Positions 1 through 61,091 of a stretch of 61,091 nucleotides of DNA are shown here, one piece after another (the stretch's first letter is position 1; every line of letters starts with the position of its first letter). A program made the translations under genes and the position numbers. The notes below the pieces were generated by a model. It made no database searches. It was not told the origin of the DNA and saw only the letters and a list, made by a program, of their open reading frames with translations. Origin of the DNA: a virus; the IMG/VR virus record IMGVR_UViG_3300021335_000017, positions 1 through 61,091 of that record. The stretch is one strand, 5' to 3'.

Positions 1-1527
1 AGTCTTAATTTAGTGGATGCGGTTGGCACTATCGATGGTGCTACCGACAAAATTGTTAGGGTAAAAATAAAACGTGTTGCCGGAGGTTCTGATTGGCAGG
101 GTTGGCTTAGATACTCACACTCAGGCGAGTCTAGGGTTTCGTTTAGTAACCAGACGACATACGTTCAGATTTCTGACCCTACAACTACAGATGAGTGGGT
201 AGTTGCTGAGTTTGACATGACTAATGCTCCCGGGTGGGACAATACTGTAGATGACTTGCGTTTTGACTTTGGTAATACTGGGGCTAGTGAGTTCCACATA
301 GAGTGGATAAAAATTGGCGCTACTAGTAAGACTTTAAGTGCAGCTATTCAGACTCAGCAATCTTCTATTGATGGGGTTGAGGCTAATTACACGGTTAAGA
401 TAGACAATAACGGATCTATTGCTGGTTTTGGTCTTGCGTCTACTACTAGTGATTCTGGGAACGTAACCAGTGATTTTATGGTAGCGGCAGATAAGTTTTC
501 ACTTATGCCGTCAACTGATAGCGCAATTGCAGATTGGGCAAACGCTACAGCCTACGTCGTCGGTGACCAAGTTAAGTCTAATGACAATTACTGGGTGTGT
601 ATACAAGCCCACACTTCTGCAAATGCTAAAAAACCTCACGTAGCTGGCGGAGCAGATTACTGGAACCAAACGGACAAAACACCTTTTTCGGTACTTACAT
701 CGGCTCAAACTGTAACTGTCGGTGATGAAACCGTGACAATTGACCCGGGTGTTTATATAGATGCTGCTTACATTAAAGATGCGGATATTACTGCAGCGAA
801 AATAGGGGAGATTAATGCCGACAGTATTACTTCAGGTACATTAGATGTCACTAATCGTATAAGTGCCTCTTCTATAGAGGCCAGCAAGATATTGCTTGAT
901 GGCACTACAATGACCTCTACAACAATTGTCGGAGGCGTTAATGACGGTTTGACTGCTCTTAAAGTAGGTGCAATTAGTGCTAATGCAATAACTTCAGGGA
1001 CTATAAACGCTGGCCGACTAAATCTGGGCTCTGGCGATGAGGCGATGCTTACTGCTGGGGGTACTGGCAATAATGTCGTTCAAATTAAGGATTTAGCAGT
1101 AGATACGCTTCAATTAGCTGACCAAGCAGTAACAATACCAACTGGTGCATACACAGCAGGACAATACGAATGGTCAGCAGCTGGTTATAAAGACCTGCAA
1201 ACAATAACATACTCGCAAACTGCTGTTCCTATTGCTCTATTTTGGTCTCTTACTTGTAAACTTAGCTCATGGGGCGATGATGATTTTGAAACTCCAGCAA
1301 CATTCCATGTACGAATATTAAGGAATAATGTGGAGCTGGTAACATATGATAATCTTTTTCCTACTTTCAGCACAGGCGGTATCACGAGAATGGCGGGCGC
1401 TACGAATATACATACCGGTAGTGCTGGAACAGTTACTTATAAGCTGCAAGCAAAAGGAACAGGTACATCATTCAGAAAAGCTAGAGTTACTTCTAGAAGT
1501 ATGGTTACAATGGAGTTAAAGAAATGA
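1..1527 (+). CDS. Tail-tip / central fibre protein, 3' part (left copy, truncated by window start)
   Basis: This is an open frame from base 1, corresponding to the C-terminal 508 residues of the 918-aa protein encoded at 56507-59263. It holds the second chitin-binding-type (CBM5/12-like) module, with the pattern W-x-ATAYVVGDQVKSNDNYW, followed by repeats of the type DITAAKIGEINADSI that are typical of phage host-specificity (lambda gpJ-like) proteins. Near bases 120-165 it differs from the right copy in a dense patch: the residues between SHSG and NQ read ESRVSFS here and STQVSFA in the other copy. It overlaps the next gene by 4 bp. See the full-length entry for function. Confidence 0.85.
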   Translation, partial: SLNLVDAVGTIDGATDKIVRVKIKRVAGGSDWQGWLRYSHSGESRVSFSNQTTYVQISDPTTTDEWVVAEFDMTNAPGWDNTVDDLRFDFGNTGASEFHIEWIKIGATSKTLSAAIQTQQSSIDGVEANYTVKIDNNGSIAGFGLASTTSDSGNVTSDFMVAADKFSLMPSTDSAIADWANATAYVVGDQVKSNDNYWVCIQAHTSANAKKPHVAGGADYWNQTDKTPFSVLTSAQTVTVGDETVTIDPGVYIDAAYIKDADITAAKIGEINADSITSGTLDVTNRISASSIEASKILLDGTTMTSTTIVGGVNDGLTALKVGAISANAITSGTINAGRLNLGSGDEAMLTAGGTGNNVVQIKDLAVDTLQLADQAVTIPTGAYTAGQYEWSAAGYKDLQTITYSQTAVPIALFWSLTCKLSSWGDDDFETPATFHVRILRNNVELVTYDNLFPTFSTGGITRMAGATNIHTGSAGTVTYKLQAKGTGTSFRKARVTSRSMVTMELKK

Positions 1528-1922
1528 TTAATTATATTGTTTATAACAATGAGGGCGAGATTCTTAGAACTGGCACTTGCAGTGCAAACGATATGCATTT
1601 GCAGGGTGGACCAGATGAACACGTTATGGAAGGTATCGCAAATGATGTTACGCAAAAAATATTTGATGGCAACATTGTCGATAAAAACGAGACACCGGCA
1701 CCAAGAGAACAACTACTTAGTGAGTGTATGGAGTCCTTAAGATTTTTGAGAAATAAGAGGTTAGCAAGTTCTGACTGGACACAAGTAGCTGATTCTCCTC
1801 TTACCGAGTCTAAAAAAGCTGAATGGGCTACTTATCGTCAAGCTTTACGAAACTTGCCTAGTCAACATTTAGAAACTACAGATATAGCATCTGTTGCATG
1901 GCCTTCTCGTCCTACTTCGTAA
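1524..1922 (+). CDS. Tail assembly chaperone-like protein (left copy)
   Basis: 132 aa. The C-terminal half has the pattern R-N-x-x-L-A-S-S-D-W-T-Q-x-x-D-S-P-L followed by W-x-x-Y-R-Q-A-L-R-x-L-P. This is the signature of the small phage tail-fibre assembly / chaperone-like proteins (Phage_TAC / APC type) encoded directly after tail-tip genes. The ATG overlaps the stop of the tail-tip gene by 4 bp, implying translational coupling. It is the last gene of the late block before the attachment region. The family-level name is fairly safe; a chaperone role is inferred from homologues and position. Confidence 0.7.
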   Translation: MINYIVYNNEGEILRTGTCSANDMHLQGGPDEHVMEGIANDVTQKIFDGNIVDKNETPAPREQLLSECMESLRFLRNKRLASSDWTQVADSPLTESKKAEWATYRQALRNLPSQHLETTDIASVAWPSRPTS

Positions 1923-1952
1923 AAAATAGCATACCGGTTATTAATATAAGTT

Positions 1953-1967
1953 ATTAGTAATACTAAT
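1953..1967 (+). promoter_or_regulatory. Operator-like palindrome ATTAGTAATACTAAT (left copy)
   Basis: One of 13 distinct copies of ATTAGYNNNRCTAAT. It lies 42 bp upstream of the start of the small membrane ORF at 2010. A good -10 (TATAAT, 1978-1983) follows, and TTAGTA inside the palindrome sits 18 bp before it as a weak -35. A bound repressor would block this promoter. Confidence 0.7.
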
Positions 1968-2009
1968 ATTTTATTAATATAATATCGCCTTATCTAATGA
2001 GGCTCCCCA

Positions 2010-2195
2010 ATGATTACTTATATGCTGGCGTTTGCTATCGCATCGCTATCTCTTATTGCTGTTGACGATTTAAAAATAAGTCGTAACTCACGATCCTGTG
2101 ACAACTGTGACACTGTCACAATGAAAAATAATGAGAAACAAAATATATCGAAATATCATGAACTTAGGAATTTCCTATCTCGTAGGGGAAAATAA
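2010..2195 (+). CDS. Small membrane peptide beside attP (left copy)
   Basis: 61 aa with a hydrophobic N-terminal segment (residues 2-18, rich in A, I, L) and a charged C-terminal tail ending LSRRGK; it has a CDNC pair in the middle. The start has a GAGG-type Shine-Dalgarno sequence about 9 bases upstream. The gene has its own promoter and operator-like palindrome and lies between the last tail gene and attP, the usual place for an accessory or lysogenic-conversion gene. Function unknown; it could be a non-coding leader of the attachment region, so confidence is moderate. Confidence 0.5.
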   Translation: MITYMLAFAIASLSLIAVDDLKISRNSRSCDNCDTVTMKNNEKQNISKYHELRNFLSRRGK

Positions 2196-2244
2196 ACTAA
2201 ATAGAACTTAAGTAATTGATAATAAATAAATTATTTGATTTTAA

Positions 2245-2270
2245 GGGTTCGAATCCCTCCTTCACCGCCA
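2245..2270 (+). other. attP: attP core: 3' end of a tRNA-Ser gene (left copy)
   Basis: The 26 bases start with the T-arm GGGTTCGAATCCC and end with the acceptor strand TTCACCGCCA. This is the 3' end of a gammaproteobacterial tRNA-Ser with encoded CCA. The upstream DNA is AT-rich and contains no rest of a tRNA, so it is a captured 3' end, as expected for the identity segment used by a tyrosine integrase. It lies 82 bp upstream of the integrase start. Insertion would restore the host tRNA. Confidence 0.85.
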
Positions 2271-2276
2271 ATTCCT

Positions 2277-2300
2277 AGACCCCTTGAAATACAGGGGTTT
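2277..2300 (+). terminator. Hairpin after the tRNA end, likely captured tRNA terminator
   Basis: ACCCCT (2279-2284) pairs with AGGGGT (2293-2298), extended by A/U and G/U pairs, with loop TGAAATAC. It lies 8 bases after the CCA, which is where the host tRNA terminator would be, so the identity segment probably extends beyond the CCA. The U-tract is short (TTT), so termination strength is uncertain. Confidence 0.5.
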
Positions 2301-2312
2301 CAAGTGCATGAT

Positions 2313-2349
2313 ACCCTCCTTGTCACACATATGTCACACCTAGGAGGGT
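2313..2349 (+). promoter_or_regulatory. Hairpin sequestering the integrase ribosome binding site
   Basis: ACCCTCCT (2313-2320) is the perfect complement of AGGAGGGT (2342-2349), which contains the strong Shine-Dalgarno AGGAGG five bases before the integrase ATG. The 21-base loop contains a direct repeat of TGTCACAC. In a transcript coming from upstream, the RBS would be buried in an 8-bp GC-rich stem, while a transcript starting inside the loop would leave it free. The right copy is at 60049-60085. Confidence 0.7.
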
Positions 2350-2352
2350 GCA

Positions 2353-3354
2353 ATGGCTACAATTAGAAAGCGTGGAAGTAAGTATCAAGCGCAGATACGC
2401 GTTAAAGGATACCCCCCACAGTCTAAATCTTTCGCTACACAAGCAGCTGCTAAAGCTTGGGCACGTCGTGTTGAGTCGAGCATGGACAACGGATCATGGA
2501 TCGATACCAGTGAATCACGGTCAGTGCTCATTGACCAGATGGTTGATGATTTAATACTAAGCTTTGAAAGGTTTGGTATTGAAGTACCTAAGACAAAGAT
2601 ATCCCCCCTAAAACAAATCGCACGCTTTTTTGAAGGCAAATCGATACATGACCTGACAGTTGATGAGGTTTTAGATTTTGCAGCTGAGAGGCGTAAAACG
2701 GTGTCTGCTAGTACACTTCAATCGCAAATGTACTATTTTAGACAGACAGTTAAAAATTCTAGGATAAAGTTACAAGAAGATGTTGTTGAGATAGCTATTG
2801 CAGAGCTTATTAGAAAGAAAATTATATTAGGCAGCGTGTGGCGAGACAGACGGCTTGAGCTTCATGAATACGTGCTTCTTATGAAAGCAGCTAAAAAGCA
2901 TTGGATACGGCACGCTATTGATATAGCAATAGAGTCTGGGATGAGACAGGGTGAAATTCATGCTTTAAAAATCTCAGATATAGATTTTAAAAAGGGAGTT
3001 ATTAAGGTTTTAAGAAAAGATCCTAAGTCTGAAGGAGGTAAAAAACTTTGCAAAATACCGCTGTTAAAGGGCGTGAGAGAGGCGATCCTACGTGCACAGA
3101 ATGATATTGGTGAAGGGGATAAGCTGTTTAGAGTAAAGAAAAGTGCGTCGATTTCTGACAAATTTGCGGAGCTTAGAAAGAAAGTTGGTATTACTAATTT
3201 AACCTTCCATGATTTGCGTCACGAAGCTATCTCGAGGATGTTTGAAAGAGGTATGTCTGTAGAACAGGTTAGGCTGGTCAGTGGACATTCTAGTCTTGAC
3301 CAGCTTTCCCGGTATACAAATCTTAAACCTGAAGATGTTGCTAAGAAGTACTAA
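2353..3354 (+). CDS. int: Tyrosine integrase (left copy)
   Basis: 333 aa tyrosine site-specific recombinase that inserts and excises the phage at a tRNA-Ser gene. It has a basic N-terminal arm-type region (residues 1-45, IRKRGSKYQAQIRVKGYPP, like the AP2-type/arm-binding fold), a core-binding helical domain (about 60-150) and a catalytic domain. Catalytic residues are visible as R198 (GMRQGE), H286-x-x-R289 (HDLRH), H312 (SGHSS) and the nucleophile Y321 (SRYTNL). The start is fixed by AGGAGG five bases upstream. It is transcribed rightward, its 3' end overlaps the convergent excisionase-like gene by 14 bp, and attP is immediately upstream. Confidence 0.97.
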   Translation: MATIRKRGSKYQAQIRVKGYPPQSKSFATQAAAKAWARRVESSMDNGSWIDTSESRSVLIDQMVDDLILSFERFGIEVPKTKISPLKQIARFFEGKSIHDLTVDEVLDFAAERRKTVSASTLQSQMYYFRQTVKNSRIKLQEDVVEIAIAELIRKKIILGSVWRDRRLELHEYVLLMKAAKKHWIRHAIDIAIESGMRQGEIHALKISDIDFKKGVIKVLRKDPKSEGGKKLCKIPLLKGVREAILRAQNDIGEGDKLFRVKKSASISDKFAELRKKVGITNLTFHDLRHEAISRMFERGMSVEQVRLVSGHSSLDQLSRYTNLKPEDVAKKY

Positions 3355-3550
3355 GATTTGCTGTTAAATAGTTTGACACTTCTACAGTAGGGAACAGGTA
3401 TTTCTTACCGCGTTTGACATGTGCTATATCTAACTTGCCTAAGTATATTTGTTGGTAGAGAGACTCTTTTTTAAGCTTGAATAAACTGGCTAACTCTCCT
3501 AAATCCATAAATGGACCATATTTATCCATTAGCATCTGTTGCATTTCCAT
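3341..3550 (-). CDS. xis: Excisionase-like winged-helix/HTH protein
   Basis: 69 aa. Residues 15-60 (DLGELASLFKLKKESLYQQIYLG followed by RGKKYLFPTVEVSNYL) have the layout of MerR-like/HTH_17 excisionase domains: a helix-turn-helix, a short wing with K-R-G-K-K-Y-L-F, then a closing helix. It would bend attachment-site DNA and direct the integrase towards excision. It has an AAGGATG ribosome binding site and is the last gene of the leftward early block. Its 3' end overlaps the integrase 3' end by 14 bp. An alternative is a small transcriptional regulator. Confidence 0.75.
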   Translation of the reverse strand: MEMQQMLMDKYGPFMDLGELASLFKLKKESLYQQIYLGKLDIAHVKRGKKYLFPTVEVSNYLTANLSTS

Positions 3551-3713
3551 TATTCATCCTTCTTATTGCGTTTATATTTATCGTCATTTCCTGCCCTTAC
3601 TTATTATTATTATTATTACTATGTAATTAATACTAAATAATTAGTACTTGAATATTATATTATTAGCAATAGTAATAATACTATAATACTAAAGTATTAG
3701 ATAGAAAAATTAT
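3551..3713. other. AT-rich intergenic region with degenerate operator and dyads
   Basis: 163 bp without a gene between the repressor-like and excisionase-like genes. It contains a TTA/ATT trinucleotide run (about 3600-3618), an inside-out dyad TACTAAATAATTAGTA near 3631-3646, and ATTAGCAATAGTAAT at 3662-3676, which is one base short of the genome-wide palindrome. It is a plausible leftward promoter region for the excisionase-like gene. Confidence 0.5.
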
Positions 3714-4292
3714 TTAAATATAAATAAATGCAACTACCGCCCAAAGCTTCTGTATATCTGACGTTGGCGGAACGTCCTTTTTTAGGTAAAAACGTAACTT
3801 CTTTTCCTTTTTTAGTCTTGCCGCTAATATTTTTGCGCTAGGGTATTTATCTACAGCACATATTTGAGCTACTCCAGTAAGACCAGCAGTTGTTACTGGC
3901 TCTCTGTTTATTTCTTCACATCCTTCTATTTGCGCAGTGTTAGAAAGCTTTACATAAGTTGTAACGTCATTTTTTCTAGAATAGAAATGCTCTTCTAACG
4001 GCCGTGTCATATCGTCAGAATTATAACTAAGCGTTAATCTACTGACGTGTGGCAAGTTATGTTCTATTTCTGGGTCTATTTCTATCGGATCTACATCTAG
4101 AAAATTTGCAAATTTAACAATAGCCGCAGGGTTAAGGTCGGTTAAGTTATTAAGATAATGACTGATTGCGCTTTGCGTCCAGTCCATATCTTTTGCTGCT
4201 TCTACTTGTGTAAATTGCATTTCAATTTTTTTCTGTTGCCAGATGTTTCTTAGATTCCGTACTGCTACTGGCAAAGTCTCTGACTTGCTCAT
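3714..4292 (-). CDS. Repressor-like HTH protein (CI/Cro type)
   Basis: 192 aa from the ATG with AAGGGA seven bases upstream; an upstream in-frame start at 4361 is possible but lies deeper inside the preceding gene. Residues 28-68 form a lambda-repressor-like helix-turn-helix (TQVEAAKDMDWTQSAISHYLN, then a second helix pair ending NFLDVDP). The C-terminal half is weakly like the beta-rich S24/LexA fold, but I see no clear catalytic Ser-Lys pair, so self-cleavage cannot be claimed. It overlaps the nuclease gene upstream by 71 bp and lies next to the excisionase-like gene. It is the best internal candidate for the protein that binds the 13 ATTAGYNNNRCTAAT sites; that link is an inference. Confidence 0.75.
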   Translation of the reverse strand: MSKSETLPVAVRNLRNIWQQKKIEMQFTQVEAAKDMDWTQSAISHYLNNLTDLNPAAIVKFANFLDVDPIEIDPEIEHNLPHVSRLTLSYNSDDMTRPLEEHFYSRKNDVTTYVKLSNTAQIEGCEEINREPVTTAGLTGVAQICAVDKYPSAKILAARLKKEKKLRFYLKKDVPPTSDIQKLWAVVAFIYI

Positions 4293-4686
4293 AAGTTGTC
4301 CCTTCATGGGTTTGTTGATATATCCAGTTAGCCACCTCATTCCGAGGGACACATAGTTCAAGATACTTCATTTTACTTATATTAGCAGAAAAGTCATCAA
4401 CTATTATTAGTGCAAAGTCTTCGATTCCTAATATTAATGCTACTTTAGTACTGTGCTTCATCCGCTCAAGCCAGTCTATTTGTAGCTTCGAAAGGGAGTG
4501 TCGAATTATAGTACTGTCACGTTTTGGTAGTTGCTTTACATATTTGTACTCGACAAAAAGCACGCCGGACGGGCCAGCGTACATGGCATCGGGTACCCCT
4601 CCTGTGTATGTATCGTGAATTTTCCACTTATATACATCAGGTGAAAGTTTGCGATGGATAGCTTTTACAAAACTATGTTCATTCAT
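4222..4686 (-). CDS. VRR-NUC-like PD-(D/E)xK nuclease
   Basis: 154 aa. The core GGVPDAMYAG (residues 29-38) followed by FVEYKYV gives the PD...E-x-K catalytic signature of the VRR-NUC / Holliday-junction-resolvase-like superfamily; the Y before K is an acceptable variant. Such stand-alone nucleases occur in phage replication modules, often close to an SNF2-type helicase, and cut structured DNA. Here the helicase gene lies two genes upstream in the same leftward unit. The last 71 bp overlap the repressor-like gene in another frame, so its Ser-rich C-terminal tail may be dispensable. Confidence 0.75.
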   Translation of the reverse strand: MNEHSFVKAIHRKLSPDVYKWKIHDTYTGGVPDAMYAGPSGVLFVEYKYVKQLPKRDSTIIRHSLSKLQIDWLERMKHSTKVALILGIEDFALIIVDDFSANISKMKYLELCVPRNEVANWIYQQTHEGTTYEQVRDFASSSTESKKHLATEKN

Positions 4687-4767
4687 AAACTTTAGTGATC
4701 CGTTTTGGCTCTTGGTGGATCAGCCCAAGCTCTTTTCTACAAGCCTTTCTGTATAGGAGAACAGAAA
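4687..4767 (-). other. Short gap with hairpins
   Basis: An 81-bp gap holding GATCC/GGATC and TTTCTGT/ACAGAAA inverted repeats (the latter at about 4748-4769). The second could act as a weak leftward attenuator or mRNA 3' stabiliser after the ssDNA-binding-type gene. It has no convincing U-tract. Confidence 0.3.
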
Positions 4768-5433
4768 TTATTTAGAGTGCTGCTCGTATAAAGTCTCAGC
4801 TTTCTTGTAATCATCTTCTTGAGCCCAGCCTTCGAACTCAACATCTAGATTCATGAAAGCATTACCCATACGGTTTTCGACAGCTACTGATTTGATCTTC
4901 CATAGACCAGCAAAACGATCACCACCTTTCAGTGCGATTTGCGAGTTCCAGTTTCTGGAGATACGTAGTTTAGATGAAGCAAAATCCATAACGATTGGCG
5001 TTTCATCTAGCTCACCTGTTTTAGGGTCTTTCAACAATAAAAGGTGAGTGTGTGTTTCGGTGATAGTGTAATCAGCCGGTTTTTCTTGCGCGTTGATAGC
5101 TTCTTGTGCTTCAGCATGAGAACTGTAAGCACCAAGTAAGCCGCCGCCAGCTTCGCGGTTGCGCCATACAACATGCTCAGTTTTGAATGTAATGCTTAGT
5201 GCATACATTTCGTCACCGTAATTTTCACCAGTCAACGTGTTAAGGAAGTTGCCAACTTCGGCACCCTTAACATAGTTAGCGTGATGCTTATCTACTTCGT
5301 CAGACATTTTCTGAAGTAGTTTTACACGAGGTATGGTTAGTTGTTGCCCTACGTTTTCGTTGCCACGGCCTGCTGTGGCTTTGACATATGCAGGGATTTT
5401 GTCTTCTTGGATTGCTAACGCTGTGCTACTCAT
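4768..5433 (-). CDS. Probable phage single-stranded DNA-binding protein
   Basis: 221 aa, acidic C-terminal third (EGWAQEDDYKKAETLYEQHSK), no Cys cluster and no transmembrane segment. The pattern PRVKLLQKMSDEV...GNFLNTLTGE and the closing region RFAGLWKIKSVAVENRMGNAFMNLDVEFEGW match the general layout of the OB-fold ssDNA-binding proteins encoded by many phages beside a helicase, nuclease and family A polymerase (role like T7 gp2.5). The name rests on remembered family resemblance and context, not on a diagnostic motif. It sits in the leftward replication operon with an AAGGAA ribosome binding site. Confidence 0.5.
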   Translation of the reverse strand: MSSTALAIQEDKIPAYVKATAGRGNENVGQQLTIPRVKLLQKMSDEVDKHHANYVKGAEVGNFLNTLTGENYGDEMYALSITFKTEHVVWRNREAGGGLLGAYSSHAEAQEAINAQEKPADYTITETHTHLLLLKDPKTGELDETPIVMDFASSKLRISRNWNSQIALKGGDRFAGLWKIKSVAVENRMGNAFMNLDVEFEGWAQEDDYKKAETLYEQHSK

Positions 5434-5461
5434 AGTTCATAGTTCCTTGTTCATTGGTAAT

Positions 5462-5839
5462 TTAAAGTTTTCTAAAATTGACGCGTCGTACTGTGCGTGG
5501 TTGTAATCCCGGTACTCCGTCACCTAATTTCAGTAGTTCCTTGTATGCTGTACTGCTGACTCGTCTTTGTATAAGACTGAAATCCTGAGTCTCTGTAACA
5601 TACTGATACAGCTGGTCCCAGTCAGTGACTTCGGGAACAGTGTCTTCGTTGATGGACACAGATGCTTTATCGTTTGCAGTTCGTGATAAACCTTCTGCAT
5701 CCATCTTCTTAAGAAGCAAAACATCCAGCTCATCTTGCTGTTGTCTTAGCTCTTTAAGTTCTCTATTAAGCGCGTCCATACTGTCTTTAGTTTGTGCACG
5801 TGCTTCTATTAACTGGGTTACTGTTGCTGATTCATTCAT
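5462..5839 (-). CDS. Coiled-coil hypothetical early protein
   Basis: 125 aa. Residues 5-50 form a charged heptad-like coiled coil (TKDSMDALNRELKELRQQQDELDVLL); residues 60-125 are a small mixed domain ending in a basic tail (RTVRRVNFRKL). The start codon overlaps the stop of the helicase gene by 4 bp (ATGA), so it is translationally coupled to it and may act with it. No function recognised. Confidence 0.75.
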   Translation of the reverse strand: MNESATVTQLIEARAQTKDSMDALNRELKELRQQQDELDVLLLKKMDAEGLSRTANDKASVSINEDTVPEVTDWDQLYQYVTETQDFSLIQRRVSSTAYKELLKLGDGVPGLQPRTVRRVNFRKL

Positions 5840-7188
5840 GATGCTAATTTCCTATTTACATGTAGTTTGTTAAGTATTCCTAATAAGTCTTCCATCTTTT
5901 CAAGCTTGCCAGCTAGCTTTTCGTAGACGTCTGTTTCCCACGTATCTTTTGCAGCAATTTGAATAATTTCTGTTTTTTGAGTTTGCCCAGCTCTATATAT
6001 GCGACGGTTAAACTGTTGATAGTGCTCGGCATTGTATGTAGGTGACGCCCAGATAATCGTGTTAGCTTTAGTCATGGTTAACCCATGACCCGCAGATTGT
6101 GGATGTGCAAACACAACTTGCAGCTGGCCCGCTTGCATGCGATCAACTATTTCTTTTCGTTTTGATGCTGCGACTGAACCGTCAATAACAGCGTATGAAA
6201 TGCCAAGTTTTTCTGCTTTTTGTACTAACGCATCTTTTTCGTGTCGCCAATTGAAGGCAACTAACGACTGTTTGCGTTCTTCTACAAGCTGCATAACTAA
6301 GTCGTAACGTTCATCATGAATAGTTACTGCTTGACCGTCCTCGTTGTACACAGCGCCCGTACAAAGTTGCAGCAGCTTCTTTACCCGGGCACCAGCGTGT
6401 ACTGCATTGATAGTTCCGTTAGTTGTATATAAAACCGAGTCGTCTGTTAGTGCTTCGTATTGATGGCGAATCTTTTTAGGTAACTGTACATACATAGTTC
6501 GTATTGTTTGTTCAGGCATATCAATACAATTTTCTAGCTCGTAACGAATATTAATATCAGACAAAGCTGCAGCAACAATTTCCTGGGCGTCTGGTTTGTC
6601 GCACCACTCATTAGCAAAGCCATTGAACCGTGATGTGCAAACACTTGAACGGAAAGAGTAAAACCTGTGCCCGAGCCGTTGTCCGCCGTCAACGATTAAC
6701 GTTGGATGCCAGATGTCTAATATAGTGTTTGAGTTGGGTGTGCCAGACATGGCGATACGGTGAGTAAACGCTTCTGCAATTTTTAGGCAGGCTTTACTAC
6801 GTTGGCTGTCTTTGTTTTTGAATGCTGTAAATTCATCAATGACTAAAGTGTCAAAACCGCAGAGCACATGATAATTCTTTTTAATCCACTTAACTGCGTC
6901 ATGGTTAGTTATGACAATGTCTTCTGTACCTAAGAATGCTTTTTCTCTGTTCTTAGAGTAGGCAACAGCATAAGTTAAGCTGGGCTGAAACTTTTCGATG
7001 TCATCGCCCCATGAAGCTTCCAATATAGAGAGAGGCGCAAGTACAAGCATACGGCCTGTGTTTCTTTGTGCATATGCGTCAAGAACACTTCGGGTCTTAC
7101 CTGTACCCGGATCAGAGGTTATTAGAACGTGTTTGTTATTGACAATAAAGTCAGAGGTGACTTTTTGATGTTCGAATGCTTCTTGCAT
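5836..7188 (-). CDS. SNF2-like superfamily 2 DNA helicase/translocase
   Basis: 450 aa. Two RecA-like domains are visible: Walker A SDPGTGKT (residues 29-36), motif Ia LVLAPLSIL, a DEAH-type motif II written DEFTAF (about 117-122), motif III MSGTP (about 147-151), and in the second domain HPQSAGHGLTM (motif V) and QFNRRIYRAGQ (motif VI, with the arginine finger). The order and the RRIYRAGQ motif are diagnostic of phage SNF2-type helicases. It probably remodels or unwinds DNA during replication or recombination together with the VRR-NUC nuclease downstream. An operator-like palindrome lies 63 bp upstream. Confidence 0.9.
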   Translation of the reverse strand: MQEAFEHQKVTSDFIVNNKHVLITSDPGTGKTRSVLDAYAQRNTGRMLVLAPLSILEASWGDDIEKFQPSLTYAVAYSKNREKAFLGTEDIVITNHDAVKWIKKNYHVLCGFDTLVIDEFTAFKNKDSQRSKACLKIAEAFTHRIAMSGTPNSNTILDIWHPTLIVDGGQRLGHRFYSFRSSVCTSRFNGFANEWCDKPDAQEIVAAALSDINIRYELENCIDMPEQTIRTMYVQLPKKIRHQYEALTDDSVLYTTNGTINAVHAGARVKKLLQLCTGAVYNEDGQAVTIHDERYDLVMQLVEERKQSLVAFNWRHEKDALVQKAEKLGISYAVIDGSVAASKRKEIVDRMQAGQLQVVFAHPQSAGHGLTMTKANTIIWASPTYNAEHYQQFNRRIYRAGQTQKTEIIQIAAKDTWETDVYEKLAGKLEKMEDLLGILNKLHVNRKLAS

Positions 7189-7250
7189 ATAGTTATACTC
7201 TTCATGTTTTATCTATTCATTGTTCATTTTTAATCTGTTTAGTTATAAAT

Positions 7251-7265
7251 ATTAGCACAGCTAAT
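7251..7265 (-). promoter_or_regulatory. Operator-like palindrome upstream of the helicase gene
   Basis: ATTAGCACAGCTAAT on the plus strand, flanked by T and A (TATTAG...CTAATA). Read leftward it is followed at once by TTTATAAC, a plausible -10, 63 bp before the helicase start. It is in the gap between the zinc-ribbon gene and the helicase gene. Confidence 0.7.
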
Positions 7266-7277
7266 ATAAAAAGTCCA

Positions 7278-7451
7278 TCAAATGCGCGTTCTCTTACCAC
7301 AAAGCCTACAGTCTTCAGGCCAATGGTTTATTTTTATTTCTATTGGGCATTTGCAATAGTGCAATTTAGAATCGCTTTCAAACTTGTACGAGCCACCAGT
7401 TTTTACTTTCTCTGGCGTTAGCTGCAGTTTATCCCTTTCAGTCATTATCAT
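7278..7451 (-). CDS. Small zinc-ribbon-like protein
   Basis: 57 aa. Two Cys pairs (C-K-C near residue 33 and C-R-L-C near residue 49) could bind one zinc ion; the C-terminus is basic (GKRTRI). The ATG at 7451 directly abuts an operator-like palindrome whose loop, read in sense, supplies GGGG as the only Shine-Dalgarno-like sequence. A second in-frame ATG lies two codons downstream. Function unknown. Confidence 0.55.
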   Translation of the reverse strand: MIMTERDKLQLTPEKVKTGGSYKFESDSKLHYCKCPIEIKINHWPEDCRLCGKRTRI

Positions 7452-7466
7452 ATTAGCCCCACTAAT
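7452..7466 (-). promoter_or_regulatory. Operator-like palindrome abutting a start codon
   Basis: Sense sequence ATTAGTGGGGCTAAT ends exactly one base before the ATG of the zinc-ribbon gene. CTAATAT gives a possible -10, but the RNA form is a 5-bp hairpin with the ribosome-binding GGGG in its loop. It can be read as a DNA operator or as a translational control element. Confidence 0.65.
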
Positions 7467-7467
7467 A

Positions 7468-8166
7468 TTAGTGTTCGACAAAAATGACTGGTCTCTGGCT
7501 AGTCCAACAGTATCCACATGTAGTACAGCTTTTTGTACGACCAGTCTGCTCAGGGCAAATTATACCATCATATTTGTCTGCGTCTTGATATGCTAAGTCA
7601 GCATCTGGTGTTACATGTGCACTAAATTGTGTGCTTGCGTCGTCTGAAAATCTTATAGCCCAACGGTCTTTGTATACACGGTTAATGGTCTTTATCATCG
7701 AACCAATGTCCGATGTCCGTTCCCAATGTGTATAGCCAAACACTCGTAGCGCAGGGTATTTGTGTAACCAGTACTGCCACTTGACTACATAGTGCGTACT
7801 GAAGAAATCCCCAAGGACGTGCAGTCTTACGACAAAACCATCGGGGTGTTTTTCGTTAAGTTGTTCGAGTTCGCTTTCGAGCTTCGTGTAGAAGTCAGGA
7901 TGCGTATGGTCGAAACGGTGGCCAAAAGGCATATTGTTGCCATAACAGGTCTCCCATTGTTTACAGGTAGAAGGGCATGTTGCTCGCTCTTCAAGGGTTA
8001 ATGAATACATTGTCATAGACTTCCATTTCTTAGTCTGTACTTTGTCTCCTAGCTTTTTATTTAACTTTCCTCGTTTCAGCATGGTTGCGAATGACGGTGC
8101 CCGAACGTTTTTTAGATACTTTGTTCTTCCTACTGTTATCGCATTTTTCAGTGCTGGTGATGTCAT
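7468..8166 (-). CDS. GP88-family phage protein
   Basis: 232 aa from the ATG preceded by AAGGAG at 7-8 bases. It matches the remembered pattern of the GP88 (gene product 88) family of phages: a basic N-terminus, then YSLTLEERATCPSTCKQWETCYG (Cys cluster near residues 58-70), a VRLHVLGDF strand, GYTHWER, and a C-terminal cluster CPEQTGRTKSCTTCGYCW. The clustered Cys residues suggest metal or Fe-S binding. The biochemical function of the family is not established. It is transcribed with the replication genes. Confidence 0.75.
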   Translation of the reverse strand: MTSPALKNAITVGRTKYLKNVRAPSFATMLKRGKLNKKLGDKVQTKKWKSMTMYSLTLEERATCPSTCKQWETCYGNNMPFGHRFDHTHPDFYTKLESELEQLNEKHPDGFVVRLHVLGDFFSTHYVVKWQYWLHKYPALRVFGYTHWERTSDIGSMIKTINRVYKDRWAIRFSDDASTQFSAHVTPDADLAYQDADKYDGIICPEQTGRTKSCTTCGYCWTSQRPVIFVEH

Positions 8167-8332
8167 CAAGTATCTCCTTACGCAGCAATGCTGCAGTGCT
8201 CCTATTTGTTTTCATTTCTACTTTAATGTCGCTTTTCTTTAGGCGGTACGTCGTCCAGTACTGTGCCTCTGCCGGATCTGTCGTCAGGCTGTACTGGATT
8301 TGTTTGCCGTCTTTCATGTAGATCATCTTCAT
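8057..8332 (-). CDS. Possible overlapping small protein
   Basis: 91 aa. The first 45 residues (KQIQYSLTTDPAEAQYWTTYRL) look like a real small phage domain, but the gene overlaps the GP88-type gene by 110 bp and the upstream membrane peptide gene by 110 bp. There is no good ribosome binding site for the first ATG; the third ATG, five codons on, is slightly better. The basic C-terminal half is probably a by-product of the overlap. Treat as tentative. Confidence 0.35.
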   Translation of the reverse strand: MKMIYMKDGKQIQYSLTTDPAEAQYWTTYRLKKSDIKVEMKTNRSTAALLRKEILDDITSTEKCDNSRKNKVSKKRSGTVIRNHAETRKVK

Positions 8333-8414
8333 CGTCGTTATCCTTTTCCCGCATGGTTTTAAGCCACATAATAATTTCGATAGCTGTCCACACTTTGAGT
8401 AAGAAATTAATCAT
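8223..8414 (-). CDS. Small membrane-anchored peptide
   Basis: 63 aa. N-terminal hydrophobic helix (FLLKVWTAIEIIMWL, residues 3-18), then a strongly acidic stretch (DNDDEDD) and a charged tail. AAGGAA lies five to six bases before the ATG. It follows a strong leftward terminator by about 20 bp, so its expression needs read-through. Function unknown. Confidence 0.5.
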   Translation of the reverse strand: MINFLLKVWTAIEIIMWLKTMREKDNDDEDDLHERRQTNPVQPDDRSGRGTVLDDVPPKEKRH

Positions 8415-8431
8415 TGTTTTTCCTTGGTTAT

Positions 8432-8467
8432 AAAAAAGCCCCTAACTGATGGTGGTCAGTTAGGGGC
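8432..8467 (-). terminator. Strong intrinsic terminator (leftward)
   Basis: GCCCCTAACTGA (8438-8449) pairs perfectly with TCAGTTAGGGGC (8456-8467), giving a 12-bp stem and 6-base loop; read leftward it is followed by six U residues. It ends transcripts of the Cas4-like nuclease gene, yet sits inside the early block only about 20 bp before the next gene. Confidence 0.92.
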
Positions 8468-8506
8468 AGCTGCTACACGTCACTTGAGGTGACTACTAGG
8501 GGAAAA

Positions 8507-9256
8507 CTATTCAACACCCCAGGTGCATTCTGGGTGTTCGCCTTTTCTATAGGAACACCACCTACATGCATCTTTGCTGGGGGTGGGTGAGAAATCATCA
8601 CAGGTTGTCATTTCTACAGCGCGTTTGTGCCAAGTAGGCATGAACTGCATTGCTTGATCTCTAGTAAAACTTTTAACTGTTGTTTCACCTAGATCTAGGT
8701 ACCACAGTTCTGTTTGCGCAAACTGCACGTCTGGAAATCTTAAGAACGTTGCAATTGCATATAACAAAGCTTGTTGTGAATGTCCGATTTCATTGCCAAA
8801 TTTTTTACCTGTTTTGTAATCGATTACTCGGACACATGTTTCGTCTTGGTGAACTAGCGCATCTAATTTGATACGAGCCCATGTTGCTTTTTCCATCCAG
8901 CCAACTGGATTCCAATTTAAGTCAAAGCCCCATTCACCTTCGAGTTCAACTTCTGCGTTAGCAAAGCCTTCGCGCAGTTCTTCAAACTCTGATTTGAATT
9001 TGATTAAGGTGTCAGGGAATTCACCAAGCGTTCCGTTTACATAATCTTCTGCTTGTTGGTGAATCATGGTGCCGCGTTCAGCAGCAGGGCCTGATTCTTC
9101 TTGTATTTTTTTGACCTTAGCAATGTAAGATCTGTATGGGCATTGCTCAAATACTTTAAGTGCTGAGTAAGACCAAGACTTTAGCTCGCCTAATTGTTCT
9201 GGTACTTCGATGGGCTTAAGTGCATCTGGTCTCTTTTCCTGAGTTAGAGAGATCAC
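8507..9256 (-). CDS. Cas4/RecB-like PD-(D/E)xK exonuclease with Fe-S cluster
   Basis: 249 aa from a GTG start with AGGAA five bases upstream. N-terminal YSALKVFEQCPYRSYI carries the first Cys (about residue 40); RGTMIHQQAEDYV is the helical motif with the conserved His; KLDALVH...VRVIDYKTGK gives the D...D-x-K catalytic residues; HSQQALLYA supplies the QxxxY motif; and the C-terminal CRWCSYRKGEHPEC supplies three Cys. The four Cys are arranged as for the 4Fe-4S cluster of Cas4/AddB-type nucleases. It probably processes DNA ends in phage recombination and replication. An operator-like palindrome lies 29 bp upstream. Confidence 0.88.
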   Translation of the reverse strand: MISLTQEKRPDALKPIEVPEQLGELKSWSYSALKVFEQCPYRSYIAKVKKIQEESGPAAERGTMIHQQAEDYVNGTLGEFPDTLIKFKSEFEELREGFANAEVELEGEWGFDLNWNPVGWMEKATWARIKLDALVHQDETCVRVIDYKTGKKFGNEIGHSQQALLYAIATFLRFPDVQFAQTELWYLDLGETTVKSFTRDQAMQFMPTWHKRAVEMTTCDDFSPTPSKDACRWCSYRKGEHPECTWGVE

Positions 9257-9285
9257 GTTAATTCCTATCCGTTATTATAAGAAGT

Positions 9286-9300
9286 ATTAGTATAGCTAAT
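9286..9300 (-). promoter_or_regulatory. Promoter with operator-like palindrome for the Cas4-like gene
   Basis: Sense ATTAGCTATACTAAT. Read leftward, TTGATA precedes the element directly and a consensus TATAAT follows it by 7 bases (about 9273-9278). Occupancy would cover the space between or over the promoter elements. Confidence 0.72.
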
Positions 9301-9303
9301 ATA

Positions 9304-11817
9304 TCAACTTGTGGCTAATAAACGTTGGTCATTTTCTTCAAAGTATGCAGATATATACATGTCTTTGTCTTCTTCACTAATCTTCCAATTAAGTACAATC
9401 CCCCTTACAGGGGTAGAGTCACGGCTTGCCCCAGGGGCCCGTTTGCGTGTTATCTCTAAACCGTTACGGCTTAGGCGCTTTTTAAATTCTTGTTGCGACA
9501 GTCTTGGAGTTTGCTCTGTTTGTATGTGAAACACTGTTCTTAAATGTTCACTTGGTATAACACAGTAGTCTTCATCGCTAGCTGCTATCCAACTTTTAAC
9601 TAAACGTTGTGCAGCAAGTATTTCGTTTGCATGTAATACTGAACCAGTATTGATATCTAATATGTCTACAAAGTAAGCTAAGTTACCGTCTTTAACTGCC
9701 TGACAGAACTCATCGAATACAGACATAGATACATTGCGCATTTGTTCTTTTGCAGTGTTGTCTATAGGTATTTCTACTAGTCGCTTGTTTACTTTAAATG
9801 TCTGTAAATAACCAGCAAATGCCCAAAGTTCGTTTTCAATCTCATCTGCATCGAGACGCTCTGGCATATCTGGATAAGCTTGTAACAGTTTAGTTTTTTG
9901 CATAGGTGCGATGTTGTAGCGTCTGTCACCCGATTCTATGTTTACAGCATCTACTCTGTTAGTAAGAAATATATAGTTTGTATAGTTAGGTACTTCTACT
10001 TGGTTAGAGCGCATACCTCTAATTGTTATTGTTTTTTCAGTTATCTGGTTTTTAAGTTTGTCAGCCATTTTTGATGCACCTGACGAACTTGATGCCATGT
10101 GAAATTCATCAACAACTAGAAATAGTGCATCTCTCATATATAGATTAAATTGCTCTTCCATGTTTTGTAAGTAACGCATCGGTACATGGTGAGTACCAAA
10201 TAAGTTACGTAATATGCGACTGTAAAACACACCTTTACCTGTACCTTGTGTACCTGTAAGTACCCATGATACGCCGGTCTTTTTGCGTGTTTGGTAGATG
10301 TAAGCTAGCCAATTAATGAAACGCTCAAACTCTTCTTTGCCGTTACCTAGCATATGAGATATAACTCTGTAGGTAAGAGGGCAGTCGTCTTTGATTCGTT
10401 GTCCGTGGCCAATGGTCAACGGTTCATCAGGCAGCTTAGCTTTTAATGCGTATTTTGTTTTTCTATATGTATTAACGTAATGCGGTACGTCTTTGAAGTT
10501 AACAGCTGGTTTCTCAGATGTTGGGTCAAATACTACAGTACCGTCTGGTATAAAGTCAGGAGCTATCTTGCCATGACTTAAGAAAAAGTCTTCAATGTTT
10601 GTTTTACTTATTGGCGTTAATGGAAACTTGTCAGAGAACTGATCTTCGTTTGGGCAATAAACACCGTTGTAAAATGTATCAGTATAGAAGTCACGCATTA
10701 CTACCGGAAATTCGTGTCTGCCTACTGCTTTTAATTCACTTTCAAATGTATCAAATATACTTCTGTAAAATTCTGGATCAGCTTTTTCTATTTCAAAGAT
10801 TGGTTCATCTTTGAAGTTGTGCATGTATGTTGGTTTTTCAATATTAAAATAATAAGCGTTTGAATCACCACCATTAATATTACAACGTACGTAAGGAAAC
10901 GACGTGCTGTCAGATATGCTGATAGCCATTTTGTCTGGATTAACTAGTATTTCTTCTGTTGTATTATCTACTGTAGTTAGTCTTGTTTTAGTCTGTTTCT
11001 TTTTGTAGCCAGCTTGTTCCCGCAGTCTATCTTTGTATGTTTGTGCTTTTTCGTGAATGCGTTGTGGGCTGATTTGTGCCATTAAAGACGCTAAGTCAAA
11101 GGACCATTTTTCACGTTCAACTAACACGATTCTATCTTCAGGCTTGTTGAAAGGATCTAAAGTATCGTCTTCAAAAGTAGGTGGAGCTGTAAATATAATT
11201 TTTGAGTTGTCTGCAACAGAACTGTCTAAGGGCATTTTAAGTGATTGCCCGTTTACGGATAGTTCTAGTTGGCTGCTAAATATATCAGATTCGTAATTAC
11301 AATCTTGTAACCAAAGCTTAATTGATTTTGGTGGCATTGCTACAGTTAGAAACATAAAGATGTGCAGCGAAGTCTTGTCTCCTTTGAGTCCAAGACTTGA
11401 AGATGCTTGAGCTATGTAGCTTACGTTCTGTAGCTGTAGTGGTAGTTCACCAATTACTTGATTAGCTAGAAATGCGACATCTGCTGCAGATAATTTGCCT
11501 GTGGCAAGAGGGCGTGAAAGTCGTACGCCATCAACATCTAATATAAGTAAGCTAGACAAAGCATTTCTGTCTGATTTACCAGCTCTGCTTTCGTCTACTA
11601 AATCTCTTTTTAGATTCCCTTTTAACATGCAGTGCCCCATGTCGGAATGGGATCTGATTAATTGTTCTAATTTACGTAAACCAATTTCGTCTGTTGAAAC
11701 ATCATGTTTGTGGGAAGTGACTGCTTTAACTAACGGATACGACGTGAAGCCGTTTAACTTCGAATAAATCTTACTGAGTCGAAGACCGTTGGTAGCCTCC
11801 AAAAAAGTCACCCGCAT
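9304..11817 (-). CDS. Primase-helicase (PrimPol-like plus SF3 helicase)
   Basis: 837 aa, one of the two main replication enzymes. The N-terminal third has LLILDVDGV (about residues 89-97) and a later strand SSSLGLKGDKTSLHIFM, consistent with an archaeo-eukaryotic primase (AEP/PrimPol) active site. The C-terminal half has Walker A TGTQGTGKG followed by VFYSRILRNLFG, Walker B FLVVDEFH, and sensor NYIFLTNR, typical of superfamily 3 / D5-type (DUF5906) phage helicases. A strong AGGAGG lies 8 bases before the ATG. It probably unwinds and primes the phage origin for the family A polymerase encoded just upstream. Confidence 0.85.
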   Translation of the reverse strand: MRVTFLEATNGLRLSKIYSKLNGFTSYPLVKAVTSHKHDVSTDEIGLRKLEQLIRSHSDMGHCMLKGNLKRDLVDESRAGKSDRNALSSLLILDVDGVRLSRPLATGKLSAADVAFLANQVIGELPLQLQNVSYIAQASSSLGLKGDKTSLHIFMFLTVAMPPKSIKLWLQDCNYESDIFSSQLELSVNGQSLKMPLDSSVADNSKIIFTAPPTFEDDTLDPFNKPEDRIVLVEREKWSFDLASLMAQISPQRIHEKAQTYKDRLREQAGYKKKQTKTRLTTVDNTTEEILVNPDKMAISISDSTSFPYVRCNINGGDSNAYYFNIEKPTYMHNFKDEPIFEIEKADPEFYRSIFDTFESELKAVGRHEFPVVMRDFYTDTFYNGVYCPNEDQFSDKFPLTPISKTNIEDFFLSHGKIAPDFIPDGTVVFDPTSEKPAVNFKDVPHYVNTYRKTKYALKAKLPDEPLTIGHGQRIKDDCPLTYRVISHMLGNGKEEFERFINWLAYIYQTRKKTGVSWVLTGTQGTGKGVFYSRILRNLFGTHHVPMRYLQNMEEQFNLYMRDALFLVVDEFHMASSSSGASKMADKLKNQITEKTITIRGMRSNQVEVPNYTNYIFLTNRVDAVNIESGDRRYNIAPMQKTKLLQAYPDMPERLDADEIENELWAFAGYLQTFKVNKRLVEIPIDNTAKEQMRNVSMSVFDEFCQAVKDGNLAYFVDILDINTGSVLHANEILAAQRLVKSWIAASDEDYCVIPSEHLRTVFHIQTEQTPRLSQQEFKKRLSRNGLEITRKRAPGASRDSTPVRGIVLNWKISEEDKDMYISAYFEENDQRLLATS

Positions 11818-11843
11818 AGCAAGCCCTCCTAAAGCCGCGTAAT

Positions 11844-11858
11844 ATTAGTATTACTAAT
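11844..11858 (-). promoter_or_regulatory. Operator-like palindrome between csrA and the primase-helicase gene
   Basis: ATTAGTATTACTAAT, an almost perfect dyad, overlaps the csrA stop codon and lies 26 bp upstream of the primase-helicase start. Read leftward, CTAATATTAC gives a TAATAT -10, with a weak -35 (GATAAA-like) inside the end of csrA. Confidence 0.68.
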
Positions 11859-12036
11859 TTAATTTATCGTTAGAAAGTATTTCTGAGCGATCGATCTTGA
11901 CTTCCTTGTCTGCTTCGAAAGATATTCTGACTTGATTCCTGTCTATTTTATTAACGGTGAGTTTGGCTATGGTTTCTCCGTCTTTATGTAGGATAACCTT
12001 TTCGCCAAGCTTTCTTGTTAAAACTAATCTAGACAT
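11854..12036 (-). CDS. csrA: CsrA-family RNA-binding translational regulator
   Basis: 60 aa, the usual length for CsrA/RsmA. It starts with the family pattern LVLTRKLGE (residues 4-12), has the central strand NQVRISF and the RNA-contacting segment KEVKIDRSEI, where R50 corresponds to R44 of E. coli CsrA. CsrA dimers bind GGA motifs in hairpin loops near ribosome binding sites. Its ATG follows the DNA polymerase stop with no gap and it has no Shine-Dalgarno of its own, so it is coupled to polymerase translation. It may regulate phage mRNAs or reprogram the host Csr network; which is unknown. Confidence 0.93.
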   Translation of the reverse strand: MSRLVLTRKLGEKVILHKDGETIAKLTVNKIDRNQVRISFEADKEVKIDRSEILSNDKLN

Positions 12037-13851
12037 TTATTTACTGTAGTTATTTGCGTAACCGCCTTCCGCGTCGAGTGGTATGTCTGCACACCAAGAG
12101 GGTGCTAAACACATATCGTCAATAATATTAGACATTGTAACATGAGGTTGCATAATATTAGCAACAATAATAATTTCGTCGTGTACCTGTAATACAACAT
12201 CAAGTTCTTTTTGTTTTGATAGCCGTAAAATACTGTCAGTAATTACTATTCTCGACAATGCTTGAACTACGTTTTCTGTAATACGTCCGCCGTACGTATA
12301 CTCTTTCCTTCCTCTGGACTCGTAGGATAGCCCCTCTGAAGTCGATCTTAAGTTTTGGTATTTAAGTGCCATACCGTTTGGCAGCTTTAAACCATGCTCA
12401 ATAACTTCAAGAGGGCCATATCTGTGCCCATAGTTGTCTTTGTGCAAACTAAGCTTTAGTAAATCTTCAAGTTTAGTCCACAGCGTTTTGATCCCGGGGT
12501 ATGTGTTGCGATAGGTGTTTACAACATCTTGAGCTTCGGTTTCCGTGAAGTCTAAAGACGGGCCCATTGCCCCGGCTTTCAGTGTGTCTCGGAACTTTTT
12601 ATGGCCCATACCGTAACCAAGTCCGAGTATTGCAGTTTTACCTACAAATCTTTCTACTGGATCGTCCTTTTTGTTGATAGGACGTTCGTATATTTTTTGC
12701 GCAAAGTTAGAATAAATATCATCTCCTTTGCGGAATTGTTCTACTAATTCAGTTTCCCCAGCTAGCCATGCAAGCATACGTGCTTCGATGTTACTTAAAT
12801 CTGCAACATATAAATAATTATTTTCTGGGGCTATGAGACATTGTCTGATCTCTCCGCCTCGAGGCAGATTTTGCATGTTGAGTTTTTCTGTACCACCAAA
12901 GCGACCTGTGTGGGCAGCATAGTATCTGAGTGGTACTGGGATAGTGTCGTCAGCAGACGAAGCGGCGTCCAGGAAGCGTTTGCTTCTTGTTTCTGTAAGT
13001 CTACTTTTTACAGCGATTCTACCGTTCCATATATGTGCAAAGTTTGGATACATGTTGCACATTTGTTTGAAGCCCGCATCGTTTTTGCCCAACGCAGGGA
13101 TGTTTTCTCCTGTTGTTGGACTACGTTTAGTTGGCACGCTTATCCCTAGTTCTTCTTCTATATATTCAGCAAACTTTTTGTTTGAACTAAGTACATCTTT
13201 TGGCACGCCTGAGTCTTCTATTTTCTTCTCACTGTTTGCGAACTCTTGTTTGTGGTACGTGGTTAGTCGTTCACGGTCAATTTTTAGTTTGGGTTCGCAG
13301 AACATTCTGGTTGTGATATCGATGATATCCATTTCAGAAGTAGGGTAGGTTTTGATTAGTTGGTTGTAGATAGCGTAGGTTAGATCGACATCTTGGATAC
13401 AATAGCCCGCTATTTGCTCCTCGATGTCAGGTGGTAAATCATAAATGCCTTTAGCATTTATCAACTCTTCACCTTTACGCATTGTTTCGTCGTTTGGGAA
13501 AAGGCGAACTGCGCAATCTTTTAAACGTGCAGACTGCCCGGGGAACCAACCTCTGCACATTGCTGCTGTGTCTGTGTAGTACGCAGGGATTTTTTTGTAA
13601 TATTGTGTAAGTATGTACCCGTCAAACGGCGTGTTGTGGCACACTAAGTTAACGTTGCTCCAGTCGATATTGTTGATAGCATCTTCAACTTCGTCTTCGC
13701 CAAACCATTCTGTATCATCATGATTTATCTTGATGCCGACACCCCAGACTTTAAATTTGTCATGCTTGATATAGTCCATTGTGGTTAGCTTGGTAAGACT
13801 AACTTGGACGTCGTAATAGGTTTCAAAGTCGAGGGTTATGACATCAAGCAT
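12037..13851 (-). CDS. Family A DNA polymerase with 3'-5' exonuclease
   Basis: 604 aa. The N-terminal exonuclease domain starts LDFETYYD (residues 7-14, Exo I) and continues with CHNTPFDGYIL (Exo II) and later YCIQDVDLTYAIY (Exo III). The polymerase domain has motif A DLSNIEARMLAWLAGE, motif B KTAILGLGYGMG, and motif C QVHDEI. It is shorter than E. coli Pol I and lacks the 5'-3' exonuclease, as in T7-like polymerases. AAGGGAAA precedes the ATG. It overlaps the small gene upstream by 8 bp and is directly followed by csrA. Confidence 0.95.
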   Translation of the reverse strand: MLDVITLDFETYYDVQVSLTKLTTMDYIKHDKFKVWGVGIKINHDDTEWFGEDEVEDAINNIDWSNVNLVCHNTPFDGYILTQYYKKIPAYYTDTAAMCRGWFPGQSARLKDCAVRLFPNDETMRKGEELINAKGIYDLPPDIEEQIAGYCIQDVDLTYAIYNQLIKTYPTSEMDIIDITTRMFCEPKLKIDRERLTTYHKQEFANSEKKIEDSGVPKDVLSSNKKFAEYIEEELGISVPTKRSPTTGENIPALGKNDAGFKQMCNMYPNFAHIWNGRIAVKSRLTETRSKRFLDAASSADDTIPVPLRYYAAHTGRFGGTEKLNMQNLPRGGEIRQCLIAPENNYLYVADLSNIEARMLAWLAGETELVEQFRKGDDIYSNFAQKIYERPINKKDDPVERFVGKTAILGLGYGMGHKKFRDTLKAGAMGPSLDFTETEAQDVVNTYRNTYPGIKTLWTKLEDLLKLSLHKDNYGHRYGPLEVIEHGLKLPNGMALKYQNLRSTSEGLSYESRGRKEYTYGGRITENVVQALSRIVITDSILRLSKQKELDVVLQVHDEIIIVANIMQPHVTMSNIIDDMCLAPSWCADIPLDAEGGYANNYSK

Positions 13852-13999
13852 CGGCTTTTCCCTTTTTGTTTTTGGTGTTAATAGTTTCTGTAAGGTATGG
13901 TAGTTTTTCTATCTTTCCGCCATTGGCTAAAAAAACCTGAATATCCTTGTTAAGTTGTTCCCGCTCACGTGCTTTTATATTGGTGCTGCCGATTGACAT
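13844..13999 (-). CDS. SutA-like small transcription regulator
   Basis: 51 aa. The pattern REREQLNKDIQVFLANGGKIEKLP resembles the RNA-polymerase-binding segment of SutA-type proteins, where an N-terminal basic helix precedes F-L-A-x-G-G-x-I. Many gammaproteobacterial phages encode a copy near the polymerase or terminase genes. The start has AAGGAC upstream and overlaps the previous gene's stop by one base (TAATG); the 3' end overlaps the DNA polymerase start by 8 bp. A role in modulating host RNA polymerase is inferred. Confidence 0.6.
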   Translation of the reverse strand: MSIGSTNIKAREREQLNKDIQVFLANGGKIEKLPYLTETINTKNKKGKADA

Positions 14000-14148
14000 T
14001 ACTTGTCCTTAATTTTATTAGATTTATGTGTTCTTAATTCCCATTCGCGCTGTTTGTCTCTTAGTATTAGATATGCTCCATCTAACAAATACAGTAAGAC
14101 AGCTGCTGCAGCCGCGCCTTGCGTTGCATGAATAAGTTGTTCGCTCAT
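13999..14148 (-). CDS. Small single-TM peptide
   Basis: 49 aa. Residues 8-28 are hydrophobic (QGAAAAAVLLYLLDGAYLIL), followed by a charged, basic C-terminal tail (KSNKIKDK). It overlaps the genes on both sides by one base (TAATG), a strong sign of a real coupled gene. Function unknown. Confidence 0.6.
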   Translation of the reverse strand: MSEQLIHATQGAAAAAVLLYLLDGAYLILRDKQREWELRTHKSNKIKDK

Positions 14149-14339
14149 TAGAAGGGGACCTCGTCTGTGCATTGTTGCGCAGCGTAAATTTCTCCTTCTT
14201 TGTGTTTGAATTCAGAGAGCAGCTCTTTGTAGATTTCTGGTTGGCGTGACTTAACCCACACAGTTAAAAAGCTGTGAAATTCAGGATGCGCATCTTTTTC
14301 TACATTAGGTAGATTTTCGAAATATTCCTTAGTGTCCAT
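14148..14339 (-). CDS. Hypothetical early protein
   Basis: 63 aa, acidic, soluble; the pattern NVEKDAHPEFHSFLTVWVKSRQ suggests a compact helical protein. AGGAGA lies seven bases before the ATG. It shares a one-base overlap with the next gene. No function recognised. Confidence 0.7.
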   Translation of the reverse strand: MDTKEYFENLPNVEKDAHPEFHSFLTVWVKSRQPEIYKELLSEFKHKEGEIYAAQQCTDEVPF

Positions 14340-14362
14340 CGCTCTCTCCTAGAGGTTTGGTT

Positions 14363-14647
14363 TTAGTTATGTACTTCAACGTTCTTTATAAGTCGGTCTA
14401 AGTACCATGCTGCTTTTTTACAATCTTCTAGTTTTTTACCTTTGTATGACATTCTCCAAAGGTACTTAATGCAGTTTGCTTTTAAATAACCTTGGAATTC
14501 ATCAGCTGACATTGATGCTTCTATAGCTTCAATGCATTCGACTTTTCCTGTGTTGTAATGTGCAGGGTTATTAACCATGTCTTGGATTGCATTGTGGGCT
14601 TTAGATACTTGATCCCACTCTTGGGGGCTTACATCGTTTAATTTCAT
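14363..14647 (-). CDS. DUF3310 family protein
   Basis: 94 aa. The segment VNNPAHYNTGKVECIEAIEASM followed by F-x-G-Y-L-K-A-N-x-I-K-Y-L-W-R and K-K-A-A-W-Y-L-D-R-L matches the DUF3310 (SaV-like nucleotide kinase-associated) domain found in many phage nucleotide-metabolism modules. The exact reaction is not established. It is the first gene after a promoter with an operator-like palindrome at 14770-14784. Confidence 0.85.
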   Translation of the reverse strand: MKLNDVSPQEWDQVSKAHNAIQDMVNNPAHYNTGKVECIEAIEASMSADEFQGYLKANCIKYLWRMSYKGKKLEDCKKAAWYLDRLIKNVEVHN

Positions 14648-14787
14648 TGATCGATCCTCGAGTTAAAAAATTGTGCGTTTAAGGTCACTAGTGCACAAAG
14701 CTAGCTAATACACATACGTCTGTGTAGGAGGAGCACTTCGTATGTTGACCTAATAGTATCTATACTAATATTAGCCTTACTAATATG
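14648..14787 (-). promoter_or_regulatory. Leftward promoter region with operator-like palindrome
   Basis: A 140-bp gap. Read leftward it holds a consensus -35 TTGACA abutting the palindrome ATTAGTAAGGCTAAT (14770-14784) and a -10 TAGTAT 18 bp further. The palindrome is therefore exactly the promoter spacer, a classical operator position. A small dyad CACATACG/CTGTGT follows near 14710-14726. It would drive the DUF3310-to-polymerase segment. Confidence 0.75.
14770..14784 (-). promoter_or_regulatory. Operator-like palindrome between TTGACA and TAGTAT
   Basis: ATTAGCCTTACTAAT on the plus strand; the clearest case of the palindrome lying inside a consensus promoter spacer. It also starts four bases after the stop of the VWA gene. 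Confidence 0.75.
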
Positions 14788-15924
14788 TCAATGCGGCAGA
14801 TAGACAGTTTCACCAAATGGTGCTTGTAAGGAGTGATTAGTAGATACCCAAAGTACAGGACATTGCACAACTCTTTCGGATTCTGCAAAGTCCTGTGCAT
14901 CGGTTTCTAGATCAGTTAGATAAACGATTGCATCGACATCCTGATGATTTTCATCCATCCACTCAAAGGCGGGTAAGAATTGCGTACCGCCTTGCCCTTT
15001 TAGATCTAGATGTTCTTCACCAAGAGTTGAATCTTGGTCAAGCTCAAATGTCTGTTGTACTTCGTAGTCTGCGTGTACAACGACAACTGATTCCGGGCGA
15101 ACATCCTTTATTATTGAATTAAGTTCGCCAACAAACTGTTGCTGGTCTCTTGATGTGCTGCCGCTAGTGTCAAATATGAGACCTACCTTCCCACAACCTT
15201 CTGACCGTAACGATGGTACATACTCGTCCTCCGATAAGTATGCTCGATTTGGTCTTGCCCACGAATAATCGTTGGTTGTAAGGTTTGTAAAAAAGGGCCA
15301 AAGAACAGTTAACCAATTAACTTTGGGAGATACTATGTCTTCGATGAATTGAGACAAGTGTCCCGGTAATTTACCGCGTGATTTTGCTTGTTCAGCAGCT
15401 TGGGTTACGGCTATTTGCCAGTCAGCTTCTTGCTGTGCATTACTTTCCTTGGTTAGTGATCCGTTGTCAGCGTCTAACACTATGCCCCATTTACATTCTT
15501 GTAAGGATTCTCCATCGTCTTGTCTTTGTTTAAGATCGGTATAAATTGCTTCGGCAGACCATTTATCGTCGTACTTGTCGTCGAGTAATGCGCCTTCTGG
15601 TAATACTAATCCGCTCTTTACCACTAGTGGGTTGATGGCGTAGTCACATGCCATGTTCCACAGTTTAGGGTCTCTGTCACCACGTCTTGTGTGATGGTTA
15701 CCTGTGCAATGCATTACCTCATGCGCAGTTAGCCCGCGCAGCTCCATTGCGCTTTGTTTCATAATATAGTCAGGGTTGTAGATTAACCGCTTGCCATCAG
15801 TAGCAGCAGTAGAGCATTCATCAGGTTTAGATAATAATTTAAGGCGCAGAGCCAACGTACCGAAGAACGGGTGGTCCATCAGTAGTTGTGCTCGCGCTTT
15901 TAGCATTGCAGTTTCAGCGGACAT
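14788..15924 (-). CDS. VWA-like metallopeptidase-type protein (DUF2201)
   Basis: 378 aa from an ATG with GGAGG six bases upstream. The N-terminal domain has the zinc-metallopeptidase motif HEVMH (H68, E69, H72) followed by NHHTRRGDRDPKLWNMACDYAIN, as in the putative metallopeptidase domain of DUF2201. The C-terminal VWA-like domain has the metal-binding DTSGS motif and a TDLETD strand end. Proteins of this type are encoded beside MoxR AAA+ ATPases, with the ATPase remodelling targets bound by the VWA domain. Here the MoxR gene is two genes upstream with one unknown gene between. The phage role is unknown. Confidence 0.88.
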   Translation of the reverse strand: MSAETAMLKARAQLLMDHPFFGTLALRLKLLSKPDECSTAATDGKRLIYNPDYIMKQSAMELRGLTAHEVMHCTGNHHTRRGDRDPKLWNMACDYAINPLVVKSGLVLPEGALLDDKYDDKWSAEAIYTDLKQRQDDGESLQECKWGIVLDADNGSLTKESNAQQEADWQIAVTQAAEQAKSRGKLPGHLSQFIEDIVSPKVNWLTVLWPFFTNLTTNDYSWARPNRAYLSEDEYVPSLRSEGCGKVGLIFDTSGSTSRDQQQFVGELNSIIKDVRPESVVVVHADYEVQQTFELDQDSTLGEEHLDLKGQGGTQFLPAFEWMDENHQDVDAIVYLTDLETDAQDFAESERVVQCPVLWVSTNHSLQAPFGETVYLPH

Positions 15925-15925
15925 A

Positions 15926-16639
15926 TTAGCCTCCAACTAATTTAGCCGTTAGTACCATCTGGTTAGCAGCGTCTGCATCAAAGTTGACTGATTCGCGACG
16001 TTGTTTGGCTGCCGACACACGTGTTACTTTTTCGTGCATCTTTGATATAGCTTCTTGGTCAACAAGATTCTCTGCGGCAGGCCACGTCTCTAGCAGCTGT
16101 TTAAGTGTGTTACAGTTTTGAAGTAGTGCAGTTATCTGCTCACGGTATTGTTTCTCAGCATCATCACGATCGTGTCTTGATGTGTGTGCTTCGTTCACAT
16201 ATTCGAGAATTTCCGTGCGATGTTCGTTGTCCAGATCATTTACCCACAGTTCACAGTCGTAACTGCTGTAATGACCGGGTTTGTTCCAAAGGCTTATTGG
16301 AGTATCAAACTCGACATTTAGCTCCATGTGATCTTCGTTCCACTGTGTTCTTCTATCTGTTTTTTCTTGATCAGTTGCGGGTCTTTTGATTGTTAGTGCT
16401 GTAAATCTATAATCTTCAGGACCCATTTTTTCTAGCCCAAGACCACTTACACTGTTTTCACTGATTATGTCGCGTATTTGCCTAGCAACTTTTTGGAATG
16501 TAGATTCTGTAACAGCTGCTTTAAGCTTGGACTGGAAATCATTAGATGGTTTCCATTTCGGATTAGCTACTTCGAAAGCGTCCATAGCCCTTGATAGTAT
16601 GCGAGTGCGCATTTCTTGCGATAATCTGACAGATGCCAT
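15926..16639 (-). CDS. Unknown middle partner of the MoxR-VWA module (possible Nmad5-like)
   Basis: 237 aa, soluble, highly charged. It begins SVRLSQEMRTRILSRAMDAFE, which recalls the N-terminus of Nmad5-type (nucleotide-modification-associated) phage proteins; the rest has FTALTIKRP, an acidic middle and a basic C-terminal helix. The gene ends one base before the VWA gene ATG and starts ten bases after the MoxR gene, so all three are one operon and likely one complex. The Nmad5 suggestion is weak; otherwise unrecognised. Confidence 0.7.
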   Translation of the reverse strand: MASVRLSQEMRTRILSRAMDAFEVANPKWKPSNDFQSKLKAAVTESTFQKVARQIRDIISENSVSGLGLEKMGPEDYRFTALTIKRPATDQEKTDRRTQWNEDHMELNVEFDTPISLWNKPGHYSSYDCELWVNDLDNEHRTEILEYVNEAHTSRHDRDDAEKQYREQITALLQNCNTLKQLLETWPAAENLVDQEAISKMHEKVTRVSAAKQRRESVNFDADAANQMVLTAKLVGG

Positions 16640-16649
16640 GATGTTTCTC

Positions 16650-17648
16650 CTATAGTAAAACTGACGCGTTTTCTTGCGTCCATGTTGTGAATGCTGGTTG
16701 TGTCATTAACTGTTTGTCTTTAGCCATACAGTCACGAACAACCACGACTTGATACTCTGCTGGCATGCGTTTAACGTACTTCATGATTGCGTCAAAGTTG
16801 TTGGCGTCAACACGTGAAGCAAGTGCACCAGCAATTGCGTACAACACTGATGTGTTGCTTGGTACTTTTGTATGTGATGGTTTCTTGATTAGTTCGTCGA
16901 TGTCAGGAACATCTTTGTATATTGCTTTGAACGCAAGATACTCACCAGCTGGCCCGTCGCCTACGACTGATGCGCAGCCATAAAACTCATCTTCCATAAA
17001 TGGTAGTTTTCTAGATAACATTTCCCATGTACGAGGTGTTGGTGAAGCATTCTGTGAAGGGTCAATGTCATGCAGAAGAGCGGGGCGGTAACGCAAGAAC
17101 GAGATCAAAGATTCATCAATGTCATTGTTAACAGCCCAACCTACCCAATCATCAATGTTTGGCTCGATAGTGTAATGAGCAAAACGTGTTTTAAGTGGTG
17201 TAGGCATTTCGTGAACAGCGGCACGATCTTGAGCGCGGTTACCACATGCAATGATTGTAGTGTTTGGTGGAAGTGTATAAGTACCAATCTTGTGATCAAG
17301 CGTAAGCTGCAGCAGGGCGTTCTGTGTTGCTTTCGGTGCGTTAGGCAACTCATCAATAATAACAAGTACTGGTCCTTGATAGTCTGATGGCGGGTAATCT
17401 TCCGGGATACCGTAGCGTGTTTTGTACGTACCATCGTCCATTTCTACTACCTTGAGACCACCACGTACGTCGACTGGGTCAAACAAGTTAGCACGTATTT
17501 CGAAAATTTTTGATTTGGTTAAGTGCCCAAATTGGTAAGCCATTGCAGACTTAGCACATCCGGGTGGTCCCCAAAGCATGCTTGATATACCGGCAAGCGC
17601 ATTTGCTTTTAGTTCCGGTGTAAGACAAGAGGGTCGTATTGTCCTCAT
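16650..17648 (-). CDS. MoxR-like AAA+ ATPase
   Basis: 332 aa. Walker A GPPGCAKS (residues 27-34), Walker B LVIIDELPNA (about 94-103), sensor 1 TTIIACGNR and the arginine-finger region TPLKTRFAHY are present in the order expected for MoxR AAA+ ATPases. In known systems such as RavA-ViaA these act as chaperones together with a VWA protein, which fits the downstream VWA gene. The ATG overlaps the preceding small gene by 4 bp. Confidence 0.92.
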   Translation of the reverse strand: MRTIRPSCLTPELKANALAGISSMLWGPPGCAKSAMAYQFGHLTKSKIFEIRANLFDPVDVRGGLKVVEMDDGTYKTRYGIPEDYPPSDYQGPVLVIIDELPNAPKATQNALLQLTLDHKIGTYTLPPNTTIIACGNRAQDRAAVHEMPTPLKTRFAHYTIEPNIDDWVGWAVNNDIDESLISFLRYRPALLHDIDPSQNASPTPRTWEMLSRKLPFMEDEFYGCASVVGDGPAGEYLAFKAIYKDVPDIDELIKKPSHTKVPSNTSVLYAIAGALASRVDANNFDAIMKYVKRMPAEYQVVVVRDCMAKDKQLMTQPAFTTWTQENASVLL

Positions 17649-17878
17649 AAGTTCACTCCTAGGTTAAAGGTTTCGTTAAGGCTTGTAGCCATTGTGTTGA
17701 TCTGTTCCCAGATATAGTCTCCGTCTTTAGCTTCGAGCGGTTCCCATGCTCGATGTTCAAGTTCCATGAATAGTTGTTCGTCGTCCATTCCATCCCAATC
17801 GGCAGGCAGTTCTGAATATAAATAGAAGCCTGCTGAATATTCGATAAGCGATGTTTGTGTCCACGGTTCGTTGTTCAT
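17645..17878 (-). CDS. Hypothetical acidic early protein
   Basis: 77 aa, acidic (many D/E, few K/R), with a WDGMDDEQLFMELEHRAWEP segment. It overlaps the MoxR gene by 4 bp (ATGA) and is the first gene of that coupled group. Acidic small early phage proteins sometimes mimic DNA or inhibit host enzymes; that is only a possibility here. Confidence 0.75.
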   Translation of the reverse strand: MNNEPWTQTSLIEYSAGFYLYSELPADWDGMDDEQLFMELEHRAWEPLEAKDGDYIWEQINTMATSLNETFNLGVNL

Positions 17879-17880
17879 GC

Positions 17881-18048
17881 TCAGTCCTCAAGAGGAAGCA
17901 GACTTGCCAGGCTGCCAAGACGTGCTTCATCGATTTTGTCGTCTACAAAAGGGTCTTCTTCATAAGGTTTGTAGTAACCTTTTTTCTCTTCGTAGTCTGA
18001 ATAGTCGTAGCTTGGATCGTCGTCTATGCGACAGGGTTCGCGGTTCAT
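17881..18048 (-). CDS. Tiny acidic Tyr-rich protein
   Basis: 55 aa, starting at the ATG that overlaps the previous stop by one base (TAATG) and has GGAGAGG upstream. An acidic, Tyr-rich middle (DYSDYEEKKGYYKPYEEDPF) suggests disorder. Function unknown. Confidence 0.6.
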   Translation of the reverse strand: MNREPCRIDDDPSYDYSDYEEKKGYYKPYEEDPFVDDKIDEARLGSLASLLPLED

Positions 18049-18197
18049 TACTCGTCCTCTCCGATTATTTCTTCGTTGATTAAGTCCCATAGGGAATCAA
18101 GTATGGGGTTGTAGCCTTCTATGTTCCTTTCTCCGATGTAGTTTTGCAGAGAGTCGATCACTTCAAGGGCTTGATGTTTGTTTTCAATTTCAATCAT
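18048..18197 (-). CDS. Tiny acidic helical protein
   Basis: 49 aa, acidic, predicted helical (EVIDSLQNYIGERN...LWDLINEEIIGEDE). It has a GGAGAAG ribosome binding site, starts inside the previous gene's end (ATGA overlap), and ends in TAATG with the next. Function unknown. Confidence 0.65.
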   Translation of the reverse strand: MIEIENKHQALEVIDSLQNYIGERNIEGYNPILDSLWDLINEEIIGEDE

Positions 18198-18373
18198 TTG
18201 TTTTCTTCTCCGTAATCCATGTTTACTTTGTACATGCCGCCGCCTACTGGCTCTACAAAGCCAACTTCTAATGCATACCGTAGAAGTGAGTCTTCGTCAT
18301 ATTCAAAGTTGAGAGCAGGGGCTTGTGATTTCCACAATTGCTTTTTATTCACAATAATTTCTTCGTCACTCAT
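18194..18373 (-). CDS. Small hypothetical early protein
   Basis: 59 aa, acidic. The C-terminal half (LLRYALEVGFVEPVGGGMYKV) looks like a small folded domain. AGGAGG lies four to five bases before the ATG. It overlaps both neighbours by 4 bp. Function unknown. Confidence 0.7.
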   Translation of the reverse strand: MSDEEIIVNKKQLWKSQAPALNFEYDEDSLLRYALEVGFVEPVGGGMYKVNMDYGEENK

Positions 18374-18543
18374 AGTTCCTCCTCGATCGTCTCATCGATG
18401 TCATAGTTAGAATTTGTAAGTACTTCAGGTCGGTATTGGGCCATTTTGTCTGTGTAGCATTTGTCGCAGACTTTACAGAGCTCTATGCCTCGTGCGTCGT
18501 ATTCCCACCAACTGGCTTCGTTTTCATGTAAACAAATACCCAT
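18370..18543 (-). CDS. Small Cys-rich zinc-finger-like phage protein
   Basis: 57 aa. It has C4, H6 and then C-K-V-C-D-K-C (residues 23-29), which can form a zinc site, followed by YRPEVLTNSNYD. The pattern W-W-E-Y-D-A-R-G-I-x-L-C-x-V-C is recurrent in small phage early proteins. It overlaps the next gene by 4 bp. Function unknown. Confidence 0.75.
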   Translation of the reverse strand: MGICLHENEASWWEYDARGIELCKVCDKCYTDKMAQYRPEVLTNSNYDIDETIEEEL

Positions 18544-18707
18544 TAGATTCCCTCGTTTACTGTTTCGATTACCCTCTCTAAAAGAAGGGCATCATCTGAG
18601 AAATCTTTCAGTTGCATAAGAACTTCTGCGTATCTAAAGTCTCTGTTAATTGCGTTGTCGCCAAAGGCCAACTCAAACACTTCTTCTACGAACTCGTCTT
18701 TGGTCAT
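18543..18707 (-). CDS. Small helical acidic early protein
   Basis: 54 aa from the ATG with AGGAGA upstream. Mostly helical and acidic (TKDEFVEEVFELAFGD). It lies 13 bp downstream of an operator-like palindrome (18721-18735) and overlaps the gene upstream by 35 bp in another frame. Function unknown. Confidence 0.65.
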   Translation of the reverse strand: MTKDEFVEEVFELAFGDNAINRDFRYAEVLMQLKDFSDDALLLERVIETVNEGI

Positions 18708-18879
18708 TACTCTTCTCCTTATTAGCCCTACTAATAACGCTACGCGTAGTAAAAATTTCAGAACTTTGTGGAAGCTCCACCTTTGATTCAAGTAACTTGT
18801 CAAAGAATTTGTCCATGATTTCGTTACAAGTTTTGTTACATATAGCTAAGTTTTTTTGCCATTCGACTGGATCTTCCAT
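18673..18879 (-). CDS. Hypothetical early protein with basic tail
   Basis: 68 aa from the ATG one base after the stop of the upstream gene (TGATATG), suggesting coupled translation; no good Shine-Dalgarno. Helical N-terminus with two Cys, basic C-terminus (KSNDQRRVRRRSV). Its last codons contain the palindrome at 18721-18735 and overlap the next gene, so the coding of this end is constrained by regulation or not real. Confidence 0.5.
   Translation of the reverse strand: MEDPVEWQKNLAICNKTCNEIMDKFFDKLLESKVELPQSSEIFTTRSVISRANKEKSNDQRRVRRRSV
18721..18735 (-). promoter_or_regulatory. Operator-like palindrome before a small early gene
   Basis: Sense ATTAGTAGGGCTAAT, directly followed by AAGGAGA, the ribosome binding site of the gene starting at 18707. 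It lies within the 3' coding part of the preceding gene. Any -35/-10 here is weak; a role at the RNA level is as likely as at the DNA level. Confidence 0.62.
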
Positions 18880-18880
18880 A

Positions 18881-19153
18881 TCAATGCACCGTGCTTTTGT
18901 TAGGGTTTTTCGACCATAGTTCGCCTTCAGCTTCACTGTTTAACTCTTCTGCAAGTTCCATGACATATGAGATAAGCTGTTGTACTTTGTTGGTATCTCC
19001 GTCAGCCATATGCAATGCGGCTTGAAGAAATATACTGAGGCCCGCAACACATAATTCATGTGCATCAGATTCATCTGGTAAGGCGTTAACAATTGCGTTG
19101 CGAATGTCTAGCATTCGTTCTGTTCTTTCTTCCGCTTCTTTTTCATCTATCAT
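18881..19153 (-). CDS. Hypothetical helical early protein
   Basis: 90 aa, acidic and all-helical by composition (AEERTERMLDIRNAIVNALPDES; MADGDTNKVQQLISYVMELAEEL). GGAGTGA lies five to six bases before the ATG. Function unknown. Confidence 0.75.
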   Translation of the reverse strand: MIDEKEAEERTERMLDIRNAIVNALPDESDAHELCVAGLSIFLQAALHMADGDTNKVQQLISYVMELAEELNSEAEGELWSKNPNKSTVH

Positions 19154-19162
19154 GATTCACTC

Positions 19163-19348
19163 CTAAAAATTAATAACGATGTGTTGCACACCTCTAGCTT
19201 TGGCACGACATAAATACTCTAAGTAATGTCCGCTTTGCTCGAGCCCTGTTTCATCTTCTAAGTCCCACAATCTGGCACGTTCTTTCCGAATAGCGATGTC
19301 AATTGGTTCTAGTTTTGCTTTTACTACTGGGCTGCTTTCGGGATACAT
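19163..19348 (-). CDS. Small hypothetical early protein
   Basis: 61 aa from an ATG with AAGGA seven to eight bases upstream. Contains RARLWDLEDETGLEQSGHYLEYLCRAK, probably a helical hairpin. It overlaps the preceding gene by 50 bp in another frame. Function unknown. Confidence 0.6.
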   Translation of the reverse strand: MYPESSPVVKAKLEPIDIAIRKERARLWDLEDETGLEQSGHYLEYLCRAKARGVQHIVINF

Positions 19349-19439
19349 CTTTATCCTTACCTTTATTCCTAAAAATTCTGTCGAAGTTGGCATCGAATGC
19401 CGCTTTATTAGTGGGTCGTTGTTTGCTGCCTTTGCTCAT
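19299..19439 (-). CDS. Small basic phage protein (SKGSKQRP family)
   Basis: 46 aa. The N-terminus MSKGSKQRPTNKAAFDANFD is a recurrent opening of small basic phage proteins; the C-terminal half is K/R/S-rich and probably disordered. GGAG lies eight bases before the ATG. Function unknown. Confidence 0.7.
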   Translation of the reverse strand: MSKGSKQRPTNKAAFDANFDRIFRNKGKDKDVSRKQPSSKSKTRTN

Positions 19440-19440
19440 A

Positions 19441-19629
19441 TCACTGCTCCAAATAATCGACCACAGTGAAGTCTGTGTGCTCACCGTATATTTTTTCATC
19501 GGGGTCAAAGTAATAGAAAATGTCTTCGTCATCTATGTAGGGATTATCTGGGTTGTATTCACCTACATAGCAACGTTTGACATGTATTTCTGGGAGATCA
19601 TTCCAATGCATTGCTATATAAATAACCAT
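19441..19629 (-). CDS. Small acidic hypothetical protein
   Basis: 62 aa, acidic and aromatic (NPDNPYIDDEDIFYYFDPDEK). GAGGA lies nine bases before the ATG. Function unknown; composition is compatible with a host-enzyme inhibitor but nothing specific is visible. Confidence 0.65.
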   Translation of the reverse strand: MVIYIAMHWNDLPEIHVKRCYVGEYNPDNPYIDDEDIFYYFDPDEKIYGEHTDFTVVDYLEQ

Positions 19630-19631
19630 GA

Positions 19632-19859
19632 CTAGTCCTCACAGGTTTCGCAAAACTGATGGTATTGCTTGGACTGTTCAATTTGTCTGATGGCACGCTC
19701 TACAGAAATTAAGGTAGACACACTTGTCTCACCCCCACCGACAAAACGGGCTATTGTATTTAGATGGACTCCCGCCATTTTTGCGATGGTTTCTCTGTTA
19801 CGCCAACGCAATATTTTAGTGGCACACTCTTGGCGAATTTTATCGACTGTCGAATACAT
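19632..19859 (-). CDS. Small HTH DNA-binding protein
   Basis: 75 aa. The segment NRETIAKMAGVHLNTIARFVGGGETSVSTLISVERAI is a lambda-Cro/LacI-type helix-turn-helix with recognition helix VHLNTIARF. The start at 19859 has GGGGG six bases upstream; a longer start at 19877 would overlap the membrane protein gene. It could be an early-lytic regulator (Cro-like), a second candidate to bind the genome-wide palindromes. Confidence 0.75.
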   Translation of the reverse strand: MYSTVDKIRQECATKILRWRNRETIAKMAGVHLNTIARFVGGGETSVSTLISVERAIRQIEQSKQYHQFCETCED

Positions 19860-19867
19860 ACTGCCCC

Positions 19868-20146
19868 CTATACCCAAGCAAACTTGCGATACGGGAAGGT
19901 GTCAGTCTTTACCACCGATAGTTTTTCAGTGCGGATTGTTCGACGTGCGATGAAAAGAAACACGCTGATGATAAGACCAGCAGTTAGGCCTGCCATCATG
20001 CCTGCAAATGTGCCTGCAAATATCCACATAAGAAAGAACGTAAGCACGATATCCAGCGCAATGTCGAAGCGTGCGACTCTGCGGATACCGAATTTAAGTA
20101 ATAAAAAGATCATGCCGAAAGCGGCAATAAGTCCTGCAGTAAACAT
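19868..20146 (-). CDS. Small integral membrane protein
   Basis: 92 aa. Three hydrophobic stretches: residues 2-19 (FTAGLIAAFGMIFLLLKF), about 27-46 (ALDIVLTFFLMWIFAGTF) and 48-68 (GMMAGLTAGLIISVFLFIA), then a basic tail. GGAGGAAT precedes the ATG. An early-block membrane protein; possible roles are superinfection exclusion or host membrane alteration, none shown. Confidence 0.75.
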   Translation of the reverse strand: MFTAGLIAAFGMIFLLLKFGIRRVARFDIALDIVLTFFLMWIFAGTFAGMMAGLTAGLIISVFLFIARRTIRTEKLSVVKTDTFPYRKFAWV

Positions 20147-20148
20147 AA

Positions 20149-20313
20149 TTATTCCTCCAGTTTACGGTCTGTGTAATGACGTAAGTCGTCGAGTTTGCAT
20201 GCACAAAACGCAAACGCTTGTGCTGCCACGTAGCTGGTGTGCTTCACTGTAAGCAGTGACCAACGTCTTGCTGTTTTATAAATTTCTTCTTTATTAAAAG
20301 TTTCACTGTCCAT
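20149..20313 (-). CDS. Tiny hypothetical early protein
   Basis: 54 aa with two Cys (C-A-C) in a helical middle (HTSYVAAQAFAFCACKL). The gene follows the previous stop with no gap. It carries the GGAGG of the downstream membrane protein gene in its last codons. Function unknown. Confidence 0.6.
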   Translation of the reverse strand: MDSETFNKEEIYKTARRWSLLTVKHTSYVAAQAFAFCACKLDDLRHYTDRKLEE

Positions 20314-20484
20314 CTAAAACGCTCCTTTGTATAAAAGAATTTCTTTTTGTAACATTTCTAAATCGTAATCTTCGTTGATTACCCCAAGTATTATTTCGAG
20401 TAATGACTCTTTAACTGTCATATCATTACTAGTACCTAACCAATCCAATAGATCTTTACGAGTTACTCTTGGCACGCTTTTCAC
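20314..20484 (-). CDS. Tiny helical acidic early protein (GTG start)
   Basis: 56 aa from a GTG with GGAGG seven bases upstream, which is better supported than the GTG further upstream at 20520. Helical, acidic (KESLLEIILGVINEDYDLEMLQKEIL). Function unknown. Confidence 0.6.
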   Translation of the reverse strand: MKSVPRVTRKDLLDWLGTSNDMTVKESLLEIILGVINEDYDLEMLQKEILLYKGAF

Positions 20485-20500
20485 GGTCCGTCCTCCGTTG

Positions 20501-20671
20501 TCAAAGTTCAAAACAATCACGGACAGCGCTTACCCAATTAACATCATCGAGTTCGCTTTTGTCGTGATACAAATGTTTAAACACTTTTTCTGTACCGTCT
20601 TTGAATACAACACACACTTTGTCTGTGAAACTAACGTGTGGGAATAACTGTTCATAGATTGAAATACTCAT
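20501..20671 (-). CDS. Tiny hypothetical early protein
   Basis: 56 aa; alternating hydrophobic pattern (VSFTDKVCVVFKDGTEKVFKHLY) suggests a small beta-sheet protein. A GGAGG-type site lies upstream of the ATG. It is the first gene after the terminator at 20733-20766. Function unknown. Confidence 0.6.
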   Translation of the reverse strand: MSISIYEQLFPHVSFTDKVCVVFKDGTEKVFKHLYHDKSELDDVNWVSAVRDCFEL

Positions 20672-20732
20672 AAATCCTCCATTGTTAAAGAAGCAAGCAC
20701 GCTAGCTCCCAGGTAACTGTGTGTGTTTAAAT

Positions 20733-20766
20733 AAAAAACCCCACCCAATCCGAAGACTGAGTGGGG
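20733..20766 (-). terminator. Strong intrinsic terminator with UUCG loop (leftward)
   Basis: Read leftward, a 12-bp stem (CCCCACTCAGTC with GATTGGGTGGGG, two G-U pairs) is closed by a UUCG tetraloop and followed by six U residues. It ends the transcript of the gene at 20776-21372. Confidence 0.92.
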
Positions 20767-20775
20767 TAGTTGAGG

Positions 20776-21372
20776 TTAAGCTGCTTTACGCGCTGCACGT
20801 TTCTCTGCAAACTTGGCTCGCAACGTATCTTTCTGTTGCTCCTCAAGCTCTTCCGAGATTGCATTCATCTCGGTCTGTGCATCAGGGAATGAATCACACG
20901 TACAACGTGGCTGCCATTCTCCTGTCTGCTCATCGCGCTGAGTCGGTGCGAAGTAATACAAATTCTGTATATCAACTTCTGCACTCATCTCCTGAGCAAG
21001 TGAAGCATGCGACTGGAACAGCGTGTTGTAATCAAGATCAACTGTCTCGATAACATCTGTATTAGTCGACACACCGACCATCTCCGCCGCACGTTCTGCA
21101 GGCTCGACGCCGTATACTTCAATCTCAGTATTCTGTGCTGACCAAAGCTTGCGAGCATTCCAACAAACCTTGTCCATCAATGTCTGATGAAAGCCAATGA
21201 TGGCTAGCGGGTGATATGAAGTCTCATCAGATGCAGCTGCGATGAATGCTTCTTCGAAGTCCGTCTCGAGGTCACCAGTGTTGAATGAAGCGATATGCTT
21301 AGCTAACTCTCCTTTGTAGCCTTTGTAATCGCAAATATCTAAAAACGCATTGGTAATAAATGAATCTTTCAT
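20776..21372 (-). CDS. Hypothetical early protein
   Basis: 198 aa, soluble. Acidic N-terminal two thirds (helices HIASFNTGDLETDFEEAFIAAAS and FHQTLMDKVCWNARKLW), then a charged helical tail (EELEEQQKDTLRAKFAEKRAARKAA). It is the first larger protein of the early transcript and is closed by a strong terminator. No family recognised. Confidence 0.8.
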   Translation of the reverse strand: MKDSFITNAFLDICDYKGYKGELAKHIASFNTGDLETDFEEAFIAAASDETSYHPLAIIGFHQTLMDKVCWNARKLWSAQNTEIEVYGVEPAERAAEMVGVSTNTDVIETVDLDYNTLFQSHASLAQEMSAEVDIQNLYYFAPTQRDEQTGEWQPRCTCDSFPDAQTEMNAISEELEEQQKDTLRAKFAEKRAARKAA

Positions 21373-21376
21373 AGTC

Positions 21377-21541
21377 TTAAAAGTCCTCTAGTAGTTGTTC
21401 AGTTGTTAAATTAGATTTCACTTCTTGTGATGCTAGTTGCAACATCAAATGAACCATTTCCAAGTGTTGAAGATCCGGTTCTACTTGGTCGTTGTCAGAG
21501 ACCAAATCCCAGTTTTCACGTTCAAGGTTTAAACTAACCAT
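21377..21541 (-). CDS. Tiny acidic early protein
   Basis: 54 aa, acidic helical peptide (HLEMVHLMLQLASQEVKSNLTTEQLLEDF). It starts two bases after the preceding gene's stop region and ends four bases before the next start. The ribosome binding site is weak (GGTAT-type), so coupling is likely. Function unknown. Confidence 0.6.
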   Translation of the reverse strand: MVSLNLERENWDLVSDNDQVEPDLQHLEMVHLMLQLASQEVKSNLTTEQLLEDF

Positions 21542-21543
21542 TT

Positions 21544-21717
21544 CTATACCTCCGTAATTTCATCAGCTTCGAACATTTCAGCTAGTACAGCACCGAGTGC
21601 TACCAACAAAAGATCTGCTGGATTCTCTTTGATGTGCTTGATACCTGCTTTCGCTTTTTGCTTACACTTAAACCATTTGGTAGGTGTAATATTCTTTTCA
21701 AAACGTCTATGGAACAT
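21544..21717 (-). CDS. Small peptide with a hydrophobic segment
   Basis: 57 aa. Basic N-terminal half (RRFEKNITPTKWFKCKQKAK) and a hydrophobic helix ADLLLVALGAVLAEMF near residues 38-53. It has a GAGG site and lies directly downstream of two operator-like palindromes, so it is probably the first gene read from that promoter cluster. Function unknown. Confidence 0.65.
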   Translation of the reverse strand: MFHRRFEKNITPTKWFKCKQKAKAGIKHIKENPADLLLVALGAVLAEMFEADEITEV

Positions 21718-21740
21718 AATTAAATACCTCAAGATAAATT

Positions 21741-21755
21741 ATTAGTGAGCCTAAT
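21741..21755 (-). promoter_or_regulatory. Promoter overlapped by an operator-like palindrome
   Basis: Sense ATTAGGCTCACTAAT. Read leftward, TTGTTT and TAATAA are separated by 17 bp, and the palindrome's right arm supplies the -10. It lies 23 bp before the start of the gene at 21717. This copy has C instead of a purine at the last loop base of the plus strand. Confidence 0.68.
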
Positions 21756-21827
21756 ACTCATAAACAATCTGACCGTGAGTGATGAAATCACGAGCGTATA
21801 CAACCAACTACATGTTGTGTGAAACAT

Positions 21828-21842
21828 ATTAGCATTACTAAT
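21828..21842 (-). promoter_or_regulatory. Second upstream promoter/operator-like palindrome
   Basis: Sense ATTAGTAATGCTAAT. Read leftward, TTGATT and TAATAT are separated by 18 bp with the -10 in the right arm. Together with the copy 87 bp away it makes a tandem operator pair at the head of the leftward early operon, beside the iteron array. Confidence 0.7.
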
Positions 21843-21966
21843 AAATATTAATCAACAACTCGTTGTGTATAGCTATGAACGAATAATGGACCGTTGTCCG
21901 TTGTTCGTGGTCAAATGTTAGAGGTTAGGTGTCAAAGTTAAAGTAGATTGTTAAGATGTGTGTCAT

Positions 21967-22261
21967 GTGTACCAAGTGTGTACCAGATTGTGTACCAACT
22001 TTTAAAAGACGATAAAGTCAGCAGTTATCTGGCTTACAGAGGAAAATGACTAATGTGTACCATGTGTACCAGCTTTTTTCAGGTTCAAAAATGATAAACT
22101 GAAAACAGTGTTTTTTACGATGTACATATATACGAAATAGGAAATGGTTGGTACACATGGTACACATTCCTATATTTTGTAATAAACATATGTAAATCAA
22201 TAAGTTATACGCGTAGCAACTTGGTACACAAATTGGTACACAAGTGGTACACACGGTACAC
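21967..22261. repeat. ori: Mirror-symmetric iteron array, candidate replication origin
   Basis: Eleven 8-bp units. GTGTACCA occurs at 21967, 21978, 21990, 22055 and 22064; the inverted form TGGTACAC at 22149, 22158, 22222, 22234, 22245 and (as CGGTACAC) 22254. Spacings mirror each other: 11 and 12, then 9 | 9, then 12, 11 and 9 bp. An AT-rich 77-bp centre (22072-22148) lies between the inverted halves and a GC-rich hairpin (22263-22277) at the right edge. There is no gene here. The layout fits an origin with initiator-binding iterons or a large operator. Confidence 0.7.
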
Positions 22262-22302
22262 ACCCCGTCGGGCGGGGCGCGTTGACCGTTGACAGCTGAC
22301 CA

Positions 22303-22596
22303 TTACCAACTGCCAGTTATGAATTGTCTACGTGAAATCATCCGTGATCTCTTGATAGAAGGATTGCTACGCTGGAGGCTGCTCCGTTGGGTGTTCTCGG
22401 TTCGTTGACGCCTAACCCAGTCATCGTACCGTCGGTCGTAGTCCTCTTGAGACATGACAGTGGCACCTGACCGTGGGCAACTGTCAATGTTAGTTGGATC
22501 TAGCAGTTTAAAAGCTGTCCATCCTAGCCAGCCCATGACAAAGAACAACATGCCAATGAAATATAAAGCTAATAAAGTAATAAGAATATCTAACAC
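22303..22596 (-). CDS. Small membrane protein with basic tail
   Basis: 97 aa from a GTG with GGAGGT five bases upstream. One long or two short N-terminal transmembrane segments (LDILITLLALYFIGMLFFVMGWLGW), then a soluble, strongly basic Ser/Arg-rich tail (RSSLQRSNPSIKRSRMISRRQ). Function unknown. Confidence 0.6.
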   Translation of the reverse strand: MLDILITLLALYFIGMLFFVMGWLGWTAFKLLDPTNIDSCPRSGATVMSQEDYDRRYDDWVRRQRTENTQRSSLQRSNPSIKRSRMISRRQFITGSW

Positions 22597-22606
22597 GTCG
22601 CACCTC

Positions 22607-22816
22607 CTAGTGTACAGTTGGGTGGTCGATGTAGCCGAAACCACAATCAACAGTTATTGATACATTAATGCCAAGAAAAACTATGTACTCAACGAACTCG
22701 TCGAGTGACAGCTTGCCACTGTGATGCTCTTCTTGAGCTTCGAATGCTTCTCTAAAAAGCTTTGCTTCTCTTAACGCTTCTTCATAATCGTAGTTATCAA
22801 AGTTGTAATCGTTCAC
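22607..22816 (-). CDS. First leftward early gene, hypothetical
   Basis: 69 aa from a GTG with AGGTGA five bases upstream; an alternative GTG lies three codons earlier. Acidic N-terminal helix (NYDYEEALREAKLFREAFEAQEE) followed by a beta-like hydrophobic region. It is the first gene on the leftward side of the divergent control region; TTGATT and TATATA-type promoter elements lie upstream next to a triple ATTC repeat. Function unknown. Confidence 0.6.
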   Translation of the reverse strand: MNDYNFDNYDYEEALREAKLFREAFEAQEEHHSGKLSLDEFVEYIVFLGINVSITVDCGFGYIDHPTVH

Positions 22817-22825
22817 GATAGTCAC

Positions 22826-23058
22826 CTATATAAATAATGAATGAATGAATAAAATCAAAAACACAACTGACCACGAGCAACGAATGTTGCGAGTGAAAAC
22901 AAACAAAAGGGGTTACTGACGGACAAGGTTCCTAAAACCAAAAACAAAACAAGGTTCCAGTTCCGCAAATCGGGGAAAGGTATCCCCTCACAGCAGAACA
23001 GGGAGATAGTGCGTTAGCGATTCATAAATAATTTTTGAAATTTTTTTTCTGCAAAAAT
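22826..23058. promoter_or_regulatory. Divergent control region between early and late arms
   Basis: 233 bp without a gene. It has a triple TGAA repeat (22837-22850), a direct repeat ACAAGGTTCC (22923-22932 and 22949-22958), a hairpin GGGGA/TCCCC (22972-22987), and a T-rich stretch before the rightward promoter. Being just upstream of the HNH-TerS-TerL cluster, it is also a possible packaging (pac/cos) site. Confidence 0.5.
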
Positions 23059-23073
23059 ATTAGTAATACTAAT
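23059..23073 (+). promoter_or_regulatory. Rightward promoter with operator-like palindrome
   Basis: ATTAGTAATACTAAT. TTAGTA within it and TATAGT (23083-23088) are separated by 17 bp. The -10 ends 6 bases before the ATG of the HNH gene, so the transcript would be leaderless or nearly so. Confidence 0.7.
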
Positions 23074-23094
23074 CTATTTGTGTATAGTATCCGT

Positions 23095-23559
23095 ATGTCA
23101 GGCGGAAAAGTATGTGCTAAATGCGGAGCCTCTCGCCCAGAAACGGACTTTGACTTGTCTCACGGGGTTCTGCGCAGTGCCTGTAAAAAGTGCATTGAGG
23201 CTCGACGCCGTAAGAAATGGTCAAGCAGCTACCAAGAATATCTCAATAAACTTCTCCAAAGCGCAAAATGCAACCGCAGCAAAACAATGTCTTTTAATGT
23301 CGACCTACAGCACCTAATTGACTTGTGGGAGAAGCAAGACGGCAAGTGCGCACTGTCCGGAGTTACGATGACACACCACCGAGACGGCTCTGGTAAAAAA
23401 GAATTTAATGCATCAATAGATCGTATAGACCAAAACGAGGGATACGAGCCCTACAACATTCATTTAGTATGCTATCGAGTCAATATCCTCCGTCATAACT
23501 TACAAGTAGACATGTTTTACTGGTGGATTAAGACAATTTCCGAACATTCTTGCGATTAA
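23095..23559 (+). CDS. HNH endonuclease
   Basis: 154 aa. N-terminal zinc site C-A-K-C...C-K-K-C (residues 5-27) followed by the HNH core: CALSGVTMTH, SIDRID, then GYEPYNIHLVCYRVNILR. This is the layout of phage HNH / endonuclease-VII-like nucleases. HNH proteins beside TerS and TerL often take part in genome packaging and cutting, which fits this first-late-gene position. The ATG at 23095 lacks a Shine-Dalgarno and lies about where transcription would start; the longer reading from 23035 would run through the promoter. Confidence 0.85.
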   Translation: MSGGKVCAKCGASRPETDFDLSHGVLRSACKKCIEARRRKKWSSSYQEYLNKLLQSAKCNRSKTMSFNVDLQHLIDLWEKQDGKCALSGVTMTHHRDGSGKKEFNASIDRIDQNEGYEPYNIHLVCYRVNILRHNLQVDMFYWWIKTISEHSCD

Positions 23560-23561
23560 TT

Positions 23562-23576
23562 ATTAGTTGGGCTAAT
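23562..23576 (+). promoter_or_regulatory. Promoter overlapped by operator-like palindrome
   Basis: ATTAGTTGGGCTAAT. TTGCGA and TAATAT (right arm) are separated by 17 bp. The -10 ends six bases before the next ATG (23585), again predicting a leaderless mRNA. Confidence 0.72.
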
Positions 23577-23584
23577 ATTCAGTT

Positions 23585-23860
23585 ATGGAAGTATCAATGT
23601 TAGCAGTAGAAGGTCTAGATAAAGCGTGTATCGGCACAGCACTTTGTAGCGGCGGACGTGAAGTACTAGTTTACGACGCTAATAAAGCCGAACAAATTTT
23701 AATAGACGGCGGTTTTGGAGAAGATGCGCTCTACCTTTATTTACTTGAGTGTGGTTTTGAAGAGCTGGGCGATGAAGCCCCAATATTTGTGTACTTAGAT
23801 GAAGAACTCGGACATGACCTTACAACAAAACGACGAGGCCACCTCAAACTCGTCCACTGA
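23585..23860 (+). CDS. Hypothetical small late protein
   Basis: 91 aa, acidic. MLAVEGLDKACIGTALCSGGREVLVYDANKAEQIL suggests a small alpha/beta domain; the end is basic. No Shine-Dalgarno; start placed by the promoter. Overlaps the TerS-like gene by 47 bp. This family appears next to terminase genes in some marine phages, but I cannot name it. Confidence 0.7.
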   Translation: MEVSMLAVEGLDKACIGTALCSGGREVLVYDANKAEQILIDGGFGEDALYLYLLECGFEELGDEAPIFVYLDEELGHDLTTKRRGHLKLVH

Positions 23861-24338
23861 TGCGGTAAGTGCACGCACTGAGTTCCAATCACATATGCCT
23901 TATATGGGGTTAACGCTTAATGCACTAACCGTTCAGCAAGAAAAACTGGTATCGCTTATCTCTAGTGGGATGACGATAGCTGCTGCCGGACGTGGTGCTG
24001 GTTATGCCAGCTACAAAACTGCGTTAGAAGCATCCAAGAAGCCTGCAGTACAGCAGGCTTTGCAGTATTTCCGTGAACAAATGCGGGAAGAAGTGAAATT
24101 TGAGAGGCAAAACGCTCATTGTATGTACATGGAAGCGTACTCTGCCTCAGCTACGGCTACTGAAATGAAGAATACTGTGGATTCGTTGGTCAAATTGCAC
24201 GGCCTGTCGACTCCAGAGAACGCAGTACAAGTAAATGTGAACTTAAATGCAACAGCGAAACAGTTGGAACGGCTAACTGACGAAGAACTGCTTGAGATAG
24301 CAGGGAAAGATACAACTTACTTAGAACCAAAGAGGTAA
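23814..24338 (+). CDS. terS: Terminase small subunit-like protein
   Basis: 174 aa from the second in-frame ATG (weak AAGAA upstream; a start at 23799 is equally possible). The middle LTVQQEKLVSLISSGMTIAAAGRGAGYASYKTALEASKKPAVQQAL is a helix-turn-helix DNA-binding region of the kind found in small terminases, followed by oligomerisation helices and a DEELLEIAG end. It would recognise the packaging site and load TerL. Position between HNH and TerL supports the call. Confidence 0.75.
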   Translation: MTLQQNDEATSNSSTDAVSARTEFQSHMPYMGLTLNALTVQQEKLVSLISSGMTIAAAGRGAGYASYKTALEASKKPAVQQALQYFREQMREEVKFERQNAHCMYMEAYSASATATEMKNTVDSLVKLHGLSTPENAVQVNVNLNATAKQLERLTDEELLEIAGKDTTYLEPKR

Positions 24339-24340
24339 AC

Positions 24341-24703
24341 ATGGGCATACCAGCGATAGCAGCAGCAGCGAGGCTTTTGGCCTCAAAGGGTACAAAAGAA
24401 GCTGTAAAGAAGTATGGCAAAAAAGCCGTAGATAAAGCCAAAGCTATAAAAAACGACCCTGCAGTTAAAGAAGGGTTAGCCATTAATAGAGCGGCTGTTA
24501 AAAAAAGTGCAGCTTCAATTAAGTCCGCCGCTAGAAAAGCTCAATCAAAAGCTAACGCCTTGAAGAAAGACCCTAGGGTTAAGAAAGCAGCAGCTACAAC
24601 TAGAGCCACTGCTAAAAAAGCTGCAACTAAAACTAGAGCGGCTGCCACAAAAGCCACCGCTAAAACGCGATCTAAATTAAAAGATCTTAAGAACAGACGA
24701 TAA
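24341..24703 (+). CDS. Lys/Ala-rich histone H1-like basic protein
   Basis: 120 aa. More than half of the residues are K, A or R, with repeated units such as KKAATKTRAAATKATAKTR, as in eukaryotic H1 tails and bacterial HctB/AlgP-type proteins. No Cys. It lies between terS and terL, two bases after terS. A plausible role is condensing or neutralising packaged DNA. It could also be a regulator of packaging; family name not assigned. Confidence 0.75.
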   Translation: MGIPAIAAAARLLASKGTKEAVKKYGKKAVDKAKAIKNDPAVKEGLAINRAAVKKSAASIKSAARKAQSKANALKKDPRVKKAAATTRATAKKAATKTRAAATKATAKTRSKLKDLKNRR

Positions 24704-24709
24704 AACAGA

Positions 24710-26365
24710 TTGACGGACGATATAGCAGTACGTAAGTGTCGACGGTGCAAAAATACGCACCCTGAGACCCTTTACTCTAGCGAAACGGACGGGTTATGTG
24801 TTTATTGCAAAGCTGATGATGCAGAAGCCCTACCACAACCGCAAGATACAGCTGACTCCGTCGACAAAACAGAGGAGATATCTGTTGAAGAAAAAGCAAA
24901 AGCGGAACTCGCGCTCCGATTCCTCACGCGGAAGAGACTTATCCCTTTCGTTGAACGATTCAATCCCGACTACCAAGCAGGCTGGGTCCATAAAGACATA
25001 TGTAGCAGGCTTGAGCAATTCTCTAAAGACGTGTCTGAGAAAAAGTCTCCAAGGCTTATGCTCTTTATGCCGCCTCGACACGGTAAAAGCACGCTTGCTT
25101 CAGTTGCTTTCCCAGCTTGGCATCTTGGTCGCCACCCTGGGCACGAGTTTATTAGCTGTTCGTACTCTGGTTCGCTCGCTATGGGATTCAGCCGTAAAGT
25201 ACGTCAACTCTTGCGTGAGCCAACTTACAAAACTGCTTTCAAAACTAGACTCGACCCAGATAGCCAATCAGCGGAAGCTTGGCTTACTACTGATGGTGGT
25301 GGTTTTGTTGCTGCTGGTGTTGGTGGCGGTATAACGGGTAAAGGTGCCCACATACTGGTCATCGATGATCCTGTAAAGAATAGAGACGACGCAGAGAGTC
25401 AGAATGCAAGAGATAGTACTTGGGATTGGTACACATCTACCGCTTATACCCGATTGGCACCGGGAGGTGGGGTACTGGTTATCCTTACTCGTTGGCATGA
25501 CGATGATTTGGCGGGGCGGCTCTTAAAGGCAGCTGACAATAACGGCGAACAGTGGGAAGTGGTCAACTATCCAGCGAGAGCTGAAGTTGATGAACAGTAC
25601 CGAAAAGCTGGCGAAGCATTACATAGAGAGCGCTACGATGAAGAAGCGCTTAAGAGAATTGAAAAAGCAGTTGGTCCAAGAGATTGGTCAGCTCTTTATC
25701 AACAGAATCCGGTTGCTGATGACGGCGACTATTTCACACGTGACATGGTGCAGTATTTTGAACGTGATGAAGTTGATTTATCCCAAATGCGGTTTTACTG
25801 CGCGTGGGATTTAGCTATTGGTAAACGGGATAGAAATGACTACACAGTAGGCATGGTAGTCGGCGTTGATGAGTACGATCAGTTGTACGTTGTCGATGTT
25901 GTTAGAGGGAAGTTCGATGGTTTTGAAATCGTTGAACGGATATTGGATTTGTATGAAGAGTGGCGACCCTCAATCATTGGTATTGAGAAAGGTCACATTG
26001 AAATGGCCCTTGGACCGTTCTTGGAGAAACGTGTAAGAGAACGGGGTTTGCATGAAGCATACTTTAAGGACCTTAAGACTGGCCGTCGAGATAAAGAAGC
26101 ACGGGCCAGAGCCATCCAAGGCCGGATGCAACAAGGTATGGTGTTTTTACCAAAAGACGAGCAGTTCACTGGCCCGCTGGTTGCTGAGCTTCTCCGATTC
26201 CCGAATGGGGTACATGACGATCAGGTAGATGCTTTGGCTTGGATTGGTTTGATGATGAGTGAATTTGCTACTTACCAAGCACCTGTAATACATGAGCCTT
26301 CGTGGAGAGACCGGTTAGACACTGTGTTTAAAGTCAAACGAGATAAATCAGCTATGAGCGCATAG
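24710..26365 (+). CDS. terL: Terminase large subunit (N-terminal zinc-finger extension)
   Basis: 551 aa read from TTG, the only usable start before residue 120. The ATPase has Walker A MPPRHGKST (about residues 121-129) and Walker B ILVIDDPV; the RNase-H-like nuclease has CAWDLAIGKRDRNDYT and a C-terminal GVHDDQVDALAW, all typical of phage TerL. Unusual is an N-terminal Cys4 knuckle (C-R-R-C near residue 10 and C-V-Y-C near residue 31) absent from most TerL proteins. It powers DNA packaging into the prohead. Gene is followed after 2 bp by portal. Confidence 0.95.
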   Translation: MTDDIAVRKCRRCKNTHPETLYSSETDGLCVYCKADDAEALPQPQDTADSVDKTEEISVEEKAKAELALRFLTRKRLIPFVERFNPDYQAGWVHKDICSRLEQFSKDVSEKKSPRLMLFMPPRHGKSTLASVAFPAWHLGRHPGHEFISCSYSGSLAMGFSRKVRQLLREPTYKTAFKTRLDPDSQSAEAWLTTDGGGFVAAGVGGGITGKGAHILVIDDPVKNRDDAESQNARDSTWDWYTSTAYTRLAPGGGVLVILTRWHDDDLAGRLLKAADNNGEQWEVVNYPARAEVDEQYRKAGEALHRERYDEEALKRIEKAVGPRDWSALYQQNPVADDGDYFTRDMVQYFERDEVDLSQMRFYCAWDLAIGKRDRNDYTVGMVVGVDEYDQLYVVDVVRGKFDGFEIVERILDLYEEWRPSIIGIEKGHIEMALGPFLEKRVRERGLHEAYFKDLKTGRRDKEARARAIQGRMQQGMVFLPKDEQFTGPLVAELLRFPNGVHDDQVDALAWIGLMMSEFATYQAPVIHEPSWRDRLDTVFKVKRDKSAMSA

Positions 26366-26367
26366 AT

Positions 26368-28518
26368 ATGAAAAAGCAGAGCAAATTAAGCCCAGCTAAA
26401 GAACAAGAAGTGGCGTCAATCCAGTGGGACAAATATGTTCGCGCTCGTGATAACGGCCATTTAGATTACATCGAAGTAGCAAAAAAATGTGACGCCTTTT
26501 ATACAGGTGAGCAGTGGGACGAGTTTGACAAAATGTCCCTTGAGGCGGAAGGTCGCCCAGCCCTAACTATCAATACTATCCTACCTACTATTAATACCGT
26601 ACTTGGTGAACAGTCCACACGTAGAGCAGATGTCCGTTTTAAACCTCGCAGAGGTGGCGATGCAGAAGTAGCGAATACTTTAACTAAGCTCTATATGCAG
26701 ATTGCAGATAACAACAAGCTCGATTGGATTGAGCAACAGGTATTTGCAGACGGACTCATAATGGATGGCCGTGGTTATTTTGACGTTCGCATGGACTTTA
26801 CTGACCATGTAGAAGGTGAAATTCGGATCACTGCCAAAGATCCACTAGACATTCTTATCGACCCAGACGCAAAAGATGCTGATCCAAAAACTTGGAACGA
26901 AATTTTCGAGACGAAATGGATGACTCTGGATGAGATTGAAGATCTGTATGGTAAGAAGAAAGCAGAAGCCCTTCAATTTATCGCTGAGAACGGCAACAGT
27001 TTTGGCCGAGATTCAGTAGAGTATGAAGAGACACGTTACGGTGATCTTGACCCGGGCGAAGATGTATTTGGCGCTGGAGTACCAGAAGATGAATATCGCA
27101 ATGTACGCTCACTTCGCGTAATAGAACGTCAACATAAAAGATTGTCACGCTGTGACTTCTTCGTAGACCCAAATACAGGTGATATGAGAGAAGCACCAGA
27201 AGCGTGGAGTGATTCCAAAAAGAAAAAGTTCGCTAAAGAATATGGCTTAAGTCTTATAAGTAAGATGAAGCGTAAGGTCCGCTGGACAGTTACGTGCGAC
27301 AAGGTTGTGCTGCATGATGATTGGTCTCCGTATAGTGACTTCACAATTATTCCTTACTTCGCTTATTTCAGAAGAGGCCGTCCGTTCGGGATGGTTAGAA
27401 ACCTGTTAAGCCCGCAAGAGCAGCTTAATAAGATTGCCTCACAAGAACTCCATATTGTTAACTCAACAGCTAATAGCGGGTGGATGGTTGAATCTGGCTC
27501 ACTAGTTGGTATGACAGCTGATGATCTTGAAGAGCACGGTGCTGAAACTGGACTTGTACTTGAGTACAACAGAGGCTCAACACCCCCAACTAAGATCAAC
27601 CCGAGTCAAATCCCATCTGGGTTAGATCGTATTTCTCAAAAAGCGCAGATCAATATAAAAGCTATTTCAGGTATTAATGACTCTATGCTGGGCTCTGATA
27701 GTGCGGAAGTATCAGGGGTTGCTATACAAGCCAAGCAGAATCGTGGCGCAGTTATGATTCAAGTACCGCTGGATAACTTGCGTAAGTCTAGACAGTACCT
27801 TGCTGAGCGAGTACTGAACTTAGTTCAGACCTTCTATACAGAACAGCGCATTATACAAGTAACCAATGAAGATGATCCAATGCGTCCTCGCGAACCTATG
27901 GTCGTAAACGAGATGACACCAGAGGGTAAGATCATAAACGACCTCACTATAGGTGAATACGACGTTGTTATCTCTACAGCACCAGCTCGCGATAGCTTTG
28001 ATGAAGTTCAATTTGCTGAAGCACTTAACCTACGTCAAGTTGGCGTTAATATCCCTGACGATGCAATTATTGAGTACTCACACCTAGCTAGAAAAGGTGA
28101 GCTTGCTAAACGTATTCGCATGATGACAGGCGTTGAGATGAGCGAAGAGCAGCAACAAGCAGCCGCCGCCCAGCAAGAGATTGAAATGCAACAAATACAG
28201 CTTGAGATTGCGAAGATGCAAGCTGAAGTTCAGAAGCTACAGTCTGAAACTGCCGTCAACATGGCTAAAGTACAAGATACAGCCGATGTACAACCACAGT
28301 TAAGAATGGCTGAACTACAGTCTAAGATCGGAATGAAAGAGCAAGAACTTACGTTACGTAGAGAACTTGCCGCACTTACTAACCAAACCAGAGCCCAACA
28401 GGCTGAAACCAACGCCGCAACTCGTATTGCCGCAACTGCTATGCAGACTGCTGCTAAAGAGAATGCACAACCTAAACAGGTCGATATACCGAACAGTCGA
28501 CCACCTATCAACCAATAG
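26368..28518 (+). CDS. Portal protein (P22 type)
   Basis: 716 aa. The opening (YTGEQWDEFDKMSLEAEGRP ALTINTILPTINTVLGEQ, R-x-D) and KDPLDILIDPDAKD are hallmarks of P22-like portal proteins; a C-terminal coiled coil rich in Q (about residues 590-700) corresponds to the barrel/tail of that family. Twelve copies form the DNA entry ring of the head and dock TerL and the tail. It follows terL by 2 bp. Confidence 0.92.
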   Translation: MKKQSKLSPAKEQEVASIQWDKYVRARDNGHLDYIEVAKKCDAFYTGEQWDEFDKMSLEAEGRPALTINTILPTINTVLGEQSTRRADVRFKPRRGGDAEVANTLTKLYMQIADNNKLDWIEQQVFADGLIMDGRGYFDVRMDFTDHVEGEIRITAKDPLDILIDPDAKDADPKTWNEIFETKWMTLDEIEDLYGKKKAEALQFIAENGNSFGRDSVEYEETRYGDLDPGEDVFGAGVPEDEYRNVRSLRVIERQHKRLSRCDFFVDPNTGDMREAPEAWSDSKKKKFAKEYGLSLISKMKRKVRWTVTCDKVVLHDDWSPYSDFTIIPYFAYFRRGRPFGMVRNLLSPQEQLNKIASQELHIVNSTANSGWMVESGSLVGMTADDLEEHGAETGLVLEYNRGSTPPTKINPSQIPSGLDRISQKAQINIKAISGINDSMLGSDSAEVSGVAIQAKQNRGAVMIQVPLDNLRKSRQYLAERVLNLVQTFYTEQRIIQVTNEDDPMRPREPMVVNEMTPEGKIINDLTIGEYDVVISTAPARDSFDEVQFAEALNLRQVGVNIPDDAIIEYSHLARKGELAKRIRMMTGVEMSEEQQQAAAAQQEIEMQQIQLEIAKMQAEVQKLQSETAVNMAKVQDTADVQPQLRMAELQSKIGMKEQELTLRRELAALTNQTRAQQAETNAATRIAATAMQTAAKENAQPKQVDIPNSRPPINQ

Positions 28519-28527
28519 GATATTGAT

Positions 28528-29544
28528 ATGAGCAACGAAGAAGCTAAAACAGAAGAGAAGTTAGAGTTTAATGTAATGCCGGGAGCAGACACCTCTCAGG
28601 AAGAGGATCAAGAACTTTTAGACTTGAGTTTTGATGAGCCAGAGCCAGAGGAGGAAACCGTTGAAGAGACTGTTGCCGAAGAACCCGAAGAAGTTGTGGC
28701 CGAAGAAGAGACCGAGGAGCCTGCAGAAGATGTTGAACCTGAAGCAGAGTCTGAGGAAGAGCCAGAAGCCCTAAAAGAACCTGAGCCCGAACCTGAGCCC
28801 GAACCTGAAGTAGAGGAAAAGCCCACCAAAAAACCAATGGTGCCTAAGTCTCGACTTGATGAGGTTCTTGCGAAGCAGAAAGAGCTACAGAAACAGCTAG
28901 ACGGTCTTAAGGCGGCACAAGCGCCTGCAGAAGATGCTCCAGAAGCTTATGACTTTGTTGCTAAAGAGGTCGAATACCAAAACGCCGTACTAGACGGTGA
29001 AGCAGAAAAAGCTGCACAGCTTCGTGCTGAGATACGTGCAGCAGAACGCACTCAGATTGAGTACGAAATGACTCAAAAAATGACTCAAACCGTGTCTCAA
29101 AACCAAGAGGCTACAGCGTTGCAAGCAGCAGCTAATGAGTTAGAGCGATCGTTCCCAGTCTTCGATGCTAGTTCGCCTGAATATAACGAAGCAATGACAA
29201 ATGAAGTTATTGAATTGCGCGACGCTTTCATGATTAAAGGTGAAAACGCAGTTGCAGCTCTATCAAAGGCAGCTCGTTTTGTTGTCGGCGAGTACGGGCT
29301 AATTGAAGATGACCCAGCCCCAGCTCTTGCCGCTAAAGCTGCACCAGCTGTTGATGAGGTCGCAAAGAAGCGAAAAGAAGTGAGCAAAAAACTTAAGGCT
29401 GCTGACGCGCAACCGCCGGAGCTACCGGGTGAAAGCTCTGCTGCTAGAGGCGAAAAGCCTTTTAATGTCGCTAGTATGACAGAAGAAGAGTTTGATGCAC
29501 TTCCTGAAGCAACTCTTAAACGTTTACGAGGAGATATCCTCTAA
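28528..29544 (+). CDS. Scaffold-like protein
   Basis: 338 aa. A very acidic, Glu/Pro-rich N-terminal 110 residues (with tandem EPEPEP units encoded by a short DNA repeat around 28780-28810), then a coiled coil (SRLDEVLAKQKELQKQLDGLK), a helical middle and a C-terminal region with EEFDALPEATLKRLRGD. Size, composition and position between portal and coat genes match scaffold proteins, which shape the prohead and leave before DNA entry. Name inferred from context. Confidence 0.75.
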   Translation: MSNEEAKTEEKLEFNVMPGADTSQEEDQELLDLSFDEPEPEEETVEETVAEEPEEVVAEEETEEPAEDVEPEAESEEEPEALKEPEPEPEPEPEVEEKPTKKPMVPKSRLDEVLAKQKELQKQLDGLKAAQAPAEDAPEAYDFVAKEVEYQNAVLDGEAEKAAQLRAEIRAAERTQIEYEMTQKMTQTVSQNQEATALQAAANELERSFPVFDASSPEYNEAMTNEVIELRDAFMIKGENAVAALSKAARFVVGEYGLIEDDPAPALAAKAAPAVDEVAKKRKEVSKKLKAADAQPPELPGESSAARGEKPFNVASMTEEEFDALPEATLKRLRGDIL

Positions 29545-29554
29545 GAGGTGATCT

Positions 29555-29842
29555 ATGCCAACTAAGAAAGACCCAAGATTAGCCCGAGCCGGAGTTTCGG
29601 GCTATAACAAACCAAAAAGGACTACGAGCCACCCCACAAAGAGCCACGTTGTAGTAGCTAAAGAGGGAGACAAGGTTAAGACAATCCGATTTGGCCAGCA
29701 AGGTGTGAAAGGAGCGGGTAAAAACCCTAAGTCGGCTAAAGATAAAGCTCGTAAGAAGAGCTATTACGCACGCCATAACGCACAAGACAGTAGCCCGTCA
29801 AAACTGTCAGCACGTTATTGGTCTCACAAAGTTAAGTGGTAA
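29555..29842 (+). CDS. DUF5872-like small basic virion-module protein
   Basis: 95 aa. The pattern PTKKDPRLARAGVSGYNKP ... KTIRFGQQGVKGAGKNP ... KARKKSYYARH ... SARYWSHKVKW matches DUF5872 proteins, a conserved small basic family found in phage structural regions. Function unknown; probably a minor capsid or DNA-associated protein. AAGAGGTG precedes the ATG. Confidence 0.85.
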   Translation: MPTKKDPRLARAGVSGYNKPKRTTSHPTKSHVVVAKEGDKVKTIRFGQQGVKGAGKNPKSAKDKARKKSYYARHNAQDSSPSKLSARYWSHKVKW

Positions 29843-29854
29843 GAGGTATTTGTT

Positions 29855-29953
29855 ATGCATGATGGAAAACCCTGTAAGGGCAAACGAAAGACAGCAGCTA
29901 AAAAAACCGCCAAGAAAAAAAGCAAAAAAGTAGTCAAGAAAAAAGGGTACTGA
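29855..29953 (+). CDS. Lys-rich mini-protein
   Basis: 32 aa, about half lysine (CKGKRKTAAKKTAKKKSKK), with AGAGG eight to nine bases before the ATG. The stop codon lies one base before the next ATG. It is too short for most gene finders, but its spacing and ribosome binding site argue that it is real. It may bind DNA or the acidic scaffold. Confidence 0.6.
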   Translation: MHDGKPCKGKRKTAAKKTAKKKSKKVVKKKGY

Positions 29954-29954
29954 T

Positions 29955-30614
29955 ATGCCCGCTAAAAGGATTGCCATAGCTCTCGTCTGCTTGTCAGTCG
30001 AGGCATTTGCCGATGGGGGTGCTAATAGTCAAGAAGGCAGCCTCAACACGTATAACAACGGCTCTACTGTTAGTAGTAATAATACTACTTCAGACACTAG
30101 TACAACTAACCATTACAACGGTGCAGGTTCGTCTAGTGAGATACCTGTAGGAAGTGCTATTAGCCCCTCCTATATGAGCAATGGTATGGACACCTGTTTA
30201 AAAGGCTCTGGCGGTTCGCTTCAGACTGTCGGAGTTGGTATATCTAGTGGTGAATATGAAGTTGATCCGAACTGCGATAGGAGAAGAGATGCAAAACTTC
30301 TATCGGATCTAGGTATGAAGGTCGCAGCTGTAGCGAGGATGTGCGAGGAAGAAATCGTATGGAAATCGATGTTTATGTCAGGAACACCCTGTCCAGTACA
30401 ACAGGGCGGCAGACTGGTTGTTGGGAAACGAGCTTACTTTCTAATGAAGAGCAACCCTACATTATTTATACCCGCTTATGGGAAAGTAGGTAGAAAGTTT
30501 ACGGAAACCCAACTTTGGTTTAATGCAATACTTGGTATAGGTGTCGAATCCGATGAAGAACAAACTGATGATAATGAGTCTGTTAGCGATAAGTTCCGCA
30601 GCTCACTCAAATGA
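29955..30614 (+). CDS. Secreted protein with Sec signal, unknown
   Basis: 219 aa. Signal peptide: KR, then IAIALVCLSV, cleavage likely after AFA (residue 19). The mature part starts with a Ser/Thr/Asn-rich linker (about 20-65), then CLKGSGGSLQTVGVGISSGEYEVDPNC and RRRDAKLLSDLGMKVAAVARMC, with five Cys that could form disulphides in the periplasm. I recall similar proteins in marine phages but no known function. Its place between scaffold and coat is odd for a periplasmic protein. Confidence 0.75.
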   Translation: MPAKRIAIALVCLSVEAFADGGANSQEGSLNTYNNGSTVSSNNTTSDTSTTNHYNGAGSSSEIPVGSAISPSYMSNGMDTCLKGSGGSLQTVGVGISSGEYEVDPNCDRRRDAKLLSDLGMKVAAVARMCEEEIVWKSMFMSGTPCPVQQGGRLVVGKRAYFLMKSNPTLFIPAYGKVGRKFTETQLWFNAILGIGVESDEEQTDDNESVSDKFRSSLK

Positions 30615-31389
30615 ACTAGATAATTTAATTAATGCTTCTAATGCTTTAGTAGATCAGATTGATCGCGGGATCATACTTACTGGGGCAGCTATGGAGTATT
30701 CCTACACAGGCACAGGCCTATCAGATGGCACCTTGTCATCTACCGCCCACATTAGCACAGAGCAATTAGATGCTTACAACAATGCGTTGACAGGTATGAG
30801 CACGTATCTGCCTTATGGTTCTGTACAAGATGTCCTTAACGAGAAAGCGGCGCAAGAGCTAGATCTAATGGATGCTGCTATCGATACATTTACAGAAGTT
30901 GTAGTTGACATGGTACAGGTAGTACAAGTTGCTGAGATGGCAGAAGAAGCATCTAGCCCCGATGAGGAAGCAGCTGTGCAAGACTTCGTAGCAGCAAACA
31001 CTGAAGTACTTACCATAGACCAGCAAGAAGTCGATACATACAACCAGTCTCTTGATGACATTGAAACGCATGCAAACAACGCCAGTGCATTCATTGCAGT
31101 AGCTGAAAACTCAGCAGCTGTGGACTTCTTACAGCAAGGGGCGGAGAACAATAATACGACAGCAGAGCAAGCTACGGTTACTTATAGTGCTAATCAGCAA
31201 TGGGTAAGTATGCGTTGGGCCAGCACTAATAATGCTACTGCCGTATTCCTAAATGGAAACGATAACTTTGGGATAGACCTATACGTCAGTGAAGCAGACG
31301 TACTGGCTATAGGATCTGACTCAGATTACTACTTAACAGGCCCGACGGCTAATGGGTTTAATTGTTTTATGTATGAGGAATGCGAATGA
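30553..31389 (+). CDS. Second secreted protein with Sec signal, unknown
   Basis: 278 aa from the ATG at 30553 (an in-frame GTG lies at 30541). Signal peptide MKNKLMIMSLLAISSAAHS, cleavage near residue 19. The mature protein is acidic, helical in the middle (long Asp/Glu/Ala/Val stretch) and has a beta-like C-terminal part ending in two Cys (NCFMYEEC). It overlaps the gene before by 62 bp and the next by 4 bp, so the three are coupled. Function unknown. Confidence 0.75.
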   Translation: MKNKLMIMSLLAISSAAHSNELDNLINASNALVDQIDRGIILTGAAMEYSYTGTGLSDGTLSSTAHISTEQLDAYNNALTGMSTYLPYGSVQDVLNEKAAQELDLMDAAIDTFTEVVVDMVQVVQVAEMAEEASSPDEEAAVQDFVAANTEVLTIDQQEVDTYNQSLDDIETHANNASAFIAVAENSAAVDFLQQGAENNNTTAEQATVTYSANQQWVSMRWASTNNATAVFLNGNDNFGIDLYVSEADVLAIGSDSDYYLTGPTANGFNCFMYEECE

Positions 31390-31856
31390 GCCTAGAAAAT
31401 ACTGAATTAAAGATAGGAAACACCAGCTTTAAAGGTGTATGGATCGCAATAGTGCTAACGATTGGCACCAGTATTGGTGGCACCGTGTGGACAGCTAGTA
31501 GCCTGTACTCCCGTTTAGAGGGCGTTGAGGCTAAAAAAATTCCTAATATAACACCGTTAGAAGAGTCTATAGCGCTGATACAAACACAACTTACAGATAA
31601 TGACGTCCCAAAGTTGCAGGGCAAACTAGCTGAACTAGGCGTAAACCTTAAAACCATAGCTGAGCAGCAAGAGAAGCTATTAGAGATTAAAGGTGAAGTA
31701 AAAGAGCTAAAAGAACAAGTGATTCAAATGCAAACAACCGTCGATAAAGCAGAGCGGGCAGCTAGTGATTTAGGTAAATATGACCTAGATAAAATTACTA
31801 GAGAAATACAAGATCTGTGGGATGGTATGGATTATTTATCAAATCCACTAAATTAG
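31386..31856 (+). CDS. Membrane-anchored coiled-coil protein
   Basis: 156 aa from ATGAGC, which overlaps the previous stop (ATGA) and has GAGGAA upstream. One transmembrane helix (residues 17-38, GVWIAIVLTIGTSIGGTVWTAS), then a long coiled coil (about 75-130). Topology resembles inner-membrane spanin or assembly-anchor proteins. With the two secreted proteins before it, it may form an envelope-directed module. Confidence 0.65.
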   Translation: MSLENTELKIGNTSFKGVWIAIVLTIGTSIGGTVWTASSLYSRLEGVEAKKIPNITPLEESIALIQTQLTDNDVPKLQGKLAELGVNLKTIAEQQEKLLEIKGEVKELKEQVIQMQTTVDKAERAASDLGKYDLDKITREIQDLWDGMDYLSNPLN

Positions 31857-31869
31857 TTTGCATACTTAT

Positions 31870-31884
31870 ATTAGTTGGGCTAAT
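31870..31884 (+). promoter_or_regulatory. Coat-gene promoter overlapped by operator-like palindrome
   Basis: ATTAGTTGGGCTAAT, the same 15 bases as at 23562. TTGCAT (31859-31864) and TAATAT (31881-31886) are separated by about 17 bp, the -10 being the right arm. Predicted start of transcription about 31893, giving a leader of about 214 nt before the coat ATG. Confidence 0.75.
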
Positions 31885-31886
31885 AT

Positions 31887-32106
31887 TTAATACAGGTTCG
31901 TCTATCAGTACGATAACTGGTCGGCCCGTAGCCGTAAAAAACGTATCTTTCGCCTACACAGGCGTAAAACTTGTCGAGATCGCGTCTCGTTAAACAGCGC
32001 TAGTTCGTCATCCCACGATACGGGAAAACGGATTAGCCGCTCCATAAGTCGGCTAAGAGACGTGGCATGTGCCACATAATTTTTTGTCAATTTATTGGAG
32101 ACTATT
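31887..32106 (+). ncRNA. Hairpin-rich structured leader of the coat gene
   Basis: Six inverted repeats follow each other: CGGC/GCCG (31922-31934), CGCC/GGCG (31951-31964), CGAGA/TCTCG (31975-31989), TCCC/GGGA (32011-32025), TTAGCCG/CGGCTAA (32033-32056) and GTGGCA/TGCCAC (32062-32075). CGTATC (31942) and GATACG (32017) can also pair across the middle hairpins, though this would compete with the TCCC/GGGA stem. There is no ORF. The last hairpin is followed by ATAATTTTTT. It could be a regulatory leader, a stabiliser or a small RNA with a terminator. Confidence 0.55.
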
Positions 32107-33312
32107 ATGTCTAGTAATTTAACTAATTTCGGTACGCTATCAGGCGACCAACTTCAGGCGTGGTCACGCGACTTCTGGAAAGTAGCGCGTAACCAATCTT
32201 TCATCAATCAGTTTGCTGGCACTGGCTCAAACGCTATGGTTCAGCGCGTAACTGAATTAACTAAGTCTCAAAAAGGCACAAAAGCTAATATCACATTGCT
32301 AGCCGATATGACTGGAGACGGTATCACTGGTGACTTCACTCTAGAAGGCAATGAAGAAGCATTGCGTGCATATGATATCAGCATTGAGCTGGATCAATTG
32401 CGCTTTGCTAACAGAATTGCTGGCCGCATGGCTGACCAAAAGACTGTAGTTAACTTCCGTGAGCAATCTCGTGATGCTCTCGCTTATGCAATGGCTGACC
32501 GTATTGACCAGTTAGCGTTCCTAACGTTGTCTGGTGTTGGCTACAACATGAAGAACAACGGCGCAACCCGCGCTAACTCTGAGGATCCATCTGGCGATGT
32601 CACTAAAAGCGGTAACGCACTACAAGATCTTGAGTTCTCATCAGATGTTTCTGCTCCAACTGACGCACGTTGGTTACGAGTAAGCGGTTCAGGTGCTAAT
32701 GCTTCTCTGGCAGATGGTGACACTGACGCGATTACAGCTACTGATAAGCTTGGCTATCGCTCTATCGTTGAGCTAAAAGCGTACGCGAAAGACAACTACA
32801 TCCGTGGTATTCGCGCTGCTGGAAACCAAGAAGTATTCCACATGTTCGTTACTCCACAGCAAATGGCTGACCTTAAGTTAGATGCTGACTTCATCGCTAA
32901 CGTTCGTAACGCGGGTGTACGTGGTGCATCTAACAGCTTGTTCGCTGGTACTTCAAGCTTGATGGTAGATGGTGTAATGATCCACGAATTCCGTCATGTG
33001 TTTAACACTTCTGGCGCTACTGCTGGTACTTCTTCTGACGGCACTGATACAGGGGCGTACGGTAAGAAGTGGGGCGCTGACGCTAAAGTAGATGGTGCAC
33101 GTGCTCTATTCTGTGGTGCTCAAGCTCTAGCTATGGCTGATATCGGTCTACCTGAAATGGTTGAAGATACTTTCGACTATGGTAACCAGTCAGGTATCTC
33201 TGTAGGTAAGATCTTCGGTCTACGTAAGCCTATGTACAACACTGATTATGCAGCTTCTGGTAAAGCCGCTGTTCAAGACTTCGGTGTTATCTGCTTAGAC
33301 ACTGCACAGTAA
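32107..33312 (+). CDS. Major capsid protein (N4-gp56 family)
   Basis: 401 aa from the ATG with GGAG six bases upstream (a TTG at 32095 is in frame but unnecessary). The N-terminus WSRDFWKVARNQSFINQF, VTELTKSQKGTKANITLLADMTGDG and the diagnostic TLEGNEEAL identify the N4-gp56 (DUF4043) major coat family, an HK97-fold shell protein. Codon use is visibly more regular than in neighbours, as expected for the most abundant protein. It has its own promoter, leader and terminator. Confidence 0.95.
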   Translation: MSSNLTNFGTLSGDQLQAWSRDFWKVARNQSFINQFAGTGSNAMVQRVTELTKSQKGTKANITLLADMTGDGITGDFTLEGNEEALRAYDISIELDQLRFANRIAGRMADQKTVVNFREQSRDALAYAMADRIDQLAFLTLSGVGYNMKNNGATRANSEDPSGDVTKSGNALQDLEFSSDVSAPTDARWLRVSGSGANASLADGDTDAITATDKLGYRSIVELKAYAKDNYIRGIRAAGNQEVFHMFVTPQQMADLKLDADFIANVRNAGVRGASNSLFAGTSSLMVDGVMIHEFRHVFNTSGATAGTSSDGTDTGAYGKKWGADAKVDGARALFCGAQALAMADIGLPEMVEDTFDYGNQSGISVGKIFGLRKPMYNTDYAASGKAAVQDFGVICLDTAQ

Positions 33313-33325
33313 GAAAGTAATATCC

Positions 33326-33351
33326 GCCCCCTCTTAGGAGGGGGCATTTTT
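33326..33351 (+). terminator. Intrinsic terminator after the coat gene
   Basis: GCCCCCTC (33326-33333) pairs perfectly with GAGGGGGC (33338-33345), loop TTAG, followed by ATTTTT. It lies 14 bp after the coat stop and would set the coat transcript apart from the downstream late genes. Confidence 0.95.
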
Positions 33352-33365
33352 CGTAAGGAGTACAT

Positions 33366-33743
33366 ATGAAAGTTATAAGCGACAAAGACATGTGCATAGC
33401 CAGTACGTGGGGGTCAGGCACAAGACTATATGCAAATGTCCCAAAAAATGTAGGCGAGGATATAGGTCTTTTAGCGTTGCAACAAGGCGCACAAAGATAC
33501 AACCCTGACAACGTAGCCCACCAAGAACCCGAAGAAGCGGTTTTTGAAGAAGTAGTTGAAGAGGCTACAGAAGAATTCGATCCGGCTCTAATGGAGTGTT
33601 TACAAAAGCTAATAGAGCAGGGTAACCCAGAAGATTTTAAAGTTGATGGAACACCAAAAGCATCCATCATAAACAAAGCTGTAGGCCGAACTGTTCGAAG
33701 TGAAGAGAGAGAAGCAGCTTGGGAAGCAGCACTAAACGCATAG
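33366..33743 (+). CDS. Small virion-module protein
   Basis: 125 aa with AAGGAG six bases before the ATG. N-terminal half GTRLYANVPKNVGEDIGLLALQQGAQ is a beta-like strip seen in small proteins after N4-gp56 coats. The acidic middle (EEAVFEEVVEEATEEF) leads to a C-terminal helical LEM/HeH-like motif (NPEDFKVDGTPKASIINKAVGRTVRSEEREAAW). Probably a head or neck component; function not proved. Confidence 0.7.
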   Translation: MKVISDKDMCIASTWGSGTRLYANVPKNVGEDIGLLALQQGAQRYNPDNVAHQEPEEAVFEEVVEEATEEFDPALMECLQKLIEQGNPEDFKVDGTPKASIINKAVGRTVRSEEREAAWEAALNA

Positions 33744-33752
33744 GTATTTAAA

Positions 33753-34628
33753 ATGGCAGTGTCAGTAAATAGCGTGATAGATAGAGTCCAGCAAGTGCTA
33801 CAAGACACTACAGGAGTTAGATGGCCCGTTACAGACGAGCTAGTCCTTTGGATTAATGATGCACAGCGTGAGATAGCACTTCTTAAGCCTGATGCATCAG
33901 CTGTAAACACCACAATCAATTTGGTTGCTGGCACAAAACAGTCTATCCCCGCTGATGGTAATAGGCTGCTGAAAGTTGTTAGAAATATGAGCAACCTTGG
34001 TGCCGGTCTCATAGGTGGCAGAGCAGTAAGATTAGTTGACGTAGCAGTGCTAGATACTCAAACACCTGACTGGCATGACCCCAATGTATCAGGCGCAGCG
34101 GCACATGGCAGCGTTGTCGAACACTACGTTTATGACGAGTCAAACCCCCGCAATTTCTATGTATACCCAGGAGCGACAGTAGATGACGCTAATACTGGAA
34201 CTATAGATGAAGCGGCACGCCTAGAAATTATTTACTCAGCTAACCCAGCTACTGTTATCGCAGCAGAATCTGTTACTGCTTGGACTGACTCAGCTACTTA
34301 TGTAGAGAACAACAAGGTGTCGTACGCAAACAAAGTTTGGACTGCTACTGACGAATCCAACAATACTAACCAAACTCCAAGCGCATCATCGGACTATTGG
34401 ACAGAAGATACAAGTGCAAACTTGGCCATACCCGATATATATGCAAACGCCATTATGAACTACGTTCTTTACATGGCATACATGAAAGACGCAGAGTTTG
34501 CCGGTAATCAGCAAAGAGCATCAAGTCATTACCAGCTGTTTTCAACGTCTATCGCCGGTAAAGGGCAACTTGATGCTACAACAAGTCCTAACATGGTAAG
34601 AAACTCACAAGCCGTAGTTGCGGGGTGA
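33753..34628 (+). CDS. Head-tail adaptor (DUF6682-like) with CBM5/12-like insert
   Basis: 291 aa. The N-terminal part IDRVQQVLQDTTGVRWPVTDELVLWINDAQREIALLKPDA is the typical opening of DUF6682-type phage adaptors that dock on the portal. Residues about 173-215 (AWTDSATYVENNKVSYANKVWTA ... DYWTE) form a chitin-binding-type (CBM5/12) module inserted before the C-terminal helical end. The insert may decorate the neck or be involved in host contact. Confidence 0.75.
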   Translation: MAVSVNSVIDRVQQVLQDTTGVRWPVTDELVLWINDAQREIALLKPDASAVNTTINLVAGTKQSIPADGNRLLKVVRNMSNLGAGLIGGRAVRLVDVAVLDTQTPDWHDPNVSGAAAHGSVVEHYVYDESNPRNFYVYPGATVDDANTGTIDEAARLEIIYSANPATVIAAESVTAWTDSATYVENNKVSYANKVWTATDESNNTNQTPSASSDYWTEDTSANLAIPDIYANAIMNYVLYMAYMKDAEFAGNQQRASSHYQLFSTSIAGKGQLDATTSPNMVRNSQAVVAG

Positions 34629-34631
34629 TAA

Positions 34632-35321
34632 ATGGCGATTCCTTATACAAGGTTATTACCAGACGTATTGACAGTCGTCCCCGGCTGTCCAGATATGCTA
34701 GCTGAAAGCAATATAAGAGCTGCTGTCATAGAGTTTTGCGAGAAATCAGAAGCTTACAGAGCTGAGTTTGACCCCATTAATGTCGTTGCAAAACAGCATG
34801 AGTATGAAGTGGACACTCCAATAGCTACAACGGTGCATCGCTTAGATTGGGTTAAGTACGATGGTTTTGACTTAGAACCTGTATCAAGCTCCTTGTTAGA
34901 GCAGCGCTTGGGTGACTGGAGAAAGGACACTGGTACGCCTGCTTACTTTGTACAACAGTCGTCTAGTGCACTAGTTATAGCTCCTAGACCGGCAAAAAAT
35001 GTAGATGCTGGGCTTCGAATAAAAGCTGTGCTGAAACCAACACATACTAGCAACGCATGTGATGACGACTTAATGAACAATTATAGAGATGGGATTTTGA
35101 GCGGTGTTTTATACAGGCTTCTTAGAATGCCTAACAAAGACTGGACAGATTTATCGGCGGCCGGACTTTACGGATCGTTGTTTAATGAATCAATTGCTCG
35201 AGCCACTGAGATAGCTCGAAGCGCGAACACAGGTATAGCTAGGAAGGTTAGATATGGCGGAATTGGCGGATCAAAAGGCGCGTGGCGAACAAGACGTAGA
35301 GATTATGGCAGAAGCTGGTAA
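34632..35321 (+). CDS. Head-tail connector / tail tubular-type protein
   Basis: 229 aa. The pattern LLPDVLTVVPGCPDMLAESNIRAAVIEFCEKSEAYRAEFD followed by YEVDTP and LVIAPRP matches a neck/adaptor family encoded right after DUF6682 proteins in podoviruses. The C-terminus is Arg/Gly-rich (KGAWRTRRRDYGRSW). It overlaps the next gene by 68 bp. Confidence 0.75.
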   Translation: MAIPYTRLLPDVLTVVPGCPDMLAESNIRAAVIEFCEKSEAYRAEFDPINVVAKQHEYEVDTPIATTVHRLDWVKYDGFDLEPVSSSLLEQRLGDWRKDTGTPAYFVQQSSSALVIAPRPAKNVDAGLRIKAVLKPTHTSNACDDDLMNNYRDGILSGVLYRLLRMPNKDWTDLSAAGLYGSLFNESIARATEIARSANTGIARKVRYGGIGGSKGAWRTRRRDYGRSW

Positions 35322-35718
35322 TCCGGCTTTATGCGACATAAGAGTAGAGTGGGATTGGGTAAAGCCGGGTATAGAAGAAATACTCAGGGATAGCCCACAA
35401 TTAACATTCAGACCAGAAGACGTGTATGCGGCCTGTATGAGTCAACAAGCAGCACTATGGTGCGCCCCCGAGGGCTTCGTTGTAACCACTGCAGAAGTTG
35501 ACGAATTTACTGGCGATAGAACGCTCCTAATTTGGTTGGCGTGGGCTAGAGAGAAAGGGCAAAACTGCGCATTAAAGTATTACTCTTTCTTTGCTCAAGG
35601 CGCAAAGAGAGAGGGTTTTAAATACATAGAAACAAGGTCAGCCGTACCCGAGCTAGAAAAATATTTTGTGGGGAACGGCTGGCAAAAAGACACAGTTGTA
35701 TATACGAGAGAATTGTAA
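35254..35718 (+). CDS. GNAT-fold-like virion-module protein
   Basis: 154 aa. FRPEDVYAACMSQQAALWCAPEGFVVTTAEVDEFTGDRTLLIWLAWA and the C-terminal GFKYIETRS...FVGNGW recall GNAT (acetyltransferase) folds seen in the same place in related phages. AGGAAGG six to seven bases upstream supports the start at 35254 despite the long overlap with the gene before. Whether it is enzymatically active is unknown; it may be structural. Confidence 0.65.
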   Translation: MAELADQKARGEQDVEIMAEAGNPALCDIRVEWDWVKPGIEEILRDSPQLTFRPEDVYAACMSQQAALWCAPEGFVVTTAEVDEFTGDRTLLIWLAWAREKGQNCALKYYSFFAQGAKREGFKYIETRSAVPELEKYFVGNGWQKDTVVYTREL

Positions 35719-36377
35719 TGGGATCAAAACCTAAACCAACACCGCCGTCTGACGCCGAAAAAGCATCAGCTTCTGTTGCTAAAGCGGAATACGACTATTT
35801 TAAAAAGAACTATGACCCACTCTTACAACAGATGAGAGACGAGTCAATGTCGGGTGATAACGCTAGTAAGCTGAGAGGTAGGAGTAATGCTGACACTATG
35901 CAAGCTCTTACTTCGCAGCCAAGTTACCAAGCTACTCAAAACGTTCAAAACGCGGGGGACGTAGGTCAAGCCTTACAGGGGCAGTTAGGTTTAGCTAATG
36001 CAAACGCTGCGAAGATACAAAACCAAATGCAATCAAATGTTTTAGGCACAGCTAGAGGGCAAGCAGCCGACGCACAGTCTGGTATGGCCGAGGCGGCTAG
36101 ATTGCAGACATCGCAGGCCCTTGAACGCGCTAGAGGTAAGCAACAAGTTTCTGCAGCGAAAATGAGCGCAGCTGCTCAAATTGGTGGCGCGGCATTGGCG
36201 CAAGGTATATCCAATATGCAAACAACCGGTTTGAAAACACCGACGTCTGGTGTAGGCCCGCCACAACAAGTTAAAGGCAGCTTCTTCTCACCGGTTAACG
36301 CGCAGGGGCAGAAGGTGTCTGGTTTAGGTAACAGAATAAATTACAGCGGGTTCTTTGGTCCCGGGAGCAGTGTGTGA
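35718..36377 (+). CDS. Internal virion protein, small
   Basis: 219 aa, rich in A, Q, S, G with helical stretches (ALQGQLGLANANAAKIQNQMQ; AAKMSAAAQIGGAALAQGI), and Lys/Pro-rich N-terminus. Composition and place before two larger internal proteins suggest an ejection protein like T7 gp14. It overlaps the previous gene by 1 bp and the next by one base. Confidence 0.7.
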   Translation: MGSKPKPTPPSDAEKASASVAKAEYDYFKKNYDPLLQQMRDESMSGDNASKLRGRSNADTMQALTSQPSYQATQNVQNAGDVGQALQGQLGLANANAAKIQNQMQSNVLGTARGQAADAQSGMAEAARLQTSQALERARGKQQVSAAKMSAAAQIGGAALAQGISNMQTTGLKTPTSGVGPPQQVKGSFFSPVNAQGQKVSGLGNRINYSGFFGPGSSV

Positions 36378-36904
36378 TGAGCGATTTAATCGAAGTAAGT
36401 GATCCAGATAAAGTATACGCTGATATTACTCGCGGCGAGTACGAAGACTACGTCAAGAACTACAGAGCTTTCGAAGAAGAAATGTTAGAAAAAGCTCAAA
36501 ATGACACTAGCCTTATCGATCAGGCCCGAGAAGATAGCAAAGCTGCGACTAAGTTAAGTAAAGGTATTGCTGCCAGAAGCGCTAGTAGGTATGGCGCTCA
36601 ATTGACCCCTGCGCAGCTTGAAGCGCAAAAAAACGCATTAAGAACCGCTAACACTCTTGGGAGTATACAAGCTGTAGCAGATGCAAAAATAGCGCAAAAA
36701 GAAGCAAACCAAGGGCTTCTTTCTGACCTAATAAACATCGGACAAGGCGTAAACAGGTCTTCGCAAAACCAGCTAGGTTCAGCCGCAGCTAATGCTACTG
36801 CGAGAAAGAATGCCTACGAACAGGCTAAAGCTCAGCATAAAGCTCAGACTTACGCAACTATCGGCAGCCTTGGTGCTGCTGCAATAATGGCATTTGCTTT
36901 TTAA
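36377..36904 (+). CDS. Internal virion protein, small, with C-terminal hydrophobic helix
   Basis: 175 aa. Begins with an acidic segment (DLIEVSDPDKVYADI), then a long Ala-rich helical region, ending TIGSLGAAAIMAFAF, a hydrophobic helix that could enter a membrane during DNA ejection. Similar design to the preceding protein, suggesting they act together. ATG overlaps the previous stop (TGATG). Confidence 0.7.
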   Translation: MSDLIEVSDPDKVYADITRGEYEDYVKNYRAFEEEMLEKAQNDTSLIDQAREDSKAATKLSKGIAARSASRYGAQLTPAQLEAQKNALRTANTLGSIQAVADAKIAQKEANQGLLSDLINIGQGVNRSSQNQLGSAAANATARKNAYEQAKAQHKAQTYATIGSLGAAAIMAFAF

Positions 36905-36913
36905 GAGGTATAT

Positions 36914-38857
36914 ATGGCTCAATACGGAAATGTTGGAGACGCGTTTTTAGCTGGCTTTCAAGGCGTAAGAGCCATGCAGCAACAGCGTTTTGATAACGAA
37001 TTAAATACTAGAAAACTTGATCAGGTCGATACGCAACTTGGTATTGAGGATAGACGCATTCAAGTCCTTGAGGGCGATCTGCAGTTGAAAAAGGATGCAG
37101 CTGCTAGTCAAGAAGTTATTGCCGGTAATGACCAGTGGATCGACACTGCTAATGCGGCTGGTCTTTTGTCTAAAGATAGGCTCAGTTTGAACGGCGAAGC
37201 AATGCGAGCTGGTATCGAAAAAGGCGACATGACTGTTACTGGAGTTGCCTTGGATCTCGTAAACTCGAGCGGCCAACTTCCAGAAGGTTCCGTAGCAGAG
37301 TCTATACAGCCTTTACCTAACGGCGGTTATGCGATCACAGTGAGAAATCCTGACGGTTCTATGGGCGCTGTAACTGAAGATGGGACAAGCAACCCAGACT
37401 CAAAAGTCGTTAATTTTGATGTAGGTAAACTAGTTAATATTGGTAACCTACACTATCAAAAAAATGTAGTATCAAACTCTTCAATATTCGACCCGTCTCA
37501 AATGCGTGCCCAGTTAGACCGTATAGACAGTGACGCCGAGAGAAATGAGCTACTTAAAAAGTATGAAGGTATAGTACAAACCGGTCAGGTATTAGACAAA
37601 GTTAGTCAGTCTGGTGATGTTGGTGCGGTCAGAGGTATTACAGATGTCTTGGCAAGCGGTGACGGACAAGAAGCTTCAGATCAAATTCTTTCTGAGGTAT
37701 CAAATGACCTTGGTGTTGAAGACAAAATAGGCGTAGCCAAAGCAGAACAACCTAATCCCGACAAGCCTAAGAAAATAGGCAGAATGGCTAAAGCTAATGA
37801 GCTAATCGCAGAGCGAAACAAGCCATCAGCCGAAAAAATCCAAAAAGAAATAGATCAATTATCCTCAAGAGCAAAAAATGCTAGGTCCCAGACCGCTCGA
37901 AGAGCAGCAGCTAAAAAGTTAGAAGCTAAACAAAAAGAACTTGCGGAGTTTAAACAATCCAAATCGGTGTTCTCAGAATCACCAACAGCGACCGCAATTG
38001 CTGACAAAACTAATGAACAAGTGGATGCTGCTATTGCTTCGGGTGAAATTAAAGTAACGCCAGAAGAATCTAGAGACGTTGCCCAAAAGATGAAGGGCGA
38101 GGGTATTGAAGATATTGCGGGTTTACTAAGACTTAATGATAAAGACAGAGCAGTAGCAAGAGCCGTTATTCTTTCTTCTACGACGGACGAAGTTACCAGA
38201 AGAGCTTTATCAGATGAGATAAATAACATTTTTGAAACAGACGCTGGTCAGGCTAGCTATACAGTTGCTGAGCAAGAAGATGACAAGAATGCTAGAGCGA
38301 CTGCTACTAATAACAGATTAAAGATTACTAATTCGCACAGAGAATGGGCCGCTGGAGAGTACGACACTGCTGTGGACGAAGCCACTGCTTGGACAGATAG
38401 CGTGAATAAAGTTTGGTTCGGTGAGAACGGAGATGAGTCTAACTTAGATGAAGATACGGCTAAGATGATTTACAGAAAGTTCATACCGGAAATGCTTTTC
38501 AAAGCACAGCGCTCTAAGAACCCTCAAGAGGCAAAAGTTCGCTTTGACGCACTGAGCGGAGCTATAAGCACCTCGGTAGCGGCAATGGCAGCTGAAGAGG
38601 AAGGCGGTTTCAAAGAAACTATAATAAGCTTCTTTAGACCTGACGCCGAAGACAACGTAGAAGCAACTGATTTCGACTTGAGCAGGGTCCTTCCTGAGTA
38701 CGACGCAAGCGGCAAGGTTATTGCCTACACATATCGCGACCCCGATGGTAATGTTAATGATGAACGCATCATGGCAGGCGATCTGGCTAAGTTGGATAGC
38801 AACGTTGAAAAAATAGTTAGAGAAGCAGCGGTTTATAACAGTAAAAAATCGGGGTAA
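36914..38857 (+). CDS. Large internal virion / ejection protein
   Basis: 647 aa, mostly charged helix. N-terminus AQYGNVGDAFLAGFQGVRAMQQQ and a basic coiled middle (about residues 290-350: EKIQKEIDQLSSRAKNARSQTARRAAAKKLEAKQKELAEF). No enzymatic motif seen. Position between small internal proteins and the 1796-aa protein is that of T7 gp15-like ejection proteins. AGAGG precedes the ATG. Confidence 0.75.
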   Translation: MAQYGNVGDAFLAGFQGVRAMQQQRFDNELNTRKLDQVDTQLGIEDRRIQVLEGDLQLKKDAAASQEVIAGNDQWIDTANAAGLLSKDRLSLNGEAMRAGIEKGDMTVTGVALDLVNSSGQLPEGSVAESIQPLPNGGYAITVRNPDGSMGAVTEDGTSNPDSKVVNFDVGKLVNIGNLHYQKNVVSNSSIFDPSQMRAQLDRIDSDAERNELLKKYEGIVQTGQVLDKVSQSGDVGAVRGITDVLASGDGQEASDQILSEVSNDLGVEDKIGVAKAEQPNPDKPKKIGRMAKANELIAERNKPSAEKIQKEIDQLSSRAKNARSQTARRAAAKKLEAKQKELAEFKQSKSVFSESPTATAIADKTNEQVDAAIASGEIKVTPEESRDVAQKMKGEGIEDIAGLLRLNDKDRAVARAVILSSTTDEVTRRALSDEINNIFETDAGQASYTVAEQEDDKNARATATNNRLKITNSHREWAAGEYDTAVDEATAWTDSVNKVWFGENGDESNLDEDTAKMIYRKFIPEMLFKAQRSKNPQEAKVRFDALSGAISTSVAAMAAEEEGGFKETIISFFRPDAEDNVEATDFDLSRVLPEYDASGKVIAYTYRDPDGNVNDERIMAGDLAKLDSNVEKIVREAAVYNSKKSG

Positions 38858-38863
38858 ACGCCA

Positions 38864-41800
38864 ATGGCAAATACCCCCTTTGAAAACTTCCTAGCGCAAG
38901 CTGATACCTCGCCTACTTTTACGGGTGAAAATGAGACCGTCGAAAGAGGTAAAGATAGAGATCTTGTCGAAGCGTTCCAAGACGGGGCCCTACAGGGCGC
39001 AGAAGGTCTTGGGGCAGACCTTGAGTATTTCTCAAGCCTTACTAACACACTTCTTGGCGACAAAGAATCCGCTGCTGACAATATAGCGCGTGCTCGTCAG
39101 TACGAAGAACAAGCAGCTAATGCTACAGCGGGCATGGAATCCTTTGAAGAGTTCCTCGATGAGCCCACTGTTATGGGCTTTCTTACGCAAGCAGCTAAAT
39201 TTAGCGGACAAGCTTCACCTAGCTTACTTACAACTGTAGCCGGCGGCGGTATCGGCGGCATCGGTCTTACTGTCGGTAAAGCAGGGTTATCAAAAGTATC
39301 TAAATCAACAGCAAAACGCATCGTCAAAGATTCCTTAGAAAGAACTGCAAAAGGTGTAGCAACACCTGACGAAAAAGATTTAGCTAACTCAGCGTACCGT
39401 ACGTTTAAAACTGGCGCGCTAGGCGGAGCTTTTACCGCAGAATATGCCCCACTCGCCGGTCAAAATTTAAACGAGGCTTTAGAAGCTGGCCAAGAGTTGG
39501 ATAGAGGCACTGCTCTTAGAGCTGGTACAGTTGCTTTACCTCAAGCGACGGTCGGCGTAGCCGGAGAAGTCGCAATCCTAAAACTTATAGGGAAGGTAGC
39601 TAATAAGCGAGCTGCAAAAGAGGGCGGAAAGTTCTCCGGTTTAACAAAAGAAATAGCATCAAACTTCCTAAAATCTGGTTCCATAGAGGCTACTACTGAG
39701 GTCGCGCAAGAAGGTATAGCAATTGCTAACCGTATGCAGATGGACGAAGAGTACACACTCCAAGATGCAAAACTCCGTTTGGCTGAATCGGCGTTCGGCG
39801 GATTCATGGGGGGCGCCCCTGTTGGTGCTACGGGTACAGCTGTTGTCGGAGGCGTCAAAGCCGCTTCTGACGCTGGCGTTGTTGATACGGCTGCCGAAGT
39901 TTTCGATAAAGCAAGACGAATGGTTGATGCTGCTAGAGAGTTTAAGGTCAATAAGGAAATAGACAGTGAGCAGTATGGCGACGTTATGTCTGGAAACACA
40001 ACACCAGAATCGCCAACTGATATAAAAGCCCAGCTTAAGGCTATGGTAAACCCAACTAGCACTAAACAAGCAGTCTGGGATGCGGGCGACAAACCTAGTT
40101 ATAAAGCTAGAACTGGCGTCGCTACTGAGATTAGCGTGGATGGAGAGATAGCCTGGGCAGCATTTATCCCCGGTAGAGGCACAATAATTTCCGCAGATAA
40201 GAATATTGTTAACGAAGTTATATCCTCTGGCGCTAGTGACTCTGCTTTATCTATAGCACTTGGCTATACAAAAACCAAAACAGAACTGGGTGACGGCGAC
40301 TTAGTAGTACAGGCGTTTGATGCTGACGGCAACGTGATTTCTGAGGAACTGACTGACCAAGCGAACTTAGAAGCTGCTAAAGCTAATGCTGAAGGCTTGG
40401 CGCCAGAAGGCGGCAATATCGGCGTTACTACTGCTGAGAAAGCTCTTGAGGAGCGTCGAAAACGCTTTGATGGACAGCCTAATGCTAAGTTTATGGACGA
40501 TGAGGCGTTCGAGCAACAGGACGGTATGCAAACTGTAGAGGCTTCTGAGGAAACAGTTACAGGTGAGTACGCACCTAAAAAAGACCCAAGTAGACTTTTT
40601 GACAACACCCAACAGGTGCGAGATGAATATGACCAAGTGTTTGGAGAGCAAGACTGGTCAAGTGCAGATATGGCACAAATGTCAGAAAGCACTCTTAGTG
40701 AGGCTGTAAAACAACAACGTGCCAACAAAAACTCCGTTGTAAGCATTCGCAAAAACGACAATGGGCAGTTCGAAGTTGTCAGAAATGATTTTGCAGATAA
40801 CTTAATTGAGCTAAGAGATCCCATAACAAAAGAGGTATATCGACTAACACCTTCTGAGTTCTTACCAAAAGCTATACAGATTGCTAAGAAGAGTAAATAT
40901 CGCGAAGGCGAATCAGGCGTAACCATTGTTACACCAGATGGAAAGAGACAGAAAGTTAACCTAGTAGATATAACACGCGCAGGGCAGCGCTTAGCTGCGT
41001 CGCGCGGAGACGGACAGTTTGAGGGGCAGACACCTTTCGAATCTGCACAACGCGGTCTACAAGAAATACTTGCAGACTTACAGATAGAGGGATACGACGT
41101 TATTGTATCCGGAGAATCTATATTTAACATTGGTGATCAGAAGTTGCCTGACTACCAAGGCAGCACTGTCGCAACAAAAGTAAACGGCGCCAATGTAACA
41201 CTTGGAGATTTACTAGCACCAAGAGATACCATACTTGAATCTAGACCCGAAACTATATTAGCAGAAGATGTCGATTCAGAGGGTAGACCAACAGGCGAAA
41301 TAGTAGGTAGTCAGTCAGGTACAGACGCGGCAATGGATGCTTTCGAGCGTTTCCAAAGAGAAGCACTTGGCAGAGAGACTAGAAGAATCAACGAAGAGTT
41401 TGATCCTGACGATCAAGTAGACGAAGCAGACGGCCGTTCAGAAGTTGATAGAAATCTTGACCGACCAGAGACTACAGAAGATGCAGATCGCCAGACTGAT
41501 AAACGTACTGGACGTGCGCCCTCTACGAATAATGCTGATACTGTTGCGGGTATAAGCGATTCTTTCCTTGTCGGTTTAGTAAGAAGCCTCCAAAAAGCTA
41601 TAAAGCTAAAAAACCCGCCTAGAATATTTAGTCTAGAAATGCTTCAGAAAATGTCTGATGCTCAGATACAGGAGCAGTTTGGTGCTCAAAATGTTGAAGC
41701 TGTTAAAAGCATGATAGCTAAAATGAGCGACAAAGACTCGATGCGAGGCATGTTCTTAGAGCTAAATGATAGTCCTAACTTGGTCGTACTAAACGAATCG

Positions 41801-44254
41801 GGCAACGCGTTATCTGACGCTATGGTGTTAGCGCACGAACTTGGACACGCATTATTCAAAGAAGAGATGACTTCAGCGGTAGCTAACCCAGCTGTCCGGC
41901 AGCGTCTACTCAGCGCATTTAGAAAGGACAAAAGATACCAGAACTATATTGATGGCTACAATGGCGACGCAGAACTTGCTTTCGAAGAGTGGTATGCCGA
42001 TCAAGTAGCAAGATGGGCTACTAAGAAGTTTATAAATAAACAGGCTAGGTCTCTTACAGACAAGCATTTTAAGAGTGTAGCAAATCGCCTCAAAAGACTT
42101 TACAGAGAGTTAAGTCGCTCTATGAGAAAACGTATGGGTAAATCTATACCCGAGTTTGAAACATATGTTGACGCAGTTGTTGAGGCTAAGAAACAAGGTT
42201 TTGAAACAGCAGGCACTGCTGCGAATCCTACATTCTTACAAAAAGCTCTAGTCAAAGGTATAGAGCAAGAAATAGTTAGGATGGGCGGAGAAGGCTTAGC
42301 AGATCATTGGCGTGCAAAAGTCAGAGAGATCGCAAGAAACCCTAAATTACGCCCCTTAATGAAAATAGTACGAACCGCTGACAGTATCATGCGAATGCAC
42401 GGCGGTAGGAAAATAGCAGACATGTTTTATGTGCGTTCGCAAGACGCTGAAGGTGGCGGTAACTTAGGGATGGTAGGCGCTTCTGCAAGGCAAATTGCCG
42501 AGTTCCAAAACAAGTTTGAAGACGAAATTGGCGCTATGGATGACCCCGATGTTCAAGCTGCTTTGTTGGAAGCTATGGGTGATAAACCTACCGACCAACT
42601 GTCCCCTAAAGCACAGCAAGTTCGAAAGTTTTTAGATTCGGTTTATGACGAGTATATAGCCCCATCTAATACAGACATAGGGCGGCAAGAGAACTACTTC
42701 CCGACTGCTTTAAACCTAATGGCCATCCAAGAAAATTTAGATGCTTTTGTTGAACTAATTATAGAAAACGACCCAACAGCAAATGAGCAAGACGTCAGAG
42801 ATTCTATTCAGGCTGTTTTACGTTACAACCAAAGTGTTGCTGATGGACAACCTATTGATGTTGATGCAACAAACCCAGCTGCAGCTGTAGAGAAAGCTCT
42901 TAAACTTACACTCAATGTAGGAAGAAACAAGTTATACGATGCTGGCTTTTTGCATGAGCCACAAGACGCGTTTGTTCAATACTTAAGACATGTTGTTAAA
43001 CGCGTAGAGTGGAATAAACATACTAAAGATGATCAGGGCAACGACATATTAGAACAAGAAATGGATAAACTCGACCCTGAAGATAGAGCTGTTGTCGAGG
43101 AAGTAATTTCTACGTACCTTGGCTACCAAACAAAACCATTAAGTCCATTCTGGAGGAAGGTAAACAGCTACGGTCAGTTCTTACAGTTCGTAACAATTCT
43201 GCCCTTTGCAGCAATCGCGTCGTTACCAGAGCTGGCGGGACCCGTAATTAACTCTAAAGAATTTGCGGATATTATGACAGGCCTGAAAGAAGTCGGTAGA
43301 ACAATAAGAAATAGAGCTGAGGCTAAGCAGTTCGCAAGGGATATAGGTGTCGTTACAAATGAGGTAGTAGCAAACTCGTGGGTGACGCAGGCTGAGATGG
43401 ATTACATGGACCCAAAAGTACGGAAGATGTCTGATGTGTTCTTTAAGTACACTGCGTTGCAATGGTTCACTAATTTCTCTAGAGAGTTTGCCGCTGGCAT
43501 GGGCGCACAGTTTATTATGAAACATGCCCGTAACGAGTTTAATAACCCAAGATCTACAAGGTATCTGCAAGAGCTTGGTCTAACGGCTGAAGAAGTTTTA
43601 GCGTGGAATAAAAACGGTAGAAAGTTTAATACGCCCGAAGGTAAAAAAGTAAAAGCAGGGTTACAACGTTTCGTTGAATCCTCAATCCTCAGACCAAACG
43701 CAGCAGAGAGACCAATCTGGGCTTCAGATCCACACTGGGCGCTTGTTTGGCAATTGAAGTCTTATTTTTACGCATATACCAAGGTTATATTCGGCGGTAT
43801 CTCCCGCGAAATGCAATCAAGAAGAAACGAGATGGACGGGCAGGGCATGCCGCAACTAACTGCGACTATGTCAGTTTTAGCAATTACCGCATTGGCTACT
43901 ATGCCATTGGCTATGTTAGGCATGGAGGTAAGGGAGTACACGAAGCAGGGGCTAGCTGCAATTATGCCGGGTGTTGAAACAAGCAATAAATACTTCCGCT
44001 CTGACCGAATGGACTGGCCAACATATCTAACTGAGATATTTGATAGGTCTGGATTCCTAGGTATTTTAACTTTGGGGTCTATGGCTCATCAAAACGCTAA
44101 GTGGGATAACAAAGGTATAGAAGGATACTTACCAGACTCGGTATTGCCGTTTTTAGGGCCGACAGCAGAAACAATTGACACAATTTTAGAGAACGGATTT
44201 CAGGTTGATCGGTCTCTTAAAAATCGATTAATACCAATCTACAATCAACTTTAG
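38864..44254 (+). CDS. Giant internal virion protein with HELGH metallopeptidase motif
   Basis: 1796 aa, the largest gene. N-terminal 350 residues include hydrophobic Gly/Ala stretches (LTTVAGGGIGGIGLTVGKAGL; GFMGGAPVGATGTAVVGGV) that could insert in membrane. The middle is acidic and soluble. A zinc-peptidase motif HELGH (H991, E992, H995) with a downstream E in LAFEEWYADQVARW is present, followed by charged helices and a C-terminal region with hydrophobic helices (LTATMSVLAITALATMPLAMLGM, near residue 1663). Place and size match the gp16-like ejection proteins of podoviruses; many carry a peptidase or transglycosylase. Specificity unknown. Confidence 0.85.
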   Translation: MANTPFENFLAQADTSPTFTGENETVERGKDRDLVEAFQDGALQGAEGLGADLEYFSSLTNTLLGDKESAADNIARARQYEEQAANATAGMESFEEFLDEPTVMGFLTQAAKFSGQASPSLLTTVAGGGIGGIGLTVGKAGLSKVSKSTAKRIVKDSLERTAKGVATPDEKDLANSAYRTFKTGALGGAFTAEYAPLAGQNLNEALEAGQELDRGTALRAGTVALPQATVGVAGEVAILKLIGKVANKRAAKEGGKFSGLTKEIASNFLKSGSIEATTEVAQEGIAIANRMQMDEEYTLQDAKLRLAESAFGGFMGGAPVGATGTAVVGGVKAASDAGVVDTAAEVFDKARRMVDAAREFKVNKEIDSEQYGDVMSGNTTPESPTDIKAQLKAMVNPTSTKQAVWDAGDKPSYKARTGVATEISVDGEIAWAAFIPGRGTIISADKNIVNEVISSGASDSALSIALGYTKTKTELGDGDLVVQAFDADGNVISEELTDQANLEAAKANAEGLAPEGGNIGVTTAEKALEERRKRFDGQPNAKFMDDEAFEQQDGMQTVEASEETVTGEYAPKKDPSRLFDNTQQVRDEYDQVFGEQDWSSADMAQMSESTLSEAVKQQRANKNSVVSIRKNDNGQFEVVRNDFADNLIELRDPITKEVYRLTPSEFLPKAIQIAKKSKYREGESGVTIVTPDGKRQKVNLVDITRAGQRLAASRGDGQFEGQTPFESAQRGLQEILADLQIEGYDVIVSGESIFNIGDQKLPDYQGSTVATKVNGANVTLGDLLAPRDTILESRPETILAEDVDSEGRPTGEIVGSQSGTDAAMDAFERFQREALGRETRRINEEFDPDDQVDEADGRSEVDRNLDRPETTEDADRQTDKRTGRAPSTNNADTVAGISDSFLVGLVRSLQKAIKLKNPPRIFSLEMLQKMSDAQIQEQFGAQNVEAVKSMIAKMSDKDSMRGMFLELNDSPNLVVLNESGNALSDAMVLAHELGHALFKEEMTSAVANPAVRQRLLSAFRKDKRYQNYIDGYNGDAELAFEEWYADQVARWATKKFINKQARSLTDKHFKSVANRLKRLYRELSRSMRKRMGKSIPEFETYVDAVVEAKKQGFETAGTAANPTFLQKALVKGIEQEIVRMGGEGLADHWRAKVREIARNPKLRPLMKIVRTADSIMRMHGGRKIADMFYVRSQDAEGGGNLGMVGASARQIAEFQNKFEDEIGAMDDPDVQAALLEAMGDKPTDQLSPKAQQVRKFLDSVYDEYIAPSNTDIGRQENYFPTALNLMAIQENLDAFVELIIENDPTANEQDVRDSIQAVLRYNQSVADGQPIDVDATNPAAAVEKALKLTLNVGRNKLYDAGFLHEPQDAFVQYLRHVVKRVEWNKHTKDDQGNDILEQEMDKLDPEDRAVVEEVISTYLGYQTKPLSPFWRKVNSYGQFLQFVTILPFAAIASLPELAGPVINSKEFADIMTGLKEVGRTIRNRAEAKQFARDIGVVTNEVVANSWVTQAEMDYMDPKVRKMSDVFFKYTALQWFTNFSREFAAGMGAQFIMKHARNEFNNPRSTRYLQELGLTAEEVLAWNKNGRKFNTPEGKKVKAGLQRFVESSILRPNAAERPIWASDPHWALVWQLKSYFYAYTKVIFGGISREMQSRRNEMDGQGMPQLTATMSVLAITALATMPLAMLGMEVREYTKQGLAAIMPGVETSNKYFRSDRMDWPTYLTEIFDRSGFLGILTLGSMAHQNAKWDNKGIEGYLPDSVLPFLGPTAETIDTILENGFQVDRSLKNRLIPIYNQL

Positions 44255-44265
44255 GAATATTAGCA

Positions 44266-44640
44266 ATGGGATTATTTAACTTAATTGGTCCAATTACAAA
44301 TTTGGCGGGTAGCTATCTTAAAAACAAAGCTGACGAGAAGAAAGCCATTCACAAGCGTAAGATGGAGAACATAAAGAATGACGCAGACTGGGAAGCAAAA
44401 ATGGCTGAGGCGTCAGGTAACTCGTGGAAAGATGAATTTTGGACTATAATATTAGCTGTACCAATATTTATGGTAGGATATGCTATAGCCGTTAATGATA
44501 TGACTGTAGTCGAAAGGGTGAAAGAAAGTTTTGCTGCTCTATCAGAATTACCAGAGTGGTATCAGTATCTTTTGTTTATAGCGATATCAAGCAGCTTTGG
44601 TATTAAAGGCGTAGGAAAATTAATGAGCTTAAGAAAATGA
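44266..44640 (+). CDS. Holin (GTA_holin_3TM-like)
   Basis: 124 aa. A short amphipathic N-terminus, basic segment (KKAIHKRKMENIK), then transmembrane helices at residues 60-77 (FWTIILAVPIFMVGYAIAV) and about 97-115 (YQYLLFIAISSSFGIKGV). Its layout fits the 3TM holins of gene-transfer-agent type. It precedes the XhlA-like and endolysin genes, forming a lysis cassette. It would release the endolysin at the end of infection. Confidence 0.8.
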   Translation: MGLFNLIGPITNLAGSYLKNKADEKKAIHKRKMENIKNDADWEAKMAEASGNSWKDEFWTIILAVPIFMVGYAIAVNDMTVVERVKESFAALSELPEWYQYLLFIAISSSFGIKGVGKLMSLRK

Positions 44641-44918
44641 CTGACCAACAAGTTACAAAAAGACTAGATCGTTTAGAGACAAAGATTGACAAAATCACTG
44701 ATGTTTTGACGAGCCTAGCACGCGTCGAAGAGCAGATTGTTGGACAGAATGCACGGCTAAAAAGACACGAATGGCGCCTAGATGAGAACGAAAAGAAGAT
44801 TGAAGAAACTGTTGAAGTCGTTGCAAAAAATGCAGCTACTGCAAAAACCGCAGAAAAAATCTTTTTCTCCATATGGGCGGCGCTAGTTGGCTATGTTACT
44901 TGGTTGTTTAGAGGGTAG
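44637..44918 (+). CDS. XhlA-like lysis accessory protein
   Basis: 93 aa. N-terminal heptad coil (KRLDRLETKIDKITDVLTSLARVEEQI; DENEKKIEETVEVVAKN) and a single C-terminal transmembrane helix (IFFSIWAALVGYVTWLF). This is the typical layout of hemolysin XhlA/holin-accessory proteins. It overlaps the holin gene by 4 bp. An antiholin or spanin-like role is an alternative. Confidence 0.75.
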   Translation: MTDQQVTKRLDRLETKIDKITDVLTSLARVEEQIVGQNARLKRHEWRLDENEKKIEETVEVVAKNAATAKTAEKIFFSIWAALVGYVTWLFRG

Positions 44919-44920
44919 AC

Positions 44921-45268
44921 ATGTTTAAGTATTTTAAGATAGAAGATTTCGACTGCCAAGAGACTGGCAATAATAAGATGGTGGAGGAGTTCATTCACAG
45001 GTTAGATGAGCTTCGAGAAGCGTGTGGCTTCCCCTTCATTGTTACGAGTGGTTACAGAGATCCAGAGGGCCACCCAATAGAGAAACGAAAAGCGAGACCT
45101 GGCACTCACGCACGGGGTATCGCCGCTGACATACGCGTTTCTGGTGGGGCGCAACGTAGGAAAGTTGTTGAAAAAGCGATAGAACTTGGCTTTAACGGTA
45201 TTGGCGTAGCTAAAACGTTTGTACATGTAGATATAAGACAAACTGCTCCTGTTATGTGGAGCTACTAG
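44921..45268 (+). CDS. M15-type peptidoglycan endopeptidase (endolysin)
   Basis: 115 aa, a single catalytic domain of the M15_3 / VanY-like family. Zinc ligands are H63 and D70 in GTHARGIAADI and H102 in VHVD, with D104 next to it; the SGYRDPEG segment is the substrate-binding strand. It cleaves peptide links in peptidoglycan. It has no signal peptide, so it depends on the holin for release. Two bases after the XhlA-like gene. Confidence 0.93.
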   Translation: MFKYFKIEDFDCQETGNNKMVEEFIHRLDELREACGFPFIVTSGYRDPEGHPIEKRKARPGTHARGIAADIRVSGGAQRRKVVEKAIELGFNGIGVAKTFVHVDIRQTAPVMWSY

Positions 45269-45282
45269 TATAGGTATTTATT

Positions 45283-45660
45283 ATGGCTTATTCTGAAACA
45301 GTAAGTATGGTAACCGGCGACACATTGCCGGAGCTTAATTTTTCTTTGAAGGACAGTTCATCAGCGGCCCCCGGGAAGCGGCTAGACGAATATGACTCAA
45401 ACACATGGGCGCCATTGGACGTTTCCGATACTAATATTGTACTTCGCATAAGAAAAGTAGGCTCGTCAACAATTGCTAAAACTATAAATTGCACGTTGAC
45501 CGATGCAGACAATGGTAAGATTAAAGCTAGTTTTTTAGGTAACTCTTTCTCTGAGCCCGGAACTTTTGAAGGTGAGTTGGAAATAACATTTCCAAATGAC
45601 GCTGGCGTCCAAACTGTTCAAGACCTGATAAAAATTAAAGTGCGTAGTGATTTTGATTAA
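45283..45660 (+). CDS. BppU-like Ig-fold baseplate/fibre domain protein
   Basis: 125 aa all-beta protein. Pattern MVTGDTLPELNFSLKDSS ... NIVLRIRKVGSSTIAKTINCTLTDADNGKIKASF ... GTFEGELEITFPNDAG resembles the N-terminal domain of BppU/DUF2479 proteins that anchors fibres to tails. It overlaps the next gene by one base (TAATG), suggesting that it is the anchor of the following giant fibre. Confidence 0.75.
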   Translation: MAYSETVSMVTGDTLPELNFSLKDSSSAAPGKRLDEYDSNTWAPLDVSDTNIVLRIRKVGSSTIAKTINCTLTDADNGKIKASFLGNSFSEPGTFEGELEITFPNDAGVQTVQDLIKIKVRSDFD

Positions 45661-48600
45661 TGATCTACCGTTCCGTTCTCGGACCTCATCAGCAACCTAG
45701 AGCGTTACTAGATAATGTAAAACACGCACGCCTAGGCGATGTCACAACAACAGTCCGCAGTGGCGGCGGATTCGCCCAAAACCAAATAATTACTTTAGAG
45801 CCTATCGTTCCACACGGCGGCTCAATGCCGTTTGCGGTAGATGTAACTTACGCAACTAATAACAATGACTCTACAACAGAAGGTATCTCTTTTGGGGTTC
45901 ATTATGACTCATCTAAAATAACTCTAGTAAGTGTTGTAAATAGGCTATCCGCGAATCTTACAGAAGTTATTACTGCTGATGACGTTGAAGACTTAGATAG
46001 TGATTACGATACAGACAAAGTTATAAAATTAACTTGGGTTGATGAAGATGAAAATTGGCCGGGGGTTAGCGAAGCGCGCCTTTGTACGCTAATGTTTAGG
46101 GGCTCAGATGACCTAACAACTCACGCAACCACAGTGGTTAATGTAACTCCCTTTGAATCAGCAGTTGGTTATGGTTTTCAAGCCGACAGCGTCCCAATGG
46201 TACTTAGATACGGAAGCTGGGATACCGACGCTGATGGCAACTTTGATGCCCTTTCTGATGCCCTTGTTTTTCTTAGGTTTACGTTTGGGATAACGGATGC
46301 TGATTTTTTAACGCAGGGGTCAATTAGCGCGAGCAGTCCTTTGACTGCCCTACAGGTCGCAGAAAATGCGCGCTTTATAAATAGATCTATAGGGGACATT
46401 GACGGTGACGGAGTAACGGATGCTTTAACTGACGGTATTATGCTCCTAAGATACGCGTTTGATATGCGCGGCGAAGCACTTATTGAAGGTGGTATTGCGG
46501 ACGGTGCTACTCGAACTACCCCTGAAGAAATTATTGCTTATATTGAAAAGTATATAAGCACGCAGCCTTTAGAATTACCAGCGCTACCGACAGTAGATAA
46601 TGACGATACAAGCACCCAGGGTCCTGACGAACAGTTAGGCTTGAGAGCAGTATTGCAGAAATCTAACCTAAAAGCCGTTAATGACGGGGTGAAAAACCCT
46701 GCAATAGCCTCAGCTAAGATACAAAACCCTTCAGCGGCTCTAACAAAATCAATCCTAAAAGCAGCTAGCAAAAGGACACAGGTTGCTGCAAAAGCAAGTT
46801 CAAAACAATATCAAGCAGCAGTATCTTATTCGAAGATAGCTGCCTCTTTCTTTGCGCCAGATTGGTTAGGCTGGCAGCGCATAGGCGAGACTGTAGGCTT
46901 TACCGATGCAGCAGCTAAAGCTATTAACAAACTTTTAAGTGATAGCGCCTCTTTAATTGATGATGTAACTACATCAACTGAGTACCATAGAGCTGCTTTA
47001 TCGCCGGCGCAAGCTAGTGAAACTTTTAGATTTGCCGCAAGTTATAGAAGAGAGTTACTAGATCAATTTAGGCTAGACTCATTTGTTTCAACGGCGTTTT
47101 TTGACGCAAAAGATAAATCCAATTTAGCTCAGCTTTCAGATGTAGCAAGTATAGTAGCTGCATTTAAGAGACAATTTTCTGAAGACGTTACATTTACGTC
47201 TGCGATGTCCCTCAAAGCAGCAAAACCTTTTTCTGAAGGGCTTGAATTTGAAGACACCTTTTCTAGAACAGTTGATTTTATCAGGCAAAATGTTGAAAGT
47301 TTTACTTACTCAGACGCCATTACGATGGCAATTACTAAACAAGAAACAGAGGGTATGTCAATTTCTGATACGCCCGGGTTCTCAGTAGCTTCGCCTAGAG
47401 CCGACGCTGCTTTTGTAAGCGAAACTATAAGACTATCGAAAGGGTTTGGCAGAGCTTTTTCTGACTCAATTAAGTTAGATGATACCGCAAAAGTGGCTGA
47501 CCAAAATGCCTTCAGGAGAGATAACTTAGCAAGCTTTTCAGATGAGGTCAGTTTGCTATTCAATGCAGAAAGAGCAATAGAAGACCCCATTTCGTTTGAG
47601 CAAAGTATAAACATGGCTTTGAGCAAGCCTGTAGAGTCTAGCGTAGGTTTCACAGAAGAAGTATCCTTCTTTACCCCCTACGCACGAGCGTTTGAAAACG
47701 CATTCGCCGTGTCTGACAGTAGCAATATAAAGGTTTCAAAATCAGATAGTGATAGCTTGCAGATAAGCGACGGCAGTTCTTTTTTATTTTCTAAGGCAGT
47801 AACAGATATAAGTAATGCTTCAGAAATATTGAGGACGCAAGCAAAATACGTAAGGATTTTTGATAGTTCACTTAGCTTAACTGACATCTTTAACTCGTCA
47901 GAAGGTAATGTAAACGGCGCAAGCGACTTAACAACATTTAATGACAGTTTTGGTAGGGCTTGGAGCGCGACAAGAAGCTTTAGTAGTTCTACAACCTTAA
48001 GCGAAGACTTTTCAATAAACTACGGAAAAAATGTTTTCGAGGCGTTATCAATTGAAGACACGCAGCTAATTTCTGTAGGATTTGGTCGCAAAATAATCGA
48101 TAGTACGTCATTAGATGATGCCGTAAGTAAAACAATTAAGACACTTAAAAAAGACGAAGTAGCATTCAATGAACAGTTTGTTAAAGCGATACAGTCTACC
48201 AAAGTTGACGAAGTAGGACCGTCTGAACTTATACGTACACAGGCTGGTTATAAACGCAGACTTGCCGATATAGTTTCTATAACCGACAGTCTTAGACACT
48301 CAGAAGGTAACGCAGAAACCAATACAAGTACCGCTGCTTTAAACGATGTGTTTAGTACGGTCTCTAATACAAAGCGCGCATTTGTTAACACTGCCGCAAC
48401 GTCCGATGTTTTAGCTATATCTTTCGGGAAAAAAGCGGATAGTGAGACAGTTTCCCTTTCAGATGCAGTAGACACAATTACTGAATACATCCGTAAACCT
48501 GATGAAATAGTCACATTAGATGATCCTATATCTATAGGTATAGCCAAGCCAAAAGCAGAAACCCTTTTATTAAGTGATAGCAATTCTATTTCAGCGACTA

Positions 48601-50858
48601 AAAGTTTAGTCGACACACTTGGGTCATCAGTAATTTTTAGGGCCTCAGCTAAATATAACAGATTCTTTTCAGAGACGTTTACACTAGACGATTTTGTAAA
48701 AACAGCTGAGGGCAACTACTTTGATAAAGATAATATAGCGTTTTTTAGTGACAATGTTGGGTTGCAAGCAGCTTTTAAAAGAGCAATTACGTCCCCAGTA
48801 TCCTTTGCGTCAACGACTTTTTTATCGATTGCTAAACAAATAAAAGAAGACCTAGCCTTATTAGATTCTGTACAGACAAAAATGGCCTTTAAAAGCGCCC
48901 ACGGCGATAGCGTAGGGTATCTGGATAGCATAACTAAAAAGCTTAAATCACAAAAAATTGACATTGTATCTATAAGTACAAATGCAGCTTTAGATACAAC
49001 TAAAACCCTTTTGAGTCCAGCTTCTGCGACGGAAATTCTTAGAACAGCTGTACAATATGCACGGGTTTTAAACGATGCGTTTACTCTGCAAGATTCAGCT
49101 AAAGTAGCAGAAGATAACGCTCTTGGCGATACTGACTCTACGGCAATCAGCGATACTATTTCTTTTGCCGCCAACACATATAGAACCTTTACAGAAGCTA
49201 GTTCCTTTACCTCTAGAGTATCGTTTAAGCCCGGTAAATCTCCTGATATAGAAGCTATATCTCTATCAGATACGCCTGTAACTAAAACACAGTACAAGCG
49301 GGCACAAAACGATGCTGTTAACTACGCAGACATAGTAAATAAAACAATAGGGAAAGGGGCTAATGATCCTCTAGCTTTAAGCGATAGCAGTCTAATTTCT
49401 GTTAGGAAAGAAGTAATAAGCAGTTCGAGTGCTAGTGAGACTGTTGATACTTTTGCTAGGTACCGGCGAGTCTTTGTAGATCCTATAGCCATATCAGATA
49501 TTTTTGCAAGGGTGGAAGACAACTTCTTACCGCCACAGAATAAGGTCACTTTTGCAGATACAGTAGAAACTAACAGCGTGTTTAAACGCGTGTTCCAAGA
49601 CGGTATAAGTATAGAGTCTTTTGTGTCAAAAGCAGCAACCTCATCTTTAACAACAGAAAATGCGGCACTTACAGACAGCGTCATATTGGCTAGCGGTATT
49701 CGAAGATCGGCCGACACTGACGAGATATCTTTTGCAGATGACGCATATTTAGGCTTTGGTAAAAATAATACTGAAGCTATGTCTTTTGGAGATCAGTTTT
49801 TAAAGTCAATAAAGCCTTCAAAACAAAGTACTGCACAAACATATGAGGTAATAAGAACTGCAAGTAAATATCGTAGATTTTTGAACGACAGTTTCGGCCT
49901 AAGTGTTAGTACTAAAGTTGCTGAGCAAAATAAAGACGGTAGTGCAGATATAACTACAGTTAATGATGCCGCTAGTCTTTCATTTACAGCGAAACGCGAA
50001 TTTGGTGAACGCCTGTCGATAGCTGATAACTTTACTAATCGTTACATCAAGGAAACATCAGATTCTTATGTAATTTCCGATGAGTTATTAAAAACTAATT
50101 TAGATAATTTTGATAACTATACAAATGGATTAGGGGTAGCGGACACTTCTTTTATTAACTTAAATAAACTTTTAATAGACTCGTTTGCTCTAGCTGATTC
50201 ATCAGTATTAACCTACAAAAAACAGGAGCCGGATTCTTTTGGAGCCAGCGAAACTATAGCTCGTCAAGCTAGTTATAAAAGGGTTCTTTCTGACGGTTTT
50301 CACCTGGACTCTATAGTAACAACTGCTTTTGATACACATGGCGTTAAAACTAACAGGACCTTCATAACAGATGCTACTTCTTTACAAGTGGATTTTTATC
50401 GATCTCAGGACGATAACATATCCTTTAGCTCTTCTATGAAAGTGGGTATGACAAAATCTGTTAGTAATGTAGTGGGCATCACAGATGATCCTACAGTCTC
50501 TTTACAAGCAAAACACAATGCCGGCCTTGACAGTTTTGGCTTTACTGAAGCTTTTACTAAGAAAATATCAAAAACAATTAACGAGAATGTGGCAATTGTC
50601 GATAGGCCTATAGTAGGCGGCGGCACCAATCCTGTAGATGAGTTTTCGGCAAGTGAAGCATTTGCGGCCAAATTTAGCTTTGACAAACGTCCTACACAAG
50701 AAGCAGTTGACTTCTCTGAAGATATTAGTAAACTAATTAAAATTAGTCCAGCTAATAATATTATCGGGCTTACTGATACTGTAACAATCAGCTTAACGAC
50801 TGCAGCTCCGTTAGGCGTAATAAATTCAGTCGCTATAAACACGACAGCGATTAACTAG
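45660..50858 (+). CDS. Giant fibre protein with cohesin-like, dockerin-like and ten 134-aa repeats
   Basis: 1732 aa. Residues 30-180 are beta-rich and cohesin/CBM-like (GGSMPFAVDVTY ... ISFGVHYDSSKITLVSV ... ARLCTLMFRG). Residues 188-211 (DTDADGNFDALSDALVFLR) and 246-270 (DIDGDGVTDALTDGIMLLR) are paired dockerin-like calcium loops with D at positions 1, 3, 5, 9. From about 450 to the end, a super-repeat of 134-136 residues recurs ten times, each beginning [AV]SE[TI][IL]R-x-x-x-x-[YF]-x-R and built of roughly 19-residue beta units (LSDS/FSD). No signal peptide. It follows the BppU-like gene and is a likely long receptor-binding or host-surface fibre. Confidence 0.8.
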   Translation: MIYRSVLGPHQQPRALLDNVKHARLGDVTTTVRSGGGFAQNQIITLEPIVPHGGSMPFAVDVTYATNNNDSTTEGISFGVHYDSSKITLVSVVNRLSANLTEVITADDVEDLDSDYDTDKVIKLTWVDEDENWPGVSEARLCTLMFRGSDDLTTHATTVVNVTPFESAVGYGFQADSVPMVLRYGSWDTDADGNFDALSDALVFLRFTFGITDADFLTQGSISASSPLTALQVAENARFINRSIGDIDGDGVTDALTDGIMLLRYAFDMRGEALIEGGIADGATRTTPEEIIAYIEKYISTQPLELPALPTVDNDDTSTQGPDEQLGLRAVLQKSNLKAVNDGVKNPAIASAKIQNPSAALTKSILKAASKRTQVAAKASSKQYQAAVSYSKIAASFFAPDWLGWQRIGETVGFTDAAAKAINKLLSDSASLIDDVTTSTEYHRAALSPAQASETFRFAASYRRELLDQFRLDSFVSTAFFDAKDKSNLAQLSDVASIVAAFKRQFSEDVTFTSAMSLKAAKPFSEGLEFEDTFSRTVDFIRQNVESFTYSDAITMAITKQETEGMSISDTPGFSVASPRADAAFVSETIRLSKGFGRAFSDSIKLDDTAKVADQNAFRRDNLASFSDEVSLLFNAERAIEDPISFEQSINMALSKPVESSVGFTEEVSFFTPYARAFENAFAVSDSSNIKVSKSDSDSLQISDGSSFLFSKAVTDISNASEILRTQAKYVRIFDSSLSLTDIFNSSEGNVNGASDLTTFNDSFGRAWSATRSFSSSTTLSEDFSINYGKNVFEALSIEDTQLISVGFGRKIIDSTSLDDAVSKTIKTLKKDEVAFNEQFVKAIQSTKVDEVGPSELIRTQAGYKRRLADIVSITDSLRHSEGNAETNTSTAALNDVFSTVSNTKRAFVNTAATSDVLAISFGKKADSETVSLSDAVDTITEYIRKPDEIVTLDDPISIGIAKPKAETLLLSDSNSISATKSLVDTLGSSVIFRASAKYNRFFSETFTLDDFVKTAEGNYFDKDNIAFFSDNVGLQAAFKRAITSPVSFASTTFLSIAKQIKEDLALLDSVQTKMAFKSAHGDSVGYLDSITKKLKSQKIDIVSISTNAALDTTKTLLSPASATEILRTAVQYARVLNDAFTLQDSAKVAEDNALGDTDSTAISDTISFAANTYRTFTEASSFTSRVSFKPGKSPDIEAISLSDTPVTKTQYKRAQNDAVNYADIVNKTIGKGANDPLALSDSSLISVRKEVISSSSASETVDTFARYRRVFVDPIAISDIFARVEDNFLPPQNKVTFADTVETNSVFKRVFQDGISIESFVSKAATSSLTTENAALTDSVILASGIRRSADTDEISFADDAYLGFGKNNTEAMSFGDQFLKSIKPSKQSTAQTYEVIRTASKYRRFLNDSFGLSVSTKVAEQNKDGSADITTVNDAASLSFTAKREFGERLSIADNFTNRYIKETSDSYVISDELLKTNLDNFDNYTNGLGVADTSFINLNKLLIDSFALADSSVLTYKKQEPDSFGASETIARQASYKRVLSDGFHLDSIVTTAFDTHGVKTNRTFITDATSLQVDFYRSQDDNISFSSSMKVGMTKSVSNVVGITDDPTVSLQAKHNAGLDSFGFTEAFTKKISKTINENVAIVDRPIVGGGTNPVDEFSASEAFAAKFSFDKRPTQEAVDFSEDISKLIKISPANNIIGLTDTVTISLTTAAPLGVINSVAINTTAIN

Positions 50859-50884
50859 CTAGTATATATTTTTGGAGACTCCAA

Positions 50885-51367
50885 ATGATCAAAGAAACAT
50901 TTAAGCTAAAAGGTAGCTTACTTATTAAGAAAAACGGCAAAGTGGAGCGAGAAATCCCGAACGCCGTTGTAGCAGTAGGTAGGGATTGGGTTATTAAACG
51001 TATGCAACAGGACCACGCCAGTGGTAACTATAAGGCTATGACTCATATGGCTGTTGGCTACAAAGATTGGACTGGTATTAATGCAGTTCCTGACAACGAA
51101 GCTCAACTTGCATCTGAGCAAGGTCGCGTAGCTTTTACTACCAGCGGTAACTCTATTACTACGCCAACAAATGACTCATCAAGATTAATACTTCAGTTTG
51201 TTGCTAACTTCCCAGCCGGAACTGCGACAACGCAGCTTACAGAAGCAGGCGTTTTTAACAGTGCTACATCTGGTCAGGGCACTATGCTTTGTCGTACTAA
51301 GTTTGATGTAATTAACAAGGGTGCCGACGATACTCTTGAGATTACTTGGAAAATAGAAGTATCTTAA
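50885..51367 (+). CDS. Fibre-module protein, paralogue of next gene's N-terminus
   Basis: 160 aa. Opening LKGSLLIKKNGKVEREIPN...GRDWVIKRM aligns with VEGFVTVVKNGEQILSQKN...GKDWIIHRLRG in the next protein; the end TEAGVFN...TLEITWKIEVS aligns with TEAALCF...IEIYWTIRIS. It is thus a short version of the same domain, typical of tail-fibre tip or collar proteins. GGAGACT precedes the ATG. Confidence 0.75.
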   Translation: MIKETFKLKGSLLIKKNGKVEREIPNAVVAVGRDWVIKRMQQDHASGNYKAMTHMAVGYKDWTGINAVPDNEAQLASEQGRVAFTTSGNSITTPTNDSSRLILQFVANFPAGTATTQLTEAGVFNSATSGQGTMLCRTKFDVINKGADDTLEITWKIEVS

Positions 51368-51379
51368 TTTAACTTGCAA

Positions 51380-51394
51380 TATTAGCAGGGCTAA
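51380..51394 (+). promoter_or_regulatory. Operator-like palindrome three bases before a fibre gene
   Basis: ATTAGCAGGGCTAAT; TTGCAA directly abuts it upstream. It is two bases from the ATG at 51397, so AGGG in its loop is also the only Shine-Dalgarno. The only copy within the fibre genes. Confidence 0.68.
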
Positions 51395-51396
51395 TT

Positions 51397-52692
51397 ATGA
51401 GTGAGTTTGAAGATAAGCTAAACGTAGAGGGTTTTGTCACCGTTGTAAAAAACGGTGAACAAATCCTGTCGCAAAAAAATCTTATTACTGATGCGGGTAA
51501 AGATTGGATTATCCATCGTCTAAGGGGCGGCGGAGTTAAGTCAAGGGCTGATACATCAGCTTACGCGCTTGCAATTCTTAAGTACAAAGCGGGGGTAACT
51601 GATACCCATCCGTCCGAAAGGATAGAGGATTTTACATATCATTATACCCCGCAAAACTTCCCAAGCCCCTCTGCCGAACTAACCTATCACGGTGCGGAGT
51701 ATACAAACATTGAGAGGGTTGTTCTAGGTACGGGTACTACTGAGCCCGCAGCTTCAGATACTTTTGTAGAGACTGAAGCTACGTGGAACTCTTATATTGA
51801 CCTTCATCACGGTTGGGCTAGTAACGCTACTTTGCGGTCAGATTTGCCTTCTGCAAACACTTTTGCGCGCATATCTAACATTGGATCTACTCAGATAAAC
51901 GAGGAGTTAGGTGTCCCGTTTTACGGGTTTAAGCATAGGGAGCCCGATACTTATTACAGAATCAGTAAGTATACTGGCCCAACAACCCAAGCTAATGACT
52001 ATCAACCGATTGCACCAAGCGACCAAATTCTTAGGTTTCACTTCGACTTTACAAGTGCTGCGCACAGCCTGATATTCCCATACGTTGTTTACAAGAACGA
52101 TGAAAGTAGTGAACTCGATGCGCGGAGAGACGTAGGTTTTTCCAACGTAGCGGTTACTGGAGAAGGAGACAATGCTACTTACTCAGAAAAAAGCGCTAGT
52201 CCTATTTTCGGAGATATGCCTTACTTAACAATAAAATCAGGCATTGACACTGTTACACAGATAGAACACATAAAAGTATTGTATGTGCAGGGTACTGGTG
52301 CAAGACCAAGGTATATGGTTTGTTTGAGAGGTCAGCTTGGGACTAGTGCAAAGAGTTGGTCTACTATACAAAGGCCATATATCGACGTTTACGAAAATGA
52401 TGGAGGGTTATTTGACGCTCCTGTTGCGCCGCAAGAGTTAGTACATAAATTTGTTTACTCAAGATCGCAAACTGTTTCAGAAAACGTTTCTGTACCTGAT
52501 AATGACGCCCCAATTACAGAGGCCGCTTTGTGTTTTCAGAAAAGGGTAAAAACCGGCCCCGACTGGACTAACCCCCAAGACGATCCTACTGTTCAATCAT
52601 GGCAAGCATTTTCTAGAGTCAAGTTTGCTCAGCCTTGGACGAGAACTAACCTTGACGATATAGAAATATACTGGACTATACGGATATCGTAG
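51397..52692 (+). CDS. Fibre-module protein, long paralogue
   Basis: 431 aa. The N-terminal ~45 residues and C-terminal ~60 residues match the 160-aa protein encoded just before; about 300 residues of beta-rich sequence (TNIERVVLGTGTTEPAASDTFVETEATW ... ILRFHFDFTSAAHSLIFPYVVY) are inserted between. No enzymatic motif. Likely a tail-fibre or collar protein. Its translation may depend on the palindrome hairpin. Confidence 0.7.
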   Translation: MSEFEDKLNVEGFVTVVKNGEQILSQKNLITDAGKDWIIHRLRGGGVKSRADTSAYALAILKYKAGVTDTHPSERIEDFTYHYTPQNFPSPSAELTYHGAEYTNIERVVLGTGTTEPAASDTFVETEATWNSYIDLHHGWASNATLRSDLPSANTFARISNIGSTQINEELGVPFYGFKHREPDTYYRISKYTGPTTQANDYQPIAPSDQILRFHFDFTSAAHSLIFPYVVYKNDESSELDARRDVGFSNVAVTGEGDNATYSEKSASPIFGDMPYLTIKSGIDTVTQIEHIKVLYVQGTGARPRYMVCLRGQLGTSAKSWSTIQRPYIDVYENDGGLFDAPVAPQELVHKFVYSRSQTVSENVSVPDNDAPITEAALCFQKRVKTGPDWTNPQDDPTVQSWQAFSRVKFAQPWTRTNLDDIEIYWTIRIS

Positions 52693-52702
52693 GGGGGTTA
52701 AA

Positions 52703-54163
52703 ATGCCAGTAGGCGTAAGGCAGCACTTCGCTAACAATGCATCAGGTAGCTTACTTGAATCTATAGATGACTCGCAAAACACGTTTAAAACATCTATAAG
52801 TGATGCTACTGCTTTTCCTGATATTGATGCTGGTGAATACTTCTACGTTACCCTAGATAATGGGACAACAAACGAAGTTGTCAGAGTTACCCAAAAACTT
52901 GATAGTTTTGCAGCTGCTCCAGCAGGCACTCAAAATTTCTGTAATACAGCTGTTTATCACGTAAACAACAGTAATGAAACTAACTCGAAAATATTTTTAA
53001 CGGTTAAGCACAAATCTTCTCTTTCTGTAGAAGTTATAATTGAGTCCGGCACCAATGACGGTATAGACGATGTATTAATAGAGTTGCACGGCGGGTCTGG
53101 TGTTAGCACGTCGATTACAAATGGCGTCGCTACTTCTACAATTAGCTATTCATCAAGTCACCCAAGCAGTAAACAGATGAACATCCTGTGGAGTAAGGTT
53201 AATATGCCTGGGATGTGGATGTCGTCAGGCATAACATACAACTTAGATAACACGTGTCTACCTACAGCTGTTGTTTACTCCTGCACAAGGGACATTGACA
53301 ATACAGGTTCGTCAGCCTTTAGTGCCGGAGATACTGTAGAGCTGCGCGTAACTAACAAGACCCTGTTTGATTTATCAAGACCACAAGTTCTACATAGAAA
53401 CCATTATCTATTTGACCAAAAATATAGTTTTGGTTACTCAGCTGTTTCTAACAGACTTGAAGGTGGTGACTTACATTACACCGCGATGTCGGGTGAATAT
53501 AGCCTGACGTTTGGCACTAGTTTAGGCGATGGCACAACATTACCTTACAACAAAAGTAATGGGGCTGTTGTTTTTGGTAAAGGATGTATAAATCACGGAC
53601 ATGCAGAAGGCGGCGTTACTACTGGCATCCGATCAATGGTAGGCGTCAATGGCGCTGGTCAAGAAGCAACAGCTGCAGTTGCAATGGGTTATTTTTGTAA
53701 TGCCTATAGACTTGGTTCGGTCGCTATGGGGACAAGTAGTCAATGTTTCGGCACAGCTTCCTTGGCTGTAGGGAACGGCGCAGTCGCAAGTGACCAGTGG
53801 GCAAATATAGCACTAGGCGAGGGCGTTGTAACTCCCGTCGTTGATCAAGGTAATGGCAATTATCAAACGTTTGCAGGCTGTACAGCTGTAGGGCGGTGGA
53901 ACAAGTTTGACGACGGTAAGCAGTACGTTTTTAGCGTCGGCGTTGGTGAAAATAATGACAACAGATTTAACGGTTTTTATATTCGACAAACTACAACAAA
54001 CTGGTCTACCGGCACTGGTGCCATGCTTGGCCCTAGCGGAGTTGGGTTTCCCACACTGGGTAAATCAAGCAGATATCTTAGTGACAGCGGTGCTGGAACT
54101 TACGGCGTTTTGTCTGGCGAGCTGTGGGTAGATACTAGTGGTTATGTGCGAATTAAGTCATAG
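52703..54163 (+). CDS. Tail fibre with YadA-like head repeats
   Basis: 486 aa. N-terminal beta-rich attachment region; residues about 280-400 hold the 14-residue head repeats of trimeric autotransporter adhesins (AVAMGYFCNAYRLGSVAMGTSSQCFGTASLAVGNGAV, pattern A-x-A-x-G), including Cys residues in the repeats. The C-terminal end (GLWVDTSGYVRIKS-like) is a short capping domain. Such trimeric stalks are used for host adhesion. GGGG precedes the ATG. Confidence 0.75.
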   Translation: MPVGVRQHFANNASGSLLESIDDSQNTFKTSISDATAFPDIDAGEYFYVTLDNGTTNEVVRVTQKLDSFAAAPAGTQNFCNTAVYHVNNSNETNSKIFLTVKHKSSLSVEVIIESGTNDGIDDVLIELHGGSGVSTSITNGVATSTISYSSSHPSSKQMNILWSKVNMPGMWMSSGITYNLDNTCLPTAVVYSCTRDIDNTGSSAFSAGDTVELRVTNKTLFDLSRPQVLHRNHYLFDQKYSFGYSAVSNRLEGGDLHYTAMSGEYSLTFGTSLGDGTTLPYNKSNGAVVFGKGCINHGHAEGGVTTGIRSMVGVNGAGQEATAAVAMGYFCNAYRLGSVAMGTSSQCFGTASLAVGNGAVASDQWANIALGEGVVTPVVDQGNGNYQTFAGCTAVGRWNKFDDGKQYVFSVGVGENNDNRFNGFYIRQTTTNWSTGTGAMLGPSGVGFPTLGKSSRYLSDSGAGTYGVLSGELWVDTSGYVRIKS

Positions 54164-54173
54164 AGGGTAAGAA

Positions 54174-54518
54174 ATGGCTATTTTATGGAATGTACCTGAC
54201 GTGCTTACTAACCCAGATGGGGGTGTTGTTGAAGTCCATTACAGTATTTCTGACGGGTTAGCGATGTGTGACGGCAAATTAACATTTACTCCGGACTCTA
54301 CATCCGAAAGTTATGTTGATTTTGCAGAGTTGACAAAAGAGCAAGTTGTAAATTGGGTAAAAAATACTCTGACTCAAGAGCAAATAGACGCGTATGAAGC
54401 GTCTATCGCAGAGCAATTAGCTAGGGTAGACACTAATACATACCCCACAGCTCCGTGGGTTCAAGACGCAGTTGCCTTAAATAAGGCTATGGCGGGGATT
54501 ACTGACACAGAAGACTAG
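54174..54518 (+). CDS. Small conserved tail-module protein
   Basis: 114 aa. VLTNPDGGVVEVHYSISDGLAMCDGKLTFTPDSTSESYVDFAELTKEQVVNWVKNTL matches a family of ~100-aa phage proteins that is frequent between fibre genes (DUF7936-like). The middle resembles a beta sandwich with helix. Function unknown; assembly factor suspected. Confidence 0.75.
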   Translation: MAILWNVPDVLTNPDGGVVEVHYSISDGLAMCDGKLTFTPDSTSESYVDFAELTKEQVVNWVKNTLTQEQIDAYEASIAEQLARVDTNTYPTAPWVQDAVALNKAMAGITDTED

Positions 54519-54532
54519 AAGGAGTCTAAAAA

Positions 54533-54775
54533 ATGGCGAAGCCAAAAAAAGTAATAGCTAAAAGACCTGAACCAACAGTTATGGTTGGTAACAAGTCTTA
54601 CAACATATCTGATTTATCAGACGAAATTAAAGATTTACTGTCGTTACACGACGAAGCTCAGGAAAAAGCAGTAAAGGCGAAACGTGAAGCGGCTATACAT
54701 GAAATTGCAGTGGCTAATCTTGCAAACCTAATCGAACAAGAGTTGTCAGAAAGCAAGAAGCCCTCAAAAAAATGA
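54533..54775 (+). CDS. Small helical protein (DUF6447-like)
   Basis: 80 aa. Basic N-terminus (AKPKKVIAKRP), core MVGNKSYNISDLSDEIKDLLSLHDEAQEKAVKAKREAAIHEIAVANLANLI, ends in K-rich tail. Coiled-coil-like, similar to small DUF6447-type phage proteins. AAGGAG precedes the ATG. Function unknown. Confidence 0.7.
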   Translation: MAKPKKVIAKRPEPTVMVGNKSYNISDLSDEIKDLLSLHDEAQEKAVKAKREAAIHEIAVANLANLIEQELSESKKPSKK

Positions 54776-54782
54776 GGCTGAA

Positions 54783-56510
54783 ATGGTTTACTTTAAACGT
54801 AATAAATTTGCAGGGATTGCGCCGGCTGTAGCACCTAAATTGTTAGCAGATCAATTTGGGCAAATTGCTGCAGATGTAGATTTGTCTTCTGGAAAAATAC
54901 TGGGCAGCAAAACTAATGCGGACACTACGTTTTCGATGGAGTCTGACACTAGATCTGTATATCGCTATGAATACGGCACGAGTTCAGTAGAGTATTTACA
55001 GTGGGAAGAAGACGATATTTCTGTGGCTAAAGGTCCTATCCCAGACGATTCTTTTGAGCGTTTATATTGGACAGGTGAAGATTTCCCTCGTATTGGCTGG
55101 CGCTCAACTATCATTGGTGCTGGAGATGTACATCCTTCAGGTAGTTATCGGCTTGGGGTTCCGGCACCATCTAGTGCGCCTACTACAAGCGTATCGGGAA
55201 CTGGCACTGAAGGACTCACTGCGTATGAAGTAAGCTACAGATATACTCTCGTAACAGCAGATGGCAGAGAGGGGCCGCCAAGCCCAGCATCTGTTATTGC
55301 AGAGAAGACTGATGGACAAACTGTTACAGTAAGTATACCAACTCCAACACTTAGTACAGGTAATCATAATTTTGCTGCGGGCTCTCTCAAACGTATATAT
55401 AGATCAAATACTGGCTCTAATAGTACACAGTTTCAGTTAGTTGCTGAAGTGGCTCTTAGTCAAGCCACTTATGCAGATACCAAAGCTAGTTACGAGCTTC
55501 AAGAGGTTATCCCTAGTACGACATGGATAGGTCCTCCAGATGACGATAGCACACTATATCCTGACGGTCCGATGCAGGGTTTAATACCTTTGGCACAAGG
55601 TGTTATGGCGGGTTTTTCTGGCAACAGGTTTTGTTTGAGTGAGGCATTTTTGCCGCACGCTTGGCCAATTTCGTATCGAATAACTACTGATGAGCCGATT
55701 GTAGCTATTGCTGCTAGCAACAACGGCGTCGTAGCACTAACAGACGGCCGTCCTTATTTTATAACGGGCACAGACCCAAGCGCGATGACGGCTATTACTG
55801 TCGATCTTGCACAAGCTTGCGTAAATAAACATAGTGTCGTTGATATGGGCGAGTATGTTTTATATGCAGGCCCTGATGGACTATGCATGGTGCAAGGCGC
55901 ATCAGGCTCAGTTGTTACTGAAGGTATGATTTCAGTTGATTCATGGAATGAAAACTTTTCGCCGACTACATATAAAGCTTTTTTGTACGAGGGTAAATAT
56001 GTTGGCTTTACGGGGGATGCATATAGTTTCATATTTGATCCGACAGGCGGTGAAAATACCCTTACAACTTTTACACATAATCTTGTTAACGCTGCAGATC
56101 ACGACCCTAAAAGCGGCGAGTTATTTTTGTTTAAACAGGGAGGCTCAGTATTAGAGAAGTTTAGGAAAGGTACAACTCGAGCTGATGCTACTTTTAGAAG
56201 TAAGAAATATGTTACTCCTAGTCCGGTATCTATGGGTTGGGTATCTATAGAAGCTGGCGAGTACCCAGTAACTGTAAAAGTCTACGCAGACGAGACTCTT
56301 ATTGCTCACTACGAAATAGATGAACATACAACAGCCGGCAAATTTACACAGACTACTACAGTTCCTAGCGGCATAAGTGCTGGAGTTTTATCTGAGCCGG
56401 TTATGAGATTGCCCGCAGTAGTTGGTCAGGTGTGGGAAGTTGAGGTAATAGGCAAAGACATTGACAGTTATTGTTTAGCTCAAAGTATTGATGAGGTGAA
56501 AGGTATATGA
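54783..56510 (+). CDS. Virion beta-propeller-like tail protein
   Basis: 575 aa, beta-rich with Trp/Gly/Asp repeats. N-terminus KRNKFAGIAPAVAPKLLADQFGQIAADVDLSSGKI is typical of a podovirus tail protein encoded before the tail-tip gene. An FN3-like part is seen at about 130-210 (LTAYEVSYRYTLVTADGREGPPSP). The rest may form a propeller (VVALTDGRPYFITG; EYVLYAGPDGLCMVQG). It likely forms part of the tail hub. Overlaps the next gene by 4 bp. Confidence 0.75.
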   Translation: MVYFKRNKFAGIAPAVAPKLLADQFGQIAADVDLSSGKILGSKTNADTTFSMESDTRSVYRYEYGTSSVEYLQWEEDDISVAKGPIPDDSFERLYWTGEDFPRIGWRSTIIGAGDVHPSGSYRLGVPAPSSAPTTSVSGTGTEGLTAYEVSYRYTLVTADGREGPPSPASVIAEKTDGQTVTVSIPTPTLSTGNHNFAAGSLKRIYRSNTGSNSTQFQLVAEVALSQATYADTKASYELQEVIPSTTWIGPPDDDSTLYPDGPMQGLIPLAQGVMAGFSGNRFCLSEAFLPHAWPISYRITTDEPIVAIAASNNGVVALTDGRPYFITGTDPSAMTAITVDLAQACVNKHSVVDMGEYVLYAGPDGLCMVQGASGSVVTEGMISVDSWNENFSPTTYKAFLYEGKYVGFTGDAYSFIFDPTGGENTLTTFTHNLVNAADHDPKSGELFLFKQGGSVLEKFRKGTTRADATFRSKKYVTPSPVSMGWVSIEAGEYPVTVKVYADETLIAHYEIDEHTTAGKFTQTTTVPSGISAGVLSEPVMRLPAVVGQVWEVEVIGKDIDSYCLAQSIDEVKGI

Positions 56511-59263
56511 GTTCGAACCCTACTAAAGTTCCCGCTATACCGCGACCTCCAAACGACGTTAGTCCGGAAGTTAGACGTTATCTTGAATCTGTACAAGAAG
56601 CATTAGAAATTCGATTAGGCCGAAGAGGCGAGCCAGAGGATAGAGCGGTAACTCTTCGAGAACTTATTGATAGCGGTTTAGCCAAAAGTCTTAACTCTGC
56701 CCCTTTTGACCCGAACAATATATCAGCTAATAACTTAGGTTTTTCTAGTTCTGTAGTTGATGCACTAGACTCTACTATACCGCCAGCTGTTACTAATTTT
56801 ACTGCGAGCGGTGCCTATAGCGTTATTAATTTAAGTTGGTATGTTGACCATAGTTTGACATTTCTTGCTCATGCTGAAATATGGCGTGCTGACACTGATG
56901 ACTTTGGCGAAGCTCAGTTTATTGACATAGCAACAGGATCTAAATATTTAGACCCTGTAGGCGGCGATCAAACTAAATACTATTGGATACGTTTTGTGTC
57001 ACAAGCTGGAGTATTTGGCCCTTTTAATGATGGCGATGGGACAGAAGCTTCCACAGCAACAGATGTAGCTCATGTCTTAAACGTATTAAATGAAGCTATA
57101 ACTTCATCTGAGTTAGCACAATCTTTAAGTGCGCCAATTGGTAATTTACCGTCCGACACAGCGGGAGCAATTGCTACTGCAGAGCAAAAAATTGATGCCA
57201 TAAAAAACACGCCTGCGTGGGCTGCAGATAACGATTATGTAATTGGTGATTTGGTTACCAAAGATAGCAATCTTTACTCCGCATTAACTGATCACACATC
57301 AACAGCTGATAACGCCCCCGATACCGAAGATGAAATAGAAGATACAACAGAGTGGAAACATATCGGTCAATACGGCAGTCTTATAGACGTAATTGCACAA
57401 ACTGAGACTACGAGAGCTACATTAAGTTCTGACTATTTAACTACTACTGATACTAATTCAGCTATAGCAACAGCTACAACTGGTTTGGTTTCGTCGACTG
57501 ATTTAGGTAGTTATGTTACTACTGCTACGCTTACTTCTGACTACATGACTTCAACTAGCACTAATTCAGCTATAGCAGCAGCTACTACGCTGCTTGAGTC
57601 TGAAATTGGTGGTACTTTTGAGCCGGGAACTACTTACGATTTTACCGGTTCAAACACACATGGGTTTACTGGTATACGAGCTACGTTAACTGCTGGCGCT
57701 AACTACCTGACTTATGAAGAAACCAGTGCGGATGCTAGTCTTAATTTAGTGGATGCGGTTGGCACTATCGATGGTGCTACCGACAAAATTGTTAGGGTAA
57801 AAATAAAACGTGTTGCCGGAGGTTCTGATTGGCAGGGTTGGCTTAGATACTCACATTCGGGCTCGACTCAAGTTTCGTTTGCTAATCAGACGACATACGT
57901 TCAGATTTCTGACCCTACAACTACAGATGAGTGGGTAATTGCTGAGTTTGACATGACTAACGCTCCCGGGTGGGATAATACTGTAGATGATTTGCGTTTT
58001 GACTTTGGTAATACGGGGGCAAGTGAGTTCCACATAGAGTGGATAAAAATTGGCGCTACTAGTAAGACTTTAAGTGCAGCTATCCAGACGCAGCAATCTT
58101 CTATCGACGGGGTTGAGGCTAATTACACTGTTAAGATAGACAATAACGGATCTATTGCTGGTTTTGGTCTTGCGTCTACTACTAGTGATTCTGGGAACGT
58201 AACCAGTGATTTTATGGTAGCGGCAGATAAGTTTTCACTTATGCCGTCAACTGATAGCGCAATTGCAGATTGGGCAAACGCTACAGCCTACGTCGTCGGT
58301 GACCAAGTTAAGTCTAATGACAATTACTGGGTGTGTATACAAGCCCACACTTCTGCAAATGCTAAAAAACCTCACGTAGCTGGCGGAGCAGATTACTGGA
58401 ACCAAACGGACAAAACACCTTTTTCGGTACTTACATCGGCTCAAACTGTAACTGTCGGTGATGAAACCGTGACAATTGACCCGGGTGTTTATATAGATGC
58501 TGCTTACATTAAAGATGCGGATATTACTGCAGCGAAAATAGGGGAGATTAATGCCGACAGTATTACTTCAGGTACATTAGATGTCACTAATCGTATAAGT
58601 GCCTCTTCTATAGAGGCCAGCAAGATATTGCTTGATGGCACTACAATGACCTCTACAACAATTGTCGGAGGCGTTAATGACGGTTTGACTGCTCTTAAAG
58701 TAGGTGCAATTAGTGCTAATGCAATAACTTCAGGGACTATAAACGCTGGCCGACTAAATCTGGGCTCTGGCGATGAGGCGATGCTTACTGCTGGGGGTAC
58801 TGGCAATAATGTCGTTCAAATTAAGGATTTAGCAGTAGATACGCTTCAATTAGCTGACCAAGCAGTAACAATACCAACTGGTGCATACACAGCAGGACAA
58901 TACGAATGGTCAGCAGCTGGTTATAAAGACCTGCAAACAATAACATACTCGCAAACTGCTGTTCCTATTGCTCTATTTTGGTCTCTTACTTGTAAACTTA
59001 GCTCATGGGGCGATGATGATTTTGAAACTCCAGCAACATTCCATGTACGAATATTAAGGAATAATGTGGAGCTGGTAACATATGATAATCTTTTTCCTAC
59101 TTTCAGCACAGGCGGTATCACGAGAATGGCGGGCGCTACGAATATACATACCGGTAGTGCTGGAACAGTTACTTATAAGCTGCAAGCAAAAGGAACAGGT
59201 ACATCATTCAGAAAAGCTAGAGTTACTTCTAGAAGTATGGTTACAATGGAGTTAAAGAAATGA
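56507..59263 (+). CDS. Tail-tip / host-specificity protein with two CBM5/12-like modules
   Basis: 918 aa, complete. Residues 90-180: FN3 domain (AVTNFTASGAYSVINLSWYVD ... YYWIRFVSQAGVFGPFN). About 236-285 and 585-630: chitin-binding-type modules (AWAADNDYVIGDLVTKDSNLY; DWANATAYVVGDQVKSNDNYW). About 300-360: ATTL / TTDTNSAIA repeats of DUF1983 (lambda gpJ-like). From 400 to 510: beta sandwich possibly carbohydrate-binding. The C-terminal 200 residues carry ITAAKIGEINADSI-type repeats and a beta end. It is the likely primary receptor-binding protein and overlaps the chaperone gene by 4 bp. Confidence 0.82.
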   Translation: MSSNPTKVPAIPRPPNDVSPEVRRYLESVQEALEIRLGRRGEPEDRAVTLRELIDSGLAKSLNSAPFDPNNISANNLGFSSSVVDALDSTIPPAVTNFTASGAYSVINLSWYVDHSLTFLAHAEIWRADTDDFGEAQFIDIATGSKYLDPVGGDQTKYYWIRFVSQAGVFGPFNDGDGTEASTATDVAHVLNVLNEAITSSELAQSLSAPIGNLPSDTAGAIATAEQKIDAIKNTPAWAADNDYVIGDLVTKDSNLYSALTDHTSTADNAPDTEDEIEDTTEWKHIGQYGSLIDVIAQTETTRATLSSDYLTTTDTNSAIATATTGLVSSTDLGSYVTTATLTSDYMTSTSTNSAIAAATTLLESEIGGTFEPGTTYDFTGSNTHGFTGIRATLTAGANYLTYEETSADASLNLVDAVGTIDGATDKIVRVKIKRVAGGSDWQGWLRYSHSGSTQVSFANQTTYVQISDPTTTDEWVIAEFDMTNAPGWDNTVDDLRFDFGNTGASEFHIEWIKIGATSKTLSAAIQTQQSSIDGVEANYTVKIDNNGSIAGFGLASTTSDSGNVTSDFMVAADKFSLMPSTDSAIADWANATAYVVGDQVKSNDNYWVCIQAHTSANAKKPHVAGGADYWNQTDKTPFSVLTSAQTVTVGDETVTIDPGVYIDAAYIKDADITAAKIGEINADSITSGTLDVTNRISASSIEASKILLDGTTMTSTTIVGGVNDGLTALKVGAISANAITSGTINAGRLNLGSGDEAMLTAGGTGNNVVQIKDLAVDTLQLADQAVTIPTGAYTAGQYEWSAAGYKDLQTITYSQTAVPIALFWSLTCKLSSWGDDDFETPATFHVRILRNNVELVTYDNLFPTFSTGGITRMAGATNIHTGSAGTVTYKLQAKGTGTSFRKARVTSRSMVTMELKK

Positions 59264-59658
59264 TTAATTATATTGTTTATAACAATGAGGGCGAGATTCT
59301 TAGAACTGGCACTTGCAGTGCAAACGATATGCATTTGCAGGGTGGACCAGATGAACACGTTATGGAAGGTATCGCAAATGATGTTACGCAAAAAATATTT
59401 GATGGCAACATTGTCGATAAAAACGAGACACCGGCACCAAGAGAACAACTACTTAGTGAGTGTATGGAGTCCTTAAGATTTTTGAGAAATAAGAGGTTAG
59501 CAAGTTCTGACTGGACACAAGTAGCTGATTCTCCTCTTACCGAGTCTAAAAAAGCTGAATGGGCTACTTATCGTCAAGCTTTACGAAACTTGCCTAGTCA
59601 ACATTTAGAAACTACAGATATAGCATCTGTTGCATGGCCTTCTCGTCCTACTTCGTAA
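59260..59658 (+). CDS. Tail assembly chaperone-like protein (right copy)
   Basis: Identical in protein to 1524-1922; overlaps the tail-tip gene by 4 bp. Carries the W-T-Q...W-x-x-Y-R-Q-A-L-R signature of small tail-fibre assembly proteins. See the left-copy entry. Confidence 0.7.
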   Translation: MINYIVYNNEGEILRTGTCSANDMHLQGGPDEHVMEGIANDVTQKIFDGNIVDKNETPAPREQLLSECMESLRFLRNKRLASSDWTQVADSPLTESKKAEWATYRQALRNLPSQHLETTDIASVAWPSRPTS

Positions 59659-59688
59659 AAAATAGCATACCGGTTATTAATATAAGTT

Positions 59689-59703
59689 ATTAGTAATACT
59701 AAT
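59689..59703 (+). promoter_or_regulatory. Operator-like palindrome (right copy of 1953)
   Basis: ATTAGTAATACTAAT with the same promoter context (TATAAT at 59714-59719). Confidence 0.7.
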
Positions 59704-59745
59704 ATTTTATTAATATAATATCGCCTTATCTAATGAGGCTCCCCA

Positions 59746-59931
59746 ATGATTACTTATATGCTGGCGTTTGCTATCGCATCGCTATCTCTTATTGCTGTTG
59801 ACGATTTAAAAATAAGTCGTAACTCACGATCCTGTGACAACTGTGACACTGTCACAATGAAAAATAATGAGAAACAAAATATATCGAAATATCATGAACT
59901 TAGGAATTTCCTATCTCGTAGGGGAAAATAA
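59746..59931 (+). CDS. Small membrane peptide beside attP (right copy)
   Basis: Same 61-aa reading frame as at 2010-2195, with identical protein sequence: N-terminal hydrophobic segment then charged tail. See the left-copy entry. Confidence 0.5.
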   Translation: MITYMLAFAIASLSLIAVDDLKISRNSRSCDNCDTVTMKNNEKQNISKYHELRNFLSRRGK

Positions 59932-59980
59932 ACTAAATAGAACTTAAGTAATTGATAATAAATAAATTATTTGATTTTAA

Positions 59981-60006
59981 GGGTTCGAATCCCTCCTTCA
60001 CCGCCA
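59981..60006 (+). other. attP: attP core (right copy)
   Basis: Same tRNA-Ser 3' end as at 2245-2270, ending CCGCCA; followed by the captured terminator-like hairpin (60013-60036) and by the integrase RBS hairpin (60049-60085). Confidence 0.85.
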
Positions 60007-60088
60007 ATTCCTAGACCCCTTGAAATACAGGGGTTTCAAGTGCATGATACCCTCCTTGTCACACATATGTCACACCTAGGAGGGTGCA

Positions 60089-61090
60089 ATGGCTACAATT
60101 AGAAAGCGTGGAAGTAAGTATCAAGCGCAGATACGCGTTAAAGGATACCCCCCACAGTCTAAATCTTTCGCTACACAAGCAGCTGCTAAAGCTTGGGCAC
60201 GTCGTGTTGAGTCGAGCATGGACAACGGATCATGGATCGATACCAGTGAATCACGGTCAGTGCTCATTGACCAGATGGTTGATGATTTAATACTAAGCTT
60301 TGAAAGGTTTGGTATTGAAGTACCTAAGACAAAGATATCCCCCCTAAAACAAATCGCACGCTTTTTTGAAGGCAAATCGATACATGACCTGACAGTTGAT
60401 GAGGTTTTAGATTTTGCAGCTGAGAGGCGTAAAACGGTGTCTGCTAGTACACTTCAATCGCAAATGTACTATTTTAGACAGACAGTTAAAAATTCTAGGA
60501 TAAAGTTACAAGAAGATGTTGTTGAGATAGCTATTGCAGAGCTTATTAGAAAGAAAATTATATTAGGCAGCGTGTGGCGAGACAGACGGCTTGAGCTTCA
60601 TGAATACGTGCTTCTTATGAAAGCAGCTAAAAAGCATTGGATTAGGCACGCTATAGATATAGCAATAGAGTCTGGGATGAGACAGGGCGAAATTCATGCT
60701 TTAAAAATTTCAGATATAGATTTTAAAAAGGGAGTTATTAAGGTTTTAAGAAAAGATCCTAAGTCTGAAGGAGGTAAAAAACTTTGTAAAATACCGCTGT
60801 TAAAGGGCGTGAGAGAGGCGATCCTACGTGCACAGAATGATATTGGTGAAGGGGACAAGTTGTTTAGAGTAAAGAAAAGCGGGTCGATTTCTGACAAATT
60901 TGCGGAGCTTAGAAAGAAAGTTGGTATTACTAATTTAACCTTCCATGATTTGCGTCACGAAGCTATCTCGAGGATGTTTGAAAGAGGCATGTCTGTAGAA
61001 CAGGTTAGGCTGGTCAGTGGACATTCTAGTCTTGACCAGCTTTCCCGGTATACGAATCTTAAACCTGAAGATGTTGCTAAGAAGTACTAA
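60089..61090 (+). CDS. int: Tyrosine integrase (right copy)
   Basis: 333 aa, same as the left copy except Ala to Gly in the segment KKS-x-SISDKF (about residue 266); about ten other base changes are silent. R198, H286, R289, H312 and Y321 are all present. Stop codon is one base before the window end. Confidence 0.95.
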   Translation: MATIRKRGSKYQAQIRVKGYPPQSKSFATQAAAKAWARRVESSMDNGSWIDTSESRSVLIDQMVDDLILSFERFGIEVPKTKISPLKQIARFFEGKSIHDLTVDEVLDFAAERRKTVSASTLQSQMYYFRQTVKNSRIKLQEDVVEIAIAELIRKKIILGSVWRDRRLELHEYVLLMKAAKKHWIRHAIDIAIESGMRQGEIHALKISDIDFKKGVIKVLRKDPKSEGGKKLCKIPLLKGVREAILRAQNDIGEGDKLFRVKKSGSISDKFAELRKKVGITNLTFHDLRHEAISRMFERGMSVEQVRLVSGHSSLDQLSRYTNLKPEDVAKKY

Positions 61091-61091
61091 G

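Follow-up and report, generated by a model that had tools for sequence, protein, structure and literature searches.

A marine phage fibre carries, near its N-terminus, a cohesin-like domain followed by a paired, dockerin-like loop-helix module, and both have homologues on secreted proteins of marine Gammaproteobacteria. The window, which is the whole stretch of DNA analysed, comprises a single virus record with a length of 61,091 bases, and its features are collected in Table 1. We tentatively propose, at somewhat less than an even chance, that the two modules are a docking cassette of host type captured onto a podovirus fibre, with modules on the host surface as favoured partners. The fold, the loops, the repeats, the synteny, the single phage origin and the bacterial homologues were all obtained by computation.

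Table 1. Features of the window and of other phage contigs.
Feature	Position	Strand	Basis or remark
Internal virion protein, 1796 aa, synteny and phylogeny marker	38864..44254	+	phrog_30152 virion structural protein
Endolysin, M15-type peptidase, lysis cassette	44921..45268	+	phrog_894 endolysin, E 5e-30
BppU_N-like small protein, 125 aa, directly upstream of fibre	45283..45660	+	weak Pfam BppU_N
Long repeat fibre gene, cohesin-like and dockerin-like modules, 1732 aa	45660..50858	+	intact ORF, ATG start
N-terminal motif M-x-Y-R-S-V-L-G-...-R-A-L, residues 1-20	45660..45719	+	common to L020, L050
Cohesin-like beta-sandwich, residues ~40-183	45777..46208	+	AF2 strands; Foldseek cohesin matches
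Acidic loop DLDSDYDTD inside cohesin-like domain, residues 111-119	45990..46016	+	pattern scan
Paired loop-helix module, dockerin-like, residues 187-297	46218..46550	+	AF2 helices; bacterial and phage homologues
Calcium-type loop 1, DTDADGNFDALSD, residues 188-200	46221..46259	+	conserved acid/Asn positions
Calcium-type loop 2, DIDGDGVTDALTD, residues 246-258	46395..46433	+	conserved acid/Asn positions
Nine complete 134-residue repeats, residues 453-1664	47016..50651	+	autocorrelation, block alignment
Tenth repeat, partial, residues 1665-1716	50652..50807	+	block alignment
Conserved C-terminal motif GVINSVAINTTAIN	50808..50855	+	LNxxxLNxxxLN-type ending
phrog_5417 protein directly downstream of fibre	50885..51367	+	phiA008 homologue called tail fiber protein
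Tail fibre protein and tail fibre assembly protein	56507..59658	+	phrog_19394 and phrog_4912
Paired-loop modules in very large phage-contig proteins	L003:2924-3289, L004:8780-9301, L005:1679-2200, L006:5805-6293		
Paired-loop modules in very large phage-contig proteins	L007:7575-8015, L008:6780-7175, L009:2593-3114		

The window begins and ends with a direct repeat of 3,355 bases (1-3355 and 57737-61091), whose two copies differ by 34 mismatches. The genome length is therefore about 57.7 kb, and the record represents a circular genome or one with terminal redundancy, in which the overlap is present as two slightly different copies. Terminase and portal genes are clear, and when these and the internal virion protein are compared, the nearest isolates include Aeromonas phage phiA008 and Pseudomonas phages of the KPP25 group. 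Considering this, and that a relative of KPP25 has a short tail of ~20 nm by electron microscopy (PMC13340246), the virus is probably a podovirus. The fibre gene is placed after the endolysin and holin-like genes, and a BppU_N-like gene lies immediately 5' of it in all 53 fibre-bearing loci that we recovered. The encoded small protein is 32% identical to its phiA008 homologue, while a possible homologue in KPP25 carries the annotation structural protein; it is a probable virion partner of the fibre. Isolate phiA008 keeps the gene order, with the BppU_N-like gene followed by a short protein that looks repetitive by eye and then by the phrog_5417 protein, annotated as tail fiber. From this synteny we infer that the fibre is present in the virion, and the name fibre reflects synteny and repeat character rather than a structure. 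The position behind the lysis genes would also suit a protein that is made late and released, or one that acts on the host surface during lysis; however, the gene is flanked by the BppU_N-like partner and tail fibre genes in an order conserved to phiA008, and no signal peptide is apparent in its sequence, which makes such a role outside the virion very improbable.

The fold of the first module is predicted with good scores. The AlphaFold2 model of residues 38-302, for which an alignment of 16 sequences was used as input, has a pLDDT of 89.6 and a pTM of 0.72, and in a Foldseek search of the PDB cohesins take the first 27 places (best E 1.2e-7; TM on the target 0.6-0.7), the best of them almost all cellulosomal. 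Pfam Cohesin (PF00963) gives no match to the window protein even at E=10; thus, the domain is cohesin-like and not a strict member of the Cohesin family. A bacterial relative (L095) passes the cut-off of this family with 42.4 vs 24.1 bits. Like the type I cohesins of cellulosomes (PDB 4dh2, 1g1k, 1aoh), the phage domain is predicted to form a beta-sandwich, but it sits on a phage fibre instead of a scaffoldin and carries a conserved acidic loop of the DxDxDxxxD type, whose acidic columns are invariant or nearly so in the subfamily alignment. Judged from its residues, this loop is a possible third or extra Ca2+ site, which is not typical of cohesins.

The second module consists of two calcium-type loops, each directly followed by a helix in the AlphaFold2 model (residues 197-208 and 255-266). 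In loop 1, an acid or Asn occupies positions 1, 3, 5, 9 and 13 in all aligned members; in loop 2, the same is true of positions 1, 3 and 13 in 9 of 9 members and of positions 5 and 9 in 8 of 9. This pattern suggests that the paired loops bind calcium. Dockerin and EF-hand loops place their last ligand at position 12, and the units of a type I dockerin are usually about 30 residues apart. The phage module shares with type I dockerins (PF00404; PDB 1ohz) the two units of loop and helix; it differs in that both loops have 13 residues, with the last acid at position 13 and Ser or Thr at position 12 in all members, and in that extra helices separate the units, which start 58 residues apart. Profile alignment to 1ohz places a one-residue insertion in the loop and scores weakly, and the window protein has no Dockerin_1 match in Pfam, even at E=10, although a related phage module (L003) is just above the cut-off (23.3 vs 22.9 bits). 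Strict membership of the dockerin family was rejected on the loop and Pfam results, and we call the module dockerin-like because of the 13-residue loop, the weak alignment to 1ohz and the lack of a Dockerin_1 match. The original prediction, which had read a cohesin-like domain and two dockerin-type loops from the sequence, is thus borne out by the model and the Foldseek cohesins for the fold and by DxDxDG loops exactly at residues 188 and 246; its dockerin-type loops stand as paired calcium-type loop-helix units and fall short of a strict dockerin in loop length, spacing and Pfam match.

With the cassette alignment as query, four marine gammaproteobacterial MAGs were found to contain homologues. 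These contain 4, 14, 15 and 9 paired-module matches and, in the same order, 5, 12, 4 and 2 cohesin-like matches (E<=0.001; a few are fragments). Many of the bacterial paired modules stand at a protein end, with 3-7 residues left before the stop codon or shortly behind the start, several proteins share the phage order of a cohesin-like domain and then a paired module, a tandem that is often C-terminal, and at one locus an apparently membrane-anchored protein with a cohesin-like end adjoins proteins that bear the paired module only. In a Porticoccaceae MAG (L096:1-7304) and in L095, L097 and L098, many secreted proteins carry terminal paired-loop modules, and others carry one to three cohesin-like domains. 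As far as sequences can tell, marine Gammaproteobacteria apparently possess a non-cellulosomal cohesin-dockerin-like system. Across 61 genomes of one family, paired modules occur in 11, cohesin-like domains in 5 and both in 4, a co-occurrence above expectation (p=0.003, or p=0.013 once the source genome is left out); the pairing of the two module types is suggestive only, since contamination of MAGs is possible and no cohesin-like domain of this subfamily is seen in 7 of the 11 genomes that have paired modules. There are precedents for such modules on secreted proteins outside cellulosomes: weak hints were found in Saccharophagus degradans in 2008 (PMC2386152), and ANME archaea are rich in cohesin/dockerin proteins (PMC9012536). 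These systems have scaffoldin-like proteins with several cohesins, and their modules are cellular, whereas the present two sit together on a single phage fibre.

Among phages, the cassette is rare. The window fibre protein alone gave no useful match in Pfam, NCBIfam or PDB sequences. Single-sequence scans of viral and genome collections yielded no relative, and BFVD held no clear named homologue. Queries with the whole fibre, its N-terminal part, its repeats, a bacterial cassette and a short fibre were all negative in tblastn against isolated phages, where the low-complexity filter may contribute. Homologous loci were recovered through a DNA pattern of the loop motif and through relatives of the neighbouring 1796-aa protein. 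A syntenic fibre gene is present in 53 of the 80 related viral loci, and most of the other 27 end too early to show it. Besides the window, only L020 and L050 have the cassette among these loci, and a cohesin profile scan of viral contigs added none to these two. The three cassette-bearing fibres measure 1732 aa (window), 1713 aa (L020) and at least 1850 aa (L050), while 45 distinct fibres at the same place in related phages have repeats without the cassette and are 93-617 aa long (median 326 aa; some are cut by contig ends). A phylogeny of the 1796-aa protein unites the window, L020 and L050 in one clade with 100% support; the closest lineage whose fibre can be read has one of 280 aa, without the cassette. 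Because the cassette is confined to this clade of three phages with fibres of at least 1713 aa, a single gain with shaft growth alongside is the simplest reading.

The ends of the fibre resemble those of shorter relatives. Two cassette-free fibres (L069 and L091) start with MAYRVVVxKPxxxRALAS, which resembles the 18-residue N-terminal motif of the window fibre, and so the cassette seems to have been inserted behind this motif. The LNxxxLNxxxLN-type ending is found in most complete short fibres (for example L034, L065 and L087) and, within the window, in the fibre protein only; virion attachment and capping of the shaft are candidate roles. The short repeat fibres of this phage group (phrog_12240), to which phiA008 gene0064 (296 aa) corresponds in place, have the same gene position, upstream BppU_N-like gene and repeat type, with the repeats of phiA008 similar by eye only; they have no cassette and are much shorter, at 617 aa at most. 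The L050 fibre (L050:17005-22554) has a non-repeat stretch (YDQTVAFSGTGTKRVSIRN...) somewhat past its middle, whose sequence suggests an inserted domain, beta-rich or carbohydrate-binding. Other phage contigs encode very large proteins (~2350-3950 aa; that of L004 is cut by the locus end) with a paired-loop module and without a cohesin-like domain.

The shaft is built of the 134-residue repeats. At lags 134/135, 269, 403 and 537 its autocorrelation peaks above every one of 50 shuffles (at lag 134, -0.05 vs a shuffle maximum of -0.36), and chance repeats were rejected on this ground. Blocks start at residues 453, 587, 721, 855, 990, 1124, 1258, 1395, 1529 and 1665; they are rich in Ser, Ala, Thr and Asp, have a mean pairwise identity of 24% and are matched by phrog_12240 with E 7.5e-13. 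L020 has the same period of 133/134, and the AlphaFold2 monomer of two repeats has a pLDDT of 30. Synteny and the phiA008 gene order support a long repeat protein within a tail-gene neighbourhood, in keeping with the phage structural gene of the original prediction, and all repeat starts proposed at that time fall within 3 residues of the computed ones. From the ten 134-residue repeats then described, the period and nine complete blocks are retained and the tenth is only partial; the 19-residue units inside them correspond to a shorter period near 20 within each block, so that their length is better given as about 19-20 residues.

Considering that the cassette comes together with a much longer shaft, its modules may be calcium-stiffened stalk elements of the kind seen in bacterial adhesins, which would add only length or rigidity to the fibre and make no specific docking contacts. 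The giant proteins on other phage contigs, with paired modules and no cohesin-like domain, would fit such a spacer, and CLIPPER, a stalk domain of a fibrillar adhesin (PMC12617251), is also among the Foldseek matches (9ifr). However, a passive spacer has no need for one cohesin-like domain and exactly two loop units in the bacterial order, and the paired module of bacteria is at the ends of proteins, like a tag. We regard a spacer without docking as rather doubtful.

A docking device needs a partner. A profile search of the window phage found no second clear cohesin- or dockerin-like module; therefore, the partner would come from the host or be a second fibre of the same kind. The best of the remaining matches, a weak paired-loop match (E 0.006) in the gene after the portal (28528-29544), may be due to chance. 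The original prediction had offered self-assembly and capture of, or docking onto, host surface proteins, and both functions stay plausible. First, a podovirus-type marine phage would have acquired a cassette like the cohesin-dockerin-like modules that marine Gammaproteobacteria carry on secreted proteins; in its tail or side fibre this cassette would follow the N-terminal motif, and the repeat shaft would have grown several-fold. Its function would most likely be that of a calcium-dependent protein-protein docking device, and its favoured partners would be complementary modules on the host surface, thus helping adsorption. Docking is argued for by the fold, the bacterial relative above the Pfam cut-off, the conserved loops, the bacterial order of the modules, their co-occurrence and the single gain. 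The host is slightly favoured as partner because the cassette is homologous to modules on marine bacterial secreted proteins, and the module-rich marine gammaproteobacterial genomes suggest indirect support; the less than strict pairing of the modules in those genomes speaks against it. In most tail fibres, the N-terminus is the end held by the virion; a cassette near it is poorly placed for a receptor-binding tip, which speaks instead for self-assembly or a structural role.

Second, the cohesin-like domain may bind the paired module of a neighbouring fibre in a calcium-dependent manner, so that fibres bundle, branch or form a tail collar. Both halves are on one protein with no other clear copy in the phage genome, the cassette is probably close to the virion, and the linker of a few residues would make binding within a chain unlikely and binding between chains likelier. 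On the other hand, the bacterial tandem coexists with proteins that have one half only, which fits binding between different proteins, and many phage fibres trimerise without such modules. Self-assembly is, in our judgement, somewhat unlikely. For docking to the host, the more specific form of the proposal is that the fibre, with its captured complementary modules, would bind proteins of the host's cohesin-dockerin-like surface network in a calcium-dependent way and use this network as its attachment point, which we put forward as possible and with limited confidence; docking activity and partner identity are both inferences.

Each type of module is already known. Gene 40 of vibriophage VvAW1 (PMC3558961) and Gp02 of E. 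coli phage HSE2 (PMC5967307) have been likened to dockerin, as is the case here, but no cohesin-like partner was reported on the same protein. In the literature searched, we found no report of a cohesin-dockerin tandem on a phage fibre and none of phage receptors of the cohesin-dockerin kind. If docking to the host is true, this would be a new mode of host recognition, in which a phage joins the protein network with which its host puts together secreted proteins of its own.
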